Below, piece after piece: positions 1-64,000 of a stretch of 64,000 bases of DNA (within the stretch, counting starts at the first letter, position 1; each line of letters opens with the position of its first letter). The notes under the pieces are model-generated. The model ran no database searches, was not told where the DNA came from, and saw only the letters and a list, made by a program, of their open reading frames with translations. The DNA comes from Paracoccaceae bacterium (lineage in GTDB: Bacteria > Pseudomonadota > Alphaproteobacteria > Rhodobacterales > Rhodobacteraceae), in the NCBI GenBank assembly GCA_028874915.1, contig JAPPHA010000049.1, positions 61,062 to 125,061 on the forward strand, in the 5' to 3' direction. The position numbers and the translations under genes are program-made.

Positions 1-615
1 GTAGTCCCAGAGATGCTGCTGACCCCCCATGCAATTGATGGCGGCACGTTTCCGGTCCCAGACTCCCGTGATGTCAAGAAACGTATCCGGCTTCCAGCCC
101 ATCTGCTCGGTCTGGTGCGGCTCAAAAAGATATAGCTGCGGCGCCCCCAGGACCGTTTCGCCGGGATTGTGTCCCCAGGCCTGCGCAATCATCCTGGCCT
201 CGATGGCAATGCTGGTCGTGAGCATGTGGTCAGTATTGTAGGGATCATAGGTCGAGTGACTGAGCATGAAACGCGGCTGAACGGCCCTGATGATGTCCAC
301 CAGCCGGTCCTTGTCATCACGGTCGACAACCAGTGGATAATCACCGAGATCCATGAAGATGATGTCATGGACGCCTAGTTCGGCGGCCGCGGCTTCGGCT
401 TCACGTCTCCGCTCCGCCTTGACGTCATTCAGTGTCATGCCACCCTGTTTCCACAGCCTGGCACTCTCGCCTCGTTCACCGTAGGAAAGGCAGACGACGG
501 TCACTGCGTAACCAAGTTCTCCGTGAAGGGCGATGGCGCCGCCACATCGCCAGACGAAGTCCGCGGCATGGGCGGACAGGACCAGGGCTGTTGGCTGTTG
601 TGCGTCTCCCGTCAT
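1..615 (-). CDS. galB: 4-oxalomesaconate hydratase (GalB-like, PIG-L fold), 3' end cut by window edge
   Basis: The first 205 codons are present; the frame is open to base 1, so the C-terminus lies outside the window. The protein starts MTGDAQQPTALVLSAHAADF and carries the PIG-L deacetylase-type metal motif as SAHAADF near residues 14-20. Further on it has SHSTYDPYNTDH, which supplies more metal-binding histidines. It closely resembles my memory of Pseudomonas-type GalB, the zinc hydratase that converts 4-oxalomesaconate to 4-carboxy-4-hydroxy-2-oxoadipate in gallate and protocatechuate breakdown. A GGAGA ribosome binding site precedes the ATG. An N-acetylglucosamine-type PIG-L deacetylase is the alternative. 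No other gallate-pathway gene is adjacent. Confidence 0.8.
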   Translation of the reverse strand, partial: MTGDAQQPTALVLSAHAADFVWRCGGAIALHGELGYAVTVVCLSYGERGESARLWKQGGMTLNDVKAERRREAEAAAAELGVHDIIFMDLGDYPLVVDRDDKDRLVDIIRAVQPRFMLSHSTYDPYNTDHMLTTSIAIEARMIAQAWGHNPGETVLGAPQLYLFEPHQTEQMGWKPDTFLDITGVWDRKRAAINCMGGQQHLWDY

Positions 616-1291
616 TTGAAGTCTCCGTTTGATAGCCGCCCGACGCCGTGCAATCTCGCTGTCACTCCGGCCATAGTCGGAAACTTTCGGATTTGCCAAT
701 GGCTTCGTTTGTTGCCTGACAGTCGAAACGACACGCGGTCATCCGAACAGACGTCCCGAATCATCACATGATAGGCTCGGCTGGTCCGATTTGGCGTGGC
801 CTGTCATGTTGCGGCGGCGGTCCAAAAAGCGAAGAATGAGCCTCGTTCCGACTCTGATGACACGTGCGGGTCCGGTCATGGGGACTTCAGGATCATTCCG
901 GGGTTGGTCCGTCCTTTCCGAATTTGGACGTGAGCAAAGGGTTACCGGCCCCTCGAACCCGGATTTCGCTGTGGGCGCCGGCTGTTTCTGGCTGGGTTCT
1001 GCCAATACCAACCAAGATTGGCTCACTTCTGACTTTCGCTCGTACCCCGGACGCGGTTCCGGTGGCCTTGGCCTCGGTAGCGCTGTGTGGCCAGCCAATT
1101 TGGGCAACTACGGCATCAGCCGGGCGGCGTGCCACCCCAACGGGCAAATCCCGGATGAAACGTTTCCAGGCCCGATGACACTGCCAATCGATAGAAACGG
1201 GGTCCGGCCAAGTGTCCCGGAACTGCCGTTCACCCAAAACGCGTCCGCCCGCCACGGCACCGTCGAAGCCGGGCAGGATGAAATCCCTCGC
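616..1291. other. Gene-free stretch
   Basis: About 680 bases between the GalB-like gene and the cupin gene. Several short frames are open on both strands, but none has a recognisable domain, a convincing ribosome binding site or a plausible composition. I see no RNA gene or repeat here. Confidence 0.5.
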
Positions 1292-1693
1292 TCAGGACTC
1301 GCCCGCGTATTCGGCGTCGGAGACCTGCTCAAGCCACGTTACGTTTGAACCGTCGACGGCCTCCTGGATGGCTATATGCGTCATGCCGGTCTCCGGTGCC
1401 GCGCCGTGCCAGTGGCGCTCTCCCGGGCCGAACCAGACGACATCTCCGGGCAATACGTCTTGAATTGGACCGCCTTCCGTCTGGGCACGGCCCTTCCCGG
1501 AAACAATCACAAGTGCCTGTCCGAGCGGGTGCGTGTGCCAGGCCGTACGAGCGCGAGGTTCAAACGTGACGGTGACAACCCGGACACGCGCCGGGTCCGG
1601 AGCCGAGATCACCGGGTCCAGTCGAACGCGGCCGAAAAAGTATTCGTCCGGCCCCTCTGTCGACGGCCGGGAACCTGCACGATGGATTTCCAT
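1292..1693 (-). CDS. Small cupin, GtHNL-type (R)-hydroxynitrile lyase-like
   Basis: A 133-residue single-domain cupin. The metal-site residues His53, His55, Gln59 and His94 are present, as are His96 and His106. These are the same positions I recall for the manganese-dependent cupin hydroxynitrile lyase of Granulicella tundricola, and the N-terminus (MEIHRAGSR) and the stretch WHTHPLGQ also agree. That family cleaves or forms cyanohydrins such as mandelonitrile in vitro; its natural role is unknown and it is often annotated only as a cupin. I chose the ATG at 1693, preceded by GGAG ten bases away, over an ATG 18 bases upstream. It is a single gene, not obviously part of an operon. Confidence 0.78.
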
Positions 1694-2059
1694 GGACCCA
1701 ATGCTCCACATCCTAGCCGGAAACGTGTCCGCCACTTCCGGTCCTGGGGCCAATATCGGATCGACGCTTGCGATGGTCAACCGGGCTTGGCGCCGAGGCC
1801 GGGAAACGGTCCCATAGTGGATCTGGCAACCGTGAATCAGGAATTCACGCAAACACGCAGGTGAGATTGCGAGGACGGCCCCCCGAAAAACACATTCGTG
1901 GCGCAGACCCCGAATACATGGGCAGACACCGGGTTCCGGATTCGAACCCTGTGGCCGGAGACGGATTCGCAACGGGTCTGGAATACGTCTGAAACCAGAC
2001 CTGCAAAGGGCAATGTTCGGACCCGAATGCCATACGCAACCATCATGTCTTCCGGACAG
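1694..2059. other. Gene-free stretch
   Basis: About 365 bases between the cupin and the ABC-F gene. A sequence near 1938-1950 resembles a tRNA T-loop on the minus strand, but no stems or anticodon arm can be built around it. No other signal was seen. Confidence 0.5.
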
Positions 2060-3925
2060 TCACCGGCCAGAAAGACCGTTGGCGGCAGGATTGGCTTCTG
2101 CCGCTTCGAGCTTCTCCTGTGCCGCAAGCCACAGGTTTTCGGCCTGGTCAAGACGGTCTTCGACCTCGGCAAACCGTTTCTGTCGCATGATCATTTCGGA
2201 CGCCCGGTCTGGCGCATAGATCCCCGGGTCGGAAAGTTCCTGCGCGAGTACCTGGCGCATATGGACGAGCCTCTGAACACGCATTTCACACTTCCGCAAT
2301 TCAACCTTCAGTACGCGCAGGCGCGAATTCGGTCCGGGAACCCGCCGGGCAGGTTTCTGCACCTTCGCGGGACCGGCATTCGCAAGGATCTGATTGCCGT
2401 AGCCTTCGAGATCATCGTCGTATGGCCGAACGGTACCGTTCTCCACGAGCCAGAGTCGATCCGCGACATTCGAAAGGAGAAACGCGTCATGGCTGATCAG
2501 AATGACCGCCCCCGGATAGGCGTTCAGCGCCTCGGCTAGAGCTTCCCGACTTTCAATGTCGAGGTGATTCGTCGGCTCGTCGAGCACGAGCATGTGGGGC
2601 GAGTGGCACGTGGCGAGAAGAAGCGAGAGACGAGCGTGTTGCCCGCCAGAGAGTTTCTCGACCGGCAGTTCGGCCTGTTCGCAGGCCAGTCCAAATCCCG
2701 CAGCCATGGATCGCAACCTCGGCAGCGGCTTGTCAGGTAACTCCCGCGCAAGATGTTCAAGCGGCGTTTCACTCGGATGAAGTTCCTCGATCTGATGTTG
2801 GGCGAAATAGCCGACGCGAAGCCGGCCGGCCCGGGTAATACGACCGCCAAGAGATTCAAGACGGTTCGACAGCAATTTGGCAAACGTGGATTTCCCTTCG
2901 CCATTTCGTCCCAGGAGCGCAATCCGGTCATCCTGGTCGATACGAAGGTCCAGGTTTTGCAGAACCGCCTGCCCGTCGTAGCCCGTGCTGACCCCTTCAA
3001 GCGAGACGAGCGGTGGTGGAAGGTCTTCCGGTTCCGGAAAACGAAAGGCCGCATGGTCGCTTCCGGACGGTGCCACGACCGGAACCATGCGCTTGATCAT
3101 TTTCAACCGAGATTGGGCCTGTTTGGCCTTGTCGGCCTTGTAACGGAACCTGTCGACGTAGGACTGAAGCTGCGCTCGGTACGCTTCCTGTTTCTTTGCA
3201 ACCGCAACCGAATACTGTGCACGCTCGGCCCGCTGGCGCACAAATTGGTCGTATCCGCCCCGGTACAATGTGAGCCTTCGCTGCTCGAGATGCAGGATCG
3301 ACCCCGCGACCCGATTCATGAGGTTTCGGTCGTGGCTGATGATCAAGGCCGTTCGCGGATAATTTGCCAGGTAACCCTGAAGCCAGAGCGCACCTTCGAG
3401 ATCGAGGAAGTTCGTCGGCTCATCGAGAAGAAGGAGGTCCGGGCAGGCAAAGAGTGCTGCGGCGAGGACCACCCGCATGCGCCAGCCTCCTGACAGACCG
3501 GAAAACGGCTGCATGTGCTGGTCGTGCGGGAAGCCGAGACCTTTGAGAATAGCGCTTGCGCGACCCTCGGCAGACCAGGCGCCGATCTCCGCAAGCCGCG
3601 TCTGGACTTCCGCGATGCGAACGGGGTCGTCGGGGTTCTCGGCAAGCAGCGCGGCACGTTCCGTATCGGCGGCAAGCACCGTTTCGAGGAGTGAGCCCCC
3701 GTCTCCGGGATCCTGGTCGACGCCGCCGACCCGGGTTCCTTTTGGTTGCCTTATCTCGCCGGCCTCAAGTTCAAGCTCACCGCGTATCAAGCGGAACAAT
3801 GTTGTTTTCCCGGTTCCGTTTCGCCCGACGAGACCGACCTTGTGGCCGCTGGGAATCGCGGCGCTCGCACCCTGGAACAGCGGCGCGCCGTCGTAGCCAA
3901 AACGGATTTCGCTGATATGCAGCAT
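2060..3925 (-). CDS. ABC-F family ATPase, YheS-like
   Basis: A 621-residue soluble protein with two ABC ATPase domains and no membrane segment. This is the ABC-F layout, whose members act on the ribosome rather than in transport. The first Walker A is at about residues 34-42, the signature LSGGW at 144-148 and Walker B with DEPTNFLD at 168-175. The linker (residues 235-285) contains the YVDRFRYKADKAKQAQSR stretch typical of YheS and related proteins. The second Walker A is at about 339-347, followed by LSGGQ and DEPTNHLD. A charged C-terminal coiled coil follows. The start at 3925 (MLHISEIRF) matches the family start; an ATG at 3943 is also possible. YheS is linked to resolving stalled translation, and the exact role here is inference. 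Confidence 0.88.
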   Translation of the reverse strand: MLHISEIRFGYDGAPLFQGASAAIPSGHKVGLVGRNGTGKTTLFRLIRGELELEAGEIRQPKGTRVGGVDQDPGDGGSLLETVLAADTERAALLAENPDDPVRIAEVQTRLAEIGAWSAEGRASAILKGLGFPHDQHMQPFSGLSGGWRMRVVLAAALFACPDLLLLDEPTNFLDLEGALWLQGYLANYPRTALIISHDRNLMNRVAGSILHLEQRRLTLYRGGYDQFVRQRAERAQYSVAVAKKQEAYRAQLQSYVDRFRYKADKAKQAQSRLKMIKRMVPVVAPSGSDHAAFRFPEPEDLPPPLVSLEGVSTGYDGQAVLQNLDLRIDQDDRIALLGRNGEGKSTFAKLLSNRLESLGGRITRAGRLRVGYFAQHQIEELHPSETPLEHLARELPDKPLPRLRSMAAGFGLACEQAELPVEKLSGGQHARLSLLLATCHSPHMLVLDEPTNHLDIESREALAEALNAYPGAVILISHDAFLLSNVADRLWLVENGTVRPYDDDLEGYGNQILANAGPAKVQKPARRVPGPNSRLRVLKVELRKCEMRVQRLVHMRQVLAQELSDPGIYAPDRASEMIMRQKRFAEVEDRLDQAENLWLAAQEKLEAAEANPAANGLSGR

Positions 3926-4622
3926 CCATGTGGTTTGGCGCATGGCCGCTACGGGGTCAATCGGGACGTTTCGGGCCGGCCCGAATCTCGCAACGGGCTG
4001 ACCACAACCGGATTCGGAAAGTCGGGTGGCGGCAAGCTGTTGCGGCATGATCCGTAGTGTCGAAGGGCATAACGGGAGCGCGCCGAAGAGAATCCGCAAC
4101 AAACCGAAACCTTTAAGGAAAGGCAAATGCCGTCGGCAGAAAGTCAAGACCAACCGTTCACGGTCGTGATCTACTCATCGACGGATTTCAAACCGGATGC
4201 GTCACGGATATGGCGGCCATTGCCTTCGCATGGTCCCGTCCCGACCGCTCGGCCGCGCAGGGTTGCAGACGTGTCGTAGGGCGGGGCGGCGATTCCCGGG
4301 AGGTCCGACCTAGCGGACGTGGGCAGCGCTGCAATGCGCAGCATCCTGCCGATTCCGTCGCCTCCCACCGAATTCAACCTCACAATGGAACAGGGCGGGC
4401 GGTTTTATGACGTGCGCGGGCCCATTCCTCAGGATGGCCAACCCGGCCCGTGCCGAACGCATACGGCGGCGTGATGTGACACCGCAGCGTCCGATGACCG
4501 TCGACGTTCACTCTGATACCGTTGAAAGTTGCCGGCCGGTGCGTGCGCGGATCGATGCGGACCGGAAAGCCTGCCCCTCTGGTCGCAACGCCCGGCATGC
4601 GTTCGTGGGATCCTTCCATGTC
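3926..4622. other. Gene-free stretch
   Basis: About 700 bases lie upstream of the ABC-F gene and downstream of the flavin hydroxylase gene. Short frames on both strands are arginine-rich and featureless, as expected of GC-rich non-coding DNA. No terminator with a T-run was found. Confidence 0.5.
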
Positions 4623-6002
4623 TCAATTCGGTGTCAAAGTGCGCGACAGGCCTTCGAGAACCGCAAGTTCGTCCCGGTTTCGGAATCCGCCGAGCGCATA
4701 ACCGTCGGGCCGGACGACGACGCCTTCAAGCGATCGCTCCTGCAGCCATCGCGACGCTCCGGCCTGGACCGGAAGTCGTTCCGCGGAAATCGGAGAGGCT
4801 GCAAGAATGTAGAACCCGTGATCGGCCACGCTATCGGCGAGACGTCCATCTTCGGCCTGGACCTGGGGAACGAGTATCCCCCCGACCCCGTCGCGTGGAC
4901 CCAGGCCAGGTCCCAGATTCGGCCAGATCGAGAACATGCGGCCCCTCGGAACACCGTCGGCGGACGTCTGGTTGACCAGTTGGCCCAGTGAAACGGACGT
5001 GTTGATGAAGGCGTGGACGTTGGATTCGCGCTCGCTCTGATACGTGCCCAGCATGCCTTCATCGGCTCCACCCAGCACTGCGTCGAGTTTCCAGCACAGA
5101 TTGGCCGCGTCACGGACGCCGGCGCACATTCCCTGTCCCATGAAGGGCGGCATCTGGTGCGCGGCATCACCAGCCAGGAACACATTGCCGTCCATCCAGG
5201 AGTCCGCCAGTCCCGATCGAAAGGTGTAGACGGTCGCGCGTTCCAACTCCGCGTCGGCGGGGGTGATCCATCGGCTCAGCCGCGTCCATACCTCCGCTTC
5301 CGTCAAGACATCCGGACTGTCCGCACACAGGCGGAACTCCCAGCGCCGTCGGTTGCCGGCACCGCGCACATAAGTTGCGGGCGAGACAGGGTCGCAGAAC
5401 TGTATCGAATGGTCGCCCAGATCGTCGCGCCTCCTGCGCAAGACCAGGTCGACAACAAGCCAGCGTTCGCAGAATCCCAGGTCGGTGAACCCGATACCGA
5501 GGGTTTGCCGCGCGAAGGACTGTGCGCCGTCGGCTGCCACCACGAAGCGGGCAACGACCTCGCTTCCGTCCTCCAGGACAAGAGAGACGTCATCGCCGTT
5601 CACGAGATCCACCACCGCGGCGCCTTCGCGCAACGCGACACAATCATGCCGGCCAAGCCCCTTGCGTAGTTCCTGCTCCAGGCCAGGCTGATAGAAACGG
5701 TAGCTCTCGTGCCAACCCATCGGACCCGGTGTCTGGTCGCGCGACCAGTCCACCAGAGTGGTGCCGTCCCTGTCCCTGAACAACATGCCCTTTCCGACAT
5801 GGGTATGGTGCAGGATGGACCGAGCCAGGCCGGCAGCCTGAAAGCACCGCATCGCCTCTCCGTCGAAATGGATGGCCCGCGGCCAGGAGTATGGCTCTGA
5901 CCGCTTCTCGACGATCGTGACGGAACGACGTCGTCTGCCGAGCAGGTTGGCGACCAGGAGCCCGACCGGTCCGGCACCGATGACGGCAACGTCCGTTTTC
6001 AC
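4623..6002 (-). CDS. FAD-dependent aromatic hydroxylase, MhpA-like
   Basis: A 459-residue class A flavoprotein monooxygenase. The FAD-binding GAGPVG is at about residues 9-14, the ADG motif near 157-159 and GDAAHQMPPFMGQGM from about residue 278. The last motif is characteristic of the MhpA, PobA and phenol-hydroxylase group. MhpA-type enzymes hydroxylate 3-(3-hydroxyphenyl)propionate ring carbons using NADH and oxygen. The start is a GTG at 6002 that overlaps the stop of the upstream VOC gene (GTGA), so the two are probably translationally coupled. It is the third gene of an operon with a P450 and an extradiol-type VOC protein, which together look like an aromatic-ring oxidation unit. The true substrate cannot be read from sequence. 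Confidence 0.83.
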   Translation of the reverse strand: MKTDVAVIGAGPVGLLVANLLGRRRRSVTIVEKRSEPYSWPRAIHFDGEAMRCFQAAGLARSILHHTHVGKGMLFRDRDGTTLVDWSRDQTPGPMGWHESYRFYQPGLEQELRKGLGRHDCVALREGAAVVDLVNGDDVSLVLEDGSEVVARFVVAADGAQSFARQTLGIGFTDLGFCERWLVVDLVLRRRRDDLGDHSIQFCDPVSPATYVRGAGNRRRWEFRLCADSPDVLTEAEVWTRLSRWITPADAELERATVYTFRSGLADSWMDGNVFLAGDAAHQMPPFMGQGMCAGVRDAANLCWKLDAVLGGADEGMLGTYQSERESNVHAFINTSVSLGQLVNQTSADGVPRGRMFSIWPNLGPGLGPRDGVGGILVPQVQAEDGRLADSVADHGFYILAASPISAERLPVQAGASRWLQERSLEGVVVRPDGYALGGFRNRDELAVLEGLSRTLTPN

Positions 6003-6541
6003 AACTCCTCGGTCCTTGTCCCCTCCAGCCGCACGCCGCCTGCGCAAATGTGGGTGCCGTCCTCGTCAATCGAGGCCAAGTCGCAGAACAGCTCGATGCG
6101 GTGGCCATCCGGGTCAAGGATGTAGACGGCCTCGTTCTCTCCCCAGCTCCCGTCACCCCGGGGCTGAACGAACGAATGCAGGACCGGACCGCGTATGATT
6201 TCCGCACCTTCGGAGCGAATGTGGTCAAGCAGCCGCAACCATTCCTCGCGGTTGTCACATTCAAGTGCAACGTGGTGGAAGTTGGCCGGACCTTCGCGAT
6301 CATCCTCCGGCGGTGGCTTCCGTCGGTAGGTTTTTTCCTGATTGTGGACCAACACGATCTCGTGGTGCACATTGGCAAGCCGAATGAACGTGAGGTCGAC
6401 CGGAATCCCTGGTACCTCGTGTGCCGAATGGCGTTCGGTGACCTTGAAGCCCAACATCCGCCGATACCACGCTATCGAGCGGTCGGTATCGCTGACCTCG
6501 ATTGCAATGTGCTGAAGGCGAGCGGGCTTCGGACGGGACAT
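5999..6541 (-). CDS. VOC-family protein, extradiol ring-cleavage dioxygenase-like
   Basis: A 180-residue single vicinal-oxygen-chelate domain. It shows the H-H-E metal triad expected of type I extradiol dioxygenases: His11 (LQHIAIEV), His90 (NFHHVALE) and Glu150 (DPDGHRIELF). Extradiol enzymes of this class cleave catechols next to the hydroxyls. It is shorter than two-domain BphC/XylE enzymes, so a small catechol dioxygenase or a glyoxalase/isomerase-like activity are both possible. It lies 13 bases after the P450 gene and overlaps the MhpA-like gene. Hydroxylation followed by ring cleavage would suit a pathway made of these three genes, but that is inferred from order only. Confidence 0.8.
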   Translation of the reverse strand: MSRPKPARLQHIAIEVSDTDRSIAWYRRMLGFKVTERHSAHEVPGIPVDLTFIRLANVHHEIVLVHNQEKTYRRKPPPEDDREGPANFHHVALECDNREEWLRLLDHIRSEGAEIIRGPVLHSFVQPRGDGSWGENEAVYILDPDGHRIELFCDLASIDEDGTHICAGGVRLEGTRTEEL

Positions 6542-6554
6542 GGGCGGCGGCCTC

Positions 6555-7775
6555 TCAACTGGTGGCGACGCGAAGGCACTTGATTTCCCGGAACCGCAGC
6601 CTGGGCGCAAACTTTGCCGGTGAACAGAGCTGCAATTTCGGGAAACGGCTGAACAGCTTCCGAAAGGCCACGGTGGCCTCCAGGCGGGCAAGCGCATTCC
6701 CGGCGCAAATATGAATGCCGAGTCCGAAACTCAAGTGACGGTTCGGACGGCGGGCAATGTCGAAACGGTCCGGGTCGGCAAATTGCGAAGGATCGCGATT
6801 GGCGGCCGCAACAATCATGTGCACGGTTGTTCCGGCGGGAAGACACGCACTGCCGATCTTCGCCTCCTCGGTACTCCGGCGATTGTTGATCTGGATCGGC
6901 GCCTGGAATCGCAGGACTTCCTCCACCATGGAGCCGATCAAGCCGGGATTGTCGGAAAGGCGGCCAATCTCGGCCGGATTGCACAGCATCTCGTTGACGC
7001 CGTGCGACAGCATGTTGGTTGACGTTTCGTGTCCCGCATTCAACATGAAAATGCACTGGTGCAGGAGTTCCCGTTCGGTGAGTTTTTCTCCGTCGGCCTC
7101 GGCGTCGGCGAGCGCGGCCAGAACTTCGGTCGGCGCCGCACAACCGGGATACGCTCGACGATGTCGTAGCAGGTCCCGAAGGTACGCCTTGAACTCTGCA
7201 ACCGCACGGTTGCCTGTGTCCACCTGCTCCTGAGCGAGGTTCGGCTCGAGGGCAGTCAGGATCGCAAGGGCCCAGCCTCGGATCAGCGACCGGTCGTCAG
7301 TTGGCACACCGAGCATCTCGCAAATGACCTCAATGGGCAGCCTCAGGGAAAACTCTTCAACGAATTCCATCTCTCCTCGGTCCTCGAGGTGGTCGAGATA
7401 GCTGTCCGTCAATGCGGCAATTCGCGGTTCGATCGTGGCAAGCGACTTCCGGGTAAAGGCGAATTGGAACAACTTTCGGATGCGCGTGTGATCGGGCGGG
7501 TCGATGAAGACGACCGAGGTTGTGTGGTGTTCGTAAAGCAGTGACTCGGGACCGAACTTCGGCGCAAAATCCGCCTTCTTGTCAGAGGACCAGATCGTGG
7601 GCTGGCGGTAGACCGCCACGCAATCGTCATACCGGGTCAGGATGACGCTACCGTCAGGATTGCGATGGATGGGGGACCGTTCGCGAAGTGCAGCAAGATA
7701 CGGATACGGATCAACGACGTAGTCGTGCGGCACATGCAACAGGTCGAAATCCGTTATGTCGATCGCATGTTTCAT
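6555..7775 (-). CDS. Cytochrome P450 (soluble, class I type)
   Basis: A 406-residue bacterial P450. The oxygen-binding I-helix AGHETS is at residues 247-252, the ExxR motif EEVLR at 285-289 and the heme-ligand loop FGLGIHICAG near 350-359, with Cys357 as the thiolate ligand. There is no membrane anchor, so it is cytosolic and needs a ferredoxin and reductase; neither is encoded beside it. It is the first gene of the P450-VOC-hydroxylase operon. The likely job is an initial hydroxylation or O-demethylation of an aromatic or terpenoid substrate. The substrate itself is unknown. Confidence 0.92.
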   Translation of the reverse strand: MKHAIDITDFDLLHVPHDYVVDPYPYLAALRERSPIHRNPDGSVILTRYDDCVAVYRQPTIWSSDKKADFAPKFGPESLLYEHHTTSVVFIDPPDHTRIRKLFQFAFTRKSLATIEPRIAALTDSYLDHLEDRGEMEFVEEFSLRLPIEVICEMLGVPTDDRSLIRGWALAILTALEPNLAQEQVDTGNRAVAEFKAYLRDLLRHRRAYPGCAAPTEVLAALADAEADGEKLTERELLHQCIFMLNAGHETSTNMLSHGVNEMLCNPAEIGRLSDNPGLIGSMVEEVLRFQAPIQINNRRSTEEAKIGSACLPAGTTVHMIVAAANRDPSQFADPDRFDIARRPNRHLSFGLGIHICAGNALARLEATVAFRKLFSRFPKLQLCSPAKFAPRLRFREIKCLRVATS

Positions 7776-8254
7776 TCACCCCCCGTACGAACACGCGCGA
7801 CACTATACGGGTGCTACTGGCCGGTCAAAATCGCGTTGACCGGGAATTCCGGGTTCGGCCATCGATCGGTCCATGCATTGATTTCCCTTCTGATCACCAC
7901 AAACGCCGCGCCTGGAAACGGGCCAGCGGGTCCTGGAGCGCGTCCGACATACCAAGTCCGGCTCCGTCTGCAGCGGCATCGGGCGCAGCTTCACTCCAAA
8001 CGCGTTGACCACCTCAGAACAGTGTCCTGGTGCATGCCCACCTCACGAGGCGGCGCCTTATCCGGAACAACCTCGCACGCCTCCGTTGCTTCGGACACCG
8101 TGCCAGACGGGGCACGCGCATCGACAGTGTCTTCGCCCTGCCAGACATCGCTCTCCTGGTGCCGGCGCTGTAGCGTCCCGGACAGCGCGACAGCCCGCCA
8201 GTACTGTGACTCCCGTCACATTTCCGGCGCGAATGTCGCTCCGGGTCCGTATGC
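7776..8254. other. Gene-free stretch upstream of the P450 operon
   Basis: About 480 bases that should contain the promoter of the P450 operon (minus strand). I could not pick out convincing -35/-10 hexamers or an operator. Open frames here lack recognisable features. Confidence 0.45.
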
Positions 8255-8526
8255 AGGCGGAGCCATGCGCGCCTCTTCTTGAGCGGTGATCACGGCCGGG
8301 TTTCACCGGTCATGTTGCCAAGATGGCGCAAATTCTCGCTCGGTTCGGTGAAGCGGCCATGCCGAGAGATAAGAACTTGCCGGGGCTCGGATCGCGAATG
8401 CTGAAGGGCACCCCTGCAGGGCAGCGGGCGGTCGGCGCAACCGGCAACTGATTCAAAGTGTTCGGATTCGATGGATTCGGCATGAGGGAGACGGACCTGA
8501 TTGACTGTCACCAAATGGGTAGGACC
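8255..8526 (+). pseudogene. higB: Decayed HigB-type toxin gene
   Basis: The translation HVAKMAQILARFGEAAMPRDK, then NLPGLGSRMLKG, GQRAVGATGN and DLIDCH aligns with the RelE/HigB consensus HVxKIxxIL, DMNLPGxxLHxLKG, GxWxVxVTGNW and VDLxDYH. The codon expected to encode the invariant Trp after TGN is TGA (8449-8451), a nonsense change. The N-terminal part (FLSGDHGRVSP) is in another frame, so a frameshift lies near 8310. The conserved Tyr of the C-terminal DYH is Cys. The gene lies directly upstream of a broken higA and in frame with it. HigB would be an mRNA-cleaving toxin; this copy cannot make it. Confidence 0.75.
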
Positions 8527-8851
8527 ATGCCAAAGAAATACTCCTCCCATCCCGGCCTTTCGGTGCGCCATGACGGCCTGGAGCCTTTGGGGCTCAGCGT
8601 GACCGATGCCGCATGCAGGCTCGGGATCAGCCGCGAACAGTTGTCGGTCATGCCATAAACGGCCGTGCCGGGATTCCCCGTTGATGGAGACTCGGGCGAA
8701 CATGGCGGCCGGCGGCGGCATCGATACGTGAGATCGTCATCAGTCTGCTTGGGACTTGGCCCAGGTGGAGAACAAGGCACATCGCATCAGTGTCGAGCAA
8801 CTGGTGTCCGATGCCTTGTCCTCGCGCGATGAGTCGGTGGAGCCGGCCTGA
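8527..8851 (+). pseudogene. higA: Decayed HigA-type antitoxin gene (XRE family)
   Basis: It begins MPKKYSSHPGLSVRH, then LEPLGLSVTDAACRLGISRE, which is a typical HigA helix-turn-helix N-terminus. At about 8650 the frame ends in a stop. INGRAGI continues in a second frame (from 8655). METRANMAAGGGIDT and, after an in-frame TGA where Trp is expected, RHQSAWDLAQVENKAHRI continue in a third frame to the stop at 8849-8851. At least two frameshifts and one nonsense change therefore destroyed it. Together with the broken higB just upstream this is a dead higBA module. Confidence 0.8.
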
Positions 8852-9283
8852 TGTACAGACCACTGGCAGTGACGGTAACTGCCGTGGAAAAGTAGGCTTG
8901 TTGAGTGGCGGCTGTCCCGGGAACCGACCGCAACCCGAGGTCATGGTCCCCTCTTTGGCTTGGGCGGGAGACGATGATGCGGTACGACTTCATGGCGGAC
9001 CTCGAATACGATGGAGCCTTGATCGAAACTTCCTGATCGATTTGCTGCTGTGGCCCAACAAGGCACTTCGGCAAGCAATGACGTCGATGATCCAGGACGA
9101 AATCCAGTCGCAAAGGCCGATCGTGGACAGCGAAGGCTTCAAACTCCGGGTGACTGATACTGTCTTCAATTCAAAGTCGGCGCGGGCGGATGCCTTGTAA
9201 GCGACTCCACTGTCAGTTGACTTTGCGGACGGAATTGGGCCTCCACCTCCCGGAAACGCCAAGTCTCCTGCTCCGGAACAACC
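8852..9283. other. Gene-free stretch
   Basis: About 430 bases between the higA remnant and the dehydrogenase gene. Nothing recognisable was found on either strand. It may be further decayed DNA of the same accessory insertion. Confidence 0.4.
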
Positions 9284-10321
9284 GTGTCTGATTCCGCAAA
9301 GGCGAATGAAATGGACCGTGGGAACCGAATCTTCGAACCGACCGTTACCTTGATCGGATTCGGTGAAGCCGCACAGGCCTTCGTTGCGGGTTGGCACGTG
9401 TCACGGCCGTCGATCACCACCCACGGATTCGACATAAAGACGCAGTCCGATTCGGCGACCGCAACGGCCAAACGTGCCGAGTTCCATCAGGCAGGAACCG
9501 CCAACCACCGATCGTTGGCGGATGCAGTCAAAGCCGGAGAACCCGGACCGATCATCTCACTGGTCACAGCCAGCCAGGCCCTGAGCGCTGCCGTCGAGAC
9601 TTCCATGGCGGATCTCGGCGGACGGCTGTTCCTCGACGGCAATTCCTGTTCGCCGCAAACCAAACGGAAGGCGGCGGACCGGATCAACGGGGCGATGGGC
9701 CGGTATGTCGATGTCGCCGTGATGAGTCCCGTGCATCCCCGCCTTCACCGGACACCGACGCTCGTCTCCGGTCCGCATGCAGAAGCCGCCCGGCAGGTGA
9801 TGACTGATCTCGACATGGATGTCGCCGTCGTCGATGGACCTGTAGGGGCTGCCGCAGCCATCAAGCTTTGCCGGTCCATCATGGTGAAGGGAATCGAGTC
9901 CCTGGTCGCGGAGATGCTCGCTGCAGCCAGGACGCTCGGAGTCGAACGTATTGTCCTCGAGTCGCTCGACGCCTCGCACGGCCATGCGGGAACCCGTTGG
10001 GAAAGTCTGTCGGCGAACGCCCTTCAACGCATGATGGAACACGGCGAACGCCGGGCCGAGGAAATGGAGGCTGCGGTCGACATGCTTGCAGACATGGGTC
10101 TCCCACACCGGATGAGCGAGGCCACAGCCCGCTGGCAGCGGCAAGTCGCCAAATTCCGACAAGGTGACCGCGAGGCGGACGCGCGCATTCCGACCGAATT
10201 TCTTGTCGAGGCACTCTCGCCACCGCGTGACAGGGCTGCCGAATCCCCTCTCGAGGAATCGGGCCGGCCACCACGGCAGAAACGGTCGATCAGGTCGAAT
10301 TCGTCGGTCTCCGCCAAGTGA
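9284..10321 (+). CDS. NAD(P)-dependent 6-phosphogluconate dehydrogenase-like protein (DUF1932)
   Basis: 345 residues from the GTG start. A Rossmann nucleotide-binding segment (VTLIGFGEAAQAFVAGW, about residues 21-37) is followed by the beta-hydroxyacid-dehydrogenase fold. A second domain has KLCRSIMVKGIESLVAEML, typical of the DUF1932 C-terminal domain, which carries the conserved lysine of the family. The substrate is probably a small hydroxy acid and is not known. The last 40 residues are a charged, proline- and serine-rich tail beyond the domain. The GTG at 9284 gives the longest form; the ATG at 9311, preceded by AAAGG, may be the true start. It lies upstream of a sulfatase in the same direction, 244 bases away. 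Confidence 0.8.
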   Translation: MSDSAKANEMDRGNRIFEPTVTLIGFGEAAQAFVAGWHVSRPSITTHGFDIKTQSDSATATAKRAEFHQAGTANHRSLADAVKAGEPGPIISLVTASQALSAAVETSMADLGGRLFLDGNSCSPQTKRKAADRINGAMGRYVDVAVMSPVHPRLHRTPTLVSGPHAEAARQVMTDLDMDVAVVDGPVGAAAAIKLCRSIMVKGIESLVAEMLAAARTLGVERIVLESLDASHGHAGTRWESLSANALQRMMEHGERRAEEMEAAVDMLADMGLPHRMSEATARWQRQVAKFRQGDREADARIPTEFLVEALSPPRDRAAESPLEESGRPPRQKRSIRSNSSVSAK

Positions 10322-10565
10322 GGACAGCTTCGGACCCCGGTTTCGTCGCCCCCGGGTCCGGATTTCCAAAGTTGTCGTGGACCCGCCCCGATTAGGGACT
10401 TCCACCCAGGCCCGGCCGGGTTGACCCGCAGCGAAGACACGATCTGATGGAAACCGAATCGTTGACGGAACCACAATCATTTGAGAACGGTTCCGAATTC
10501 GAACTCGCGGCGCACCCGTCCCGTTCCAACGCGCAGCGACCGGCTGACCAACGAAGGGGAAGACT

Positions 10566-12119
10566 ATGGCCGAACGGCCAAACGTCCTGATGATCATCTG
10601 CGACCAGCTGCGCGCCGACTGGCTAGGATATGCCGGCCATCCTCACGTTCGAACCCCCAACATCGACACTCTGGCGGCGCGGGGAACTCGGTTCACCAAC
10701 GGATTTGTTGCCACGCCGGTCTGCATGCCGAACCGGGCCAGCATCATGACCGGACGCATGCCATCGGTTCACGGGCTCCGGTACAACGGCTGCACGCTGC
10801 CGGCTCGGGTGAACACCTTTGTTGATGTCCTTCGCTCCGGTGGTTACGACACAGCCCTGATCGGCAAGAGCCACCTCGAACCCTTCACAGGCATCCGGCG
10901 CGTGTATGACGATGGGGACGAGCCGGTTCCGATACCCGAAGCCTGGAACGACGACGACCGGGACCCGACGAATGAAGAACCCGATCGATTCGAGGCCGAA
11001 GATGACTACCGCTATCCCGTTCCGTACTACGGATTTGATCACGTCGACATGGTGACCGATCACGGTGACCGGGCAAACGGTCATTACCGGCAGTGGTTCC
11101 GCCGGACGGTTCCGAACTGGCGTGAACTGTTCGACCCGGCGAACGAACTGCCCCACAGTTATACCTGTCCCCAGGCCTACAGGACGCCGATCCCGGCGAA
11201 CCTTTATCCAACTGCCTATGTTGCCGACCGGGCGTCACGTTACCTTGAGCGGGCAGCCGGACCGGGTTCGGGCCAGCCGTTCTTCGCCTTCGTGTCCTTT
11301 CCCGACCCGCACCACCCGTTCAATCCGCCAGGCCGGTACTGGGAAATGTATGAACCCGACGCCTTCGAAATACCGATTCGGTCAGGCGACCATGTATCCC
11401 CACCGCCACCACTGTCCTGGTGCCTCCGGGCGCGCGACGCTGGCGAGGAACCGTCGACGCCCCAGTCGGCCAGGGCCGAGTCGGATCGGCACATACGAGA
11501 GGCAATGGCGCTTTCCGCCGGCATGATCACAATGATTGACGACGCGGTCGGTCAGATCCTTGACACATTGCGGAGTACCGGACTCGCTGAGGATACCGTC
11601 GTCCTGTTCACGTCGGATCACGGCGACTACCTGGGAGACAGCCACCTCCTCTTGAAGGGTGCCTGGTCGCGCGACAGCATCAACCGGATTCCACTTGTCT
11701 GGGTCGACCCGGACGCCTCCGGACCGGAGGTCCGCGATGACCTGGTTTCGTCGATCGATATCGCTCCGACCATCCTTCACCGAGTCGGAATCCGGCCCTA
11801 TCACGGTATGCAGGGCCGTTCCTGGATGGACAGTGACTCACGCGATGCGCTCCTGATCGAGTTCAACGATCCGACCGCCCGCATGGGGTTTTCGACGCCG
11901 GCACGGGTCCGGACGGTCCGGACCCGGCACCATTCGCTGGCCCTCTATGGCGACCAGGACTGGGGCGAACTCTTCGACGATGAAAGCGACCCCAACCACC
12001 TCAACAACCTCTGGGACAGCGCAGGTCATGCCAAAGTGAAGACGACCCTGCTGGAACAGCTCGGCCATCTCCTGACAGCACAGATGGATGAAAGCCCTCG
12101 CGCTCTCCGCCAGGCGTAA
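10566..12119 (+). CDS. Sulfatase / phosphonate monoester hydrolase family enzyme
   Basis: A 517-residue type I sulfatase. The N-terminal MIICDQLRADWLG supplies a metal-binding Asp. The signature C-x-P-x-R is CMPNR starting at Cys53, whose cysteine is oxidised to formylglycine in this family. TSDHGDYLGD further on supplies more metal and active-site residues. There is no signal peptide, which suggests cytosolic action, as for choline-sulfatase or phosphonate monoester hydrolase relatives. No formylglycine-generating enzyme or transporter is directly adjacent. GGGGA upstream of the ATG serves as ribosome binding site. The substrate is open: an alkyl or aryl sulfate ester or a phosphonate ester. 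Confidence 0.88.
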   Translation: MAERPNVLMIICDQLRADWLGYAGHPHVRTPNIDTLAARGTRFTNGFVATPVCMPNRASIMTGRMPSVHGLRYNGCTLPARVNTFVDVLRSGGYDTALIGKSHLEPFTGIRRVYDDGDEPVPIPEAWNDDDRDPTNEEPDRFEAEDDYRYPVPYYGFDHVDMVTDHGDRANGHYRQWFRRTVPNWRELFDPANELPHSYTCPQAYRTPIPANLYPTAYVADRASRYLERAAGPGSGQPFFAFVSFPDPHHPFNPPGRYWEMYEPDAFEIPIRSGDHVSPPPPLSWCLRARDAGEEPSTPQSARAESDRHIREAMALSAGMITMIDDAVGQILDTLRSTGLAEDTVVLFTSDHGDYLGDSHLLLKGAWSRDSINRIPLVWVDPDASGPEVRDDLVSSIDIAPTILHRVGIRPYHGMQGRSWMDSDSRDALLIEFNDPTARMGFSTPARVRTVRTRHHSLALYGDQDWGELFDDESDPNHLNNLWDSAGHAKVKTTLLEQLGHLLTAQMDESPRALRQA

Positions 12120-12290
12120 CCCGGCAGGCGAGCCCGGAGTTTGTCGTCGATCCGGGCCGATCGCACGGGATCGCAGGTGAAATGCCGTTCAGGGAATTCG
12201 TACCACGTACAGCGACGCGGCCCCTCAGCCTCCCACGATTGAGATTCCGGGATGCTGCTGCCATCCCGATCGTTGCGTCGGCCTCGGTTC

Positions 12291-13049
12291 CTACCTGCTG
12301 ACGTCGGCCTGCATTTTCCGCTCGAGCCAGCGAACGCCCGCCGAGACTGCCAGGATCAACACAAGGTATTCGAGAACCAGAATGCTGTAGATCTCCAGGG
12401 GGCGGTATTCGGTGACCACCAACTCGTTGGCCTTGCGGGTCAATTCCTGCATGCCGATGACCGAAACCAGCGACGACATCTTCAGCATGTAGACGAGCTG
12501 GTTTCCGAGCGCCGGCAGGATGCGCCGAATCGCCTGCGGCAGGATCACGAACCGCATGGTATCGACGTAGTTCAAGGAAACGGAATGCGCGGCCTCGTAT
12601 TGACCCTTGTCGATCGACTGGATTCCGGCGCGGAAGATCTCCGCCTCGAAGGCACTATCCGAGAGCGCCAGCGCAATGGCACCGGCCCAGAAGACGCTGA
12701 TCGAAAGGCCGGTCATCTGCGGCATCCCGTAGTAGACCCAAAGGATCAGGACGAGGATCGGCACGGCCCGGACGAGTTCCACATAGGTTCGGTTGAATCC
12801 GCGAAGGGTCCGGTTGGCTGCCAGTCCCGGAAGCGCGATCAACAGGCCGGCCGCCACCGATATGACGATCGCGGTCACGCTCAGGAGCACGGTGTAGTAG
12901 AGCCCGCCGATCAGAAACCGGAGATTCGCCATGCCGGACTTCGTGGACGGGTTGACGACGTACCAGCCCCAGTTGTCCGAACATCCAGTGAGCGACGTCG
13001 TCGCCACCACAAGGGCCATTGCGACCACGATTCGCCGGATTGCCGTCAT
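12291..13049 (-). CDS. Amino-acid-type ABC transporter permease
   Basis: A 252-residue inner-membrane permease of the HisM/GlnP class. It has about five hydrophobic segments and the conserved cytoplasmic EAA loop (EAAHSVSLNYVDTMRFVILPQA, around residues 153-174) that contacts the ATPase. The N-terminus is unusual, with a lipobox-like LTGC ending at Cys23, followed by SDNWGWY. It is the only permease in the locus, so it would have to form a homodimer. It follows the ATPase gene by 41 bases. The substrate is likely a polar amino acid or related compound, judging from the family and the divergent binding protein. Confidence 0.88.
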   Translation of the reverse strand: MTAIRRIVVAMALVVATTSLTGCSDNWGWYVVNPSTKSGMANLRFLIGGLYYTVLLSVTAIVISVAAGLLIALPGLAANRTLRGFNRTYVELVRAVPILVLILWVYYGMPQMTGLSISVFWAGAIALALSDSAFEAEIFRAGIQSIDKGQYEAAHSVSLNYVDTMRFVILPQAIRRILPALGNQLVYMLKMSSLVSVIGMQELTRKANELVVTEYRPLEIYSILVLEYLVLILAVSAGVRWLERKMQADVSR

Positions 13050-13090
13050 ACCGCCGCCTCCTGTTTCCTTTGCCGCAACGGTTCCGAACC

Positions 13091-13840
13091 CTAGTGTTGC
13101 AGGATCTTCTGCAGGAAGTCCTGGCAGCGGCGGGTTTCCGGTGCATCGAAAAACCGGGCCGGTGGCGCCGTTTCGACGATCTCCCCAAAGTCCATGAACA
13201 CCATCATGTCCGCCACTCGCCGGGCAAAGCCCATTTCATGGGTGACGCAAATCATCGTCATCCCGCTCCCTGCAAGCTGGACCATCACTTCGAGAACCTC
13301 GTTGATCATTTCCGGGTCAAGCGCCGAGGTCGGTTCGTCGAAGAGCATGATCTTCGGCTCCATGCAGAGTGCCCTCGCGATGGCCACCCTCTGCTGCTGA
13401 CCTCCGGAGAGATGGCGTGGATACTTGCCCGCCTGTTCCGGTATCTGAACGCGTTCGAGATAGGCCATGGCCCGGTCTCGTGCCTCCGCCTGCGAAAGGC
13501 CCCGTGTGCGCCTCGGTCCGAGAGTCAGATTATCGAGAACCGTCAGATGCGGGAACAGGTTGAACTGCTGAAAGACCATCCCGACCTTTGGCCGGACCCG
13601 TTCAAGGCTGGCACGATCGCCGGCGAGGACATCGCCATCGACGCGGATGGTTCCCGATTCATGGCGCTCCAGGCCATTGATACATCGAATCAGCGTTGAC
13701 TTTCCCGACCCCGAGGGCCCACAGACCACGACCCGTTCCCCCGGTCCGACCGTGAGCGTGATGTCCTTCAAGACCTGGAAGTCGCCGAAGGACTTCGAGA
13801 CCGTAAGCAATTCGATCATGGGTGCGGCGTCGTCTGACAT
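13091..13840 (-). CDS. Amino-acid-type ABC transporter ATP-binding protein
   Basis: A 249-residue GlnQ/ArtP-family ATPase. Walker A GPSGSGKST is at residues 41-49, Q-loop VFQQFNLFPH at about 89-98, signature LSGGQQQR at 144-151, Walker B IMLFDEPTSALDPE at about 164-177 and H-loop THEMGFA. It energises import through the permease encoded immediately downstream. The operon diverges from the binding-protein gene, with a 276-base shared promoter region (13841-14116). Confidence 0.93.
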   Translation of the reverse strand: MSDDAAPMIELLTVSKSFGDFQVLKDITLTVGPGERVVVCGPSGSGKSTLIRCINGLERHESGTIRVDGDVLAGDRASLERVRPKVGMVFQQFNLFPHLTVLDNLTLGPRRTRGLSQAEARDRAMAYLERVQIPEQAGKYPRHLSGGQQQRVAIARALCMEPKIMLFDEPTSALDPEMINEVLEVMVQLAGSGMTMICVTHEMGFARRVADMMVFMDFGEIVETAPPARFFDAPETRRCQDFLQKILQH

Positions 13841-14116
13841 GTGCCCTCCCGTCGTCTCTCAAGCCTTTGGGTCCGGCCGTCGCCGGATCTCTTGGAAACC
13901 CTGCCTCAAATCGCAATTGGGGTCAAAAGGTCTATGATGGTGCAGGCCGGTTCCCACACCTACGACCCCCGTTCGAGGCCATGATCTCCGGTTTCGGACC
14001 CGGGACGCAGGCGGGTTTCCGCTCACACGCGTGACGAACCGTCGCCGTTTCGGCCCGTGTTGCAAACCGGGACCGGTTCGGCAATTGTGAGGTGTCAAAC
14101 CGGAAAGGAGTTCACG

Positions 14117-14896
14117 ATGAGACCACTCAGGATCGCAGCCACCGCATTGGTGCTGTTCGCGACATCCCAGACCACGGCGCTGGCACAGTCCGCACTCCAG
14201 GACATTCTCAATTCGGGGGTTCTGAAGGTTGGGACAACCGGCGACTGGAACCCGATGACCATGCGGGATCCGGCCACAAACGCCTATCAGGGCTACGACA
14301 TCGACGTGATGACCGAACTGGCAAGTGACCTGGGCGTCGACGTCGAATTCGTCCCCACCGACTGGAAGACGTTGGTCAGCGGCGTCACCTCCGGCAAGTA
14401 CCACATGACCGGTTCGGCTTCGATCTCGCCAGCAAGGGCCAAAGCGGCCGGATACTCGACCAGCTACTTCTCGTTGGCCACGGTTCCACTGATTCTCGCC
14501 GAAAACCTCGACCGGTTCCAGGACTGGGATGATCTGGACAAACCCGAGGTGACCGTCGCGGCGACACTCGGCACCACTCAGGAAAAACAGGTAAAACAGT
14601 TCTTCCCGAATGCGGAGCACAAGATCGTCGAGGCCCCGGCCCGCGACTTCCAGGAAGTGCTGGCTGGCCGGGCTGATGCCCATATCACGTCCAATGTCGA
14701 GGCCAATAAGCTCGTCATCAAGTACCCGCAAATGGCGATCGTTCCGGTCTCCTCCCCCCGGGCTCCCACCCCCATCGCCATGCTGCTCCCGCAGGCCGAC
14801 CAGGTCTGGATCAACTATGTGAACACCTGGATTGCCCTGAAAACCGAGCGTGGGTTGTTCGACGACCTCGGCAAGAAGTGGAATCTTCTGAACTGA
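14117..14896 (+). CDS. Periplasmic solute-binding protein, family 3 (PheC-like)
   Basis: A 259-residue exported protein: signal peptide MRPLRIAATALVLFATSQTT with a cleavage site near ALAQS, then the family 3 binding fold beginning GVLKVGTTGDWNPMT. The segment GYDIDVMTELASDLGVDVEF is typical. Overall it resembles the cyclohexadienyl-dehydratase (PheC)/binding-protein subgroup, so an enzyme role cannot be excluded. The divergent ABC ATPase-permease pair makes ligand capture for import the better reading. The start at 14117 is fixed by AAAGGAG twelve bases upstream. A strong terminator follows the stop. Confidence 0.88.
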   Translation: MRPLRIAATALVLFATSQTTALAQSALQDILNSGVLKVGTTGDWNPMTMRDPATNAYQGYDIDVMTELASDLGVDVEFVPTDWKTLVSGVTSGKYHMTGSASISPARAKAAGYSTSYFSLATVPLILAENLDRFQDWDDLDKPEVTVAATLGTTQEKQVKQFFPNAEHKIVEAPARDFQEVLAGRADAHITSNVEANKLVIKYPQMAIVPVSSPRAPTPIAMLLPQADQVWINYVNTWIALKTERGLFDDLGKKWNLLN

Positions 14897-14901
14897 AACA
14901 T

Positions 14902-14955
14902 GGCCGGCGGGATCGCCATTCGACAAACGCGATCCTCACCCATGCCGGCCCTTTT
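14902..14955 (+). terminator. Rho-independent terminator after the binding-protein gene
   Basis: Two nested stems are visible: GGCCGGC (14902-14908) pairs with GCCGGCC (14944-14950), and GGATCGC (14910-14916) pairs with GCGATCC (14929-14935). CTTTTGTCTT follows directly. It begins six bases after the stop codon. Confidence 0.75.
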
Positions 14956-15011
14956 GTCTTCGCTGGCTGCGCCCGACTTGCGGGCGCAGCCCATTTCGGT
15001 CGCCTGACCGG

Positions 15012-15797
15012 ATGCGGCTCGACACGACGACCTGGCTGGAAGTCAGGGACTACCTCGATCGGTCCCGGGGAATCATCATCCTGACCGGTTCAACCGAGCA
15101 ACACGGCCCGATCGGTCTGATCGGTACCGATACGATCTGTGCGGAAAACGTTGCCGTCGGTGTCGGTCAGATCGCCGATTGCCTGGTGGCGCCGACGCTT
15201 GCCTACACCCCGGCCCCCTTCAACCTGGCGTTTCCTGGAACCGTATCCATCCCGGCCGGTCTCTTTGAGGTCCTCGCCCGGGAAGTTGTCGACAGTCTGC
15301 GTTCGCAGGGCTTTTGCCGCTTCTATTTTCTGAACGGCCATGGCGCCAATCTCGAACCGTTGAATTCCGTCAAACGCGCCCTCGCCCAGTCGTCTGCGGG
15401 GCCCGGTTCCCGGATCTGCATCCGGATTCGCAGTTGGTGGGCGTTTCCCGAGGTCTCAAGTCTCCGCGACCGGTTCTACGGCGAGTGGGAGGGGATGCAC
15501 GCGACTCCGTCGGAGGTCGCCATCACCCAGGCAGTCGGGCGACGAGTCACGGCGAAGGCGGCCGAATTGCCGCCGGAAAGACTGTCTCAAGCGTTTGTCC
15601 GTGCCCACGCCGGTGACCGGCACGGGCCGCCGGATGTCCATCGAGCGCGGTTCCCGGACGGGCGCGTGGGTTCCCATTCTGCCTTGGCTACACCGGAACA
15701 GGGACGTGAACTGCTGAACGCCGCGATATCGGCAGCCGCGGCGGACTACCTGCAATTCATCGGGGATGACAAACATGGGCGCCCATCGGAATCGTGA
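15012..15797 (+). CDS. Creatininase-family amidohydrolase-like protein
   Basis: 261 residues with the family's metal motifs: GSTEQHGPIGLIGTDT (about residues 26-41; Glu29, His31, Asp40) and FLNGHGAN (106-113). The family includes creatinine amidohydrolase and the MftE peptidase. The usual histidine before the AFPGT segment is replaced (PFNLAFPGT), so activity may differ from creatininase. The ATG follows 115 bases after the binding-protein stop and lies past the terminator. Its end overlaps the start of the AlkD-like gene by some 20-30 bases. A transported amide or lactam as substrate is plausible but unproven. Confidence 0.82.
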   Translation: MRLDTTTWLEVRDYLDRSRGIIILTGSTEQHGPIGLIGTDTICAENVAVGVGQIADCLVAPTLAYTPAPFNLAFPGTVSIPAGLFEVLAREVVDSLRSQGFCRFYFLNGHGANLEPLNSVKRALAQSSAGPGSRICIRIRSWWAFPEVSSLRDRFYGEWEGMHATPSEVAITQAVGRRVTAKAAELPPERLSQAFVRAHAGDRHGPPDVHRARFPDGRVGSHSALATPEQGRELLNAAISAAAADYLQFIGDDKHGRPSES

Positions 15798-16542
15798 AAC
15801 TGACGTGCGGAACGTGGACCGAGCCGAACAATTCCGTGACGCGCTCCTTACCGCGCTTACGGCCGTCGCCGATCCGGACCGCGCGGCCGGGCAGCAAGCC
15901 TACATGCGATCGGAAATGCCGTTTCATGGGGTCACCGTACCCGACGTCCGGAAGATTGTCCGCGGAATCGTCGCCAGGGATCCCATCCCGGATGCCACCG
16001 TCTGGCAGGCGGTGGTCCTTGCCCTCTGGCGCCAGGCCGGACATCGGGAGGAACGCTACGGCGCCATCGATGTGCTGAACCATCCCCGCCACCGGGCCTG
16101 GCTGACCCCCGGCCGCATCGATCTGATCGAAGAGCTGGTTGTGACCGGGGCTTGGTGGGATTTCGTGGACGCCGTCGCAAGCCATGGGGCCGGAGCCATG
16201 CTCGCCAACCATCCTGCTGAAACCGCCGCCATCCTCAGGTGCTGGGCAGTCGATTCCGACATCTGGAAACGCCGGACAGCCATTCTCGCGCAGTTGCGGC
16301 GAAAGGCGGCCATCGATCGGCAGTTGTTGGTCGACGTCATCGAACCCTCCATTGGGGAGACCGAGTTCTTCCTTCGCAAGGCCATCGGCTGGGCGCTCCG
16401 TGAGGTCTCTCGGACCGATCCGGACTTCGTTGTGGAGTTCGTCACCGAGAACGCCGACCGCTTGTCCCCGCTTTCGAAACGGGAAGCCCTCAAGATCCTC
16501 CTCCGACGCGGTGTGATCCGCGACATCCCAGGCAACAACTGA
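15775..16542 (+). CDS. AlkD-like DNA alkylation repair protein (HEAT-like repeats)
   Basis: About 255 residues of alpha-helical HEAT-like repeats. The segment GAWWDFVDAVA contains the Trp and Asp that line the AlkD nucleobase pocket, and WKRRTAIL supplies the conserved Arg. AlkD enzymes excise 3- and 7-alkylpurines without base flipping. I chose the ATG at 15775, preceded by GGGGAT; an ATG at 15766 is possible and would extend it by three residues. It overlaps the creatininase-like gene and is probably co-transcribed with it, although the functions are unrelated. Confidence 0.82.
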   Translation: MGAHRNRETDVRNVDRAEQFRDALLTALTAVADPDRAAGQQAYMRSEMPFHGVTVPDVRKIVRGIVARDPIPDATVWQAVVLALWRQAGHREERYGAIDVLNHPRHRAWLTPGRIDLIEELVVTGAWWDFVDAVASHGAGAMLANHPAETAAILRCWAVDSDIWKRRTAILAQLRRKAAIDRQLLVDVIEPSIGETEFFLRKAIGWALREVSRTDPDFVVEFVTENADRLSPLSKREALKILLRRGVIRDIPGNN

Positions 16543-16560
16543 TCCGAATGTTGCGGCCAC

Positions 16561-17367
16561 TCAGGCCGAAAACGTCAGTTCGACGCTGCCGAGGGCCCCG
16601 AAGTCGGCGCGAATGTGCTCACCGGGTCGGATCGGGTAGATGTCTGTGCAGACGCCCGTCGTCACCCGATCGCCCCGGCGGAGCCGGTGACCGTAACTGG
16701 GAAGAGTGTTCGCAAGCCAGGCGACGACTTTCATCGGGTGGCCGAGGACATTGGCCCCGCTACCGCTCCTGCAGAGCCGTCCGTCAGCGGACAGGGTAAC
16801 GGGGCAGGCGGACAGGGTAAGGTCGCGCCAGCCCTCGAACGGCTCGCCATAGACCCACCCCTGTTGAACGGCATTGTCGGCGGCGAGGGACGGCGGGTCG
16901 TAGCTTGACCAATCGGTGAAGCCGTGGCCGACGAGTTCAAGGGCCGGCAGCATGTCACCGACATGGCCTGTGATGGATTCGGGGGTCCAGCGTCCGCCGG
17001 GTTCGGGAAAAACGGGGACGTCACCTGCCATGACAAACGCAAATTCCGGCTCCACCGCGAGCGTCGGAATCTCCGGCCTCGGGAGCGTCACGCCTCCCGG
17101 CCACGAGAATTGAGAAAGCAGGCAGCCAAAGATCGGACTGTCGACTCCAAGGAGCTGCTGGGCATGGATGCTGGTACAGGCCGCCTTGTAGCCGACCACC
17201 CGACCGCCGTGGCGATCAATCAACCCGTCGACGAGGGCCGACTGGACCGCATAGCCCTCGGGCAGGTTGGCCGGCCGGGCTGCTTGTGGAATCGGTCGGC
17301 GGGGACCACGATTCTCGCGAATGGACAGAAAGAACTCGGCGCATGCCCGAACCATATCTCTCTCCAC
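16561..17367 (-). CDS. 2-keto-4-pentenoate hydratase-like enzyme (MhpD family)
   Basis: 268 residues of the fumarylacetoacetase-like fold, MhpD branch. Visible landmarks are GYKAACTSIHAQ near residues 59-70, VEPEFAFVM near 105-113 with the metal-binding glutamates, and GSGANVLGHPMKVVAWLAN near 206-224. The family adds water to 2-hydroxypentadienoates after ring cleavage. It could complete the aromatic pathway begun by the P450/VOC/MhpA-like operon 9 kb away, but it is convergent with the AlkD-like gene and not in an operon with those genes. Confidence 0.83.
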   Translation of the reverse strand: MERDMVRACAEFFLSIRENRGPRRPIPQAARPANLPEGYAVQSALVDGLIDRHGGRVVGYKAACTSIHAQQLLGVDSPIFGCLLSQFSWPGGVTLPRPEIPTLAVEPEFAFVMAGDVPVFPEPGGRWTPESITGHVGDMLPALELVGHGFTDWSSYDPPSLAADNAVQQGWVYGEPFEGWRDLTLSACPVTLSADGRLCRSGSGANVLGHPMKVVAWLANTLPSYGHRLRRGDRVTTGVCTDIYPIRPGEHIRADFGALGSVELTFSA

Positions 17368-17699
17368 GACTGCAACGTTGCCCGACGATACCGCGAACTT
17401 CGACCTACACCCAAAACTTAACCGTTGGCCCGGACCCAGCCAAGGACAACGGCCATCAACTTGCGATCAAGCCCTGTTGGCGGCGCCCTTTCGGGGCCAT
17501 TTGCACGACGCCGAACGGTTTTGACCCGCACAGGTGTCGGGAGTATGATAAGAATGCGGGTTTGGGTTCCGTATCAATGTCCGGCGAGCCGGGATCAACC
17601 GCCCGGGAGGCCGCCTGGACGTGAGACGATGCGGACACATGATCGAACCCGTCGAATTCGTCGGTATCACGACCGGCACCCGACCGAGCGAGGCCGATC
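17368..17699. other. Divergent intergenic region
   Basis: About 330 bases between the divergent hydratase and permease genes, expected to carry both promoters. GAGCGAGG just upstream of 17700 is the permease ribosome binding site. No clear hexamers or operator were found. Confidence 0.45.
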
Positions 17700-19469
17700 A
17701 TGACCGTTGAGACTTCTGAGTCGCCTGCCGGCATCCGTTTCGAAGCCGACGAGAAACCGCCCGCCTCACTGTCGGCAGGACTGGGACTGCAACTGGCAAT
17801 CCTGACGATTGCAGGAATCGTTTTCACGCCAGCGATCGTCGTTCGTGCAGCCGGTGGGTCGGAAGCGTACCTGTCGTGGGCCGTGTTCGCGGCCGTCGCC
17901 ATCAGTGGTCTGACGACCATTCTCCAGGCCGTCCGGGTTGGTCGGTTCGGTGCCGGCTACGTTCTGCTCATGGGAACTTCCGGGGCATTCATCGCCGTTT
18001 GCATCGCCGCCATCGCCAAGGCCGGCCCGGCCATGCTTGCGACGCTGGTTGTCATCTCTTCGTTCTTCCAGTTTGCCCTGGCCGGCCGGCTGCGATGGTT
18101 TCGCCGAATACTCACACCTGCAGTCTCGGGGACCGTGATCATGCTGATCGCCGTTACCGTGATGCCGATCGTTTTCAAGACCATGAACGAGGTTCCCGAA
18201 GGCTCCCCGGCCTCGGCCGGTCCGCTTTCAGCATTGGTGACCATCCTCATCATTGCCGGCATCGCCCTGAAGGCCAATGGTCCGCTCCGTCTCTGGGCAC
18301 CGGTCATCGGCATCGTTGTCGGAACCGTCTTCGCGAGTGTTCTCGGACTCTACGACGCCCAGCGTGTCTCTGAAGCCGCATGGGTCGGGCTTCCCCAAGG
18401 CAGCTGGCCTGGCCTTGATCTGGGATTCGGAGGCGTTTTCTGGGCCCTTCTGCCGGCTTTCATCTTCGTGACCCTGATCGGCGCCGTCGAGACCATCGGT
18501 GACTCCGTCGCCATCCAGCGTGTGTCTTGGCGTCGTCCGCGTGCGGTGGATTATCGCGCCGTTCAAGGCGCGCTGTCGGCCGACGGCGTGGGAAACCTCC
18601 TCTCCGGTCTCGCCGGCACGGTTCCCAACACCACCTACTCGACCAGCATTGCGGCAACCGAACTCACGGGCGTGGCAGCGCGGATCGTCGGCATCGCGGC
18701 CGGTATCGTGTTTCTGATCCTGGCTTTCCTGCCGAAGGCGCTGGCATTGATCCTCGCCATTCCCGCCCCTGTCGTCGGCGCCTATGTTACAGTCCTGATT
18801 GCGATGCTGTTTGTGATCGGGATGAAAATCGTCATCCAGGACGGTGTCGACTACCGGAAAGGCCTGATCGTTGGAATCGCGTTTTGGGTCGGAGTCGGTT
18901 TCCAGAACGAATTGATCTTTCCCTCGGTGACCTCTGGGTTTGCCGGCGGATTGCTTAACAACGGCATGACGGCGGGTGGGCTGGTGGCCATCATCATGAC
19001 CGCCTTTGTCGAGTTGACGGCGCCGCGCCGGAGTTCAATGACCTCGCTCCTCGATCCGTCCGCCCTTCCCAAGATCCGCGAATTTCTCGCCGGCCACATC
19101 GAGCGGTCGTCACTCGATCCGTCGATGACGACGCGACTCGAGGCGGCGGCCGAAGAAACTCTCCTGACACTTCACGAATCCGACGCAAGATCCGCGGACT
19201 CCGGTCCCCGGCATCTACAAATCACGGCCTACGCCGAAGGGGGTGCGGTGGTGCTCGAATTCGTCGCGGCCGCGAACGAGGACAACCTCCAGGACCAGAT
19301 CGCCCTGCTCGGCGAACGGTCATCCGGCGGCGCGCCGGCAGAAGATGGATTCTCTCTCCGGATTCTCGAACACCTGGCGTCCTCGATTCGCCACCAGCAG
19401 TTCCACGACACCGACGTCATCACGCTCAAGGTCAAGGGACCCGGAGATTCGCCGATTCTCAGCACCTGA
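17700..19469 (+). CDS. NCS2 purine/pyrimidine permease fused to a GHKL (RsbW-like) ATPase-type domain
   Basis: 589 residues in two parts. Residues 25-445 are an NCS2-type transporter of about 12-14 membrane segments (xanthine/uracil permease family). Residues 453-589 are soluble and read like a HATPase_c_2/anti-sigma-factor domain. There an N-box-like helix (RLEAAAEETLLTLHES) is followed by beta strands and a G2-like segment, FSLRILEHLASSIRHQ, ending in VITLKVKG. The N-box asparagine and the glycine-rich ATP lid are not conserved, so the domain may be regulatory without ATPase activity. It is longer than ordinary NCS2 permeases (about 430-460 residues). The substrate is probably a nucleobase. 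Confidence 0.8.
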   Translation: MTVETSESPAGIRFEADEKPPASLSAGLGLQLAILTIAGIVFTPAIVVRAAGGSEAYLSWAVFAAVAISGLTTILQAVRVGRFGAGYVLLMGTSGAFIAVCIAAIAKAGPAMLATLVVISSFFQFALAGRLRWFRRILTPAVSGTVIMLIAVTVMPIVFKTMNEVPEGSPASAGPLSALVTILIIAGIALKANGPLRLWAPVIGIVVGTVFASVLGLYDAQRVSEAAWVGLPQGSWPGLDLGFGGVFWALLPAFIFVTLIGAVETIGDSVAIQRVSWRRPRAVDYRAVQGALSADGVGNLLSGLAGTVPNTTYSTSIAATELTGVAARIVGIAAGIVFLILAFLPKALALILAIPAPVVGAYVTVLIAMLFVIGMKIVIQDGVDYRKGLIVGIAFWVGVGFQNELIFPSVTSGFAGGLLNNGMTAGGLVAIIMTAFVELTAPRRSSMTSLLDPSALPKIREFLAGHIERSSLDPSMTTRLEAAAEETLLTLHESDARSADSGPRHLQITAYAEGGAVVLEFVAAANEDNLQDQIALLGERSSGGAPAEDGFSLRILEHLASSIRHQQFHDTDVITLKVKGPGDSPILST

Positions 19470-19475
19470 AACTGG

Positions 19476-19500
19476 GGCCCGGGATCGGTGTGGCCGGGCC
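19476..19500. terminator. Hairpin between convergent genes
   Basis: GGCCCGG (19476-19482) and CCGGGCC (19494-19500) form a perfect 7-bp stem with an 11-base loop. It lies between the convergent permease and cysNC genes. There is no T-run, so intrinsic termination is uncertain. Confidence 0.35.
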
Positions 19501-19509
19501 AGGCCGACG

Positions 19510-21393
19510 TCATGTTTCGGGCGCAGTGGACTCCCTTGAACGAAGATATTCAATGATCCTGCTGGCGAGGGTGTCCGGGTCGCTTTCGGCAGTCTTCAGC
19601 GTGATTTCCGCGTGTTCCGGTATCTCGTACGGGCTGTCGATACCGGTGAAGTTCTTGATCTCGCCCCGTCGGGCCTTTCTGTAAAGCCCCTTCATATCGC
19701 GAGCCTCGCAGACCTCGATGGGCGCATCGACGAAAACCTCGATGAATTCTCCCGGTTCCATCATCTCCCGTGCCATGCGCCGTTCAGCCCGGAAGGGGGA
19801 GATCGCCGACACCAGAACGATCAGGCCGGCGTCGACAAAGAGTTTCGCAACTTCGGCGAAGCGACGGATGTTCTCGGCGCGGTCGGCCTCGGTGAATCCA
19901 AGATCCCGGTTCAGCCCGAAACGGACGTTGTCGCCATCCAGCACATAACTGTGACGGCCATCGGCAAACAGTTGCCGTTCCACCGCATTGGCCATCGTCG
20001 ACTTCCCGGCACCGGAGAGCCCGGTGAACCAGAGGACGCAGGCCGTCTGGTTTTTCTGAACCGCCCGTGTGCGTTTGTCGACGGCGAGGGTGTGGCGGGT
20101 CAGATTGGACGCTCGCCACAGCGAAAAGTCGATCATGCCGGCTCCAACCGTGGCCAGGGTGTAACGATCGATCAGGATGAAACCGCCGGTTTCCCTGACC
20201 TCGCGGTAGGGATCAAAGGCGACTCGCCGGTCCAACATGATGTTGCAGCTGCCGATCTCGTTGAGCCCGAGCATCGACGCCGAGACATGCTCAAGGGAGT
20301 CGACATTGATCCGGTGTTTGAGCTTGGTGACCTGGGCAATGGCCGTTCCGGTGCCGATTCTCATAAGATACTGGCGTTCCGGCACGAGTGCCGCCCGGTC
20401 CAGCCAGATCAGTCGGCAGGCAAACTGGTCGCTCTCCTGAGGCGGTGACGCATGATCGGCAATAAGGTCTCCCCGGCTTGCATCGACGTCCTCCGCGAGG
20501 ACAAGCGTCGTCGCATCGCCCCGTTTCGCTTCTTCGAGGTCGCCGTCGAAGGTGACGATCCGGGCAACGGTCGCCACCTCGTCAGCAGGAAAGACCCGAA
20601 CTTTGTCGCCTGGCCTGACACGACCCGCGGCGACGGTTCCGGCCAATCCGCGGAACCCCGAATTCGGGCGGCAGACTCTCTGGACCGGCATGCGAAACGC
20701 CACGGCCTCGGACTCCGTGCGTCCAGGTTCCGCTTCCAGGGCTTCCAGGACCGTGGGGCCCCGGTACCACGGCATCGATGATGATGGTAACGCAACATTG
20801 TCGCCGATGCATGCGGACAGCGGGATGCAAACAACGCCTTCAAACCCGAAACGATCGGCGTAGGCCCGGAAATCGTCGGCAATCGCCTGGTGGATCGCCT
20901 CCGACCAACCGACCAGGTCCATCTTGTTGACCGCGAGAAGGAGACGGGGCACACCGACGAGCGAGAGGATGTTGCAGTGACGCCGGGTCTGGGTCACCAC
21001 GCCCTTCCTGGCATCAACGAGGACAACGGCAAGATCGGCTGTAGACGCTCCGGTCGCCATGTTTCGCGTGAACTGTTCGTGACCCGGGGCGTCAGCAAGA
21101 ATGAAGGACCTCCGACCGGTGGCGAACCGGCGGTAGGCGACATCAACGGTGATGCCTTGCTCGCGTTCCGCCTGCAGACCGTCGAGAAGCAGCGCAAGAT
21201 CGACGTCCGCATCCCGCCCACCCCGGCGCCGGCTCTCGTCCGCCGCTTGTTCGAGCTGATCCCGAAACACCTGCCCGGTTTCAAGGAGGAGCCGTCCAAT
21301 CAGCGTCGACTTGCCGTCATCGACACTTCCGCAGGTCAGGACACGAAGGATACCTTTCCCGGTCCGGACGTCAGGTTCCGATCCTTCCGGCAT
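19510..21393 (-). CDS. cysNC: Bifunctional sulfate adenylyltransferase GTPase subunit / APS kinase
   Basis: 627 residues. The N-terminal CysN part is an EF-Tu-like GTPase: P-loop GSVDDGKST at 22-30, then DAPGHEQ and NKMD motifs. The C-terminal CysC domain starts near residue 440, with P-loop GLSGAGKST at about 458-466. CysN with CysD makes adenosine phosphosulfate from sulfate and ATP, driven by GTP hydrolysis; CysC phosphorylates it to PAPS. The ATG at 21393 overlaps the cysD stop (ATGA), so translation is coupled and the longer upstream extension of the frame is not used. No PAPS reductase genes are nearby. Confidence 0.95.
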   Translation of the reverse strand: MPEGSEPDVRTGKGILRVLTCGSVDDGKSTLIGRLLLETGQVFRDQLEQAADESRRRGGRDADVDLALLLDGLQAEREQGITVDVAYRRFATGRRSFILADAPGHEQFTRNMATGASTADLAVVLVDARKGVVTQTRRHCNILSLVGVPRLLLAVNKMDLVGWSEAIHQAIADDFRAYADRFGFEGVVCIPLSACIGDNVALPSSSMPWYRGPTVLEALEAEPGRTESEAVAFRMPVQRVCRPNSGFRGLAGTVAAGRVRPGDKVRVFPADEVATVARIVTFDGDLEEAKRGDATTLVLAEDVDASRGDLIADHASPPQESDQFACRLIWLDRAALVPERQYLMRIGTGTAIAQVTKLKHRINVDSLEHVSASMLGLNEIGSCNIMLDRRVAFDPYREVRETGGFILIDRYTLATVGAGMIDFSLWRASNLTRHTLAVDKRTRAVQKNQTACVLWFTGLSGAGKSTMANAVERQLFADGRHSYVLDGDNVRFGLNRDLGFTEADRAENIRRFAEVAKLFVDAGLIVLVSAISPFRAERRMAREMMEPGEFIEVFVDAPIEVCEARDMKGLYRKARRGEIKNFTGIDSPYEIPEHAEITLKTAESDPDTLASRIIEYLRSRESTAPET

Positions 21394-22316
21394 CAGAAAT
21401 ACCCTTCCTGCTTCTTTTGCTCCATGGAAGCCTGCCGGTCGTGATCGATGGCCCGGTCGCGGCGTTCCGAATGCGTCGCTGATTTCAGTTCGCGGACTAT
21501 GGCGCCGACGGTGTCGGCGTCGGATTCCACTGCGCCCGTGAGCGGGTAGCATCCGAGGGAGCGGAACCGGACGCGTTTCCGGACCGGAGTCTCGCCCGGC
21601 GCCAGTTCCATGCGATCGTCCGCCACCATGATCAACATGCCGTCACGGCGAACGACCGGGCGGACAGCCGAAAAATATAGGGGCACGACAGGTATCGACT
21701 CCTGTTCGATGTATTGCCAGACATCGAGTTCCGTCCAGTTGGACAGTGGAAAGACCCGCATGGTTTCTCCTGGACCGAGCCCCGTGTTGTAGAGGTGCCA
21801 GAATTCCGGGCGCTGGTCCCTGGGGTCCCAGCGATGCGCCGACGAGCGCAGTGAGAAGATCCTTTCCTTCGCCCGTGACATCTCCTCGTCGCGACGAGCC
21901 CCGGCGATCGCGGCGTCGACGCGGTGTCTGTCGAGGGCCTGCAGGAGCGCCTGAGTCTTCATGACGTCGGTGTGAAGACCGGAACCATGGGTGAATGGCC
22001 CGATGCCGCGGGCGAGGCCCTCGTGATTGACGTGAACGATCAGTTCGAACCCGGTTTCCGTAGCCATCTGGTCCCGGTGAGCATACATCTCCGGGAACTT
22101 CCACGTGGTGTCCACATGCAAGAGCGGGAACGGCATTCGGCCCGGGAAGAACGCCTTCTCCGCGAGGCGCAGCATGACTCCGCTGTCCTTCCCGATCGAA
22201 TAGAGCATAACGGGACGTTCGAAGGCAGCCCCGACCTCCCTCAGGATCTCGATGGATTCTGCTTCCAACGCATGGAGGCGCCGAGATCGACCGTCGTGAA
22301 CGGAGCCGCGGGTCAC
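21393..22316 (-). CDS. cysD: Sulfate adenylyltransferase subunit 2
   Basis: 307 residues of the PAPS-reductase/ATP-pyrophosphatase fold. The PP-loop is [25 protein letters not shown] and [15 protein letters not shown] are typical of CysD. It is the catalytic adenylyltransferase partner of CysN. I chose the GTG at 22316 because it gives the family's usual distance to [12 protein letters not shown]; an ATG at 22364 would add 16 residues. It is first in the cysD-cysNC operon. Confidence 0.93.
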
Positions 22317-22568
22317 GGTCGCCGGCCACCATCCGGGCACAGGACCATCGGTCGGCCCTTGCACCGGCCCATCCCGGTGTCCGTCACCCCTCCCGGTTTC
22401 CGCGCCGAGGCGGTCAGCGGTTGTCCGACATCAGCAAAAGGACGCGACATCCCGACTGTCGTCCGATCGCACATTCCGCGATTCCTCCATCCGGATCGTC
22501 CCGCAACCAGCCGCCGGACCCACGACCAGTGACCCGACCGCCGTCGCCAGCGTATGGCCGTCACGGGT

Positions 22569-22952
22569 TCACATCCGACCGGAGTCATCCAGAACCTGCT
22601 TCGCGACGCGGAAGCACTCGAGGGCCATGGGTACGCCGCAATAGATCCCGACCACGTGGATGATCGCCCGGATTTCCTCCGGAGAAACGCCATTTTTGAG
22701 AGCGCCCCGGCAATGCGTTTCCCATTCATGAAGCCGCCCGAGCGCCCCGAGCATTGCGAGGTTGATCATCGACCGGGTCTTTGCATCGATCGCCGGATCT
22801 CCCCAGCCAAATCCCCAGCACCAAGCCGTCATGGCTTCCTGAAATGGCCTGGACAAATCGTCGGCCGTCGCCAGATTCTGGTCCACATAGTCCCGGCCCA
22901 GCGTTGATCTCCGCGCCTCAAGACCTTTGCGGAACAGGTCCTCGTCAAACAC
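22569..22952 (-). CDS. Carboxymuconolactone decarboxylase (PcaC/CMD) family protein
   Basis: 127 residues from a GTG at 22952. The single CMD domain shows RSMINLAMLGALGRLHEWETH, then RGALKNGVSPEEIRAII and IYCGVPMALECFRVAK. These carry the His/Glu pair of PcaC-type proteins and no CxxC motif, which argues for decarboxylase rather than peroxiredoxin-like AhpD function. PcaC turns 4-carboxymuconolactone into 3-oxoadipate enol-lactone. It is transcribed alone with no other pca gene nearby, so the role is tentative. The GTG start fits family N-termini (VFDEDLFRKGLEARR); an ATG at 22997 is the alternative. Confidence 0.78.
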   Translation of the reverse strand: MFDEDLFRKGLEARRSTLGRDYVDQNLATADDLSRPFQEAMTAWCWGFGWGDPAIDAKTRSMINLAMLGALGRLHEWETHCRGALKNGVSPEEIRAIIHVVGIYCGVPMALECFRVAKQVLDDSGRM

Positions 22953-23162
22953 GCTCAATCGGCAGCCCTCCCTATCCAGGATCCGGTTGTCCGGCATTCG
23001 GTTTTCGGCGCCCGGACTCCTGTTCGGACGAAACACCAGGTCTTGGTCGGGTGAATTCGGCCGAACGCGGTTCGGCCCTGTTATACAGTTCAACCACGGA
23101 TGGCTCGCCGAAAGTCACGCTGCCACACAATCCGATGTCGAGGCGCGGCGCGGCGCACCTCG

Positions 23163-24491
23163 TCACGCGGCAGATCGGTGGAACAACGGATCCGTCCTCT
23201 CGTCCTCCTCATCGGCCTGACCGGTGGAGGCATACAGGTAGTTGCGGCTCGCCGGAACGCTGGTCTTGTTGCGGGCAATCTGGATCTGGAAAACGACCTG
23301 AGCCCGGTTCCGGAAGGTGACCTCGCAGGCGATCAGGTAGAACCGCCACATTCGACAGAATCGTGCGTCGAACATTTCGGCGACTGCATCAAGGTTGGCC
23401 TCGAACCGTTCCCGCCAGCACCGCAGTGTTTCGGCATAGTGAAGTTGCCAGATTTCAACATCGGTGACAGCCAGTCGCTCCTGTTCGATCGCCTGCATGA
23501 CTTCCGAGAGCGCCGGAACATAGCCGCCAGGAAAGACGTACTTTCGAATCCAGTCATTCGTGGTCCCCGGCTTGTCGAGCCGGCCAATCGTATGCAGGAG
23601 CGCCACACCGCCTTCCCGGAGCATCCTGCGCATGTGGCGGAAGAATTCCCGGTAATGGGGAACGCCGACATGCTCGAACATTCCGACCGATACGATCCTG
23701 TCAAATGTGTCGGGCACAGCCCGGTAGTCACTGAGACGGAATTCGACCCGGTCGTCCAGCTGATGGTCCCGCACCCGCTCCATCGCCAGTGACTGCTGTT
23801 CGGTCGACAGCGTGACCCCGACGACCCGGGCCCCGAAATCTTCCGCAAGGGTAATTCCCATTCCGCCCCACCCGCTTCCGATGTCGAGCACATCCATACC
23901 GGGTTCGAGCAGCAGCTTGGCACCGATATGGCGTTTCTTGGCCGCTTGCGCAGATTCCAGGGTCATCCCCGGTTCCGGAAAATAGGCACAGCTGTACTGC
24001 AAGTCCGAATCGAGAAACAACGAATAGAAGTCATTCGACATGTCGTAGTGATGCGCGACATTTCGGCGCGCACGACTGGACGGATTGAACTGGGACACGA
24101 AGCGTGTCAGTACCTTCCATCGGTAAAGCAGACGGCGGTAAAGCAGATCATCGCCCTCGTCCAGGTTACGGGTGACGATGTCGAGAAATCCATAGATGTC
24201 GTCACCGTCGACCGTGACCGACTCGTCCATATAGCCCTCGCCGAACGCCAGTTCGGCATTAAGGACACATCGACGAATGAACCCCGTCGAGTGGACCCTG
24301 ACGGTCACCGGTTCGCCCGATCCATCCCCGACGGCGAAGCTGCTCCCGTCCGGAAGGATCATGGTGAGTGATCCGACCTGAATGACGCGCTGTGCAAGTG
24401 ACGTGAAAACCGCTTTCCACAAGGACTTTCCCCTCTCCTGTCCTTTCCGTGACAGTCGTTCCAGAATGCCGTCTATCCATAGAAGATTCAA
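23163..24491 (-). CDS. Cyclopropane-fatty-acid synthase-like SAM methyltransferase
   Basis: 442 residues. A N-terminal lipid-binding-like domain precedes a class I SAM methyltransferase with the motif VLDIGSGWGGMGITLAE. CFA-synthase landmarks follow: HHYDMSNDFYSLFLD, YSCAYF, VSVGMFEHVG and FPGGYVPALSE. Such enzymes methylenate cis double bonds of membrane phospholipids, which often helps acid and stress tolerance. The length is slightly above E. coli Cfa. It stands alone, and its C-terminal tail after about residue 405 is charged and poorly conserved. Confidence 0.88.
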   Translation of the reverse strand: MNLLWIDGILERLSRKGQERGKSLWKAVFTSLAQRVIQVGSLTMILPDGSSFAVGDGSGEPVTVRVHSTGFIRRCVLNAELAFGEGYMDESVTVDGDDIYGFLDIVTRNLDEGDDLLYRRLLYRWKVLTRFVSQFNPSSRARRNVAHHYDMSNDFYSLFLDSDLQYSCAYFPEPGMTLESAQAAKKRHIGAKLLLEPGMDVLDIGSGWGGMGITLAEDFGARVVGVTLSTEQQSLAMERVRDHQLDDRVEFRLSDYRAVPDTFDRIVSVGMFEHVGVPHYREFFRHMRRMLREGGVALLHTIGRLDKPGTTNDWIRKYVFPGGYVPALSEVMQAIEQERLAVTDVEIWQLHYAETLRCWRERFEANLDAVAEMFDARFCRMWRFYLIACEVTFRNRAQVVFQIQIARNKTSVPASRNYLYASTGQADEEDERTDPLFHRSAA

Positions 24492-25100
24492 TTGTCAGGC
24501 CTGAATCCAGGCGACGGTTTTTCCCGGTTGCGGGCCCCCAATCCCGTCCACGCCGACTGACGACCGCCAGACGGGCCGACAGACCTCCCGGCCCGCCCCG
24601 GATCCACGCCAGCGAAGTCGACGTGGGTCGACAGTTCTGGTCAAGACCGCCGACGTTGCGGGTACCTGCGATGTCGCAAGGCAATACCGATCAAGGCCAT
24701 CAACGGGTTCGACATACGGCGACCGAATTCGAAGCCCGGATCGCAGGCTCGCCGCCCGGGGTCCATGCGTACGGTCTCGCGAAACGGAGTTCTCCGCCTT
24801 TCGTCCCGGTCGGGGAATTCCCCGCTGGATCCGCACGGTGGCCGGTCTCGGCGAATTCGGGCACCTTGACGGCACGATGGCCCAACGTCGGACCTGGGAA
24901 CGACCATCAACATTTCCTGCCATGGGGTGCGTGGTGGAACGGCCCACGCGAAAGTCCCGAGTTCCGCCATCCGAACCGAGGAACCACAACACCCTGACCG
25001 ATCGCCATGGGCTGGAACGACACTGATCCGGAACGATATCCCGTTTTCAACGACAGGACGTTCCGTATACAGTTGCCGACAGACCGCAGCCGAGAGCCCT
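24492..25100. other. Gene-free divergent region
   Basis: About 610 bases between the divergent CFA-synthase-like and MetE-like genes. Long frames are open on both strands, but they are arginine- and proline-rich with no recognisable motif. I looked for a SAM- or SAH-type riboswitch upstream of the MetE-like gene and could not fold one by eye. Confidence 0.45.
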
Positions 25101-26213
25101 ATGCCTTTCCAGCCTCCGCCTTACCGAGCTGACCACGTCGGGAGCCTTCTTCGCCCGCCTGCGGTCACCGAAGCGAGGAGTCGCCTGGAATCGGGCGCGA
25201 TCGGTGCCGATGATATGAAGGCGATCGAGGATGACGAAATCCCTGCGCTGATCGCAATGCAGGAAGAAGCAGGACTCAGAGCGGTTACCGACGGCGAGGC
25301 CCGACGGTCCTTTTGGCACTACGACTACATGGGCGCTCTTGACGGTCTCGATCTCGTCGAACGCGACGAAGGCGTTCAATTCGCAGGCGTTCGGCTCCGG
25401 CCGATCTTCCCGACGATTACCGGACGGATCGGGTTTCCCGATGATCACCCGATGCTTGACCACTTCCGATTTGTCGCCGAACGAACCCAGGTGACTCCGA
25501 AGATCTGCATCCCGGGCCCGAGTTGCTGCCATTTCCGCGTGAGCCCGGTCGACATCGGACCGGAGGACTATGGTGACCCCGACGTGCTGTTCGCCGACAT
25601 CGCGGCGGCCTACCGCAAGGCGGTGGGGGCCTTCTACGATGCCGGTTGCCGGTACCTCCAGCTCGACGACATCTTTTTTGCCTATCTCTGCGACCCGGAT
25701 CACCGGGCGGCCAAACGCGCCGAGGGTCAAGACCCGGATTGGCTGATCGACCGTTACGCCTGGATGATGCGGGAATCCATCCGGAATCGTCCGGAGGACA
25801 TGCAGATCGGGATGCACATGTGCCGGGGCAATTTCCGCTCGACCCACGCGGCGGAGGGTGCGTACGACCCGGTAGCCGATACGGTCTTCAATCGGACCGG
25901 CGTCGACATCTTCTTCATGGAGTACGACACCGAACGGGCCGGCGGACTCGAACCGCTGCGCCATCTCCGGTCGGGCGGGCAGCGGGTCATGCTCGGCTTC
26001 ATCACCACCAAGACCGGCGAACTCGAATCCCTCGATGACCTGAGGCGCCGGGTCGATGAGGCCGCGAGATACGCTGATGCCGACCAGTTCGGAATCGCCC
26101 CGCAGTGTGGTTTCGCATCTACCGAAGAAGGCAACACGATCACCGCCGACGATCAGCGTCGCAAGCTTGATCTCGTGGTCCGGGCCGCCGAAACGATCTG
26201 GGGAGAGGTCTGA
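25101..26213 (+). CDS. Short MetE-like cobalamin-independent methionine synthase family protein
   Basis: 370 residues, equal to only the C-terminal catalytic half of classical MetE (about 750). It has the N-terminal RADHVGSLLRP of this subfamily. The zinc ligands are visible as His239 and Cys241 (MHMCRGN), a Glu near 274 and Cys336 (PQCGFAS). Without the N-terminal half it probably does not use polyglutamyl folate as MetE does; related proteins serve as methyltransferases in catabolic or archaeal pathways. The ATG at 25101 is preceded by GAGAG. It lies 139 bases upstream of the Anbu gene set in the same direction. Confidence 0.85.
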   Translation: MPFQPPPYRADHVGSLLRPPAVTEARSRLESGAIGADDMKAIEDDEIPALIAMQEEAGLRAVTDGEARRSFWHYDYMGALDGLDLVERDEGVQFAGVRLRPIFPTITGRIGFPDDHPMLDHFRFVAERTQVTPKICIPGPSCCHFRVSPVDIGPEDYGDPDVLFADIAAAYRKAVGAFYDAGCRYLQLDDIFFAYLCDPDHRAAKRAEGQDPDWLIDRYAWMMRESIRNRPEDMQIGMHMCRGNFRSTHAAEGAYDPVADTVFNRTGVDIFFMEYDTERAGGLEPLRHLRSGGQRVMLGFITTKTGELESLDDLRRRVDEAARYADADQFGIAPQCGFASTEEGNTITADDQRRKLDLVVRAAETIWGEV

Positions 26214-26352
26214 TCCTGTCGGCGAAGGGCCGATCGCGAATGAGGGAGGATATTGGCCTGATGTCGACGGACGGCATACGACATTCGCCCCCGACGTCCG
26301 TCGATCCTTCCCTCCGGAACCCCGGCCCGAACGGCCGTTCGCGAGCAACGGA

Positions 26353-27783
26353 ATGAACGGCGAAACCCGCCTACCGTTTGACGAAATGATGGCCGATGCC
26401 GGAGACGTTCGGCGTGCGTATGCGGGCTATCGGGTTTGGTTTGACGGTCAGGCCCCGCGGCAGCTCCGGCGGAAGTCGGCGGAGGCGGAATCGCTGTTCC
26501 GGAGCGTCGGCGTCACGTTTAACGTGTACGGGAGCGACGACGCGGATGAACGCCTGATCCCGTTCGACATCGTTCCCAGAATCCTGTCGGCGGCGGAATG
26601 GGAACGGCTGACTCGCGGAATCGAGCAACGCATCCGGGCAATCAATGCCTTCCTCCACGACATCTATCACCGTCAGGAGATCATCCGCGCCGGCCGCATT
26701 CCGGAGCGGATGATTGCCGAGAACGCGGCGTTTCTGCCACAGATGATCGGTGTTTCGCCGCCCGGGAATGTCTATACGCATATCGTCGGGACCGACATCA
26801 TCCGCACCGACGAGGACGATTTCTATGTCCTCGAAGACAACGCCCGGACCCCGTCGGGGGTATCCTACATGCTCCAGAACCGCGAGACGATGCTGCAGAT
26901 GTTTCCCGACCTGTTCTCGGCGGTCCGGGTGCGGCCGGTCAGCGACTACCCGAAACATTTGCGCCGCTGCCTTGCAGAATGCCCACCCGAACACTGCACC
27001 GGTCGTCCGGTCATCGCGGTCCTTACACCCGGTATCCACAATTCGGCCTATTTCGAACACGCATTCCTCGCCGACCAAATGGGGGCGGAACTGGTCGAAG
27101 GACAGGACCTGCGGGTGGATGACGGCCGAATCGCCATGCGAACGACCCGGGGCTACATGCCCGTGGACATTCTGTATCGGCGGGTCGACGACGACTTCCT
27201 CGATCCCCTGAATTTCCGTTCCGATTCCGTTCTCGGCGTCGGGGGGATCATGGACGTCTACCGGGCCGGTCGCGTGACTCTCGTGAACGCCCCGGGAACG
27301 GGAATCGCTGACGACAAGGCGATCTATTCCTACATTCCGGAGATCATCCGTTTCTACACCGGGGAGGCCCCCCTTCTCCCGAACGTGCCGACCTGGCGTT
27401 GCTCGGAACCGGACGCGCTGGCCCATGTACTGGACAATCTGAAGGATCTCGTGGTCAAGGAAATTCACGGGTCCGGCGGCTACGGCATGCTGGTTGGGCC
27501 TGCGGCGACAAGACGTCAACTCGCGACCTTTCGAAAGCAGCTCATCGCCCAACCGGAAATCTATATCGCCCAACCGACCATGTGCCTTTCGACGGTGCCG
27601 ATATTCACCCGCCGCGGGCTGGCACCCCGCCATATCGACCTCCGACCCTTCGTGCTGGTCGCCCCGCACCGGATTCACATCTCGCCGGGCGGTCTCACTC
27701 GCGTGGCGCTCAAGAAGGGGTCGCTTGTTGTCAACTCCAGCCAGGGCGGAGGCACCAAGGACACCTGGGTGCTGGAGGAGTAG
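26353..27783 (+). CDS. Circularly permuted ATP-grasp protein (COG2308) of the Anbu cluster
   Basis: 476 residues of the circularly permuted type 2 ATP-grasp family. Visible landmarks are VLEDNARTPSGVSYML, LTPGIHNSAYFEH and KEIHGSGGYGMLVGP. It probably forms an amide or peptide bond on an unknown substrate with ATP. It is the first gene of a four-gene set (ATP-grasp, alpha-E, transglutaminase, Anbu) that comparative genomics has repeatedly linked to peptide tagging or synthesis. The start at 26353 (MNGETRLPFDEM) matches the family; the frame is open further upstream but overlaps the MetE-like gene. Confidence 0.88.
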   Translation: MNGETRLPFDEMMADAGDVRRAYAGYRVWFDGQAPRQLRRKSAEAESLFRSVGVTFNVYGSDDADERLIPFDIVPRILSAAEWERLTRGIEQRIRAINAFLHDIYHRQEIIRAGRIPERMIAENAAFLPQMIGVSPPGNVYTHIVGTDIIRTDEDDFYVLEDNARTPSGVSYMLQNRETMLQMFPDLFSAVRVRPVSDYPKHLRRCLAECPPEHCTGRPVIAVLTPGIHNSAYFEHAFLADQMGAELVEGQDLRVDDGRIAMRTTRGYMPVDILYRRVDDDFLDPLNFRSDSVLGVGGIMDVYRAGRVTLVNAPGTGIADDKAIYSYIPEIIRFYTGEAPLLPNVPTWRCSEPDALAHVLDNLKDLVVKEIHGSGGYGMLVGPAATRRQLATFRKQLIAQPEIYIAQPTMCLSTVPIFTRRGLAPRHIDLRPFVLVAPHRIHISPGGLTRVALKKGSLVVNSSQGGGTKDTWVLEE

Positions 27784-27787
27784 GTTC

Positions 27788-28735
27788 GTGCCACTCCTCG
27801 GAAAGACCGCTGGCGGGCTTTACTGGATGTTTCGCTATCTGGAGCGAAGCGAGAATACCGCGCGGCTCGTGGGCGCCGGGTTGAGAATTGCGCTGACGCG
27901 GTGGAGTTCCGGCGCCGACGAATGGTCGTCAATCGTGAGCACGGTTGGCGCCAGGGATGAATTTCTCGCCAGGCACAGGGGATTTGATTCCACATTCGTC
28001 GTAGATTTCATGCTGCGGGACCGGAGTCACCCGTCAAGCGTGATTTCTCTCGTGGAAGCGGCCCGCAACAACGCGAGGGTGGTGCGCACGGCCCTGACCC
28101 GTGAGGTGTGGGAAGCCGTCAACGAGACCTGGATGTCGTTGAAGGATGTTCTCGATTCCCCGATTCGGCCCCGTGACCTGCCCATGATTCTCGGCCAGAT
28201 CCGTCGCCAGAGCGCCTATGTCCGAGGTGCCATGCACGGGACCATGCTCCGGAATGACCTGTTCGATTTCGCCCGGACCGGGACCTTTCTTGAAAGGGCT
28301 GACAACACGGCCCGCATACTCGATGTCAAGTATTATGTGCTGCTGCCCTCGGTGGTCCATGTCGGCGCCCCGATCGACAATGTTCAGTGGGAGACGATCC
28401 TTCGTTCCGTTTCCGCCGAACATGCCTATGAATGGCTGAACGAGGGCGACCCCGACCCATCCAGAATTGCCCATTTCCTGATCCTTGACCGGCGCATGCC
28501 CCGATCGATGGCCTTCTGTTGCGACAAGATTCTCGACAATCTCCGCCACCTGGAAGCGGACTACGGAACACGGATGCCAAGTCTCGACATGGCCGAGGGA
28601 ATCAGCGCCCAACTGTCGAACCGGGACATCGGGGAGATTCTCGAAGACGGACTTCACCCGTTCATCCAGACCCTGATCTCAAGGATGAATGCTCTTGGCT
28701 GCCAAATCGAGAAAGACTATCGGTTCACCGCATAG
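27788..28735 (+). CDS. Alpha-E domain protein (COG2307) of the Anbu cluster
   Basis: 315 residues, mostly alpha-helical, starting with the family's diagnostic GGLYWMFRYLERSENTARLV and with a second similar repeat, FLERADNTARILDVKYYVLL. The enzymatic role is unknown; it always travels with the permuted ATP-grasp protein and is thought to act with it. The GTG start at 27788 sits five bases after the preceding stop. GGAGGAG at the end of the ATP-grasp gene is its ribosome binding site, so the two are translationally linked. Confidence 0.88.
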   Translation: MPLLGKTAGGLYWMFRYLERSENTARLVGAGLRIALTRWSSGADEWSSIVSTVGARDEFLARHRGFDSTFVVDFMLRDRSHPSSVISLVEAARNNARVVRTALTREVWEAVNETWMSLKDVLDSPIRPRDLPMILGQIRRQSAYVRGAMHGTMLRNDLFDFARTGTFLERADNTARILDVKYYVLLPSVVHVGAPIDNVQWETILRSVSAEHAYEWLNEGDPDPSRIAHFLILDRRMPRSMAFCCDKILDNLRHLEADYGTRMPSLDMAEGISAQLSNRDIGEILEDGLHPFIQTLISRMNALGCQIEKDYRFTA

Positions 28736-28761
28736 GCGACGCGAACGCACGGCCCCGACAG

Positions 28762-29607
28762 ATGCTGCTCAAGATCTTTCATCAGACGCGCTATAGCTAT
28801 GACACGCCCGTTCCCTACGGACTGCTGCAACTGCGGCTCGTTCCTCCGACCGGACCCGGGCAGGATGTCCGGTCATGGAAGACCAGCGTCACGGGCGGGC
28901 GGAAGGAGACATCCTTTCGGGATCACTTTCGGAACACGGTCGAACTGGTGAGCACCGAACCGGAGACCGATGCCATTACCGTGACCTGCGAAGGCAGCGT
29001 CGACGTTTCGGACAGTACAGGCATCACGGGTCCCCACCGAGGCTTTGTTCCCCTGTGGCTGTTCAGACGCACGACAGCGATGACTGACCCGGGACGCCGG
29101 GTCGGCAAACTGATCCGGGAATTCTCGGAATCGGGACCCACGGAAGGCGGCCGCCGGAACGACGGCAGGAAGGGCGACGACGATGGGGACATTGCGCGCC
29201 TGCACCGGCTGTCGGCACGGGTTCGCGAACGGATCGACTTTGAACCGGGCCGGACCGACGCGACGACACGCGCTGAGGATGCCCTGGCCGCGGGTCGCGG
29301 CGTTTGCCAGGATCACACCCATGTGTTCCTTTCGGCAGCCCGCGGGCTCGGATTTCCGGCCCGCTACGTCAGTGGCTACCTGTTGACCCACGGTCAGAAC
29401 GGTGCTCAGGCCAGCCACGCCTGGGCCGAAGTTCATGTCGAAGACCTGGGATGGGTCGGGTTCGACATCTCGAACGGCATTTCCCCGGATGACCGTTATG
29501 CCCGGGTTGCGACAGGTCTCGACTACATGGATGCGGCGCCGATCCGGGGAATGCGGTTCGGCAACGGCGGCGAGAGCCTGGACGTGACATTGCAGGTCCA
29601 GCAATGA
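28762..29607 (+). CDS. Transglutaminase-like cysteine peptidase of the Anbu cluster
   Basis: 281 residues. A beta-rich N-terminal domain (MLLKIFHQTRYSYDTPV) precedes the transglutaminase-like core with triad Cys182 (GRGVCQDHTH), His219 (ASHAWAEV) and Asp235 (GFDISNG). Bacterial members are usually peptidases or amidases. A charged acidic insert (about residues 122-143) is species-specific. It is the third gene of the Anbu set, 26 bases after the alpha-E gene. Removal or transfer of the peptide made by the ATP-grasp enzyme is a plausible role, from context only. Confidence 0.88.
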   Translation: MLLKIFHQTRYSYDTPVPYGLLQLRLVPPTGPGQDVRSWKTSVTGGRKETSFRDHFRNTVELVSTEPETDAITVTCEGSVDVSDSTGITGPHRGFVPLWLFRRTTAMTDPGRRVGKLIREFSESGPTEGGRRNDGRKGDDDGDIARLHRLSARVRERIDFEPGRTDATTRAEDALAAGRGVCQDHTHVFLSAARGLGFPARYVSGYLLTHGQNGAQASHAWAEVHVEDLGWVGFDISNGISPDDRYARVATGLDYMDAAPIRGMRFGNGGESLDVTLQVQQ

Positions 29608-29665
29608 CGGCCCTTCGACCTCCAACACCTTCCGCCGACGCCCAAAGAAGCCACGGGACCCGACA

Positions 29666-30403
29666 ATGACCTACTGTGTCGGCATGTCCCTCGACCGCGG
29701 GCTGGTCTTCATGGCGGACACCCGAACCAGTGCCGGGGTCGACAACGTCTCGACCTATCGAAAGCTCTTCAGTTGGGAGGTCCCCGGCGAACGGTTTCTC
29801 ACCATGATGACCGCCGGAAACCTCGCCACGACTCAATCCGTCATCAGCATCATCGATGAACAGATCCATGCGGGCGACGACAGCCCATCGATCGTCAACG
29901 CACCGTCGATGTTCCGGGTGGCCGACCGGGTCGGCCAAACTCTTCGCAAGACGATCCGGGCCCACGAAACCGGTGGCGAGCAAGAGGCACAGGCCTTCAA
30001 CGCCAGTGTCGTCGTTGGGGGCCAGATCCGGGGCGAGGCGCCGCGAATGTTCATGGTCTATCCGGAGGGAAATTTCGTCGAATCGGCCCTGGACACCCCG
30101 TTTTTTCAACTCGGTGAAACCAAGTACGGCAAGCCGATTCTGGTTCGGGCCTATACGCCCGAAATGAGTTTCGAGGATGCGGTAAAACTGCTGATCGTCT
30201 CCTTTGATTCCACCATCAAGTCGAATCTCTCGGTCGGCCTCCCGCTGGACCTCCAGATCTACGCCAAGGACAGTTTCCGGAACGGCCGGTCACTCCGGAT
30301 CGACGACAGCGACGCCTACTACAGGACGATTTCCGACGGCTGGAGCCAGGCCATTCAGCTCGCCTTTGATTCCTTGCCCGACTTTACGTTTCCCGAGGTC
30401 TGA
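29666..30403 (+). CDS. Anbu (bacterial proteasome homologue) peptidase-like protein
   Basis: 245 residues of the Ntn-hydrolase proteasome fold. It begins MTYCVGMSLDRGLVFMADTR; removal of Met1 would expose Thr2 as nucleophile, as in proteasome beta subunits. DTRTSAGVDN matches the Anbu family. Anbu forms open rings, and its proteolytic activity is disputed. It is the last gene of the four-gene set, 58 bases after the transglutaminase gene. Peptides or tagged proteins made by the ATP-grasp/alpha-E pair are the inferred partners. Confidence 0.9.
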   Translation: MTYCVGMSLDRGLVFMADTRTSAGVDNVSTYRKLFSWEVPGERFLTMMTAGNLATTQSVISIIDEQIHAGDDSPSIVNAPSMFRVADRVGQTLRKTIRAHETGGEQEAQAFNASVVVGGQIRGEAPRMFMVYPEGNFVESALDTPFFQLGETKYGKPILVRAYTPEMSFEDAVKLLIVSFDSTIKSNLSVGLPLDLQIYAKDSFRNGRSLRIDDSDAYYRTISDGWSQAIQLAFDSLPDFTFPEV

Positions 30404-30585
30404 CCTCGACGACACTGGCGAAATCGAAGCGCAAGACCCAAGATGCCTTGCATCATTCGTGGCTCCTGTCCACCGGTCCGGGGACCACGGTCCCACGACT
30501 TGAAGGCTGGAATGCCAGGAACGCCCCACTCGGCCGGGGCCGGGCAATCCGGGTTATTCCGAACCGGCAGCCATCCGGCCAACCC

Positions 30586-31371
30586 TCATCCGCGACCGAC
30601 ATAGGGCATTTTCGTCGCCATGATGGTCATGAACAGGACATTGGTCGTCAGCGGAAGCGAAGCCATGTACGCCACGGCATTGCCGCACTCGTCGACATCG
30701 AACGTTGGTTCGCTCGTTACCCGGCCGTCCGCCTGGGGTACGCCCGCATGCATCCGTTGAGTCATGGGCGTCTCAGCATTGCCGATGTCGATCTGGCTAC
30801 AGGCGATGTCGTGGTCGCGCCCGTCCAGCGCGAGACTGCGGGTCAGCCCCGTGATCGCATGTTTGGTCGCGGTGTAGGCAATGCTGTTCGGTCTTGGCAC
30901 ATGGGCGGAGATCGAGCCGTTGTTGATGATCCGGCCACCGCGGGGTGCCTGCGCTTTCATGATTCCGAAGGCCCGCTGTGCGCAAGCGAAGGCACCGGTC
31001 AGATTGACGTCGACACAGCGCTTCCAGTCGTCGAGCGGCAGTTCATCGACCGGAACGGCAGGGGCCCCGACACCCGCGTTGTTGAACAGGACATCCAGCC
31101 GACCGAATCGGTTCATCACGGTGTCGAAGAGACTGTCGACATCAGCGACAACGCTGACGTCGGTCGGGACGGCCACGATCTCCTGTCGGGCACCGGCTGA
31201 TTCCGGAGCCAACTGCGCGGTCTCGCAAAGGGGCTCACGTCGACGCCCGGCCAGAACCAACGTGTAACCGGCACGCCAGAGGGCCAGGGCCGCTGCCCGT
31301 CCGATCCCGCTTCCGGCACCGGTCACGAGCGCCACGGTCCTCCGTCCCTCTGTCTCCGATGATGGCATCAT
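30586..31371 (-). CDS. Short-chain dehydrogenase/reductase
   Basis: 261-residue classical SDR. The NAD(P)-binding TGAGSGIG is near residues 17-24, NNAG is in [10 protein letters not shown], the catalytic Ser is in GSISAHVP and YTATK supplies the Tyr and Lys. It is probably an alcohol or ketone oxidoreductase; the substrate is not evident. The ATG at 31371 is preceded by GAGG. It is convergent with the Anbu set and transcribed alone. Confidence 0.88.
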
Positions 31372-31761
31372 CCGCGTCCTCGCCGCTGTCCGACGGAAAT
31401 CCGACGTCCGGTTCCAGGCATCCGGTTCCATCGCCAGCCGGACCGCAATGGCCGATGATGAATCACCGTTTCACGGCCACGCCGGATGTCCAACATGGCT
31501 CCGGCCATCGCGACCGCGGAACCGCACAACACCTTCTCGTTCCGGCTCCGTGTAACAGGGGCACTGGACCTGGACAATTCCGGTCGGCCGCGCACGGCCA
31601 TGCCCTTCGATGCAGACGCCGGCTTTCGGGCTGCCATCCGGGCGTGGCCGTGATGGTCTTTTCGTTCCGGCCATCATTCACGCACGTCTCCGTGGCATTG
31701 CCGAATGCCCTGCCAGATCCAACGCGGATCATGGGCATTCGCCACCGCATCCACAGACATC
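31372..31761. other. Gene-free stretch
   Basis: About 390 bases upstream of the SDR and downstream of the small exported-protein gene. I see no conserved frame, repeat or RNA. Confidence 0.4.
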
Positions 31762-32172
31762 TCAGCAGCAGTTCTTGTGAACGACGATCTCGGTGACTTC
31801 CCCGGATTTGTTGATCCGGAACAGGATTTGCCATGAGTCCTGGTCACGTGTCCGGGCCGTCTCGATCAGATATGTCGGCGGCAATTCGCTATAGTAGTAT
31901 CCAGTTGCGTTGCCGAACTGCGAAAGTACCTCCAGGCGATGCATGCCGATGTACTCATCCTGATGTTTCAGCAGCGAATATGCCATCCGGGCTCTGACGC
32001 TTTCATCATTTTCCGAAGACTTGAATGCTACGATATCGAGAGGTTGTTCCCCCCAGCGTTGGCAGACTTTGCTGACACGCATGAAGTCTCCGCGAATGGC
32101 GTACCACGAGACAGCAATCACGATCGCCAACGCCACGGCGGCGGACACGAATTTCGTCAGAATTTTCTTCAC
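31762..32172 (-). CDS. Small exported or membrane-anchored protein of unknown function
   Basis: 136 residues. I do not recognise it. The N-terminus MKKILTKFVSAAVALAIVIA is a classical signal peptide or anchor, followed by a hydrophilic domain with Cys37 and a C-terminal VVHKNCC. The base composition is visibly less GC-rich than its neighbours, and lysine, isoleucine and asparagine are used more. This suggests recent acquisition or a different selective history. It has no operon partner. Confidence 0.65.
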   Translation of the reverse strand: MKKILTKFVSAAVALAIVIAVSWYAIRGDFMRVSKVCQRWGEQPLDIVAFKSSENDESVRARMAYSLLKHQDEYIGMHRLEVLSQFGNATGYYYSELPPTYLIETARTRDQDSWQILFRINKSGEVTEIVVHKNCC

Positions 32173-33214
32173 GGGATCCGGGCGTGGATGGAGTCACAAC
32201 TGCTGGAATGCGTGATGAAGGGCATAATCTCGTCGAAATGAAATTCCAACAACGGCCGACGGTTCACGGCCTTCAAGTGGGGGCAACACACAGTTTCCCT
32301 GCGGACGTGGGCATCGCAAGGCGCCCGGAAGACCTTGAGCAGAAAAGCGAACTCCGCAGCCTTGCCGTACCGGCATTCGGAAGACAAGGCGCACGGGGAT
32401 GATCACAATCGCCGGGGGAGTCTTTGCATTGCCGGACATCGGGCCATGGTCTCGGTTCCCCGCCGACCGGCCCGGTCACCGACGCGGTGCCGCGGCTGAC
32501 CAAGATATCGCGTTGCTTCACCTCAGGACGAATAACTCCCTCGCCGGCCAGGATTCGAACCGGTCCACCGGAAAAACGAATTCCTGCATCTTGGCCTGCA
32601 GACAGTTGATGACTGATCTGGTGTCTCTGGTGTTCCTCAGCCCTGCGCACGAACCGACCGCGAAACATGAACTCCTTCGCGTCAGGGCAAACCCGATCGA
32701 AAACGGCTCACCATACCGGCCCGGTGTCTCCGGCGCGCGCCCAGGCGCGGGACGGAAATCCAGGTCGTGGATTCCCACCGCCATGAATGGAAGCGACTCG
32801 ATGACCTGAGTCCCGGCGGGTGTCCCCGGCCCGGTTTCGCGATCTCGTTCGAGACGCATTCAACGGAAGCGCGACAAGGCTTCGATCCCCAATTGACGAA
32901 AGCTCTGTCGATGTCGACTGACCCGGCCGAACCGTATTTTCAGCCGCCCCGGATTTTGTGCGCCATCATCCACAACGTATTCGGCGCGCTTCCGACATCA
33001 CCGCTCAGCGTCATGTCCTCCGCGCAAAGGAGCGGGACGTCGGATCCTGGATTCCCGGACCGTTCGACTCCGGGGTTTCAACTCATGGCTCCAGTCATGT
33101 CGACCGGCGCTGGCGGCAACGGGCATTGGCGGGATGATGGTTCCGTACTCGATTCAACCTGACGTTTCCGTCCGGTCCTCGTGCCGGTTTCGTCGTCGAC
33201 CCGACGAAAAGCCC
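32173..33214. other. Long gene-free stretch
   Basis: About 1,040 bases, the longest unassigned interval in the window. Overlapping frames on both strands between 32270 and 32860 give arginine-rich translations with no recognisable family. On the minus strand around 32541-32560 GGTTCGAATCC mimics a tRNA T-arm, but the flanking stems do not pair. It may be a decayed gene. Confidence 0.4.
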
Positions 33215-34087
33215 TCACTCCAGACGATAGAACCGGCTGGCCGTTCGACCGAAAACCCTGGAATGCGCTGAATCGGGGATCAGCACCGAAAAGACGTCGA
33301 TGAGTTCGCCATATTCCGAACTCAGGCTGTCCACCGGAAAATTGGATCCGAACATGCAGCGATCCGGCCCGAACTGCTCGAGACAGGTCTCGACTATCGG
33401 GCGGATCGACTCCCGGTTCCAGTCGGGATCGAACATGCCAAGACCCGAAATCTTGCAGTGCATGTTGGGAAGAATCGAGAGTCGTCCGAGTTCCCGGGAC
33501 CAGAAACGCAGCCCGTCCGGCGTACGGTCATGCGGGGATCCGGCGTGACAGATGACCACGGGCAATTCAGGGACCTGACCGAAGACCCGGGCCGAATCAG
33601 CCATCAATTCGGGCAACAACTGCAAGTCGAAGGATAGACCAGCCGCCGCAATCATTCTCAATCCCGCCAGGAACCGGGGATGGCCAAGCAGTCGATTCGT
33701 TCCGGTCGCCGAATCTTCCGCAGGTGACCGCCCGACAATCTGACGGATCCCCCGAACAGACGGCAGGGCACCGAGGGTTTCGAGCTGCCTGTCCAGATCC
33801 GGACGGGTGAGATCGGCGAAAGCCACCTGAGCAGCCGGCCAGCCGGGATTGGCAGCCGCCACGCCGTCGACCCAGCGGGTCTCGGCCAGCGGGTCCTCAG
33901 CCCCGACCTGGACATGGACCGAGGCCTCGACTCCATGGCCTGCAGCCGTGACCCTGAATTCGTCAATGAGATAGTCTCTCTGGATCGGTGTCGGATCGCC
34001 GAAAAAACGTCGCTGACCCCGGGCCTCGAGCCACGGGTAGGAGACCGCCTTCAGGTCCCAGATGTGATGGTGGGAATCAATTCTCAC
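33215..34087 (-). CDS. Amidohydrolase family 2 (lactonase/decarboxylase-like)
   Basis: 290-residue TIM-barrel metal hydrolase starting RIDSHHHIWDL, the HxH metal motif. It also has VICHAGSPHDR, supplying another ligand, and CMFGSNFPVDSL near the C-terminus with the conserved Asp. The family includes L-fuconolactonase, 2-pyrone-4,6-dicarboxylate lactonase and decarboxylases. The GTG at 34087 is preferred because AAGGG precedes it; an ATG at 34105 is possible. It lies downstream of a two-domain SnoaL gene in the same direction and probably forms an operon with it. Confidence 0.85.
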   Translation of the reverse strand: MRIDSHHHIWDLKAVSYPWLEARGQRRFFGDPTPIQRDYLIDEFRVTAAGHGVEASVHVQVGAEDPLAETRWVDGVAAANPGWPAAQVAFADLTRPDLDRQLETLGALPSVRGIRQIVGRSPAEDSATGTNRLLGHPRFLAGLRMIAAAGLSFDLQLLPELMADSARVFGQVPELPVVICHAGSPHDRTPDGLRFWSRELGRLSILPNMHCKISGLGMFDPDWNRESIRPIVETCLEQFGPDRCMFGSNFPVDSLSSEYGELIDVFSVLIPDSAHSRVFGRTASRFYRLE

Positions 34088-34217
34088 GGCCGCGCCCTTC
34101 CGCATCGTCGGCCGGGATCAGCGAGGCCCGTTTCCGGATTCCGAGCCCTGTGTGGATCACGGCGAGCACCCCGGTTCCACGTCGCCCGGCACTCGCTTCT
34201 TCGCAGCCGGCCGCCGG

Positions 34218-35243
34218 TCATTCCGGAAAATCCATTGCCGGGTTCCCGGTCAGGTGCCGAAGCCTCGAGAAGACGTCGACGCCGAGCTGGAGGAGGACGT
34301 GAATGATGTCAATCGGAATCCAGTTTTGGGCGATGAGGCCGTTGTCGAGCCTGTAGAAGTCCATCACCCGCATGGCGACACGCTTGCCGGTGGCGCCGAG
34401 TCCCAGCCATTCCCCGGTGTGCGTCGCGACCACGGACGGCCATCCCCCCGTGACGGCGAACTCGCCATCGCCGATCCGCATGTAGTGTCCGGCACCGCGA
34501 CGATCCCGAAATCCTGTCAGGAACGGGATCTGATGATGCGCCCGGAATTCTTCCATCCCCTGCGTGATCCCGATCCCCGCGGGTCCGCACCAGAGGAAAT
34601 CCGGCGTCCAGTATTGTCCATGCGGCATCGAGTCGAGGTTGCGGCCGTCAAACTGCGCGAGCGCCCCATGCATGGCCAGGACCGTTTCAATGGACCGGTG
34701 GCTCCGGTCTCTCGCGCCAAGGGCGGTTCCGGAACCGTCCCCGTCCTTCGGGCGCGGCCAAAGTCCCTCCCGTCCGAGAGAGGGCGAGATCGGCCAGTGG
34801 CCGGCCTGCCGCATCAGATCCAGGAAATCGAAAAGGACATGAGAGCGGATAATGTGATCATCGCAGATCCGGTGCGCTTCGCAGCACCTGAGATGCACGA
34901 CTTCACCGGTCGGCGGGATGCCGACCAACGGTTCCCGAAAAGTTCCCCGATAGTGGCCCATCCAGGCCACGATGATGTCGCCCTCGGGGTCGGATTCCGG
35001 TCGAGGGTCCCCGAGGCTCCGGCCGGCGACAAATAGCGAGTCGTCTCGCTCGACATCCGGAATCGCCTTTCGCAGCTGGGATCGGACCGCGTCGATCGCT
35101 TCCGTGCCCTTCCGTTCATTGAAGGGGTGGCTGCCCCACCAGTCCGCCTCCGGATGGTAGGCGTCACGCACGTCGGCCCCGGCCGTAATCGCGTGCAGCC
35201 GGTCGTGAAAGTCGCGCTTGATCCTGGCCAGGGTCGTATCCAT
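34218..35243 (-). CDS. Two-domain SnoaL/NTF2-like protein (paralogue A)
   Basis: 341 residues made of two SnoaL-like cone folds. The first domain covers about residues 1-150; the linker contains WPISPSLGREG. The second starts near 185 and has FLWCGPAGIGITQGMEEF followed by HHQIPFL. The protein at 38560 shares these landmarks. SnoaL-like proteins include cyclases, hydrolases and isomerases, so a small-molecule enzyme is likely but the reaction is unknown. It pairs with the amidohydrolase gene downstream and diverges from the orphan ABC ATPase gene (311-base gap). Confidence 0.78.
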   Translation of the reverse strand: MDTTLARIKRDFHDRLHAITAGADVRDAYHPEADWWGSHPFNERKGTEAIDAVRSQLRKAIPDVERDDSLFVAGRSLGDPRPESDPEGDIIVAWMGHYRGTFREPLVGIPPTGEVVHLRCCEAHRICDDHIIRSHVLFDFLDLMRQAGHWPISPSLGREGLWPRPKDGDGSGTALGARDRSHRSIETVLAMHGALAQFDGRNLDSMPHGQYWTPDFLWCGPAGIGITQGMEEFRAHHQIPFLTGFRDRRGAGHYMRIGDGEFAVTGGWPSVVATHTGEWLGLGATGKRVAMRVMDFYRLDNGLIAQNWIPIDIIHVLLQLGVDVFSRLRHLTGNPAMDFPE

Positions 35244-35554
35244 CGCTCCCGAGTGTCCCTGCCGCCGGAGCCGGCACAACCGCAGGCCCGACCTGTTTCC
35301 TGTCTCTCGCAATGGGCATCAGAGATTTGCTCACCGCCAGACGGGCCTGTTCCGATACCGAAGGTCCATTCCTTCGCCTCTGCCGATTGATGTCAACCCG
35401 CGATTGGCCTGACTGCGGAGACCCGGAAATCCCTGGCGGACAACACGGATCGGACGAACTCGGCGTTCAATTGCGCTTGCAATGACCGGGTGTCGCAAGG
35501 AAAATGGACCGATTGTCATCACCTTTTTCGAACGACTGCCGCGGAGATCATGGC
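35244..35554. other. Divergent intergenic region
   Basis: About 310 bases between divergent genes of the catabolic island, expected to hold both promoters. GGAG lies eight to nine bases before the ATG at 35555. I could not identify an operator. Confidence 0.45.
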
Positions 35555-36610
35555 ATGGCACAAATCCTGCTTCAGAACCTGACCAAGCGTTGGGGATCAT
35601 TCGTCGGCGTCGACAATCTCAACCTGTCGATCGCAGATCGCGAATTTCTTGTCCTGCTCGGTCCGTCGGGCTGCGGCAAAACCACGACCATGCGGATGAT
35701 TGCCGGGCTCGAGGAGGCGACCGAGGGCGAGATTTCCATCGACGGCAAGGTCGTGAACGATCTGGAGCCCAAGGACCGCGACGTCGCCATGGTTTTCCAG
35801 TCCTACGCCCTTTATCCGAACATGAACGCATACGAGAACATCCGCTTTCCGTTAATGGTCCGAAAGGTCGACGCGTCGACCCACGAGGACCGCGTTATGC
35901 GGGCCGCGCGAATGGTCGAACTGACCGAATTCCTGCACCGCAAGCCGGCGGAACTCTCGGGCGGCCAGCGGCAGCGGGTGGCGCTCGCACGGGCCATCGT
36001 CAGAGAGCCCAACGTCTTTCTGATGGATGAGCCGCTGTCCAACCTCGATGCCAAGCTCAGGGTCTCCACCCGGGCCCAAATCAAGAATCTCAGTCACGAA
36101 TTGCAGGTCACCACAATCTACGTCACCCACGATCAGATCGAGGCGATGACGCTTGCCGACCGTGTCGTGGTCATGAAGGCCGGCGTCGCACAGCAAGTCG
36201 GAACTCCGACCGAGATTTACGACCGCCCGGCCAACACGTTCGTAGCCGGATTTATCGGTTCCCCGGCCATGAATCTGCTTGAGGGTCGATTGGAAGGCGG
36301 CGCTTTCCGGGCAGAGAACGTGGACATTAGCGGAATGGACGCTCCCGACGGTGATGTCGTACTCGGCTTTCGGGCCGAGGACGCGTCGGTCAGCGGGGCC
36401 GATGCCGACGGCCAGATCCGCGCACCGGTCTTCACGCTCGAACTGCTCGGTGACGCTACCATGATCACATTACGCGCTGGCGGCACCCTGATCTCGGTCA
36501 AGGCCGCGAAGGACTTCCGGATCGAGATCGGCCAGACGGTTTCAATCTCGGTTCCGGTCCGGATCTGCCACCTGTTCGATCGACAATCGGGGAATCGGCT
36601 CGACAGCTAA
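35555..36610 (+). CDS. Orphan UgpC/MalK-type ABC transporter ATPase
   Basis: 351 residues. The ABC domain has Walker A GPSGCGKTT at 36-44, LSGGQRQR at 134-141 and VFLMDEPLSNLDAKLR. A C-terminal TOBE/OB domain (about residues 235-350) includes GFRAEDASV, typical of carbohydrate and glycerol-phosphate importers. No permease or binding protein is encoded within the window on either side. It may therefore serve a transporter encoded elsewhere, as some shared ATPases do. It lies inside the SnoaL catabolic island and reads in the same direction as the downstream operon. Confidence 0.88.
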   Translation: MAQILLQNLTKRWGSFVGVDNLNLSIADREFLVLLGPSGCGKTTTMRMIAGLEEATEGEISIDGKVVNDLEPKDRDVAMVFQSYALYPNMNAYENIRFPLMVRKVDASTHEDRVMRAARMVELTEFLHRKPAELSGGQRQRVALARAIVREPNVFLMDEPLSNLDAKLRVSTRAQIKNLSHELQVTTIYVTHDQIEAMTLADRVVVMKAGVAQQVGTPTEIYDRPANTFVAGFIGSPAMNLLEGRLEGGAFRAENVDISGMDAPDGDVVLGFRAEDASVSGADADGQIRAPVFTLELLGDATMITLRAGGTLISVKAAKDFRIEIGQTVSISVPVRICHLFDRQSGNRLDS

Positions 36611-36714
36611 CCCCTGCCCACGTCCTCAACAACCACAGTCATGCCTCCATCAAGACCCGGGATCCGGCACCGTCACAGAGAGACCTGCAACCGGGCCGTG
36701 AATCGGGTGGTTGC

Positions 36715-37263
36715 ATGAAGGGGTCGCGACCCGAGCAGGCCGTGTTGAGCCGCGGAACAGACCTGTCGCGAACGTCCGAGACCCGGAACGTGGTCGAAGC
36801 CATGGTCGACGGGCTCAACGATCACCGTATCGACGATATCGACGCCTTTTTTGCCCGGGACTTTCGCTGGATAGGCAACTGCGGATGCGGAACCAAGACC
36901 GGCATCCGGGAATTCCAGGACAACTGGCAACGTCCTTTCCAGGCCGCATTTTCGGACAAGGTCTGCATCGATGAAGCCCGGCTGTTCATGGGCGAGTGGG
37001 CGGCGGCATTCGGCCGCCAGGAAGCCACCCACAGTGGCGAATTCATGGGAGTGGCGCCGACGGGGAAGCGGATCACCATCCGATACATGGACTTCTGGAA
37101 GGTTGTTGGCGGCAAGATCGTCGACAATTGGGTGATGGTCGATTTCCCGGATGTCCTCGCCCAGCTTGGCGTTGATGTATTTGACGGTCATGGATGGGAA
37201 GCCTTCGACCGAGGCGAGCGGCGCCCGCCCCGACCCGGAAAGGAGACGATCGATGGCGGTTGA
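36715..37263 (+). CDS. SnoaL/NTF2-like protein (single domain)
   Basis: 182 residues with one SnoaL-like domain: [18 protein letters not shown] and [17 protein letters not shown]. It resembles the C-terminal domains of the two-domain relatives at 34218 and 38560. Its stop overlaps the start of the histidinol-dehydrogenase-like gene by 11 bases, so the genes are coupled. It heads a seven-gene operon running to 43670. The reaction is unknown. Confidence 0.78.
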
Positions 37264-38563
37264 AACTCTCAAGACCGGGCGGTCGGAGGCCGAACGGTCC
37301 GACGAAGATGCGCGAATCCGCAGCGTTGTCGAGACGACCCTCCGTGACATCGAATCCGGCGGAGATGCGGCGGTGCGGGCCCTGAGTGAGAAATTCGACA
37401 ATTTCTCGCCACCCTCTTTCCGCCTCTCTGACTGCGACATCGAAACGGCCATGGGCAGTGTCGCCGAACGGGACCTCGCGGACATCCGTTTCGCCCAGGC
37501 CCAGATCCGCAGATTCGCCGAGGCCCAGCGCGCTTCCATGACCGACATCGAGGTGGAAACGCTCCCCGGTATCATCCTCGGCCACAGGAACATCCCGGTC
37601 CAGTCCGTCGGCTGTTACGTCCCCGGCGGCAAATTTCCGATGGTGGCCTCCGCACACATGTCCGTGCTGACTGCCAGCGTCGCGGGCGTTCCCCGGATCG
37701 TTGCCTCGGCACCGCCGGTCGATGGTGCTCCGCATCCGGCCATCGTCACCGCCATGCATCTCGGTGGTGCTCACGAGATTTACTGCCTCGGCGGCATCCA
37801 GGCGGTCGGGGCCATGGCCCTTGGAACCGAAACTATTGAACCCGTGCATATGCTGGTCGGTCCGGGCAATGCCTTCGTCGCCGAAGCCAAACGCCAGTTG
37901 TTCGGCCGGGTCGGAATTGACCTTTTCGCCGGACCGACCGAGACCATGGTGATCGCCGATCGGACGGTCGATGCAGAAATCTGTGCCACCGATCTGCTCG
38001 GTCAGGCCGAACACGGTTACGATTCGCCGGCAGTGCTGATCACCAACGACCGGGACCTGGCTGAAAAGACTCTGGCCGAGATCGACCGCATCCTGGCGAT
38101 CCTGCCGACTGCCGGGACGGCTTCGGTCAGCTGGCGGGATTACGGTCAGGTCATTCTCTGCGACACCCATGCGGAAATGCTGGTCGTGGCCAATGACCTC
38201 GCCTTTGAACATGTGCAGGTGATGACCGATCGCGATGACTGGTACCTGGAAAACCTGACCTGCTTCGGAGCGCTGTTCCTCGGCCCACGCACCAACGTCT
38301 CGAACGGCGACAAGGTCATCGGCACCAACCACACGCTGCCAACGCGTCGCGCCGGGCGCTACACCGGCGGTCTCTGGGTCGGCAAGTTCCTCAAGACCCA
38401 CAGCTACCAGAGGGTGACAACCGATGCCGCCGCCGCCGACATCGGCGCCGTTTGTTCCCGGCTCTGTCTGCTCGAGGGATTCGTCGGTCACGCCGAACAG
38501 GCCAATCTCCGGGTTCGCCGCTACGGCGGGCGCAACGTTCCCTATGGAGGCGCAGCCGAATGA
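37253..38563 (+). CDS. Histidinol-dehydrogenase-family enzyme (sulfopropanediol 3-dehydrogenase-like)
   Basis: 436 residues. Family landmarks: [59 protein letters not shown] (zinc-ligand Gln and His) and KTHSYQ near the C-terminus. The sequence fits the non-biosynthetic branch that includes HpsN, which oxidises (R)-2,3-dihydroxypropane-1-sulfonate to sulfolactate, better than HisD of histidine synthesis. No his gene is near. The AAAGGAG ribosome binding site fixes the ATG at 37253. The context suggests oxidation of an alcohol in an unknown catabolic route. Confidence 0.85.
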
Positions 38564-39660
38564 CCGCTGGCGGGCACGGCGAAGCGGCGGGCTGTGCCCG
38601 TCGCCACTCCGCCAACCGGCGGCTTCTGGCCCCGTTTCTCGACGCGCTCAGGGAACCCGGCCCCGATCCGGCCGAACTCCTGCCGATCGCCGACCGGCTT
38701 TTTCGGAATCGCGCGCGCGTCTATCTTGCCCACCCCTTCGAGACACTTGACGGTGCGGAAGAACTGCTGGGAACGGCGTTTGCGCCATTGATCCGAGCCC
38801 TTCCCGATCTCGAGAGGCGTGACACGATTGTCATCGAAGGCGCCGATGCCGACGGAGCCGACTGGGTGGGATGTTGCGGCTACTATACCGGCGTCTTTCA
38901 ACGTCCCTGGCTCGATATCCCGCCGACCGGCCATCAGATCGCGATGCGATTCCATGAGTTCTTCCGGATCGAAGACGGAAAGGTCGCGGAGATGCAGGCG
39001 CTCTGGGATATCCCGGAGGTGATGATGCAATCCGGCGCCTGGCCCCTGTCGCCAAGCCTCGGACGTGAGTGGCAGGTCCCCGGCCCCGCAACACAGGACG
39101 GCGTGATGAAACCGGCTGCGGAGGAGTCGGTCCCGTCTCGGGACGCCGACTCCAGCGTCAAACTGGTCGGCGACATGCTGGCCCATCTCGGCCATTTCGC
39201 GAAAGGCGGCGTCGCCGCGATGCGACTTGAACGATTCTGGCACCCCCATTGCAGCTGGTATGGACCCGCCGGAATCGGAACCTGCCGCGGCGTTGCCGGT
39301 TTCCGGAACTGGCACCAGATTCCGTTCCTGAACGCCATGCCCGACCGCGTCGGCAGTCTCGGCAAGGGACATCTGTTCGGAGAAGGCGCCTATGTCGGCT
39401 TCACGGCCTGGCCGGGAATGCGAATGTCCATCAGCGGCGACGGCTGGCTCGGAATCGCACCCGCGGGACAGCGACTGACCATGCGCAGCCTCGACTTCTG
39501 GCGAGTCCAGGACGGTCTCATCCGCGAGAACTGGGTCCTCGTCGACCTCCTCCATGTCTATCACCAGATCGGTGTCGACGTCCTTGCCCGGATGCGGGAA
39601 CTGACACGGGCTCGGCGTTGGGCCAGCGGCGGCATGGAACCGGGGGCGCTGCTCCCGTGA
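38560..39660 (+). CDS. Two-domain SnoaL/NTF2-like protein (paralogue B)
   Basis: 366 residues with two SnoaL-like domains joined by a linker containing [11 protein letters not shown]. The second domain has [18 protein letters not shown] and WHQIPFL, closely matching the protein at 34218. The ATG overlaps the stop of the preceding dehydrogenase (ATGA), and its own stop overlaps the next GTG start (GTGA). It is therefore tightly coupled on both sides. Enzyme function is likely but unassigned. Confidence 0.8.
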
Positions 39661-40424
39661 ACCGGTTTCCCGCCACCCCGTCGTTCCGGCTGGACGGCCG
39701 GTCAGCGCTGGTTGCCGGTGGAACCTCGGGAATCGGTCTTGGCGCCGCAGCGGCGCTCGCCGAAGCCGGCGCCGATGTCACGGTCGCGGCCCGGTCTCCC
39801 GACCGACTCGACGAGACCCGCGAGGCCTTTGCCGAACGCGGCCTCGCGGTCCGACCCTTGCGTATGGATGTCGGTGACGTCGACGCAATGACCGACTCGG
39901 TCTCCCGGAACGGTCCCTTCGACATCCTCGTGAATTCGGCCGGACTGGCCCGGCATGCCCCGGCCCTCGACGTCACGCCGCGGTCCTTTGACACCGTCAT
40001 GTCCGTCAATCTCAGGGGCGCCTTTTTCCTCGCCCAGGCCGTGGCTCAAGGGCTGATCGCCGCGGGGAGGCCAGGATCGCTGATCACCATTTCGTCACAG
40101 ATGGGGCACACGGGCGGTGTCGACCGTTCCGTCTACTGTGCCTCCAAGCATGCCGTCGAAGGGTTCACCAAGGCCATGGCGATCGAGTGGGGGAGTCACG
40201 GCATTCGCGTCAACACCGTCTGTCCGACCTTCATCCGTACGCCTTTGACCGAGGGCACTTTCGCAGATCCCGAACGCGTGGCCTGGATCACCGAAAAGAT
40301 CCGGCTCGGCCGGGTCGGACAGGTCGAAGACGTCATGGGGGCCGTCCTGTACCTCGCCTCCGACGCCTCGGCACTGGTCACCGGCAGCGCGCTGCGGGTG
40401 GATGGCGGCTGGACAGCCGGTTGA
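39657..40424 (+). CDS. SDR-family oxidoreductase
   Basis: 255-residue classical SDR: GGTSGIG nucleotide-binding loop near residues 21-27, NSAGLA, SSQMGH with the catalytic Ser, YCASK with Tyr and Lys, and a C-terminal DGGWTAG. The GTG start overlaps the stop of the upstream SnoaL gene. Together with the histidinol-dehydrogenase-like enzyme this gives the operon two alcohol-oxidising steps. It is probably NAD-dependent; the substrate is unknown. Confidence 0.9.
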   Translation: MNRFPATPSFRLDGRSALVAGGTSGIGLGAAAALAEAGADVTVAARSPDRLDETREAFAERGLAVRPLRMDVGDVDAMTDSVSRNGPFDILVNSAGLARHAPALDVTPRSFDTVMSVNLRGAFFLAQAVAQGLIAAGRPGSLITISSQMGHTGGVDRSVYCASKHAVEGFTKAMAIEWGSHGIRVNTVCPTFIRTPLTEGTFADPERVAWITEKIRLGRVGQVEDVMGAVLYLASDASALVTGSALRVDGGWTAG

Positions 40425-40496
40425 CAGGCGGCTAACGGGCACCCACCGCCCAATCGCCACACCGCCGCCGAACCAAACGGGACCAGGATCAACGGC

Positions 40497-41486
40497 ATGA
40501 CTGATTCTCAGCGACAGTTCCGGGATCTCCCCGATTTCATCATAGGTATTACCCGGGAGATCTGGGAAGACCGTAACACCGCTTCGCTCCGTCAATACTA
40601 TGCCCCGGATGTTGTGATGCGCTCGCCGGCCTCGGTTGTGACCGGCAACGAGACCGTCATCGCCGACACGATGGCGACACTGGCAGAGTTCCCGGATCGG
40701 ACATTGCTCGGCGAAGACGTGATCTGGAGTGGTGACGCGGAATCCGGCTGGCTGTCGTCCCACCGTCTGCTTTCGACGGCCACGCATCTCGGTCACGGGA
40801 CCTACGGGCCGCCGTCGGGACGGACCCTGGCCTACCGGATCATCGCCGACTGCCACGTGGTGGCCGGCGGCGGTGTCATCGACGAGGAGTGGCTGATCCG
40901 CGACCAGGGCGCCATCGTCCGGCAGATCGGAAAGTCTCCCCGCGAATTCGCGGCCGAACAGATCCGGCTCGAGGGCGGCCCCGACACGGCGACGCGTCCG
41001 ACCGACGTCGCCGGGACCACCCCCACCAAGTACCTGGGCGAGGGCAACCGGAATTCCTGGGGCGAACGGTACCGGAACATCCTTGAGCAGATCATGGCCG
41101 GGGAACTGGCCGTCATTCCCCGGGAATACGACCGGGCCTGCCATCTCGAATACCCGGGAGGAATCACGGGACATTCCCACTCGGACGCCGATCGGTTCTG
41201 GCTGGGCCTCCGAAGCAGTTTTCCGGATGCCGAATTCAAGATCACCCATCAGATCGGAAGGGAGGATCCGGCCATGCCGCCGCGGGCCGCCCTTCGCTGG
41301 CGGTTGACCGGGACTCATGGCGGCGCCGGCCACTTCGGACCGCCGACCGGCGCCGACGTTCATGTCATGGGCGCCTGCCATGCCGAGTTCGGGCCCTGGG
41401 GACTTCGCCGGGAATTCGTGCTCTACGACGAAACGGCCATCTGGAAGCAGCTTCTCCTCGCCTGTCCGACGGCGTTCGGTTCCTGA
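40497..41486 (+). CDS. Long SnoaL/NTF2-like protein
   Basis: 329 residues with two SnoaL-like regions. The first has DVVMRSPASVVTGNETVIAD, the second YDRACHLEYPGGITGHSH followed by FPDAEFKITHQIGRED and FGPPTGADVHVMGACHAEF. It is more distant from the two-domain proteins at 34218 and 38560 than those are from each other. It follows the SDR by 72 bases and precedes the bicupin by 49 bases. Function is unknown. Confidence 0.75.
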   Translation: MTDSQRQFRDLPDFIIGITREIWEDRNTASLRQYYAPDVVMRSPASVVTGNETVIADTMATLAEFPDRTLLGEDVIWSGDAESGWLSSHRLLSTATHLGHGTYGPPSGRTLAYRIIADCHVVAGGGVIDEEWLIRDQGAIVRQIGKSPREFAAEQIRLEGGPDTATRPTDVAGTTPTKYLGEGNRNSWGERYRNILEQIMAGELAVIPREYDRACHLEYPGGITGHSHSDADRFWLGLRSSFPDAEFKITHQIGREDPAMPPRAALRWRLTGTHGGAGHFGPPTGADVHVMGACHAEFGPWGLRREFVLYDETAIWKQLLLACPTAFGS

Positions 41487-41535
41487 ATGAATCGGCGGCC
41501 GTGAAGACGGGCGGATCAACCAAAGAGGAACGGCC

Positions 41536-42501
41536 ATGACAGCAACGGACATGCAATCACGAATCGTGCGTTACGGGACGCTCAGGCCCTGCCGAACCGC
41601 CTTCATCGACGCCCACACACCGGGGTCCGACCAGAAGGAGAATTACGCGATCGTCGGTGGTGGGGTCTCCGAGAATCCCGACCAGCATGTGCATATCGTC
41701 GACACGCCGGGCTTCAATATCGGGGCCGCGGGCCAACCACCCAAGTGCCGGAATTCGTTGCATTCCCACCGGACCGCAGAAGTCTTTTTCGTGCTCAAGG
41801 GGCGCTGGCGGTTTTTCTGGGGACGCTGGGGGACCGCGGGAGAGGTCACGCTTGAGGAAGGCGACATCATCAATCTGCCCACAGGCATGTTCCGGGGATT
41901 CGAAAACATCGGCAACGACTTCGGAATGCTGATTGCCATTCTCGGCGGCGATGACGCTGGTGGTGGCGTCGTCTGGGCGCCGCAGGTGATCGAGGATGCT
42001 GCCGAACACGGCCTGGTTCTTGCCGATACCGGGCGCCTCTATGACACACAGAAGGGCGAATCCCTTCCCGACGGTGTGGGACCGATGCCCAGGCTGAGTG
42101 ACGCGGAGCTGGATGGATTTGCCGAGTATTCGACCTCGGAGGTGGTGCCGCGTTTCGTTGCCCGGTACCGCGACATGATGGCCTGCGCCGACCGGCAACC
42201 GGCCCCCGTCATCGGACCCGACTCCATGCTTCGGGACCGACCCGGATTCGAGGTCGACTTCCTCTCCAGGGGATCCGCGATCGCCGATCCCGGCGGCACC
42301 GAACGGCACGAAGTGCTGCTGATCATGCGCGGACACTGGCACCTGACCTGGAACGCAGAGGAGACGGTCCTTTCCCCGGGCGACACATGTGCAATCCCGC
42401 CCGGCGTCCGGCGAAGCCTGGTTCCATCGATGTCGGGAGAGGCGAGCCTGTTCCGGGTGCGGAATTCCGACGATCCCGCCGGACCCACGCACTGGATCTG
42501 A
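41536..42501 (+). CDS. Bicupin protein
   Basis: 321 residues with two cupin domains. In the first, NSLHSHRTAEVFFVLKGRWR carries HxH and Glu ligands and is followed by EEGDIINLPTGMFRGFEN. In the second, ERHEVLLIMRGHWHLTW and SPGDTCAIPPGVRRSL remain, but the metal histidines are mostly lost. The first cupin is therefore probably catalytic (dioxygenase, isomerase or lyase) and the second structural. AGAGGA precedes the ATG. It lies in the SnoaL operon, 44 bases before the MetE-like gene. Confidence 0.82.
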   Translation: MTATDMQSRIVRYGTLRPCRTAFIDAHTPGSDQKENYAIVGGGVSENPDQHVHIVDTPGFNIGAAGQPPKCRNSLHSHRTAEVFFVLKGRWRFFWGRWGTAGEVTLEEGDIINLPTGMFRGFENIGNDFGMLIAILGGDDAGGGVVWAPQVIEDAAEHGLVLADTGRLYDTQKGESLPDGVGPMPRLSDAELDGFAEYSTSEVVPRFVARYRDMMACADRQPAPVIGPDSMLRDRPGFEVDFLSRGSAIADPGGTERHEVLLIMRGHWHLTWNAEETVLSPGDTCAIPPGVRRSLVPSMSGEASLFRVRNSDDPAGPTHWI

Positions 42502-42545
42502 ACCGGCACGCCACCCGTAACGAAAACTGAGACCGGGAGCTTCCG

Positions 42546-43670
42546 ATGACACCAATCCCGACGACCCACGTCGGTTCACTGCCGAGATCGCAGGCGGTTG
42601 TGGATTTCCTGTTCGCCCGGGAACAGGGCAAGGACTTTGACGCCGAGGCGTTTGACCGTTGCATGGCATCGGCCTGTTCGGAAACCGTTCGCCGGCAGGT
42701 GGGTGCGGGAATCGATGTCGTCTCCGACGGCGAGACCTCGAAGATTTCCTATTCGACCTACGTCAAGGATCGCTATACCGGGTTTTCCGGCGACACGCCC
42801 CGGAAGGCGCCGGCGGACCTGCTCCGCTTCCCCCAGTTCCTTCGCCGCCTCGCCGAATCCGGCGGTACGCCGACCTACGCCCGGCCGCGCTGCACGGGTC
42901 CGGTGACAGCGCTCGACCATGGAGAACTCCACAAGGATATCGCCAATCTGAGAGCGGCGATGCAGGCGCATGGCGCCGATCGCGGTTTCATGAATGCCGC
43001 CTCGCCGGGAGTGATTTCGTTGTTCCTGCCGAATGACCACTATCCGACTCGGGATGCCTATCTGGCGGCGCTCGCCGAGGCCATGCGGGATGAATACCGG
43101 ATCATCATCGAGGCCGGACTCGACCTCCAGCTCGACTGTCCGGATCTGGCGCTGTCGCGGCACGTTCTATTCGAAGAACTGTCCGATGCCGAATTCCTCC
43201 GCGTTGCCGGGGCCAATATCGAAGCGCTGAATCATGCCCTCGCCGGCCTCCCCCAGGACCGGATCCGCGTCCACATCTGCTGGGGCAACTACGAGGGACC
43301 GCACGTTTGCGACATTGCCATGGACGCCGTGTTCCCGGTCCTGATGCAGGCCCGTGCGCGCTACCTTCTCTTTGAAACGTCCAACCCGCGCCACGCCCAT
43401 GAATGGGAGGTCTTCGCAAACAGGAAGGCCGAGATCCCCGATGACCGAATACTGGTTCCCGGCGTCATCGACAGCACGACCAATTTCGTCGAACACCCCC
43501 GCCTTGTGGCCCAGCGGATCGAGCGATTTATCGGCATCGTTGGCCGCGACCGTGTCATGGCCGGTTCCGATTGTGGCTTCGGCACCTTTGCCGGCTTTGG
43601 CGCCGTCGATTCGGAAATCGCCTTTGCCAAACTGGCGGCGATGGCCGAAGGAGCCCGGCTGGTGCGTTGA
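42546..43670 (+). CDS. Short MetE-like methyltransferase family protein (second copy)
   Basis: 374 residues, again only the C-terminal barrel of MetE. The zinc site is His243 and Cys245 (VHICWGN), Glu277 (LLFETSN) and Cys343 (GSDCGFG), and the N-terminus has THVGSLPRS. It is distinct from the copy at 25101. As the last gene of a catabolic operon it is more likely to move a methyl group, or carry out a carbon-sulfur or retro-type reaction on the pathway compound, than to make methionine. GGGAG precedes the start. Confidence 0.83.
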   Translation: MTPIPTTHVGSLPRSQAVVDFLFAREQGKDFDAEAFDRCMASACSETVRRQVGAGIDVVSDGETSKISYSTYVKDRYTGFSGDTPRKAPADLLRFPQFLRRLAESGGTPTYARPRCTGPVTALDHGELHKDIANLRAAMQAHGADRGFMNAASPGVISLFLPNDHYPTRDAYLAALAEAMRDEYRIIIEAGLDLQLDCPDLALSRHVLFEELSDAEFLRVAGANIEALNHALAGLPQDRIRVHICWGNYEGPHVCDIAMDAVFPVLMQARARYLLFETSNPRHAHEWEVFANRKAEIPDDRILVPGVIDSTTNFVEHPRLVAQRIERFIGIVGRDRVMAGSDCGFGTFAGFGAVDSEIAFAKLAAMAEGARLVR

Positions 43671-43734
43671 CACCGTCCGGGTCCGGCGACGATAGCATCG
43701 ATGGGCGGAACGAACGGGCGAGCGCCGCCGTCGA

Positions 43735-44598
43735 TCAGGGCGACGGTCGATCGGCCGCTCCGGACGGTGTCATGTCAATGCCGATGATCTCGGCCGCGGC
43801 GATCAGGGATTCGATGTAGCGCCGGGCCGCGCGCGTCCAGGCACGTTTCTCCAGAGCCTCGCGAATACGCGGGCGGACGGTTTCGAGAGGGAGAACGTCT
43901 CCATCGGCCCGGGCATCAAGCCGGATGACGTGGTACCCGTATCGGGTCGCCACAGGTTCCGGCGACAACTCTCCCGGGGCGAGCGCCTCGAGGACGGCCT
44001 CGAATTCCGGAACGGTATCGCCCGATGACAACTGTCCGAGACGCCCGCCATTGGCGCCGGACGGACAGGAACTCCTCTCCCTGGCCAGCACCTCGAAGCG
44101 ATCCGGGGCCGTGCCGAGAATCTGAAGGACCTCGGCTGCCTGTGCCTTCGCGCGTGCCCGACCGACCGCGTTCGTCGGCGGCGCGGCGAACAGGATATGG
44201 GCTGCCTCGAAGAGCGACGGTCCCCGAAACCGACGCGGATTGCCGGCGGCATAGGCCGCCGCAATCATCGCCTCGGTCGGCGGTTCCGGGCGAAGGGCAC
44301 CCTCCAGCACCGTCCGGGTTCGCGCCTCGTCGTCAGTTTCACGCCTGCCCTCTCCGAGCCGGAGCGGAACCGCCCTGACTCCGATACGGTCGGCTTCCTG
44401 AAGGAGAAGCGTCCTGATGACCAATGCCCGCGCGGCCTGGCTCCACGGCGCCAGCGGCTTGTCAGGAGCCGCCCGGTGCAGCTGCGCCTCGGCAGCAATT
44501 GCGGCGGCCGGAATGACCTGCCCGTTGACGGTGATGTCCGAGAAGGGCGATTCCCGGCGAAGTCGGGCGGCGGGCGGTGGCTGGGCTGAACCGGTCAT
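43735..44598 (-). CDS. Parvulin-type peptidyl-prolyl isomerase of the nar operon
   Basis: 287 residues. A helical N-terminal region precedes a PpiC/rotamase domain with AAHILFAAPP, CPSGANGGRLGQLSSGDTVP and YGYHVIRL. There is no signal peptide, so it is cytoplasmic. The ATG overlaps the narI stop (ATGA). Pseudomonas nar operons also end with such a gene, and a chaperone role in maturing the nitrate reductase is the usual proposal, though I know of no firm proof. Confidence 0.88.
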   Translation of the reverse strand: MTGSAQPPPAARLRRESPFSDITVNGQVIPAAAIAAEAQLHRAAPDKPLAPWSQAARALVIRTLLLQEADRIGVRAVPLRLGEGRRETDDEARTRTVLEGALRPEPPTEAMIAAAYAAGNPRRFRGPSLFEAAHILFAAPPTNAVGRARAKAQAAEVLQILGTAPDRFEVLARERSSCPSGANGGRLGQLSSGDTVPEFEAVLEALAPGELSPEPVATRYGYHVIRLDARADGDVLPLETVRPRIREALEKRAWTRAARRYIESLIAAAEIIGIDMTPSGAADRPSP

Positions 44599-45317
44599 CA
44601 GCTGGCGGTTCGGTCACGCTCCCCGGACCGGGCGCCGGCAGCAGACCGGCGCGACCGGACGATCTGATAGCCGGGGCGGAACAGGTAGCGTACCGGAAAC
44701 GACAGCATGTGAACGAGCCGCGTGAAAGGGAAAAGCAGGAAGATCGTCAACCCCAGGAACAGATGCAGTTTGAAGATCCAGTGAGCGTCTATCACGAGAT
44801 CGGCGACATGAGCCCGGAACGTGAAGATCCCCTGTGCCCAAGCCATGAACCTAACCATTTCACCGCCGTCGAGATGCTGGGCGGACAGCGGAATGGTGGC
44901 AAGACCGAGGAGAATCTGGGCAAGCAGAAGTGCCAGGATTCCAATGTCGGCAACGCTGGAGTTCCTGCGAATCCTCGGATCCGACACCCGCCTGTGCAGG
45001 AGCATGCCGCCGCCGACGAGGGCGAAGAGGCCGGCGATGCCGCCGACGACGATCGCCAGGATCTGCTTGAAGCCATGGCTGATCCCGATGGCATCGAAAA
45101 TCCAGATCGGAGTCAGCAGCCCGACCAGATGCCCGAAGAACACGATCAGCACGCCCACATGGAACAGCACCGAACCCATGACCAGCTGGCGTCGCCTAAG
45201 CAACTGACTCGATGAAGACTTCCAGGTGAAGGGATCCCGCTCGTAACGGGCGATACTCCCGACCGCGAGGACTGTCAGGCAGATGTAGGGATAAATGCCG
45301 AACAGAAAGGTGTTCAT
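44598..45317 (-). CDS. narI: Respiratory nitrate reductase gamma subunit
   Basis: 239 residues, five membrane segments. The diheme cytochrome b carries histidines at 53 and 63 (FHVGVLIVFFGHL) and 185 and 203 (KLHLFLGL, RLVHML), as in E. coli NarI. It oxidises quinol and passes electrons to NarH at the cytoplasmic face. AGGAG lies before the ATG at 45317; the longer upstream frame is not needed. It overlaps narJ by four bases and the isomerase gene by one ATGA. Confidence 0.95.
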   Translation of the reverse strand: MNTFLFGIYPYICLTVLAVGSIARYERDPFTWKSSSSQLLRRRQLVMGSVLFHVGVLIVFFGHLVGLLTPIWIFDAIGISHGFKQILAIVVGGIAGLFALVGGGMLLHRRVSDPRIRRNSSVADIGILALLLAQILLGLATIPLSAQHLDGGEMVRFMAWAQGIFTFRAHVADLVIDAHWIFKLHLFLGLTIFLLFPFTRLVHMLSFPVRYLFRPGYQIVRSRRSAAGARSGERDRTAS

Positions 45318-46051
45318 GGCTCGCTCCTGGTCCCGCCCGCTTGTCTCGCGTCCGGCCCGGTCGTGAGCGGGGGCGCCTGTGGTCCCTCCATGCCGGCCAG
45401 CAGATCCCGGGCCTTCGGACATCCGGCGCCCGGATCGGGCCCGAACGTGACCTCGGATTCCTCCCACGCCCGATCGAGTGCCGCGAGGTCATCCGGGCTT
45501 TCGTCCGGCCGCTCGAGGAGTGCCGCGACGGCGCTCCGGCTGACCGATGCCCCCGCCAGAACGACGAGCGCCCGAAAGACCGGTGCGTAGTCGCTTTTGC
45601 GCCGTTCGAGTCGGGCCGCCAGGGCCTCGAATAGATGGGCTGCATCGGCCAAGAGCGCCTTCGCTTCCTGCGGCGGACGGGTCGACAGGAATTCCAGGAG
45701 CAGCGGCAAATGGTCGGGCAGTTCCGGCGTGGCATTGACGAACCCGGCGCGTTCGTAGGTCTCCAGGAGGTCGACCATGGCCGATCCCCGGTCCCGGCTC
45801 TCGCCATGGACATGTTCGAACAGGTTCAGCGACAGCGAGCGCGACCGGTCGAAGAGGTCGACGTAGCGTTCCTGAAGGTCCCAGACATCCTCCTGCTCGA
45901 ACACGGTGAGCAGGCGACCGATCCGCCTTCGCAGACGCCGTCCAAGGCGCCGGTCACCGTCCAGCACCCGCCTCAGTTCGGGAATCTCGCGCTGGAGCTC
46001 CGGCGACGGATAGCTCAGGAGGAGAGAGAAGGACTTCAGGGTCAGGTCCAT
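45314..46051 (-). CDS. narJ: Nitrate reductase molybdenum cofactor assembly chaperone
   Basis: 245 residues of the TorD/NarJ helical family. It begins MDLTLKSFSLLLSYPSPELQ and has YVDLFDRSRSLSLNLFEHVH, then RGSAMVDLLETYE, both characteristic of NarJ. It binds NarG during cofactor and iron-sulfur insertion. Its ATG overlaps the end of narH by ten bases, and its stop overlaps the narI ATG. The C-terminal tail (from about residue 200) is proline-rich and variable. Confidence 0.93.
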   Translation of the reverse strand: MDLTLKSFSLLLSYPSPELQREIPELRRVLDGDRRLGRRLRRRIGRLLTVFEQEDVWDLQERYVDLFDRSRSLSLNLFEHVHGESRDRGSAMVDLLETYERAGFVNATPELPDHLPLLLEFLSTRPPQEAKALLADAAHLFEALAARLERRKSDYAPVFRALVVLAGASVSRSAVAALLERPDESPDDLAALDRAWEESEVTFGPDPGAGCPKARDLLAGMEGPQAPPLTTGPDARQAGGTRSEP

Positions 46052-47577
46052 CCCGAGACCTCCGGCGGCATCCGCAGGGGACGGCTGCTCGAGCCGCCGA
46101 AGAGCGAACCACCACTGATCCCCGACGAACACCGGTTGCCGTCGGTGAAACCGCATCCGCCACGCAGGTCATAGGCGTCCTCGACGGTTTCCCTGTGGGT
46201 CGTCGGAATGACAAAGCGGTCTTCGAAATTGGCGATGGCCATCAGGTCATACATGGCTTCGATCGCCTCCGGTGCCAGCCCGACGCGGTCGGCGATGCCC
46301 TCGTCGATGACTGTCTCCACGGTCTTGGCCCGCATGTAGATCCGCATCGCCAGCATCCGTTCCAGTGCCGTGACGATCGGCAACTCGTCGCCAGCGGTCA
46401 GCATGTTGGCGAGATAGCGGACCGGGATGCGGAGCGAACGGACGTCCGGCAGATCCCGGTCGGAGTCCAGGAATCCGGTCTCGGCGGCATTCTGGATCGG
46501 GCTGAGTGGCGGAACATACCAGACCATGGGGAGCGTCCGGTATTCCGGATGAAGGGGAAAGGCGACCTTCCAGTCCATGGCGAGCTTCCAGACCGGTGAA
46601 CGTTTCGCCGCCTCCAGCCAGTCTTCGGGAACGCCGTCGGCCAGCGCCGCCCGTTGGATGTCCGGGTCAGCGGGATCGAGGAAGATCCCCAGCTGTTCTC
46701 GGTAGAGATCCTTTTCGGACTCCGTACCGGCGGCCGCTTCGATTCGGTCGGCGTCGTAGAGGATGACACCAAGATAGCGGATCCGGCCAACGCAGGTCTC
46801 GGAGCAGACGGTCGGGTTTCCGGATTCGATCCGCGGGTAGCAGAAGGTGCATTTCTCCGACTTTCCGGTCTCCCAGTTGTAGTAGATCTTCTTGTACGGG
46901 CAGCCGGAGACACACATGCGCCAGCCGCGGCATTTTTCCTGATCGATGAGGACGATTCCGTCCTCTTCCCGCTTGTAAATGGCGCCCGAGGGGCAACTCG
47001 CGACACAGGAAGGGTTCAGGCAGTGCTCGCAGAGCCTGGGCAGATACATCATGAAAGTGTTTTCATACTGGCCGTAGATGTCTTTCTCGATGTCGGCGAA
47101 ATTGCTGTCCGCAGATCGCTTGGCGAATTCTCCGCCGAGGATTTCTTCCCAGTTCGGCCCCCATTCGATCCGGTCCATCCGTTCGCCGGAAACCCGCGAC
47201 CGCGGCCGGGCGGTCGGGAACGCCTCCATCTCCGGCGCCGACTGGAGATGGCTGTAATCGAAATCGAAGGGTTCATAATAGTCGTCGATCTCCGGAAGAT
47301 CGGGGTTGGCAAAGATATTGGCGAGGATCCGCCACTTGGCACCCTGCCGGGGTTGCAGCTTTCCGGATGCGGTCCGGACCCACCCGCCTTTCCATGTCGA
47401 CTGGTCTTCCCAGTTCTTCGGATAACCGACGCCGGGCTTCGTCTCGACATTGTTGAACCACGCGTATTCGACGCCGTCGCGGCTGGTCCAGACATTCTTG
47501 CAGGTCACCGAACAGGTGTGACAGCCGATGCATTTGTCGAGATTGAGAACCATCCCGATCTGCGCGCGTATCTTCAT
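46042..47577 (-). CDS. narH: Respiratory nitrate reductase beta subunit
   Basis: 511-residue iron-sulfur protein. The first cluster motif is CIGCHTCSVTC at residues 16-26. Further motifs are CEHCLNPSCVASCPSG, CRGWRMCVSGCPYKKIYYN (the Trp marks the 3Fe-4S cluster) and CTFCYPRIESGNPTVCSETC. In all this gives three 4Fe-4S and one 3Fe-4S clusters. It carries electrons from NarI to NarG. The ATG at 47577 overlaps the narG stop (ATGA). Confidence 0.97.
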   Translation of the reverse strand: MKIRAQIGMVLNLDKCIGCHTCSVTCKNVWTSRDGVEYAWFNNVETKPGVGYPKNWEDQSTWKGGWVRTASGKLQPRQGAKWRILANIFANPDLPEIDDYYEPFDFDYSHLQSAPEMEAFPTARPRSRVSGERMDRIEWGPNWEEILGGEFAKRSADSNFADIEKDIYGQYENTFMMYLPRLCEHCLNPSCVASCPSGAIYKREEDGIVLIDQEKCRGWRMCVSGCPYKKIYYNWETGKSEKCTFCYPRIESGNPTVCSETCVGRIRYLGVILYDADRIEAAAGTESEKDLYREQLGIFLDPADPDIQRAALADGVPEDWLEAAKRSPVWKLAMDWKVAFPLHPEYRTLPMVWYVPPLSPIQNAAETGFLDSDRDLPDVRSLRIPVRYLANMLTAGDELPIVTALERMLAMRIYMRAKTVETVIDEGIADRVGLAPEAIEAMYDLMAIANFEDRFVIPTTHRETVEDAYDLRGGCGFTDGNRCSSGISGGSLFGGSSSRPLRMPPEVSGWT

Positions 47578-50500
47578 GCTGCCGCCTCCTCCCCGGTTGC
47601 CCGCCGTTCCAGCCAGTCGACATCCTCGATCTTTCGGACGATGACGTATTCGTCGCGGTTCGAACCGACCGTTCCATAGTAGTTGAAGCCCCAGCTCTGC
47701 TGGGCATAGCCGCCGATCATGTGGGTCGGCTTGACTGTCGTTCGCGTCACCGAATTGTGAATCCCGCCACGCCGCCCGGTCAGTTTCGAGGCCGGAGTGT
47801 TCACGATCTTCTCCTGCGCATGGTACATGAAGAGCGTTCCGTCCTTCATGCGCTGGGAGACCACGGCCCGAGCCGTCAGAGCCCCGTTGGCGTTGCAGAC
47901 CTCGATCCAATCATTGTCGGCGATCCCGGCCCGTTCGGCGTCAGCTTCGGACAGCCATGCAACCGGTCCCCCCCGGTTCAGCGTCAGCATCAGGAGATTG
48001 TCCGAATAGGTCGAGTGGATACCCCATTTCTGATGTGGCGTGATGAAGTTCAGCACCACATGCGGACCGGCCCGCGCGGCTTCTGAAAGGCGAGCGCCGT
48101 CGGAATCGACAATGCCCTCGATCGTCTTCAGGTCGACCGGCGGCCGGTAGGTACAGAATCCTTCACCGAAGGCCAGCATCCAGAGATGGTCCTGGTAGAG
48201 CTGCTGGCGACCGGTAAGCGTCCGCCAGGGGATCAATTCGGTGACATTGGTATAACCGGCATTGTAGCAGACCTCTTCACTCTCGATTCCGGACCAGGTC
48301 GGAGACGAAATGATCTTTCGCGGTTGTGCGGCAATGTCCCGGAAGGTGATCCGGGCATGCTCCATCGGCGTTGCGAGATGAGCGTGTTCACGTCCGGTTA
48401 CTGTCTCCAGCGCCTGCCAGGCCTTGACCGCCACATGGCCGTTCGTCTCGGGTGCAAGCGTCAGGATGACTTCGGCCGCATCGATGTCGGTGACCACCTT
48501 GGGACATCCAACAGCCGGTCCGTCGCGCCAGACACCGTTCAGTTCCCGCAACTGTTCCACCTCTTCTGCGGTCTTCCAGCCGATTCCCTTGCCACCGTTG
48601 CCCATCGACTCGAGCAGCGGACCGAGCGCGACGAATCGGTCGTAAAGTGCCGGATAATCGCGTTCGACATCGACGAACGCCGGCGCGGTCCGGCCCGGAA
48701 TCAACGAACACTCACCCCTTTTCCAGTCGAGCGGCCGGGGCTGGGCGATTTCCCCGGGCGTGTCGTGAAGGATCGGCTGAGCAACAACGTCGGTCTCCCG
48801 GCCAAGAACGCCCGGCACAATCTCGGAAAACTTGCGGGCGATCGCCTTGAAAATCTCCCAGTCCGACCGTGACTGGTAGGCAGGATCAACCGCCGCCTGC
48901 AACGGGTGAATAAACGGATGCATGTCGGACGTGTTGAGATCGTTCTTCTCGTACCAACTCGCCGTCGGCAGAACGACGTCCGCGTACACGGCCGTGGTCG
49001 ACATGCGGAAGTCGATGCATACCAGCAGGTCGAGCTTGCCCTTCGGCGAATCGTCGTGCCAACGCACATCGAACGGGAGCGGGCGCCCGCTTTCCTTCAG
49101 ATCGGGGCTCATGACACTGTGATCCGTGCCGAGCAAATGCTTCAGGAAGTATTCATGCCCCTTGCCGGATGAGCCGAGCAGATTCGATCGCCAGACAAAG
49201 AGATTGCGAGGCCAGTTTTCAGGCGCATCCGGATCCTCGCAGGACATCTCGAGCTCTCCGGATTCGAGCCGTTCCTTCACATAGTCCGGAATGTCCCGGC
49301 CGGCCGCCCGTGCCTCTCGGGAAACCTCGAGAGGGTTGGTTCGGAGCTGTGGTGCCGACGGCAGCCAACCCATGCGTTCCGCTCGAACATTGTAGTCGAT
49401 GAGGCTGATGCGCCAGTCGCCTTCCGGAGCCGTCGGAGAGAGCAGTTCATCGGCATCCAGTGTTTCGTAACGCCACTGTCCGGTATGGGCATACCAGGCC
49501 GAGGTGGAATTCATCTGCCGGGGCGGCCGTGACCAGTCGAGGGCGAAGGCAAGCGGCAACCAACCGGTCTGCGGACGCAGCTTTTCCTGGCCGACGTAAT
49601 GGCACCAGCCACCACCGGAGACACCGACGCAGCCACAGAAGGTGAGCATGTTGATGATACCACGGTAGTTCATGTCCATGTGGTACCAGTGGTTCAGCCC
49701 AGCCCCGAGAATGACCATTGACCGGCCGTTGGTCTGTTCGGCATTCCGGGCGAATTCCCGTGCGACCGTCTCGATCCGGTTCCGTCCGACGCCCGTGATG
49801 CGTTCCGCCCAGGCCGGTGTGAAGGGCACATCGTCCGCATAGTCGCGCGTGGTCCAGTCGCCGCCGAATCCCCGGTCGAGCCCGTAGTGGGCACAGAGCA
49901 GGTCAAAAACCGTGGCGACCCGGACGTCCTCGCCGCCCAGGCGCAGCAACCGCACCGGAACGTTCTTCGTCAGAACCTCGGGGGCCTCGGTGTCGTCGCC
50001 CACCCCGAAATAAGGGAAATCCACCGCCACAATGGCGTCGTGGTCCGACGCGTCGGCGAGCGTCATCGTCAGCTTGACCGGGTCGCCGTCTGCCGTTTCC
50101 TCAAGGTTCCAGGCACCGTTTTCGCCCCAGCGGAATCCGATGGAGCCGTTCGGAACCACAACGCGGCCGGTTCCCGAGTCGATCCCGACGGTCTTCCACT
50201 CCGGGTTGTTGGTCTCGCCCAACGAGTCGTCGAAGTCCTCGGCCCTGACGAACCGCCCCGCAACCCGGCGCCCGTCCCGTTCGTCCAGACGGACCAACAG
50301 CGGCATGTCGGTGAACCGGCGGCCGTAGGATTCAAAATATGGCGTCTGTCTGTCGAGATGGAATTCGCGCAGGATCACATGACCCATGGCCATGGCGAGC
50401 GCGCTGTCTGTCCCGGTCCGGGGTGCCAACCAGATATCGCCGAACTTGGCCGCTTCCGAGTAGTCCGGACAAATGACCACCGACTTTGTGCCCTTGTAGC

Positions 50501-51314
50501 GGGACTCGGTGTAGAAATGGGCGTCCGGCGTCCGCGTCTGCGGCACGTTCGATCCCCAGATCAGGATGAAGCCGGCGTTGTACCAATCGGCGCTCTCGGG
50601 AACGTCGGTCTGTTCGCCCCATGTCATCGGCGAGGCCGGCGGCAGATCGCAGTACCAGTCGTAAAAGCTCATGCAGACGCCGCCAAGCAGGCTCAGATAT
50701 CGCGAGCCGGCGGCATAGGAGACCATCGACATGGCCGGAATCGGCGAGAAGCCGAAAACCCGGTCCGGACCATGGGTGCGGACCGTGTGGGCGTTGGCTG
50801 CCGCGATGATCTCGGTGGCCTCCTCCCAGTCAGCCCGGACGAAACCGCCCTTGCCACGGACGGCGACGTAACTGCGTCGGGTTTCCGGGTCATCCTGGAT
50901 GGCTTGCCACGCTGCGATCGGATCCAGGGTCTTGCGGCGTTCGCGCCAGGCCCGGAGAAGCCGTCCCCGAACCAGAGGCGTCCGTACCCGGTTTGCCGAA
51001 TAGAGATACCAGCTGTAGCTGGCCCCCCGGGCGCATCCCCGCGGTTCGTGGTTGGGAAGGTCCGGCCGGGTGCGGGGATAGTCCGTGGCTTGGGTTTCCC
51101 AGGTGACGATCCCCGACTTGACGTAGATGTTCCATGAACAGGAGCCTGTACAGTTCACGCCATGGGTCGAGCGGACCACCTTGTCGTGCCGCCAGCGGTC
51201 CCGGTAGACGTTCTCCCAGTCCCGGCTCTCGCGGGTGACTTCGCCGAAGGAAGCGGGAAAGGTCTCCAGCCGTTTCGGTTGCAGGAAATTCAGCCTGTCA
51301 AGCAGATGGCTCAT
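47574..51314 (-). CDS. narG: Respiratory nitrate reductase alpha subunit
   Basis: 1,246-residue molybdo-bis-MGD enzyme. The FS0 cluster ligands are His51, Cys55, Cys59 (STHGVNCTGSCSW) and Cys94. FYDWYCDLPPASP near 217-229 includes the Asp (about 223) expected to ligate molybdenum. There is no Tat-type twin-arginine leader, as usual for cytoplasm-facing NarG. It reduces nitrate to nitrite in anaerobic respiration. It lies 106 bases after narK2. Confidence 0.97.
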   Translation of the reverse strand: MSHLLDRLNFLQPKRLETFPASFGEVTRESRDWENVYRDRWRHDKVVRSTHGVNCTGSCSWNIYVKSGIVTWETQATDYPRTRPDLPNHEPRGCARGASYSWYLYSANRVRTPLVRGRLLRAWRERRKTLDPIAAWQAIQDDPETRRSYVAVRGKGGFVRADWEEATEIIAAANAHTVRTHGPDRVFGFSPIPAMSMVSYAAGSRYLSLLGGVCMSFYDWYCDLPPASPMTWGEQTDVPESADWYNAGFILIWGSNVPQTRTPDAHFYTESRYKGTKSVVICPDYSEAAKFGDIWLAPRTGTDSALAMAMGHVILREFHLDRQTPYFESYGRRFTDMPLLVRLDERDGRRVAGRFVRAEDFDDSLGETNNPEWKTVGIDSGTGRVVVPNGSIGFRWGENGAWNLEETADGDPVKLTMTLADASDHDAIVAVDFPYFGVGDDTEAPEVLTKNVPVRLLRLGGEDVRVATVFDLLCAHYGLDRGFGGDWTTRDYADDVPFTPAWAERITGVGRNRIETVAREFARNAEQTNGRSMVILGAGLNHWYHMDMNYRGIINMLTFCGCVGVSGGGWCHYVGQEKLRPQTGWLPLAFALDWSRPPRQMNSTSAWYAHTGQWRYETLDADELLSPTAPEGDWRISLIDYNVRAERMGWLPSAPQLRTNPLEVSREARAAGRDIPDYVKERLESGELEMSCEDPDAPENWPRNLFVWRSNLLGSSGKGHEYFLKHLLGTDHSVMSPDLKESGRPLPFDVRWHDDSPKGKLDLLVCIDFRMSTTAVYADVVLPTASWYEKNDLNTSDMHPFIHPLQAAVDPAYQSRSDWEIFKAIARKFSEIVPGVLGRETDVVAQPILHDTPGEIAQPRPLDWKRGECSLIPGRTAPAFVDVERDYPALYDRFVALGPLLESMGNGGKGIGWKTAEEVEQLRELNGVWRDGPAVGCPKVVTDIDAAEVILTLAPETNGHVAVKAWQALETVTGREHAHLATPMEHARITFRDIAAQPRKIISSPTWSGIESEEVCYNAGYTNVTELIPWRTLTGRQQLYQDHLWMLAFGEGFCTYRPPVDLKTIEGIVDSDGARLSEAARAGPHVVLNFITPHQKWGIHSTYSDNLLMLTLNRGGPVAWLSEADAERAGIADNDWIEVCNANGALTARAVVSQRMKDGTLFMYHAQEKIVNTPASKLTGRRGGIHNSVTRTTVKPTHMIGGYAQQSWGFNYYGTVGSNRDEYVIVRKIEDVDWLERRATGEEAAA

Positions 51315-51353
51315 GGTCCCGGTCCTTCCGACCTGTTCAAGATTGTCTCACAC

Positions 51354-51376
51354 TGTCCCGGGTCGGGACCCGGACA
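51354..51376 (-). promoter_or_regulatory. Hairpin between narK2 and narG
   Basis: TGTCCCGGGT and ACCCGGACA can pair, with one bulge, around a four-base loop in the 106-base narK2-narG gap. There is no T-run. It could separate or stabilise parts of the mRNA, or be chance in GC-rich DNA. Confidence 0.3.
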
Positions 51377-51420
51377 CTCGTTTCCGGCATCAGCCCGGCG
51401 TGTACCGGACGTGATCCCGT

Positions 51421-52809
51421 TCAGCACGGCACGGGCGCGCCCTTTCTCGTGTAGTAGCCAAACGTGATGCCGACACAAACAGCATAAAACGCTGCGAAGA
51501 CCCAGAGGGCCGCTTCCGGCCCACCCGTGAGGCTGATCGAGGATCCATAGGCCTTGGGAATGAAGAAGGCGCCATAGGCGGCGACAGCCGAGGTGAAGGC
51601 GATGATCGCAGCGCTTTCGCGTTCGGACTGAACCCGGGAGCTGTTCGAATCGAGGTCGGGAATCAGTCGCGGCACTTCCTGGCGAACGATCTCCGGAATC
51701 ATCTGAAAGGTCGAGGCATTGCCGACCCCGGTCAGGAAGAAAAGCCCCATGAAGCAGGCGAAGAACCCCCAGAAGTTCCCGCTCCCGCCACTGCCGCCTC
51801 CGGGCAGGAAAAAGAGCACGCCGAGCACGGCGACGATCATCCCGAGGAATGTCCAGAAAGTCACGCGTCCCCCTCCCCAGCGGTCCGAAATCCATCCGGT
51901 CGCCGCACGGCTGAGCGCCCCGACAAGGGGACCGAGAAAGGCATAGGAGAGCGCATTGGCGTCAGGAAACTGCGTCTTCATCAGGAGCGGGAACCCCGCG
52001 GCATACCCGATGAAAGACCCGAACGTGCCGGTGTAGAGGATGCACATGATCCAGTTGTGCTTGCGCCTGAAGATCACCGACTGTTCCCGGAAGGAAGCCC
52101 GGGCATCGGCAATGTCGTTCATTCCGAACCAGGCGGCGATCGCCGTCAGGGTCAGGAAGGGGACCCAGATGAATCCGGCATTCTGGATCCAGAGCCGACT
52201 GCCGTCCGCCAGAATCTGGGGTTCACCGCCGATCGTTCCGAAGACGCCGACAACGATCACAATGGGCACCAGGAACTGCATGACGGACACCCCGAGATTG
52301 CCGAGCCCGGCATTGAGCGCAAGGGCGTTGCCCTTCTCGGCCCGGGGAAAGAAGAAGGCGATGTTGGCCATTGAAGACGCGAAATTGCCGCCCCCAAGAC
52401 CGCAGAGGAGCGCCAGCAACAGGAAGACCGCATAGGGCGTGTCCGGATCCTGAACAGCGAATCCGACACCGAGGGATGGAAGCAGCAGCGACGCGGTCGA
52501 AAGCGCCGTCCAGCGGCGGCCCCCGAAAATCGGCACCATGAAACTGTAGAAGATGCGCAAGGTCGCTCCGGAAAGTCCAGGCACAGCCGCCAACCAGAAC
52601 AACTGGTCCGTGCTGTAGTCGAATCCGATGGCCGGCAACCGGGCGACGACAACCGACCAGACCAGCCAGACCGAAAAGGCGAGCAGCAGGCAGGGAATCG
52701 AGATCCACAGGTTTCGGCGGGCAACCGCACGACCGGTGGACGCCCAGAACCGGCTGTCGTCGGGCCGCCAGTCCGTGAGGACGCGACCCCGGGTCGCGTC
52801 CACGTTCAT
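51421..52809 (-). CDS. narK2: NarK2-type nitrate/nitrite antiporter (MFS)
   Basis: 462 residues, about twelve membrane segments. GATLRIFYSFMVPIFGGRRW contains the conserved Arg of E. coli NarK (Arg89 there). LNAGLGNLGVSVMQF and FTGVGN-type glycine-rich nitrate signatures (FFLTGVGNASTFQMIP) are present. It probably exchanges nitrate for nitrite during respiration. The ATG overlaps the narK1 stop (ATGA). Confidence 0.9.
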   Translation of the reverse strand: MNVDATRGRVLTDWRPDDSRFWASTGRAVARRNLWISIPCLLLAFSVWLVWSVVVARLPAIGFDYSTDQLFWLAAVPGLSGATLRIFYSFMVPIFGGRRWTALSTASLLLPSLGVGFAVQDPDTPYAVFLLLALLCGLGGGNFASSMANIAFFFPRAEKGNALALNAGLGNLGVSVMQFLVPIVIVVGVFGTIGGEPQILADGSRLWIQNAGFIWVPFLTLTAIAAWFGMNDIADARASFREQSVIFRRKHNWIMCILYTGTFGSFIGYAAGFPLLMKTQFPDANALSYAFLGPLVGALSRAATGWISDRWGGGRVTFWTFLGMIVAVLGVLFFLPGGGSGGSGNFWGFFACFMGLFFLTGVGNASTFQMIPEIVRQEVPRLIPDLDSNSSRVQSERESAAIIAFTSAVAAYGAFFIPKAYGSSISLTGGPEAALWVFAAFYAVCVGITFGYYTRKGAPVPC

Positions 52810-54125
52810 GACGCCGCTCCTGTTACGGGATCGGGAACGTCGGACAGATGGGTCTCTTCGACCAGCGCCGGATGACGCCGGCGTTCCATGCGCCGGATGG
52901 CAACATGCATCCAGATTGTCGAGATTCCGACGATCGCGAACAGCAGCATGAAAGGCGTCGTCCAGACACCGGTGACATCCAGAAGGATACCGAAACCAAT
53001 CGGCAGCACGAAACCGCCCAGTCCGCCAATCATGCCCACCAACCCCCCGACCGAACCCACATGGCGCGGGTAGTAGACCGGGATGTGCTTGTAGACCGCC
53101 GCCTTGCCGAGACTCATGACGAAACCGAGAAGGACGGTCAGGGCCGCGAACTGGATGTGCGAGAGGCCGAAGGCAAACGTGACCGGTCCATGGACCCCGT
53201 CAATCGAATAGTGAGTCTCAGGGTAGCTCATGACAAACAGGCAGGCCAGCGAGACGATGAACGTGAGGTACATGACTGACCGGGCGCCCCAGCGGTCGGA
53301 CATCCAGCCACCCAGTGCCCGGAAGACCGAGCCCGGCAGGGAATAGAGGCCCGCGAGGATTCCCGCCAGAGTCAGTTCAAGGCCGTAGGCCCCAGTGTAG
53401 TACCGGGGAAGGAAGGACGCCAGTGCCACAAATCCACCGAAGACAAAGAAGTAATAGGTGGAGAAGCGCCAGATCTGCACGCTCCTGAGCGGCGCCAGCT
53501 GCTGCGCGACAGAAGCAACTCGGGCTCCGGTCCGTTTGCGTTCCGCCTCATGGGGATCGGTCTTGGCGGCGACGTAGAAGAACACGGCGGTGATCGCGAT
53601 CGCAACCGCATAGATGTTGGCCGCGCCTTCCCACCCGTAGGCGACGACCAGGAAACCCGCGCCGAAGTTTGTCACGGCGGCCCCGACATTGCCGGCACCG
53701 AAAATTCCGAGCGCGGTTCCCTGGTGGTCCGTATCGTACCAGCGGGATACATAGGCAACGCCGACAATGAAGGACCCGCCAGCCAGACCGACACCCAGGG
53801 CAGCCAGCAGGAACAGCGGATAGCTGTCGGCTGCGGTCAGCAACCAGACCGCGATTGCCGTCACCGCCATTTGCAGCGGGAAGATGATTCGCCCCCCGAA
53901 TTGCTCGGTCCAGACGCCGAGGAATATTCGGCTGACCGAACCGGTCAAGACCGGTGTAGCCACGAGCAGGCCGAACTGCGTGTCCGAAAGGCCCAACTCC
54001 GCCTTGATCTCAACACCGATGATCGAGAAGATCGTCCAGACCGCAAAACAGACCGTAAAGGCGAATGTGCTGAGCCAAAGGGCCCGGCCCTGATCTCCCC
54101 TGATCATTCCGTCGAATCCAACCAT
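52806..54125 (-). CDS. narK1: NarK1-type nitrate transporter (MFS)
   Basis: 439 residues, about twelve membrane segments, of the NNP family. GSVSRIFLGVWTEQFGGR carries the conserved Arg, and GIFGAGNVGAAVTNFGAGFL and GLVGMIGGLGGFVLP are the nitrate-signature glycine-rich helices. The K1 type is thought to be a proton-nitrate symporter that starts nitrate import. It is the first gene of the nar operon. The ATG at 54125 is preceded by GGAG; an inner ATG at 54107 is possible. Confidence 0.9.
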   Translation of the reverse strand: MVGFDGMIRGDQGRALWLSTFAFTVCFAVWTIFSIIGVEIKAELGLSDTQFGLLVATPVLTGSVSRIFLGVWTEQFGGRIIFPLQMAVTAIAVWLLTAADSYPLFLLAALGVGLAGGSFIVGVAYVSRWYDTDHQGTALGIFGAGNVGAAVTNFGAGFLVVAYGWEGAANIYAVAIAITAVFFYVAAKTDPHEAERKRTGARVASVAQQLAPLRSVQIWRFSTYYFFVFGGFVALASFLPRYYTGAYGLELTLAGILAGLYSLPGSVFRALGGWMSDRWGARSVMYLTFIVSLACLFVMSYPETHYSIDGVHGPVTFAFGLSHIQFAALTVLLGFVMSLGKAAVYKHIPVYYPRHVGSVGGLVGMIGGLGGFVLPIGFGILLDVTGVWTTPFMLLFAIVGISTIWMHVAIRRMERRRHPALVEETHLSDVPDPVTGAAS

Positions 54126-54187
54126 GTTCCTGCTCCGCAGCCTCAACCGGCCCGCGGGCACCATGGGCGGAATTGTGGCACCCGTTT

Positions 54188-54201
54188 TTGATCCAGATCA
54201 A
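54188..54201 (-). promoter_or_regulatory. Perfect FNR/Anr-type binding site upstream of the nar operon
   Basis: TTGATCCAGATCAA matches the FNR palindrome TTGAT-N4-ATCAA without mismatch. Its centre is about 70 bases upstream of the narK1 start codon, which fits activation of a promoter with a short leader. Anaerobic activation by an FNR/Anr/Dnr regulator is inferred. trpS on the other side starts 169 bases away. Confidence 0.85.
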
Positions 54202-54369
54202 TTTTTTGACGAATTTTGCCACGGCGAACCCGGTCGGAACGGATCCGTCCTGTGAACCTGACAATTCAACGGGCTCCGAAGTTGATGGAAACGCTGGGCA
54301 GTTGACCCGAACCGCTTCGAAGCCGATAAACCGACGCCCGTTACCGGGTTTCAGGACAGGGTCGGAACC

Positions 54370-55404
54370 ATGGACAACCCAGGATTTACCGAACGCGTCT
54401 TTTCGGGGATTCAACCGAGTGGGAATCTCACCCTCGGCAACTATCTCGGCGCCGTCAAACGCTTCGTCGAGATGCAGGACGATGGTATCGAGACCGTCTA
54501 TTGCATGGTCGACCTGCACGCCATCACCGTCTGGCAAGACCCTGCGGAGCTGTCCCGAAACACCCGGGAGCTCGCCGCGGGCTTCATGGCCTGTGGGCTG
54601 GATCCCGATCGATCGATCCTGTTCAACCAAAGCCAGGTCTCGGCGCATGCAGAACTGGGCTGGATCTTCAATTGTGTCGCCCGGCTTGGCTGGATGAACC
54701 GCATGACCCAGTTCAAGGACAGGGCCGGCCGGAACGCCGAACGAATGAGTCTCGGCCTCTACGCCTATCCATCACTCATGGCGGCCGACATTCTCGTCTA
54801 CCATGCCACCCATGTTCCGGTCGGTGAGGACCAGAAACAGCATGTCGAACTGTCACGGGACATCGCCGCCAAGTTCAACCACGACTTCGGCGTCACCTTC
54901 TTTCCGGAGCCGGTTCCGGTCATCGAGGGCTCTGCAACGCGCATCATGAGCCTCCGGGACGGAACCAAGAAGATGTCCAAGTCGGATCCTTCCGACATGT
55001 CCCGAATCAACCTGACCGATGATGCTGACACCATTTCCCGAAAGATCCGGAAGGCGCGAACCGATGCGCTTCCCCTGCCGGATTCGACGGATGGTCTCGA
55101 CGGACGCCCGGAAGCCGGGAATCTGGTCCGGATTTTCGCGGCGCTTGGCGACATGTCTGAGAGCGGGGTCCTTGAGCAGTTCGGGGGTCAACCCTTCTCG
55201 AAATTCAAGCCGGCGCTTGCTGAAATCGCGGTCTCGACGCTGAAGCCGATCTCGGCAGAAATGCGCCGCCTGACCGGGGACCCCGGGGAAATCGATGCCA
55301 TCCTTGGCCGGGGTGCCGACCGGGCAGCCGCAATCGCCAACCCGATCCTCGACCAGACTTTCGAGATCCTCGGCACGGTGAGAAGCCGATTCCGCGAGCG
55401 CTGA
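54370..55404 (+). CDS. trpS: Tryptophanyl-tRNA synthetase
   Basis: 344-residue class I synthetase. The HIGH-type motif is PSGNLTLGN at 16-24, and KMSKS is at 201-205, with [15 protein letters not shown] between. It charges tRNA-Trp and is essential. The length and motifs are standard. It diverges from the nar operon and is monocistronic. Confidence 0.97.
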
Positions 55405-55420
55405 TGTTCCCGAATCGGGA

Positions 55421-55438
55421 CGGGGTCCGTCGACCCCG
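55421..55438 (+). terminator. Hairpin downstream of trpS
   Basis: CGGGGTC-CGTC-GACCCCG is a perfect 7-bp stem with a four-base loop, 17 bases after the trpS stop. No T-run follows, so it may act with Rho or only protect the mRNA end. Confidence 0.4.
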
Positions 55439-55670
55439 ACACGCGGCCTTGACGCCGTCCCGAGAACTCGAAGGCCGTGCGCAAGTCAATTCTCATTCCG
55501 CCACACGAGCGCACCGTCCTGACCGGTCTGGCACGAAAGGAACGTAAATTCTTTCCGAACAGTCAGGGCGGCGGCCAGAAGAATGGCTTGGGTCCAAGCC
55601 AGCAGAAGCGGCGTGTCCCGGTCGTCAAAAGGACGCGCGAATCGACCAATGGCGCGACACGATTGCCGGT

Positions 55671-55865
55671 TTAGCCACAATGAACGGCCTCGACCACTTC
55701 GCCGTTGGGCACTTTCCCGGCAATTCCGAGGCCGCTTCCACCGAACGTAATTCCTATCTTGGCGAGGCGCGGTTCTTGGCCGCAGATCCAACAAAAACTG
55801 GTCGGGTTGACGGAGATCCGCTGGTGTCTTGTCGCAGAGATCTTGACGGTTTGGGTCGTTGTCAT
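55671..55865 (-). CDS. Putative 64-residue protein coupled to a LexA-like gene
   Basis: The frame begins MTTTQTVKISATRHQRISVN, contains CWIC and ends HCG. I do not recognise it. Its ATG overlaps the stop of the LexA-like gene (ATGA at 55862-55865), which is the main reason to accept it. The two cysteine pairs might bind metal. It could equally be a remnant of a longer gene. Confidence 0.4.
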   Translation of the reverse strand: MTTTQTVKISATRHQRISVNPTSFCWICGQEPRLAKIGITFGGSGLGIAGKVPNGEVVEAVHCG

Positions 55866-56131
55866 TTCAGTATCGGTAGACTGCCTGGATCAACGAGCAC
55901 TCGGATAGTCCGAGGCTTGCCCGGGATGCGTTCGATCAACCGGGCACGATCGAGATTGAGAACCATCTGGTGCACGGTCGGCGGGGTGACGCCGAAGTGT
56001 ATCTGCATATCGGCCTCGGCGGGCGGCCTGCCGTTGATCTTCGTATAGGCATGAATGAATGCCAGGTACTGGCCCTGCTTTTCAGTGAACCCGGTACGTG
56101 GGGCGTGGCGCGGCGTAGCCGTCTGATTCAT
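55862..56131 (-). CDS. LexA-like winged-helix DNA-binding protein (small)
   Basis: 89 residues from the ATG at 56131. After a basic leader comes GFTEKQGQYLAFIHAYTKIN, then GRPPAEADMQIHFGVTPPTV, which is the winged-helix fold of LexA N-terminal domains. There is no LexA peptidase domain. Similar small proteins are commonly found beside IS630-type transposases, as here (divergent, 28 bases apart). It may regulate the element or merely be a passenger. A start at 56167 would overlap the transposase fragment. Confidence 0.72.
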   Translation of the reverse strand: MNQTATPRHAPRTGFTEKQGQYLAFIHAYTKINGRPPAEADMQIHFGVTPPTVHQMVLNLDRARLIERIPGKPRTIRVLVDPGSLPILK

Positions 56132-56159
56132 CAGCGTGTCCAAAACAACGGAGGCTCTG

Positions 56160-56400
56160 ATGACCATACGCTATCGAGCGGAACTTCACCATTCGGAACG
56201 TGACGAACTGAAAGCCCTGCTCGCCGGCGGGAAACAGCCGGTCCGGCGCCTGAAGCGGGCACAGGTCCTCGTGGCCGCGGATCAAGGAGCATCTGATGCG
56301 GAGATTGCCGAACGGGTGGTCAGCGGCATGTCGACGGTCACACGAACCAGGCGGCGTTTCGTCGAGGGCAACCTGGAACTGGCCCCCTCGATCCGGTTCG
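56160..56400 (+). pseudogene. IS630-family transposase, N-terminal fragment
   Basis: The frame from MTIRYRAELHHSERDELKAL through GGKQPVRRLKRAQVLVAA and STVTRTRRRFVEGNLELA is the helix-turn-helix N-terminus of IS630/Tc1-type transposases (about 80 residues). After about 56395 the similarity stops. The DDE catalytic domain of roughly 270 residues is missing, so the gene is dead. Terminal inverted repeats were not found by eye. Confidence 0.75.
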
Positions 56401-56755
56401 GGTCCGGGTGTTCCGCCCAGGGGCGGCGCTGTTCAAGCGAGAGGTTCCGGACAAGGCGGCATACACTATCGGCCTGTGCCATCCGCATGTCCTGCTGCTG
56501 CGTGGGGCCGAGCGCGCAGGGGGTGGCGCGAAACATCACATCAAGTCGCGTGGGCATCGCATCGGCCAATGTCGGGAACAGAGGCGCGCCTTCCGCACCG
56601 GCCTGAACGCCGGGGCCTCCGGCGCGGAAATCTGGCGACCGGATCGGGAGAGAAAATTGTGGCAGGTGCGTCGGATCATCGACGCGGGAATGCTCGGCTG
56701 TGCCGCGGCACGACTGAGAAGTTTGCGCCGCTGACCGCTCTGCCGACCTTCAATC
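56401..56755. other. Unassigned sequence after the transposase fragment
   Basis: About 355 bases. Frames are open on both strands, but I see no transposase motif or other family. It is probably decayed insertion-sequence or flanking DNA. Confidence 0.4.
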
Positions 56756-58165
56756 CTATCGCATTTCGCGGCGAGTCATAGGCAGGTGTACCTCGAAGAG
56801 AGTGCCGTCGGGTCCGGTCCGGACCAAAGTCAGTTCGCCGCCGTGTGCACGAACGATTTCCTTGGCAATGGGCAGGCCAAGACCGCTGCCGCCCGCGTGG
56901 GACCGGCTGCTGCTGAACGGCTTGAACAGCCTGTCTTTCATTCGGGGGGCGATCCCCGGGCCTTGATCGGCGATGCTCAGAATCCAGAATCCCGGGGGTC
57001 CTGCATCAGAGACCGAGATGTCGATCGTTCCCGACCGGCCAGCCTCGACCATGGCGAGGCGAGCGTTTCCGATCAGGTTGCGCGCCACCCGGTAGATGCT
57101 GTTTTCGTCAACCCTCGCGGTCGCGTCCTCCGGAATGTCCAGCCGGACCGCGATCCCGCCGTCCTGGGCCAGCAGGCCTTCATCTTCCACCACTTCCTCC
57201 AGCAACGCCAGGAGCGGCACGTCGGCGAGGTCGAGTTGCAGGCCCTGGCCCTTGGCGTAACCGACGATGGATTCGCAAAACCGTCCGGCACGCTCGACAT
57301 GCCGGACCAATTGGCTGGCCCGTCGGCGGAGTTCGGTGGGTTCGTCAAGCACGTCCGGATCGGCGAGGATCGTCGCTCCCGACAACGTCTGCGCGAGATC
57401 GTGGCCGATATTGGCCACAGCCAGGCCGAGATTGGACAGCCGTTCCTTCTGGCGACGGAATTCGATCAACTGTCGCTGCATGGTCTCCAGTGCCGCCTCG
57501 GCCTCAAAGAGTTCCGTCACGGTTTCGCTTGGTCGGATGACACGGTTCTCGTCGTCCGGATTCTCGGCATAACGGCGCATTCCGCTCACGAGGCGGCTGA
57601 TCGGCCCAACCATGAGCAACCTGACGGCGGCAAACAGCAGGACAGCCGTCGCGGCCGAGATGACCGCGGACAGCAAGAGGATGCTTTTCCCGTATTCGAA
57701 CATCGCCTTGCGGAGATCGGTCTCCACCATGACCACGTCGATGAGCTCTCCGGCATCCATCACGGGCCGGCCGAAAACCCGGACAATCCGGGTGCCGTCG
57801 GTCAGGAGAACCCGGACCGCATCCGCGAGATGCTGCCATCCGGTCTTCGACCGCATGTCGAATTCCACTTCGATCGGTCCCGGAATCGGGCTCGAGAGGA
57901 ACAACTGTCGCACATCGTCACGTTTGAGCGCCACGTTCAGGACGCCGGCATTCGCCAGCAGTTCGGCCTCGAGATCGTCATCGATCATGTAGGAGGGTGT
58001 CGAGAGCAAGGCGAGCGATGCCATCTGCGACCGCTCCAACCGGTCCTGGATGAATTCCACCCGGAACCGGGACACGGATGGCAGCAGAATGAGAACTTCG
58101 GCCAAAACGACGAAGATCAGTGTGAGCAGGAGAAACCGCCCCGACAGCGTCCTGAAAATCATCAT
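56756..58165 (-). CDS. Membrane sensor histidine kinase
   Basis: 469 residues. A first membrane segment (about 10-30), a periplasmic sensor region (31-160), a second segment (162-186) and a HAMP-like linker lead to an atypical H-box, NIGHDLAQTLSGA, with His255. N-box RNLIGNARLAM is near 362-372, D-box ADQGPGI near 399-405 and G-box GGSGLGLPIAKEIV near 425-438. The kinase is complete, but no response regulator is adjacent. It is the third gene of an operon with TVP38-like and flavin-reductase genes, 46 bases after the latter. The signal is unknown. Confidence 0.9.
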   Translation of the reverse strand: MMIFRTLSGRFLLLTLIFVVLAEVLILLPSVSRFRVEFIQDRLERSQMASLALLSTPSYMIDDDLEAELLANAGVLNVALKRDDVRQLFLSSPIPGPIEVEFDMRSKTGWQHLADAVRVLLTDGTRIVRVFGRPVMDAGELIDVVMVETDLRKAMFEYGKSILLLSAVISAATAVLLFAAVRLLMVGPISRLVSGMRRYAENPDDENRVIRPSETVTELFEAEAALETMQRQLIEFRRQKERLSNLGLAVANIGHDLAQTLSGATILADPDVLDEPTELRRRASQLVRHVERAGRFCESIVGYAKGQGLQLDLADVPLLALLEEVVEDEGLLAQDGGIAVRLDIPEDATARVDENSIYRVARNLIGNARLAMVEAGRSGTIDISVSDAGPPGFWILSIADQGPGIAPRMKDRLFKPFSSSRSHAGGSGLGLPIAKEIVRAHGGELTLVRTGPDGTLFEVHLPMTRREMR

Positions 58166-58211
58166 GACCCGATGGTCCTGTCCCGGCGGTTCATGCGGCC
58201 GCTGGAGACGG

Positions 58212-59630
58212 TCATCCGAAACGCTGGACCAGCCTCACGACCCGCTTGACCCACGGGTTTTCAAACAGGCGGGGCGCAAAGTACTGGCCGGCCGCCCGTT
58301 TGTTGATCTCGCCAATCGTCGGATAGGGTGACATCATCGCGGCGACGGCCCCCATCTTCAGCCGATTGGCGATGGCCAGCGCCCAGACCTGGATCTGCTC
58401 GCCCGCCTGGGCGCCGACAATGCTGGCCCCGACCGGGCGTCCCCGGTGGACGATCACCTTGACCATGCCAAGTGTCGCCCGTTCGGCGCGGGCCCTGTCA
58501 TTGTCCTCGTAGGCGAAACGCACCACCTCGACAGAATCGCCGTGGCGCTTTCGGGCCGCTGCCTCATCAAGACCGACATGGGCGAGTTCCGGATCGGTGA
58601 AGGTGGCCCAGGAGACATGGTGATCGCTCACTTTCGCCGGCAGGCCGAAAAGGATCGAGCGGATGACGACACTCGCATGGTAGCCGGCGACATGGGTGAA
58701 CTGGTACACGCCCCCAACGTCACCGATCGCGTAGACCCGTCGATTGCTCGTCCTGAGCGACGCATTCACCTGGATCCGGCCCCTGTCGGTCCGAATTCCG
58801 GCTTTCTCGAGATCAAGGGAGTCGGTATTCGGTTTCCGCCCAACGGCGACGAGAAGATGCGTTCCACTGTGGACGGTCCCATCAGCGACGGTCACACGGA
58901 TATCGCCTTCCGTTCCCGCCGCCTCGGCGACCTGGGCTCCTTCGTGGATCGCGATGCCTTCACGGCGCAGCTGTTCGACAACGATGGCCGCGAGTTCCGG
59001 ATCGTCCTTGCCGAGGGCGACCAGCCCTTCGAGTACGGTGACCTGGCAACCAAGGCGCCGGTGTGCCTGGGCCATTTCGAGACCGATGGGGCCGGCCCCG
59101 ATAACCAGAAGATGCTCCGGGCGATCACGAAGGTCGAATACGGATTCGTTGGTCAGGTGAGGCGTCGCGTCGATCCCGGGGATCGGCGGGACAAGAGGTG
59201 AGGAACCGGTCGCGATCACGAAGCGTCGCGCCCGGATCCGATGAGACCCTGCCTCCACGTCTCTCGGCGAAACGAAGCGGCCGTAGCCGGTGATCACCCG
59301 GACCCCCAGGCCTTCGAACCGTTCGACACTGTCATGGGGTTCGATTCCGGCAATGACGGCCGCCACATGATCCTTCGCAGCGCCGAAGTCGATTTCCGGG
59401 TTCACCGGGCGGACGCCGAAAGGTTCGCCCCGGCTCATCACATGTGCCTGCTTGGCGGCAGCGATAAGTGACTTCGACGGGACGCATCCGGTGTTCAGGC
59501 AGTCTCCGCCCATTTTGTGGCCTTCGAGCAGCACCACCTTCGCCCCCATCTGCACGGCCCCCGCCGCCAGCGAAAGCCCGCCCGATCCGGCGCCAATGAT
59601 GCACAGGTCCGTGCTGATCGTCGGTGTCAT
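58212..59630 (-). CDS. Pyridine nucleotide-disulfide oxidoreductase (mercuric reductase/LPD-like)
   Basis: 472 residues. FAD-binding GAGSGG is near residues 13-18, the redox-active disulfide GGDCLNTGCVPSK has Cys44 and Cys49, NAD-binding GAGPIG lies mid-protein and VYAIGDVGG near residue 300. The C-terminal dimerisation domain has PYPTIGEINKRAA instead of the HAHPT motif of dihydrolipoamide dehydrogenase. The substrate is therefore probably another disulfide, quinone or metal. No N-terminal heavy-metal domain is present. Its ATG overlaps the TVP38-like stop (ATGA). Confidence 0.87.
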   Translation of the reverse strand: MTPTISTDLCIIGAGSGGLSLAAGAVQMGAKVVLLEGHKMGGDCLNTGCVPSKSLIAAAKQAHVMSRGEPFGVRPVNPEIDFGAAKDHVAAVIAGIEPHDSVERFEGLGVRVITGYGRFVSPRDVEAGSHRIRARRFVIATGSSPLVPPIPGIDATPHLTNESVFDLRDRPEHLLVIGAGPIGLEMAQAHRRLGCQVTVLEGLVALGKDDPELAAIVVEQLRREGIAIHEGAQVAEAAGTEGDIRVTVADGTVHSGTHLLVAVGRKPNTDSLDLEKAGIRTDRGRIQVNASLRTSNRRVYAIGDVGGVYQFTHVAGYHASVVIRSILFGLPAKVSDHHVSWATFTDPELAHVGLDEAAARKRHGDSVEVVRFAYEDNDRARAERATLGMVKVIVHRGRPVGASIVGAQAGEQIQVWALAIANRLKMGAVAAMMSPYPTIGEINKRAAGQYFAPRLFENPWVKRVVRLVQRFG

Positions 59631-60385
59631 GAGACGGTTCCATCTTTGCCGTTCCGCCTGCCGCGGAAGTGGTTGATGATGATTGGAAGGGCGGCGAGAG
59701 CACAGAGACCGAGAATCGGTCCGAGGATGTGCCACTCGAAAATGATGCCGAGATCGGGCGATTCCCCGCGGGCAAAGACTTCCCCCAGACCTGCTCCGAC
59801 GGAACTGTAGACGACGGTCCCCGGGATGATCCCGAAGAACGTGGTCAGGACGAAATTCCGAAGCCCGACACCAAGAAAAGCGGGCGCCAGATTGGCCAGG
59901 AAGAAGGGAATGGCCGGCACCAGTCGCATCAGAAGCAGGTAGCTGACCTCGTTCTCGCGGAGGCCCTGCTCGATCCGGTTCATCAGCCCCGGGTCGCCGG
60001 CCTTTTTCTGAAACCGTGCATGCAAGACGTCCCCAAGGCCGGTCTTGGCGGCAAGAAAAATCGCCGTGGCCCCGAGAGTCGCGGCGACGACGGTCAGCGG
60101 CGCGCCAACCATGATGCCGAAGACGAACCCGCCGGCCAGCGTCATCACCGCGCCCCCCGGCAGAGAAAAAGCCACGATGAGCGTGTAGATCGCCACGTAG
60201 CCGAGCGCGACGAGGGCATAATTGGCATCCCGCCAGCCGGTCAGCCGTTCGCTGTTGTCGCGGAGCGTTTCGAACGTGAGAACATCTCGGAGCGTGAAGG
60301 CGCCCACAACCGCCGCCACGACGATCAGCGCCAGGGGAATCGCCTTTCGGACATCCAGACGCTTCGTTGTCGTCTCATCCGTCAT
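59627..60385 (-). CDS. TVP38/TMEM64 (DedA-superfamily) membrane protein
   Basis: 252 residues with about five membrane segments. The family region runs around FSLPGGAVMTLAGGFVFG and RLVPAIPFFLANLAPAFLGV (Arg and Pro of the re-entrant loops), with FGIIPGTVVYSSVGAGLG. Members are thought to move lipids or act as membrane exchangers. Pairing with a mercuric-reductase-like flavoprotein, as here by ATGA overlap, is seen in many bacteria, sometimes as one fused protein. That hints at a joint redox or metal role. Confidence 0.87.
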   Translation of the reverse strand: MTDETTTKRLDVRKAIPLALIVVAAVVGAFTLRDVLTFETLRDNSERLTGWRDANYALVALGYVAIYTLIVAFSLPGGAVMTLAGGFVFGIMVGAPLTVVAATLGATAIFLAAKTGLGDVLHARFQKKAGDPGLMNRIEQGLRENEVSYLLLMRLVPAIPFFLANLAPAFLGVGLRNFVLTTFFGIIPGTVVYSSVGAGLGEVFARGESPDLGIIFEWHILGPILGLCALAALPIIINHFRGRRNGKDGTVS

Positions 60386-60780
60386 GGCTGCCGACCCACG
60401 CATTCTCGGCCGGTCAGGCTGCCGACCTCCCGATCCGCAGACTGCCTTGTTCGCCCCCAACGGTTACGCTGGCCGCGTGACGCACGCCCGATCATGCCAA
60501 TACCCTCCCACAAATTCCGGCGACAATAAAACGGCGGGAACGCCTGTGGTAGCCCGATTTCGCCGGTCCGGGCTGCGAAACGGCCGAATCCGACTGCGTC
60601 GCCCTACGCCATGCGAGCCGCCGTACCCCGCCATCGCGAGGTGGCAACGCCATTGTCGCCACCGGATCCTCGCCAATAGCGAACCGCCCTCGTGACGACC
60701 TGCCGTCGACCTGATCCCGCATCGCGGGCGGAATCCGCCGCGCCTCGTTCATGCCTTTGCCAGATTCGTTTCCCGGGGGA
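60386..60780. other. Gene-free stretch
   Basis: About 395 bases between the TVP38-like operon and the HNH endonuclease gene. It should hold the promoter for the TVP38 operon; I could not identify it. Confidence 0.4.
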
Positions 60781-61704
60781 TCAGGTGTCCCGGAAGACAT
60801 TTCGGCGATGCCAGTCCAGATAGCCGGGTGCCGGTCTGTCCGCATCGCGTTTCGGAACGAGTCGTAGCTGTCTCTCGTGTAGTTCGGTGACAGGGCCCTC
60901 GGGCAACCGTTCGAGAACGATTCCGGCGACCTGAATTCGGAGAGATCCGGGCCGGATCGTGAAGATTCCCCAGTCGAAGAGTTCGTGATGGAGGGCGCAG
61001 AGAGACAGTCCGTTTCCGGCAATGTCGGGTCCGAGATGACTGTGCCACCTTATATGGGCAGCTTCGAGAGCCGGCCACTGCCCGATCGGAAACTCGAACG
61101 AATAATTGCACACTGCACATCTGTGACCATAGGACCGCAAAACCTTGGTCCTGAACTCAGGATTGCGCACGCGTCGGGCACGCAAGGAGACGAGAGTCGG
61201 CAACTGACGGTCGGGCCACGACGCCTGCAATCCTGGCTCTGCGTCTCCGAGCGTGGCTTGGAGGACCGCGGAACGCAGGGTCTCGGCGAAGTGGTCTTCG
61301 GCGATTCGCAGCGCAATCGCGAAGGCCGCGTCCGAATCTTGACGCAACGCCGCATAGAGCGGTTCACGAAGGCCGCCTCGAACTTTGAACGTCCGAAGGC
61401 TCGTCGGCGTTACGCTTCCATTCGGCTGGACTGGAACCTCATCGGCCCGGGTGACTTCCCAGATCCCGTCTTTCTGCAGCCTCCAGAACGGCTCCTGAGG
61501 CTTGAAGACCTTGCGCGGTGGACCAAACGTCCGAAGGAGCGCGAGAAGCGCCCTATGGACGACGTCGTAGTCAGCAAGCCGACTCTGGCCCCGGAGACAT
61601 CGTCCGATGGCCCAAAGCGCAAGAAGGGGCTTGTGCGGGGCGCGTTCATCGCCCCGCCGCCAGATGGTCAACCTGTCAAATTGCCGGAAATGGGCTTCGG
61701 ACAT
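60781..61704 (-). CDS. HNH endonuclease, phosphorothioated-DNA-dependent restriction type
   Basis: 307 residues. The N-terminal domain (1-150) contains RLTIWRRGDERAPHKPLLAL and PFWRLQKDGIWEV, landmarks I associate with the sulfur-binding domain of ScoMcrA/SprMcrA-type enzymes. The C-terminal HNH nuclease has CAVCNYSFEF (Cys196, Cys199), AAHIRW (His217), NGLSLCALHHELFDWG (Asn231, Cys236, His240). Such enzymes cut DNA that carries phosphorothioate modifications, as a type IV defence. No dnd or ssp modification genes are in the window, which fits a type IV role. The ATG at 61704 is chosen for the family start. Confidence 0.82.
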   Translation of the reverse strand: MSEAHFRQFDRLTIWRRGDERAPHKPLLALWAIGRCLRGQSRLADYDVVHRALLALLRTFGPPRKVFKPQEPFWRLQKDGIWEVTRADEVPVQPNGSVTPTSLRTFKVRGGLREPLYAALRQDSDAAFAIALRIAEDHFAETLRSAVLQATLGDAEPGLQASWPDRQLPTLVSLRARRVRNPEFRTKVLRSYGHRCAVCNYSFEFPIGQWPALEAAHIRWHSHLGPDIAGNGLSLCALHHELFDWGIFTIRPGSLRIQVAGIVLERLPEGPVTELHERQLRLVPKRDADRPAPGYLDWHRRNVFRDT

Positions 61705-61872
61705 GCCTGTTCCTGACCGGTCAATCAGCCTGATCCGTCCCGAGTCTCGTTCTGTTGCCATTGCCGTTGCAATGACATTGTCGGGCACCGTTACTCGTGA
61801 CAATCCCCTTGCGGACGTGGCCGACGTCGATTTCCCGGTCCACTGCGTCGGTCCCATGCGGGTGCCACGGCA

Positions 61873-61899
61873 TTGACAGAAAAAATGCCAACGCATAAT
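61873..61899 (+). promoter_or_regulatory. Likely sigma-70 promoter of rpmH
   Basis: TTGACA (61873-61878) and CATAAT (61894-61899) lie 15 bases apart, slightly short of the ideal 17. The region between is A-rich. It is about 57 bases upstream of the rpmH start and points the right way. Confidence 0.6.
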
Positions 61900-61955
61900 G
61901 ACCGGAATTCGCCGGTATCGGCATCCCGCCGCGTCGTGTCAGTCAGGAATTCGCC

Positions 61956-62090
61956 ATGAAACGCACCTTTCAGCCAAGCAACCGTGTCCGCAAGAACCGC
62001 CATGGTTTTCGTGCCCGCATGGCGACCAAGGCAGGGCGGAAGATCCTCAATCGGCGCCGGGCCAAGGGCCGTCGCGTGCTGTCCGCCTGA
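61956..62090 (+). CDS. rpmH: 50S ribosomal protein L34
   Basis: 44 residues, [20 protein letters not shown], then [20 protein letters not shown] and VLSA. The full length and sequence are standard for L34. AGGA precedes the ATG. It is the first gene of rpmH-rnpA-yidD, the conserved bacterial order. Confidence 0.98.
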
Positions 62091-62114
62091 CGCTCGCGAC
62101 CAGGACCTTCCGAA

Positions 62115-62600
62115 ATGCCCAGGCCCGGTGGAAGCAACGTCCGCCGGGCGACGGCGGACTCGGGCGGCTCCGGATTCCGCCCGGTTCGCGTCGCGGGGAA
62201 TGGGGCGTCGGCTCCGGACGAAGGCCTGCCGCCGCAACCCGAACTGACGGTCGTCCGCCGCCGGCGTGATTTCATTTCCGCAAGCCGGGCTCGGCGTCAC
62301 GGGACCGGGAGCCTCCTCCTTCAGGCCCGGCACCGTCGCGACGGCACCGCGGCCATCCGTTTTGGCCTCACCTGTTCCCGGAAGATCGGCAATGCCGTGG
62401 TCAGGAACCGGTCGCGCCGCCGGCTGCGCGAGGCCGCCCGAATCGTTCTCCGAACCGCCGGTTTGCCTGGGTGGGACTATATCCTGATCGGCAAGCCGGA
62501 CGTTACGGCCGTCTGCCGTTTCGACAGACTCGTTGCCGACCTCCGGCACGCGGTAACCCGGGTGCACCGACCTGACCGCCGTTCCGGGCCGCTCCGATGA
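62115..62600 (+). CDS. rnpA: Ribonuclease P protein component
   Basis: 161 residues from the ATG at 62115. The core begins near residue 43 (ELTVVRRRRDFISAS) and includes IRFGLTCSRKIGNAVVRNRS, then RRRLREAAR, the RNR motif that binds the RNA subunit. The first 40 residues are a low-complexity extension, so an internal start is possible. It processes pre-tRNA 5' ends with the M1 RNA. It lies 24 bases after rpmH. Confidence 0.95.
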   Translation: MPRPGGSNVRRATADSGGSGFRPVRVAGNGASAPDEGLPPQPELTVVRRRRDFISASRARRHGTGSLLLQARHRRDGTAAIRFGLTCSRKIGNAVVRNRSRRRLREAARIVLRTAGLPGWDYILIGKPDVTAVCRFDRLVADLRHAVTRVHRPDRRSGPLR

Positions 62601-62818
62601 GTCCCTTCGCACGGATTCTATCCCTCCCGATCCTGGCCTATCGTCTGGTTCTCAGCCCCTATGTGGGATGGCACTGCCGGTTTCAGCCGAGTTGCTCAAC
62701 CTATGCGCTCGAAGCCCTGCGAAAACATGGCGGACTCCGCGGCGGCTGGTTGACAGTCCGCCGGATCGCCCGATGTCATCCATTGGGTGGAAGCGGTCTC
62801 GACGAGGTTCCCGACTGA
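62597..62818 (+). CDS. yidD: Membrane protein insertion efficiency factor
   Basis: 73 residues with the family core: ILAYRLVLSPYVGWHCRFQP, then SCSTYALEALRKHG and CHPLGGSGLDEVPD. YidD lies at the inner membrane and aids YidC-dependent insertion. Its ATG overlaps the rnpA stop (ATGA). The yidC gene normally found next is not here. Confidence 0.95.
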   Translation: MSPFARILSLPILAYRLVLSPYVGWHCRFQPSCSTYALEALRKHGGLRGGWLTVRRIARCHPLGGSGLDEVPD

Positions 62819-62939
62819 GCCCGGGCCGGACGAATCCGAAGGCGGGCTTTCGGCGGTCTGACCTGATGGCTCCCTGTCGTGCCGGGCATATCGTTCTTCG
62901 GCTGCAGCAGGGCGCCGACATTCGCATCATTCGCCTCGG

Positions 62940-63283
62940 CCGAGACGGCAGAGTCATCACCGAACCTCTGGTTCTCGGCTGAGATCTGCCAGAAGCGCCA
63001 AAAACCACGATGTGGAGATGCGGTTCGAGGCTGCGGTTGGCCTTGTGGTGGAAGGTGGCGGCCACCTTGGAGGGAGCGTTCACGCGTAGATGGCGTTTTC
63101 TCTGGCAAACTCTGGCGTGTGGCTTCGGCAATCTGCGTGACCGCCTCTCCAACGATCTCGACATCCTTGACCAGCACGAGGACCAGTTGGCGATCCTTGT
63201 CGAGGTCACCGCGTGTCCGTCCCAGTGCGAGTGACACCGCTTCGCGCGCTGCGTCCAGCATGTGCCGCAAAGGGACTTGTCAT
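62940..63283 (-). pseudogene. Decayed HepT-like toxin gene
   Basis: The frame RHMLDAAREAVSLALGRTRG, followed by DLDKDRQLVLVLVKDVEIVG and EATRQSLPEK, matches the first half of HepT-family HEPN ribonucleases. The original ATG (63281-63283) overlaps the stop of the upstream nucleotidyltransferase remnant, but a frameshift separates it from this frame. A second shift after LPEK destroys the part with the catalytic R-x4-6-H motif. The gene is dead. Confidence 0.72.
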
Positions 63284-63600
63284 CCTCGCGCGCACTGGAC
63301 TGCCGCCGTGTCGAGGACTTTCAGGCGGGAATTGCGACTCAAGTCCTCCGGGGCTCGCAGGTCCACTTTGCGGCCGCCGAACAGGCGTGAAAATTCGATC
63401 TCCATGCCGACCAAGCCCAACAGACCGGGAGCGAGGCCTCGCCGCGAACTCCGGCCTTGAGCCGTTCGTCGCACCAGTCGCCTGCTGAACGGTCGGGACT
63501 GCGCGTGCCACGGAATCGTCCGTAGGCAAAGGCCTGGGCGTCTCGAAATCGTCCAGCGGCCTTACCGCCAGCGTGGGCACCGCATCCATTGAGTACGGTC
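63280..63600 (-). pseudogene. Decayed MNT-type nucleotidyltransferase antitoxin gene
   Basis: PGLLGLVGMEIEFSRLFGGR, then KVDLRAPEDLSR and VLDTAAVQ, is the C-terminal half of minimal nucleotidyltransferases paired with HepT. Upstream, GRFRGTRSPDRS in a different frame corresponds to the GSxARGxxxxxSD active-site region, with the key Asp pair not intact. At least one frameshift is present near 63450-63480. It overlapped the HepT gene by ATGA. Confidence 0.68.
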
Positions 63601-64000
63601 CTGTGACGCGTGCATTTTCGCGGACGATGAGAGGCAGGTCTTAGAGTGTCGTTTCGTTGGACCGATCGTCGCAACCTAGCGTTTGCGGTGACACCTTAGG
63701 GACACTCCGGCGACTGAACCCGGCCCTGACGCCTTCACCGGGATGGTCCCATCTCGCAATACCCAATAGTCGTAGTTTGTTGTCATCAACCGCTGGCGCG
63801 CAATGGCGACGGCTACGCATGAGGTGTCGCGGGCGATTCAGCGCCGATCCCAGTCTCCTGCGACTTCTGCGGTAGTACGGGTGCCGCAGGTAGGCTGGAA
63901 CACCGGCTCCTCCGGGTCCGGAGTCATCAAGATACATTGTCTTATCCCATGTTTAACGCGCACAAAAAAAGATGATTGTTTTTCAGTGGCATGTGCCGAC
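63601..64000. other. Unassigned right end of the window
   Basis: About 400 bases. No gene was recognised. The last 60 bases are clearly AT-rich, with a run of seven A near 63963, unlike the rest of the window. Confidence 0.4.

Follow-up and report, generated by a model that had tools for sequence, protein, structure and literature searches.

Gene content and organization of the island

The window, which is the whole 64-kb stretch of DNA that was analyzed, contains an island of ten adjacent genes at 33215–43670, four of them SnoaL-type, with families assigned by profile search (Table 1). All ten are present in the window, and the gene calls and profile matches bear out the adjacency and family descriptions given in the original prediction. 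Rfam and tRNA scans of the 64-kb window gave no match. The seven genes from 36715 to 43670 had also been described as one operon, and their overlaps and short gaps agree with operon-like packing. The HDH-family dehydrogenase (HDH) gene overlaps SnoS by 11 bases, Sno2B overlaps the HDH gene by 4 bases, and the SDR gene, which starts with GTG, overlaps Sno2B by a further 4. The intergenic gaps that follow the SDR gene are 72, 49 and 44 bases. The ABC ATPase stop codon lies 104 bases upstream of SnoS. The starts used here for the ATPase (35555), HDH (37253) and minus-strand Sno2A (35243) genes are likelier than those first listed.

Table 1. Features of the island, with positions numbered from the first base of the window
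Feature	Position	Strand	Basis
Amidohydro_2 protein, lactonase-like, divergent from operon	33215..34105	-	PF04909, 135 bits
Sno2A, two-domain SnoaL, probable start 35243	34218..35243	-	PF07366/PF12680
ABC importer ATPase, UgpC/MalK type	35555..36610	+	NF008653, 446 bits, above cut-off
Gap; binding protein and two permeases here in relatives	36611..36714		Locus comparison
SnoS, single-domain SnoaL, first gene of operon	36715..37263	+	PF07366, 74.5 bits
HDH-family dehydrogenase, assigned by sequence to a third subfamily (neither HisD nor HpsN)	37253..38563	+	PF00815 Histidinol_dh, 425 bits
Sno2B, two-domain SnoaL	38560..39660	+	Profile match, alignment, two-SnoaL-domain model
SDR dehydrogenase, GTG start	39657..40424	+	PF13561, 200 bits
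Gap; LacI regulator here in relatives	40425..40496		Locus comparison
Sno2C, two-domain SnoaL	40497..41486	+	PF07366, 64.5 bits, two stretches
Bicupin, predicted dioxygenase	41536..42501	+	Cupin profile match, conserved metal site, model
MetE-like short zinc methyltransferase, 374 aa	42546..43670	+	Meth_synt_2; zinc residues conserved

The SnoaL and bicupin proteins

SnoaL or SnoaL_2 domains occur in Sno2A, SnoS, Sno2B and Sno2C, three of which are two-domain proteins, and the PF07366 scores of the four range from 64.5 to 77.2 bits against a curated cut-off of 28.4. Sno2A and Sno2B are 33% identical and have in common, as originally noted, the motifs SPSLGRE, GPAGIG and HQIPFL, located at residues 153, 220 and 237 of Sno2A and at residues 164, 235 and 252 of Sno2B. 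Most residues of these motifs are invariant in a 20-row alignment, and the motifs are therefore family signatures; they are absent from Sno2C and SnoS. SnoS is 76–83% identical to its counterparts in syntenic alphaproteobacterial loci.

The predicted structure of Sno2B contains two domains of the SnoaL type. Polyketide-pathway cyclases and epoxide enzymes head its structural matches; PhzA/B, which has the NTF2 fold and performs C=N chemistry, is also among them. The leading matches, together with the cyclase activity known for SnoaL proteins, would suit a role in polyketide-like biosynthesis or tailoring. We consider such a role highly improbable, given that importers, LacI regulators and pyruvate aldolases recur at the related loci, and we rejected polyketide biosynthesis because a synthase was not found among the annotated recurrent neighbour clusters. 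PDB sequence searches with the cupin, Sno2B and RraA proteins returned weak matches only.

The bicupin has a single plausible metal site, in its N-terminal half. Residues His76, His78, Glu82 and Arg120 are invariant in 28/28 aligned rows, with Arg120 replacing the usual last cupin histidine of motif 2. The model (pLDDT 89.4) has a quercetinase-like fold that ties with seed-storage proteins; vicilin and oxalate decarboxylase score equally well, and the bicupin fold is common to non-enzymes. We predict that this protein is a dioxygenase, a call against which both the fold ties and the missing last histidine count.

Conservation of the gene set and a candidate catabolic role

Recurrence of the gene set, raised in the original prediction, was examined in the loci of 80 fetched relatives of Sno2B, comprising 39 loci with an HDH gene and 41 without a counted HDH. 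Gene content recurs, and in many alphaproteobacteria gene order does as well. LacI regulators are present in 34/39 HDH loci versus 7/41 of the others, SDR in 31/39 versus 3/41, the bicupin in 31/39 versus 4/41, the MetE-like gene in 18/39 versus 7/41, Amidohydro_2 in 15/39 versus 1/41 and a pyruvate aldolase of either type in 29/39 versus 1/41. The aldolase in the HDH loci is of the HpcH type in 17 and of the RraA type in 12, and the importer is a sugar-type ABC system in 21 and an SSS symporter in 14; no locus has both aldolases or both importers, a mutual exclusion that partly tracks lineage. The full 12-gene order is conserved in L049, L067, L069, L070, L074 and L080. Carriers of the full set include Leisingera aquimarina DSM 24565 (L049) and Ruegeria sp. 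SCSIO 43209 (L122). Part or all of the set is also found in gammaproteobacteria, SAR324, Chloroflexota and Acidimicrobiaceae. Many carriers are marine. The set occurs in large genomes of the Roseobacter type and also in two alphaproteobacterial genomes, L170 and L172, of only 1.4 and 1.6 Mb. The exchange of importers and aldolases around a fixed core points to a single class of substrates encountered by many aquatic bacteria.

The window copy is a reduced version of this set. In relatives the set includes LacI, an alpha/beta hydrolase and an aldolase, all of which are missing from the window copy together with the binding protein and permeases; relatives of most of the missing genes are located on other contigs of the same genome. 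The description of the ABC ATPase as an orphan holds for the window, where its partners are missing, but not for its relatives, which usually carry a binding protein and two permeases directly after the ATPase (e.g. L049 and L069).

We estimate a probability of roughly 0.6 that the conserved set imports a small methylated, polyhydroxylated compound (sugar- or cyclitol-like) and oxidizes it to pyruvate and another central acid. The recurrence of the set, the exchange of importers and aldolases, the LacI regulators, the sugar-type binding protein and the retained zinc sites of the HDH and MetE-like proteins count in favor of this catabolic reading, as do the genes found next to MetE-like relatives in other alphaproteobacteria and in sphingomonad plasmids (below). 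The genes missing from the window copy count against it, as do island versions that are free of MetE-like genes or, in L157, of SnoaL proteins, the 41/80 Sno2B loci that have no counted HDH, and the more distant MetE-like proteins, for which HDH and bicupin genes are present in only 4/25 stretches. The fold ties and missing last histidine of the bicupin and the partial dependence of the importer and aldolase exclusions on lineage also weigh against it. The original prediction knew of no pathway with this gene set, and likewise we found no match in the open-licence literature searched.

A candidate mechanism can be assembled from protein family and gene context, on which each step depends. Uptake would be mediated by the sugar-type ABC importer, with the ATPase supplied by the island and the binding protein and permeases probably encoded on other contigs. 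The SnoaL/NTF2-fold proteins may perform acid–base work (hydrolysis, dehydration or isomerization) to release substituents or to prepare the core. HDH would oxidize a CH2OH group next to a hydroxyl to COOH in a zinc-dependent, four-electron reaction, and the MetE-like zinc enzyme would transfer a methyl group to a thiol, probably that of homocysteine. Alcohol and lactone steps could fall to the SDR and the lactonase-like Amidohydro_2 protein, and the bicupin might use O2 to open a demethylated enediol or ring. The aldolase, of the RraA type or, in other clades, the HpcH/HpaI type, would then release pyruvate from a 4-hydroxy-2-oxo acid. If this reading is right, the HDH family gains a third branch and MetE-like enzymes a catabolic role.

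A rival proposal, which we regard as possible though not probable, is that an O-methyl sugar or a uronate is degraded oxidatively without phosphorylation. The SDR would serve as the dehydrogenase, Amidohydro_2 as the lactonase, the SnoaL proteins as dehydratases or isomerases and the bicupin as an isomerase; HDH would oxidize the terminal CH2OH, and the aldolase would yield pyruvate and a tartronate-type semialdehyde. The LacI regulator and sugar-type binding protein fit this scheme, as do the best models for three of the enzymes, all of which score below their cut-offs: KduD for the SDR (NCBIfam, 211 bits versus 339), L-fucono-1,5-lactonase for Amidohydro_2 (NF052480, 111.9 bits versus 400) and 2-dehydro-3-deoxyglucarate aldolase for the HpcH-type aldolase. 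However, a glycosidase, kinase or enolase-type dehydratase was not found among the annotated recurrent clusters, the bicupin lies outside the KduI Pfam family in profile searches, and the MetE-like enzyme would need to accept an aliphatic methyl ether as donor. Assignment of Amidohydro_2 as a PDC hydrolase was rejected, as it matches a Croceicoccus ligK-adjacent amidohydrolase with 27% identity over 137 residues (E 0.001).

A specific form of the main catabolic reading, tentative and rather unlikely in our estimation, is breakdown of mycosporine-like amino acids (MAAs) and 4-deoxygadusol, which serve as UV sunscreens in algae, corals and cyanobacteria. The island enzymes fit, step by step, the chemistry that degradation of these compounds would require. 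The SnoaL proteins would hydrolyze off the amino acids, HDH would oxidize the ring CH2OH, and the MetE-like enzyme would take the 2-methoxy methyl to leave an acireductone; the bicupin could cleave this to 4-carboxy-4-hydroxy-2-oxoadipate, from which the aldolase would form pyruvate and oxaloacetate. The presence of PhzA/B among the Sno2B fold matches is consistent with this scheme, and the records come in part from coral, sponge-type, algal and sea-ice associates, judging by their titles and sources. L-serine dehydratase genes occur in 7/80 Sno2B loci versus 0.32 expected, and one adjoins a MetE-like gene in G050; SHMT and glycine cleavage genes adjoin Sno2B in L013. Most of the loci with serine dehydratase lack HDH, however, and these loci as a whole fall into two lineage groups, gammaproteobacteria and Litoreibacter, so that the enrichment is weak if counted as two events. 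MetE-free and soil versions of the island also argue against MAAs. The RraA protein of the cluster, rejected as a LigK, has only 29% identity over 92 residues to Croceicoccus LigK. It is conceivable, though rather unlikely, that this island represents the first set of genes for mineralization of MAAs and 4-deoxygadusol by bacteria; were this true, it would provide the genes, so far missing, that account for what becomes of a major biological sunscreen.

Relation to known enzymes and pathways

The island HDH exceeds the cut-off of the NCBIfam hisD model, and its nearest solved enzymes by sequence are HpsN. The HpsN zinc and catalytic residues Gln248, His251, Glu318, His319, Asp352 and His411 correspond to Gln251, His254, Glu319, His320, Asp353 and His413 of HDH, which are invariant in 24/24 rows. 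In HpsN, His126 is the sulfonate-recognizing residue (PMC11382572). The aligned position is occupied by Met130 in the window HDH and by Met or Leu in 54/54 fetched HDHs of at least 55% identity. The genome encodes a separate HpsN-type protein with the histidine on contig C109, followed by SDR and ADH relatives, and a HisD-type protein on C116 (motif GGLAAYPSS, 39% identity to the island HDH). The likeness to solved HpsN, together with HDH–SDR pairs that resemble HpsN and HpsO, could suggest degradation of DHPS or another C3 sulfonate. With His126 replaced and HpsN- and HisD-type genes elsewhere in the genome, we find this extremely improbable and reject C3 sulfonates, which the original prediction had named as candidate substrates; its broader interpretation of a catabolic-type set is supported by the conserved gene content.

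In comparison with the HpsNOP system of DHPS degradation, the island shares the HDH fold, the zinc and catalytic residues and, in some versions, the order HDH then SDR. It differs in the Met or Leu at the His126 position, in having an SDR without a zinc ADH of the HpsP type (none in the island by profile search) and in its additional SnoaL, bicupin and MetE-like genes. HisD belongs to the same family (PF00815), but the neighbors of the island HDH are not histidine genes. From these sequence comparisons we assign the island HDH to a third subfamily beside HisD and HpsN. The bicupin is approximately 16% identical to the bicupin dioxygenases (quercetinase and salicylate/gentisate dioxygenase), from which it differs in the arginine that replaces the last cupin histidine.

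The MetE-like protein contains His243, Cys245, Glu277 and Cys343, invariant in 16/16 rows, and we take these His-x-Cys, Glu and Cys positions to be the MetE zinc site. The ligands are those of MetE and core MetE proteins, but the 374-residue protein is not the two-domain enzyme of ~750 residues (26.6 bits versus a cut-off of 929.95 for the full-length model TIGR01371) and has catabolic neighbors. We sampled 288 alphaproteobacterial genomes; apart from the genome of the window itself, 15 encode MetE-like proteins of at least 64% identity; the bicupin gene adjoins in 14/15 and HDH in 12/15.

MetE-like relatives also adjoin LigM-like, MTHFR and PurU genes in 3/3 sphingomonad plasmids viewed, within neighborhoods for O-demethylation and protocatechuate 4,5-cleavage. 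Catabolism of methoxy-aromatic (lignin-type) compounds, which these neighborhoods could suggest, is very unlikely for the island: a ring hydroxylase and an extradiol dioxygenase were not found among its annotated recurrent genes, and LacI and sugar-type importers are present instead. The passages searched in PMC8091115 do not mention a MetE-like gene. Although the island is without LigM, MTHFR and LigAB genes, it has in common with the sphingomonad LigM system a MetE-like relative, an NTF2-like gene and the aldolase family of LigK.

Island in the window and its own genome

The ten genes at 33215–43670 belong to a gene set that is conserved, mobile and catabolic, and that is undescribed in the literature searches made. 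All ten adjacent genes of the original prediction were found, with family assignments that agree, and the compact packing of the proposed operon is borne out, with overlapping or near-abutting neighbours across 36715–43670. The motifs SPSLGRE, GPAGIG and HQIPFL, attributed to two SnoaL paralogues, are exact in both (Sno2A and Sno2B), and the majority of their residues are invariant in a 20-row alignment. The window spans positions 61062–125061 of contig C53 in its own genome (G000) and ends with the contig. Judged by eye, two further gene groups resemble known sets: one looks like an operon for respiratory nitrate reductase whose last gene, adjoining the island, is peptidyl-prolyl isomerase-like, and the other like a peptidase set.

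Locations of features in the window and in other fetched loci (L)
Feature	Location	Strand	Content
Sno2A	34218		two-domain SnoaL
SnoS	36715		single-domain SnoaL
HDH	37253–38563		histidinol-dehydrogenase family
Sno2B	38560		two-domain SnoaL
SDR	39657–40424
Sno2C	40497		two-domain SnoaL
Bicupin	41536–42501
MetE-like	42546–43670
Nitrate reductase	43735–51314	minus	NarG-, NarH-, NarJ-, NarI-like
Peptidase set	26056–30403	plus	circularly permuted ATP-grasp-, alpha-E-, transglutaminase-, proteasome-type-peptidase-like
Exporter, Vibrio hannami	L037 12526–13278		TauE/SafE-type
Trio, sphingomonad plasmids	L116 11998–14288; L119 12001–14271; L120 12004–14296		MetE-like, NTF2-like, IclR
Rhodococcus/Dietzia plasmids	L118 9986–14348; L121 7986–12335		MetE-like, 2-oxoglutarate oxygenase, YaaH transporter, phytanoyl-CoA-type dioxygenase, HD-domain gene

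The window copy is reduced relative to the set in relatives. Relatives of the missing importer parts lie elsewhere in the genome (binding protein 60% on contig C72, permeases 73% and 49%; a second binding protein/permease set on C9), as do those of RraA (59%, C108) and the alpha/beta hydrolase (47%, C86); the best LacI match reaches only 41%. These genes probably serve the island. The genome also contains further small two-domain SnoaL groups (L101, L102, L103 and L143, on C66, C72, C35 and C9) with a sugar-type binding protein and permeases; two of the binding-protein genes there span two overlapping frames.

Conservation and mobility

Sno2B was matched in only 11 of 61 related genomes, and its spread is therefore patchy. 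Loci were sampled by a Sno2B profile search as the best 80 of at least 550 confirmed stretches. HDH, counted by open reading frame at 55% identity or more to the window protein, is present in 39 of the 80; L018 was counted as HDH-free, its HDH being truncated where the locus ends.

Gene families in Sno2B loci with and without HDH
Family	HDH loci	Other Sno2B loci
SDR	31/39	3/41
LacI	34/39	7/41
Bicupin	31/39	4/41
MetE-like	18/39	7/41
Alpha/beta hydrolase	19/39	4/41
Amidohydro_2	15/39	1/41
HpcH	17/39	1/41
RraA	12/39	0/41

Content recurs in other genomes; order is kept in some loci with at least 10 of 12 genes and not in others. The complete order (ABC, binding protein, two permeases, SnoS, HDH, Sno2B, SDR, LacI, Sno2C, bicupin, MetE-like) is found in L049, L067, L069, L070, L074 and L080, and is broken in L026, L033, L029, L046, L056, L077, L112 and L122. 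Among the HDH loci the importer is ABC in 21, SSS in 14, neither in 4 and both in 0, and the aldolases HpcH and RraA never co-occur; these exclusions are partly lineage-linked, so hypergeometric values overstate them. One SAR324 assembly carries nearly identical islands on two contigs (L056, L057), a duplication or assembly effect. In Vibrio hannami, alone among the annotated loci, an exporter gene follows Sno2C.

On plasmids of Octadecabacter arcticus, of a Ruegeria from Galaxea coral and of Marinovum algicola, the set lies close to IS transposases. Versions free of MetE occur in Roseibium, Martelella and Sinorhizobium medicae; that of Roseibium has one ester cyclase with the ABC set, then TRAP, HDH, SDR, LacI, cupin, hydrolase and RraA. 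Sulfitobacter combines HDH, SDR, a LacI-type regulator and a TAXI-TRAP importer with an aldolase, and Marinovum pMaD2 has the first four of these.

A MetE-like search (threshold 1e-90) of 288 evenly drawn alphaproteobacterial genomes gave matches in 51, including the window's own, and 15 others matched at 64% identity or more. The 15 stretches fetched from these, one per genome and some on truncated contigs, contain bicupin (14), Sno2C (13), HDH (12), LacI (12), SnoS (11) and SDR (10); 25 stretches at 47–59%, part of such matches, contain HDH in 4 and bicupin in 4. L157 comprises TRAP importer, HDH, SDR, LacI, bicupin, MetE-like, hydrolase and RraA genes, with no SnoaL protein within 20 kb. 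The island's presence in two alphaproteobacterial genomes of just 1.4 and 1.6 Mb (L170, L172) suggests a common substrate.

Substrate and methyl group

We infer the substrate class from associated genes: LacI, the sugar-type binding protein and the sodium:solute symporter suggest a compound resembling a sugar or a cyclitol. The MetE-like protein, which keeps its zinc ligands in all 16 aligned rows, probably has a part in methyl-group catabolism. Its relatives of 51–53% on sphingomonad plasmids (3 of 3 viewed) accompany NTF2-like, IclR, LigM-like aminomethyltransferase, MTHFR and PurU genes, and a Croceicoccus plasmid adds ligK and LigAB. On these plasmids the MetE-like, NTF2-like and IclR genes form a conserved trio adjoining O-demethylation genes. 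Relatives in Rhodococcus and Dietzia, whose neighbours are two genes of oxygenase type and one of the HD family, perhaps belong to another methyl-compound pathway; a haloarchaeal relative has no such neighbours.

The boldest reading, and an unlikely one, is that the island catabolizes mycosporine-like amino acids and 4-deoxygadusol. In the latter, two carbonyl-type carbons flank a 2-methoxy enol, and a tertiary hydroxyl stands beside CH2OH. Oxidation of the CH2OH and methyl removal would yield a cyclic acireductone acid, and dioxygenase cleavage beside C2 would give 4-carboxy-4-hydroxy-2-oxoadipate, on which LigK-type aldolases act. Both RraA and HpcH score weakly with these aldolases, which would explain their exchange; however, the cluster RraA is only weakly similar to LigK, and MetE-free, SnoaL-free and soil versions of the set argue against this substrate.

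L-serine dehydratase lies near Sno2B genes in L013 (with SHMT and glycine cleavage genes), L018, L025, L034, L035, L036 and L038. These 7 of 80 loci compare with 0.32 expected from 50 such genes in 223.6 Mb (Poisson 5e-8 for seven), for a family chosen post hoc after its appearance in the loci; because they fall in two lineages (four gammaproteobacterial, three Litoreibacter), the signal is weak if counted as two events. Six of the seven were counted as HDH-free. One further genome has the gene 261 bases from a MetE-like gene. Class III ADH occurs in 7 loci, all Rhodobacteraceae or Albidovulum.

The island dehydrogenase

The nearest solved relatives of the window HDH are HpsN enzymes (DHPS 3-dehydrogenases). 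In CpHpsN, His126 recognizes the sulfonate and distinguishes HpsN from histidinol dehydrogenase (HisD) (PMC11382572). The window HDH has Met130 at this position, which is Met or Leu in 54 of 54 fetched HDHs of at least 55% identity and in the single counted HDH below it. The genome also encodes a separate HisD-type protein and an HpsN-type protein with the His, the latter gene followed by SDR and ADH relatives. The island HDH is, judged by sequence, a third kind beside HpsN and HisD. The replaced His and the separate HpsN- and HisD-type genes disfavour C3 sulfonates, an earlier candidate substrate. A four-electron oxidation of CH2OH to COOH is the natural guess for the reaction. Compared with HpsN, the island HDH shares the zinc and catalytic positions (invariant in 24 rows) and differs in having Met or Leu in place of the His that recognizes the sulfonate.
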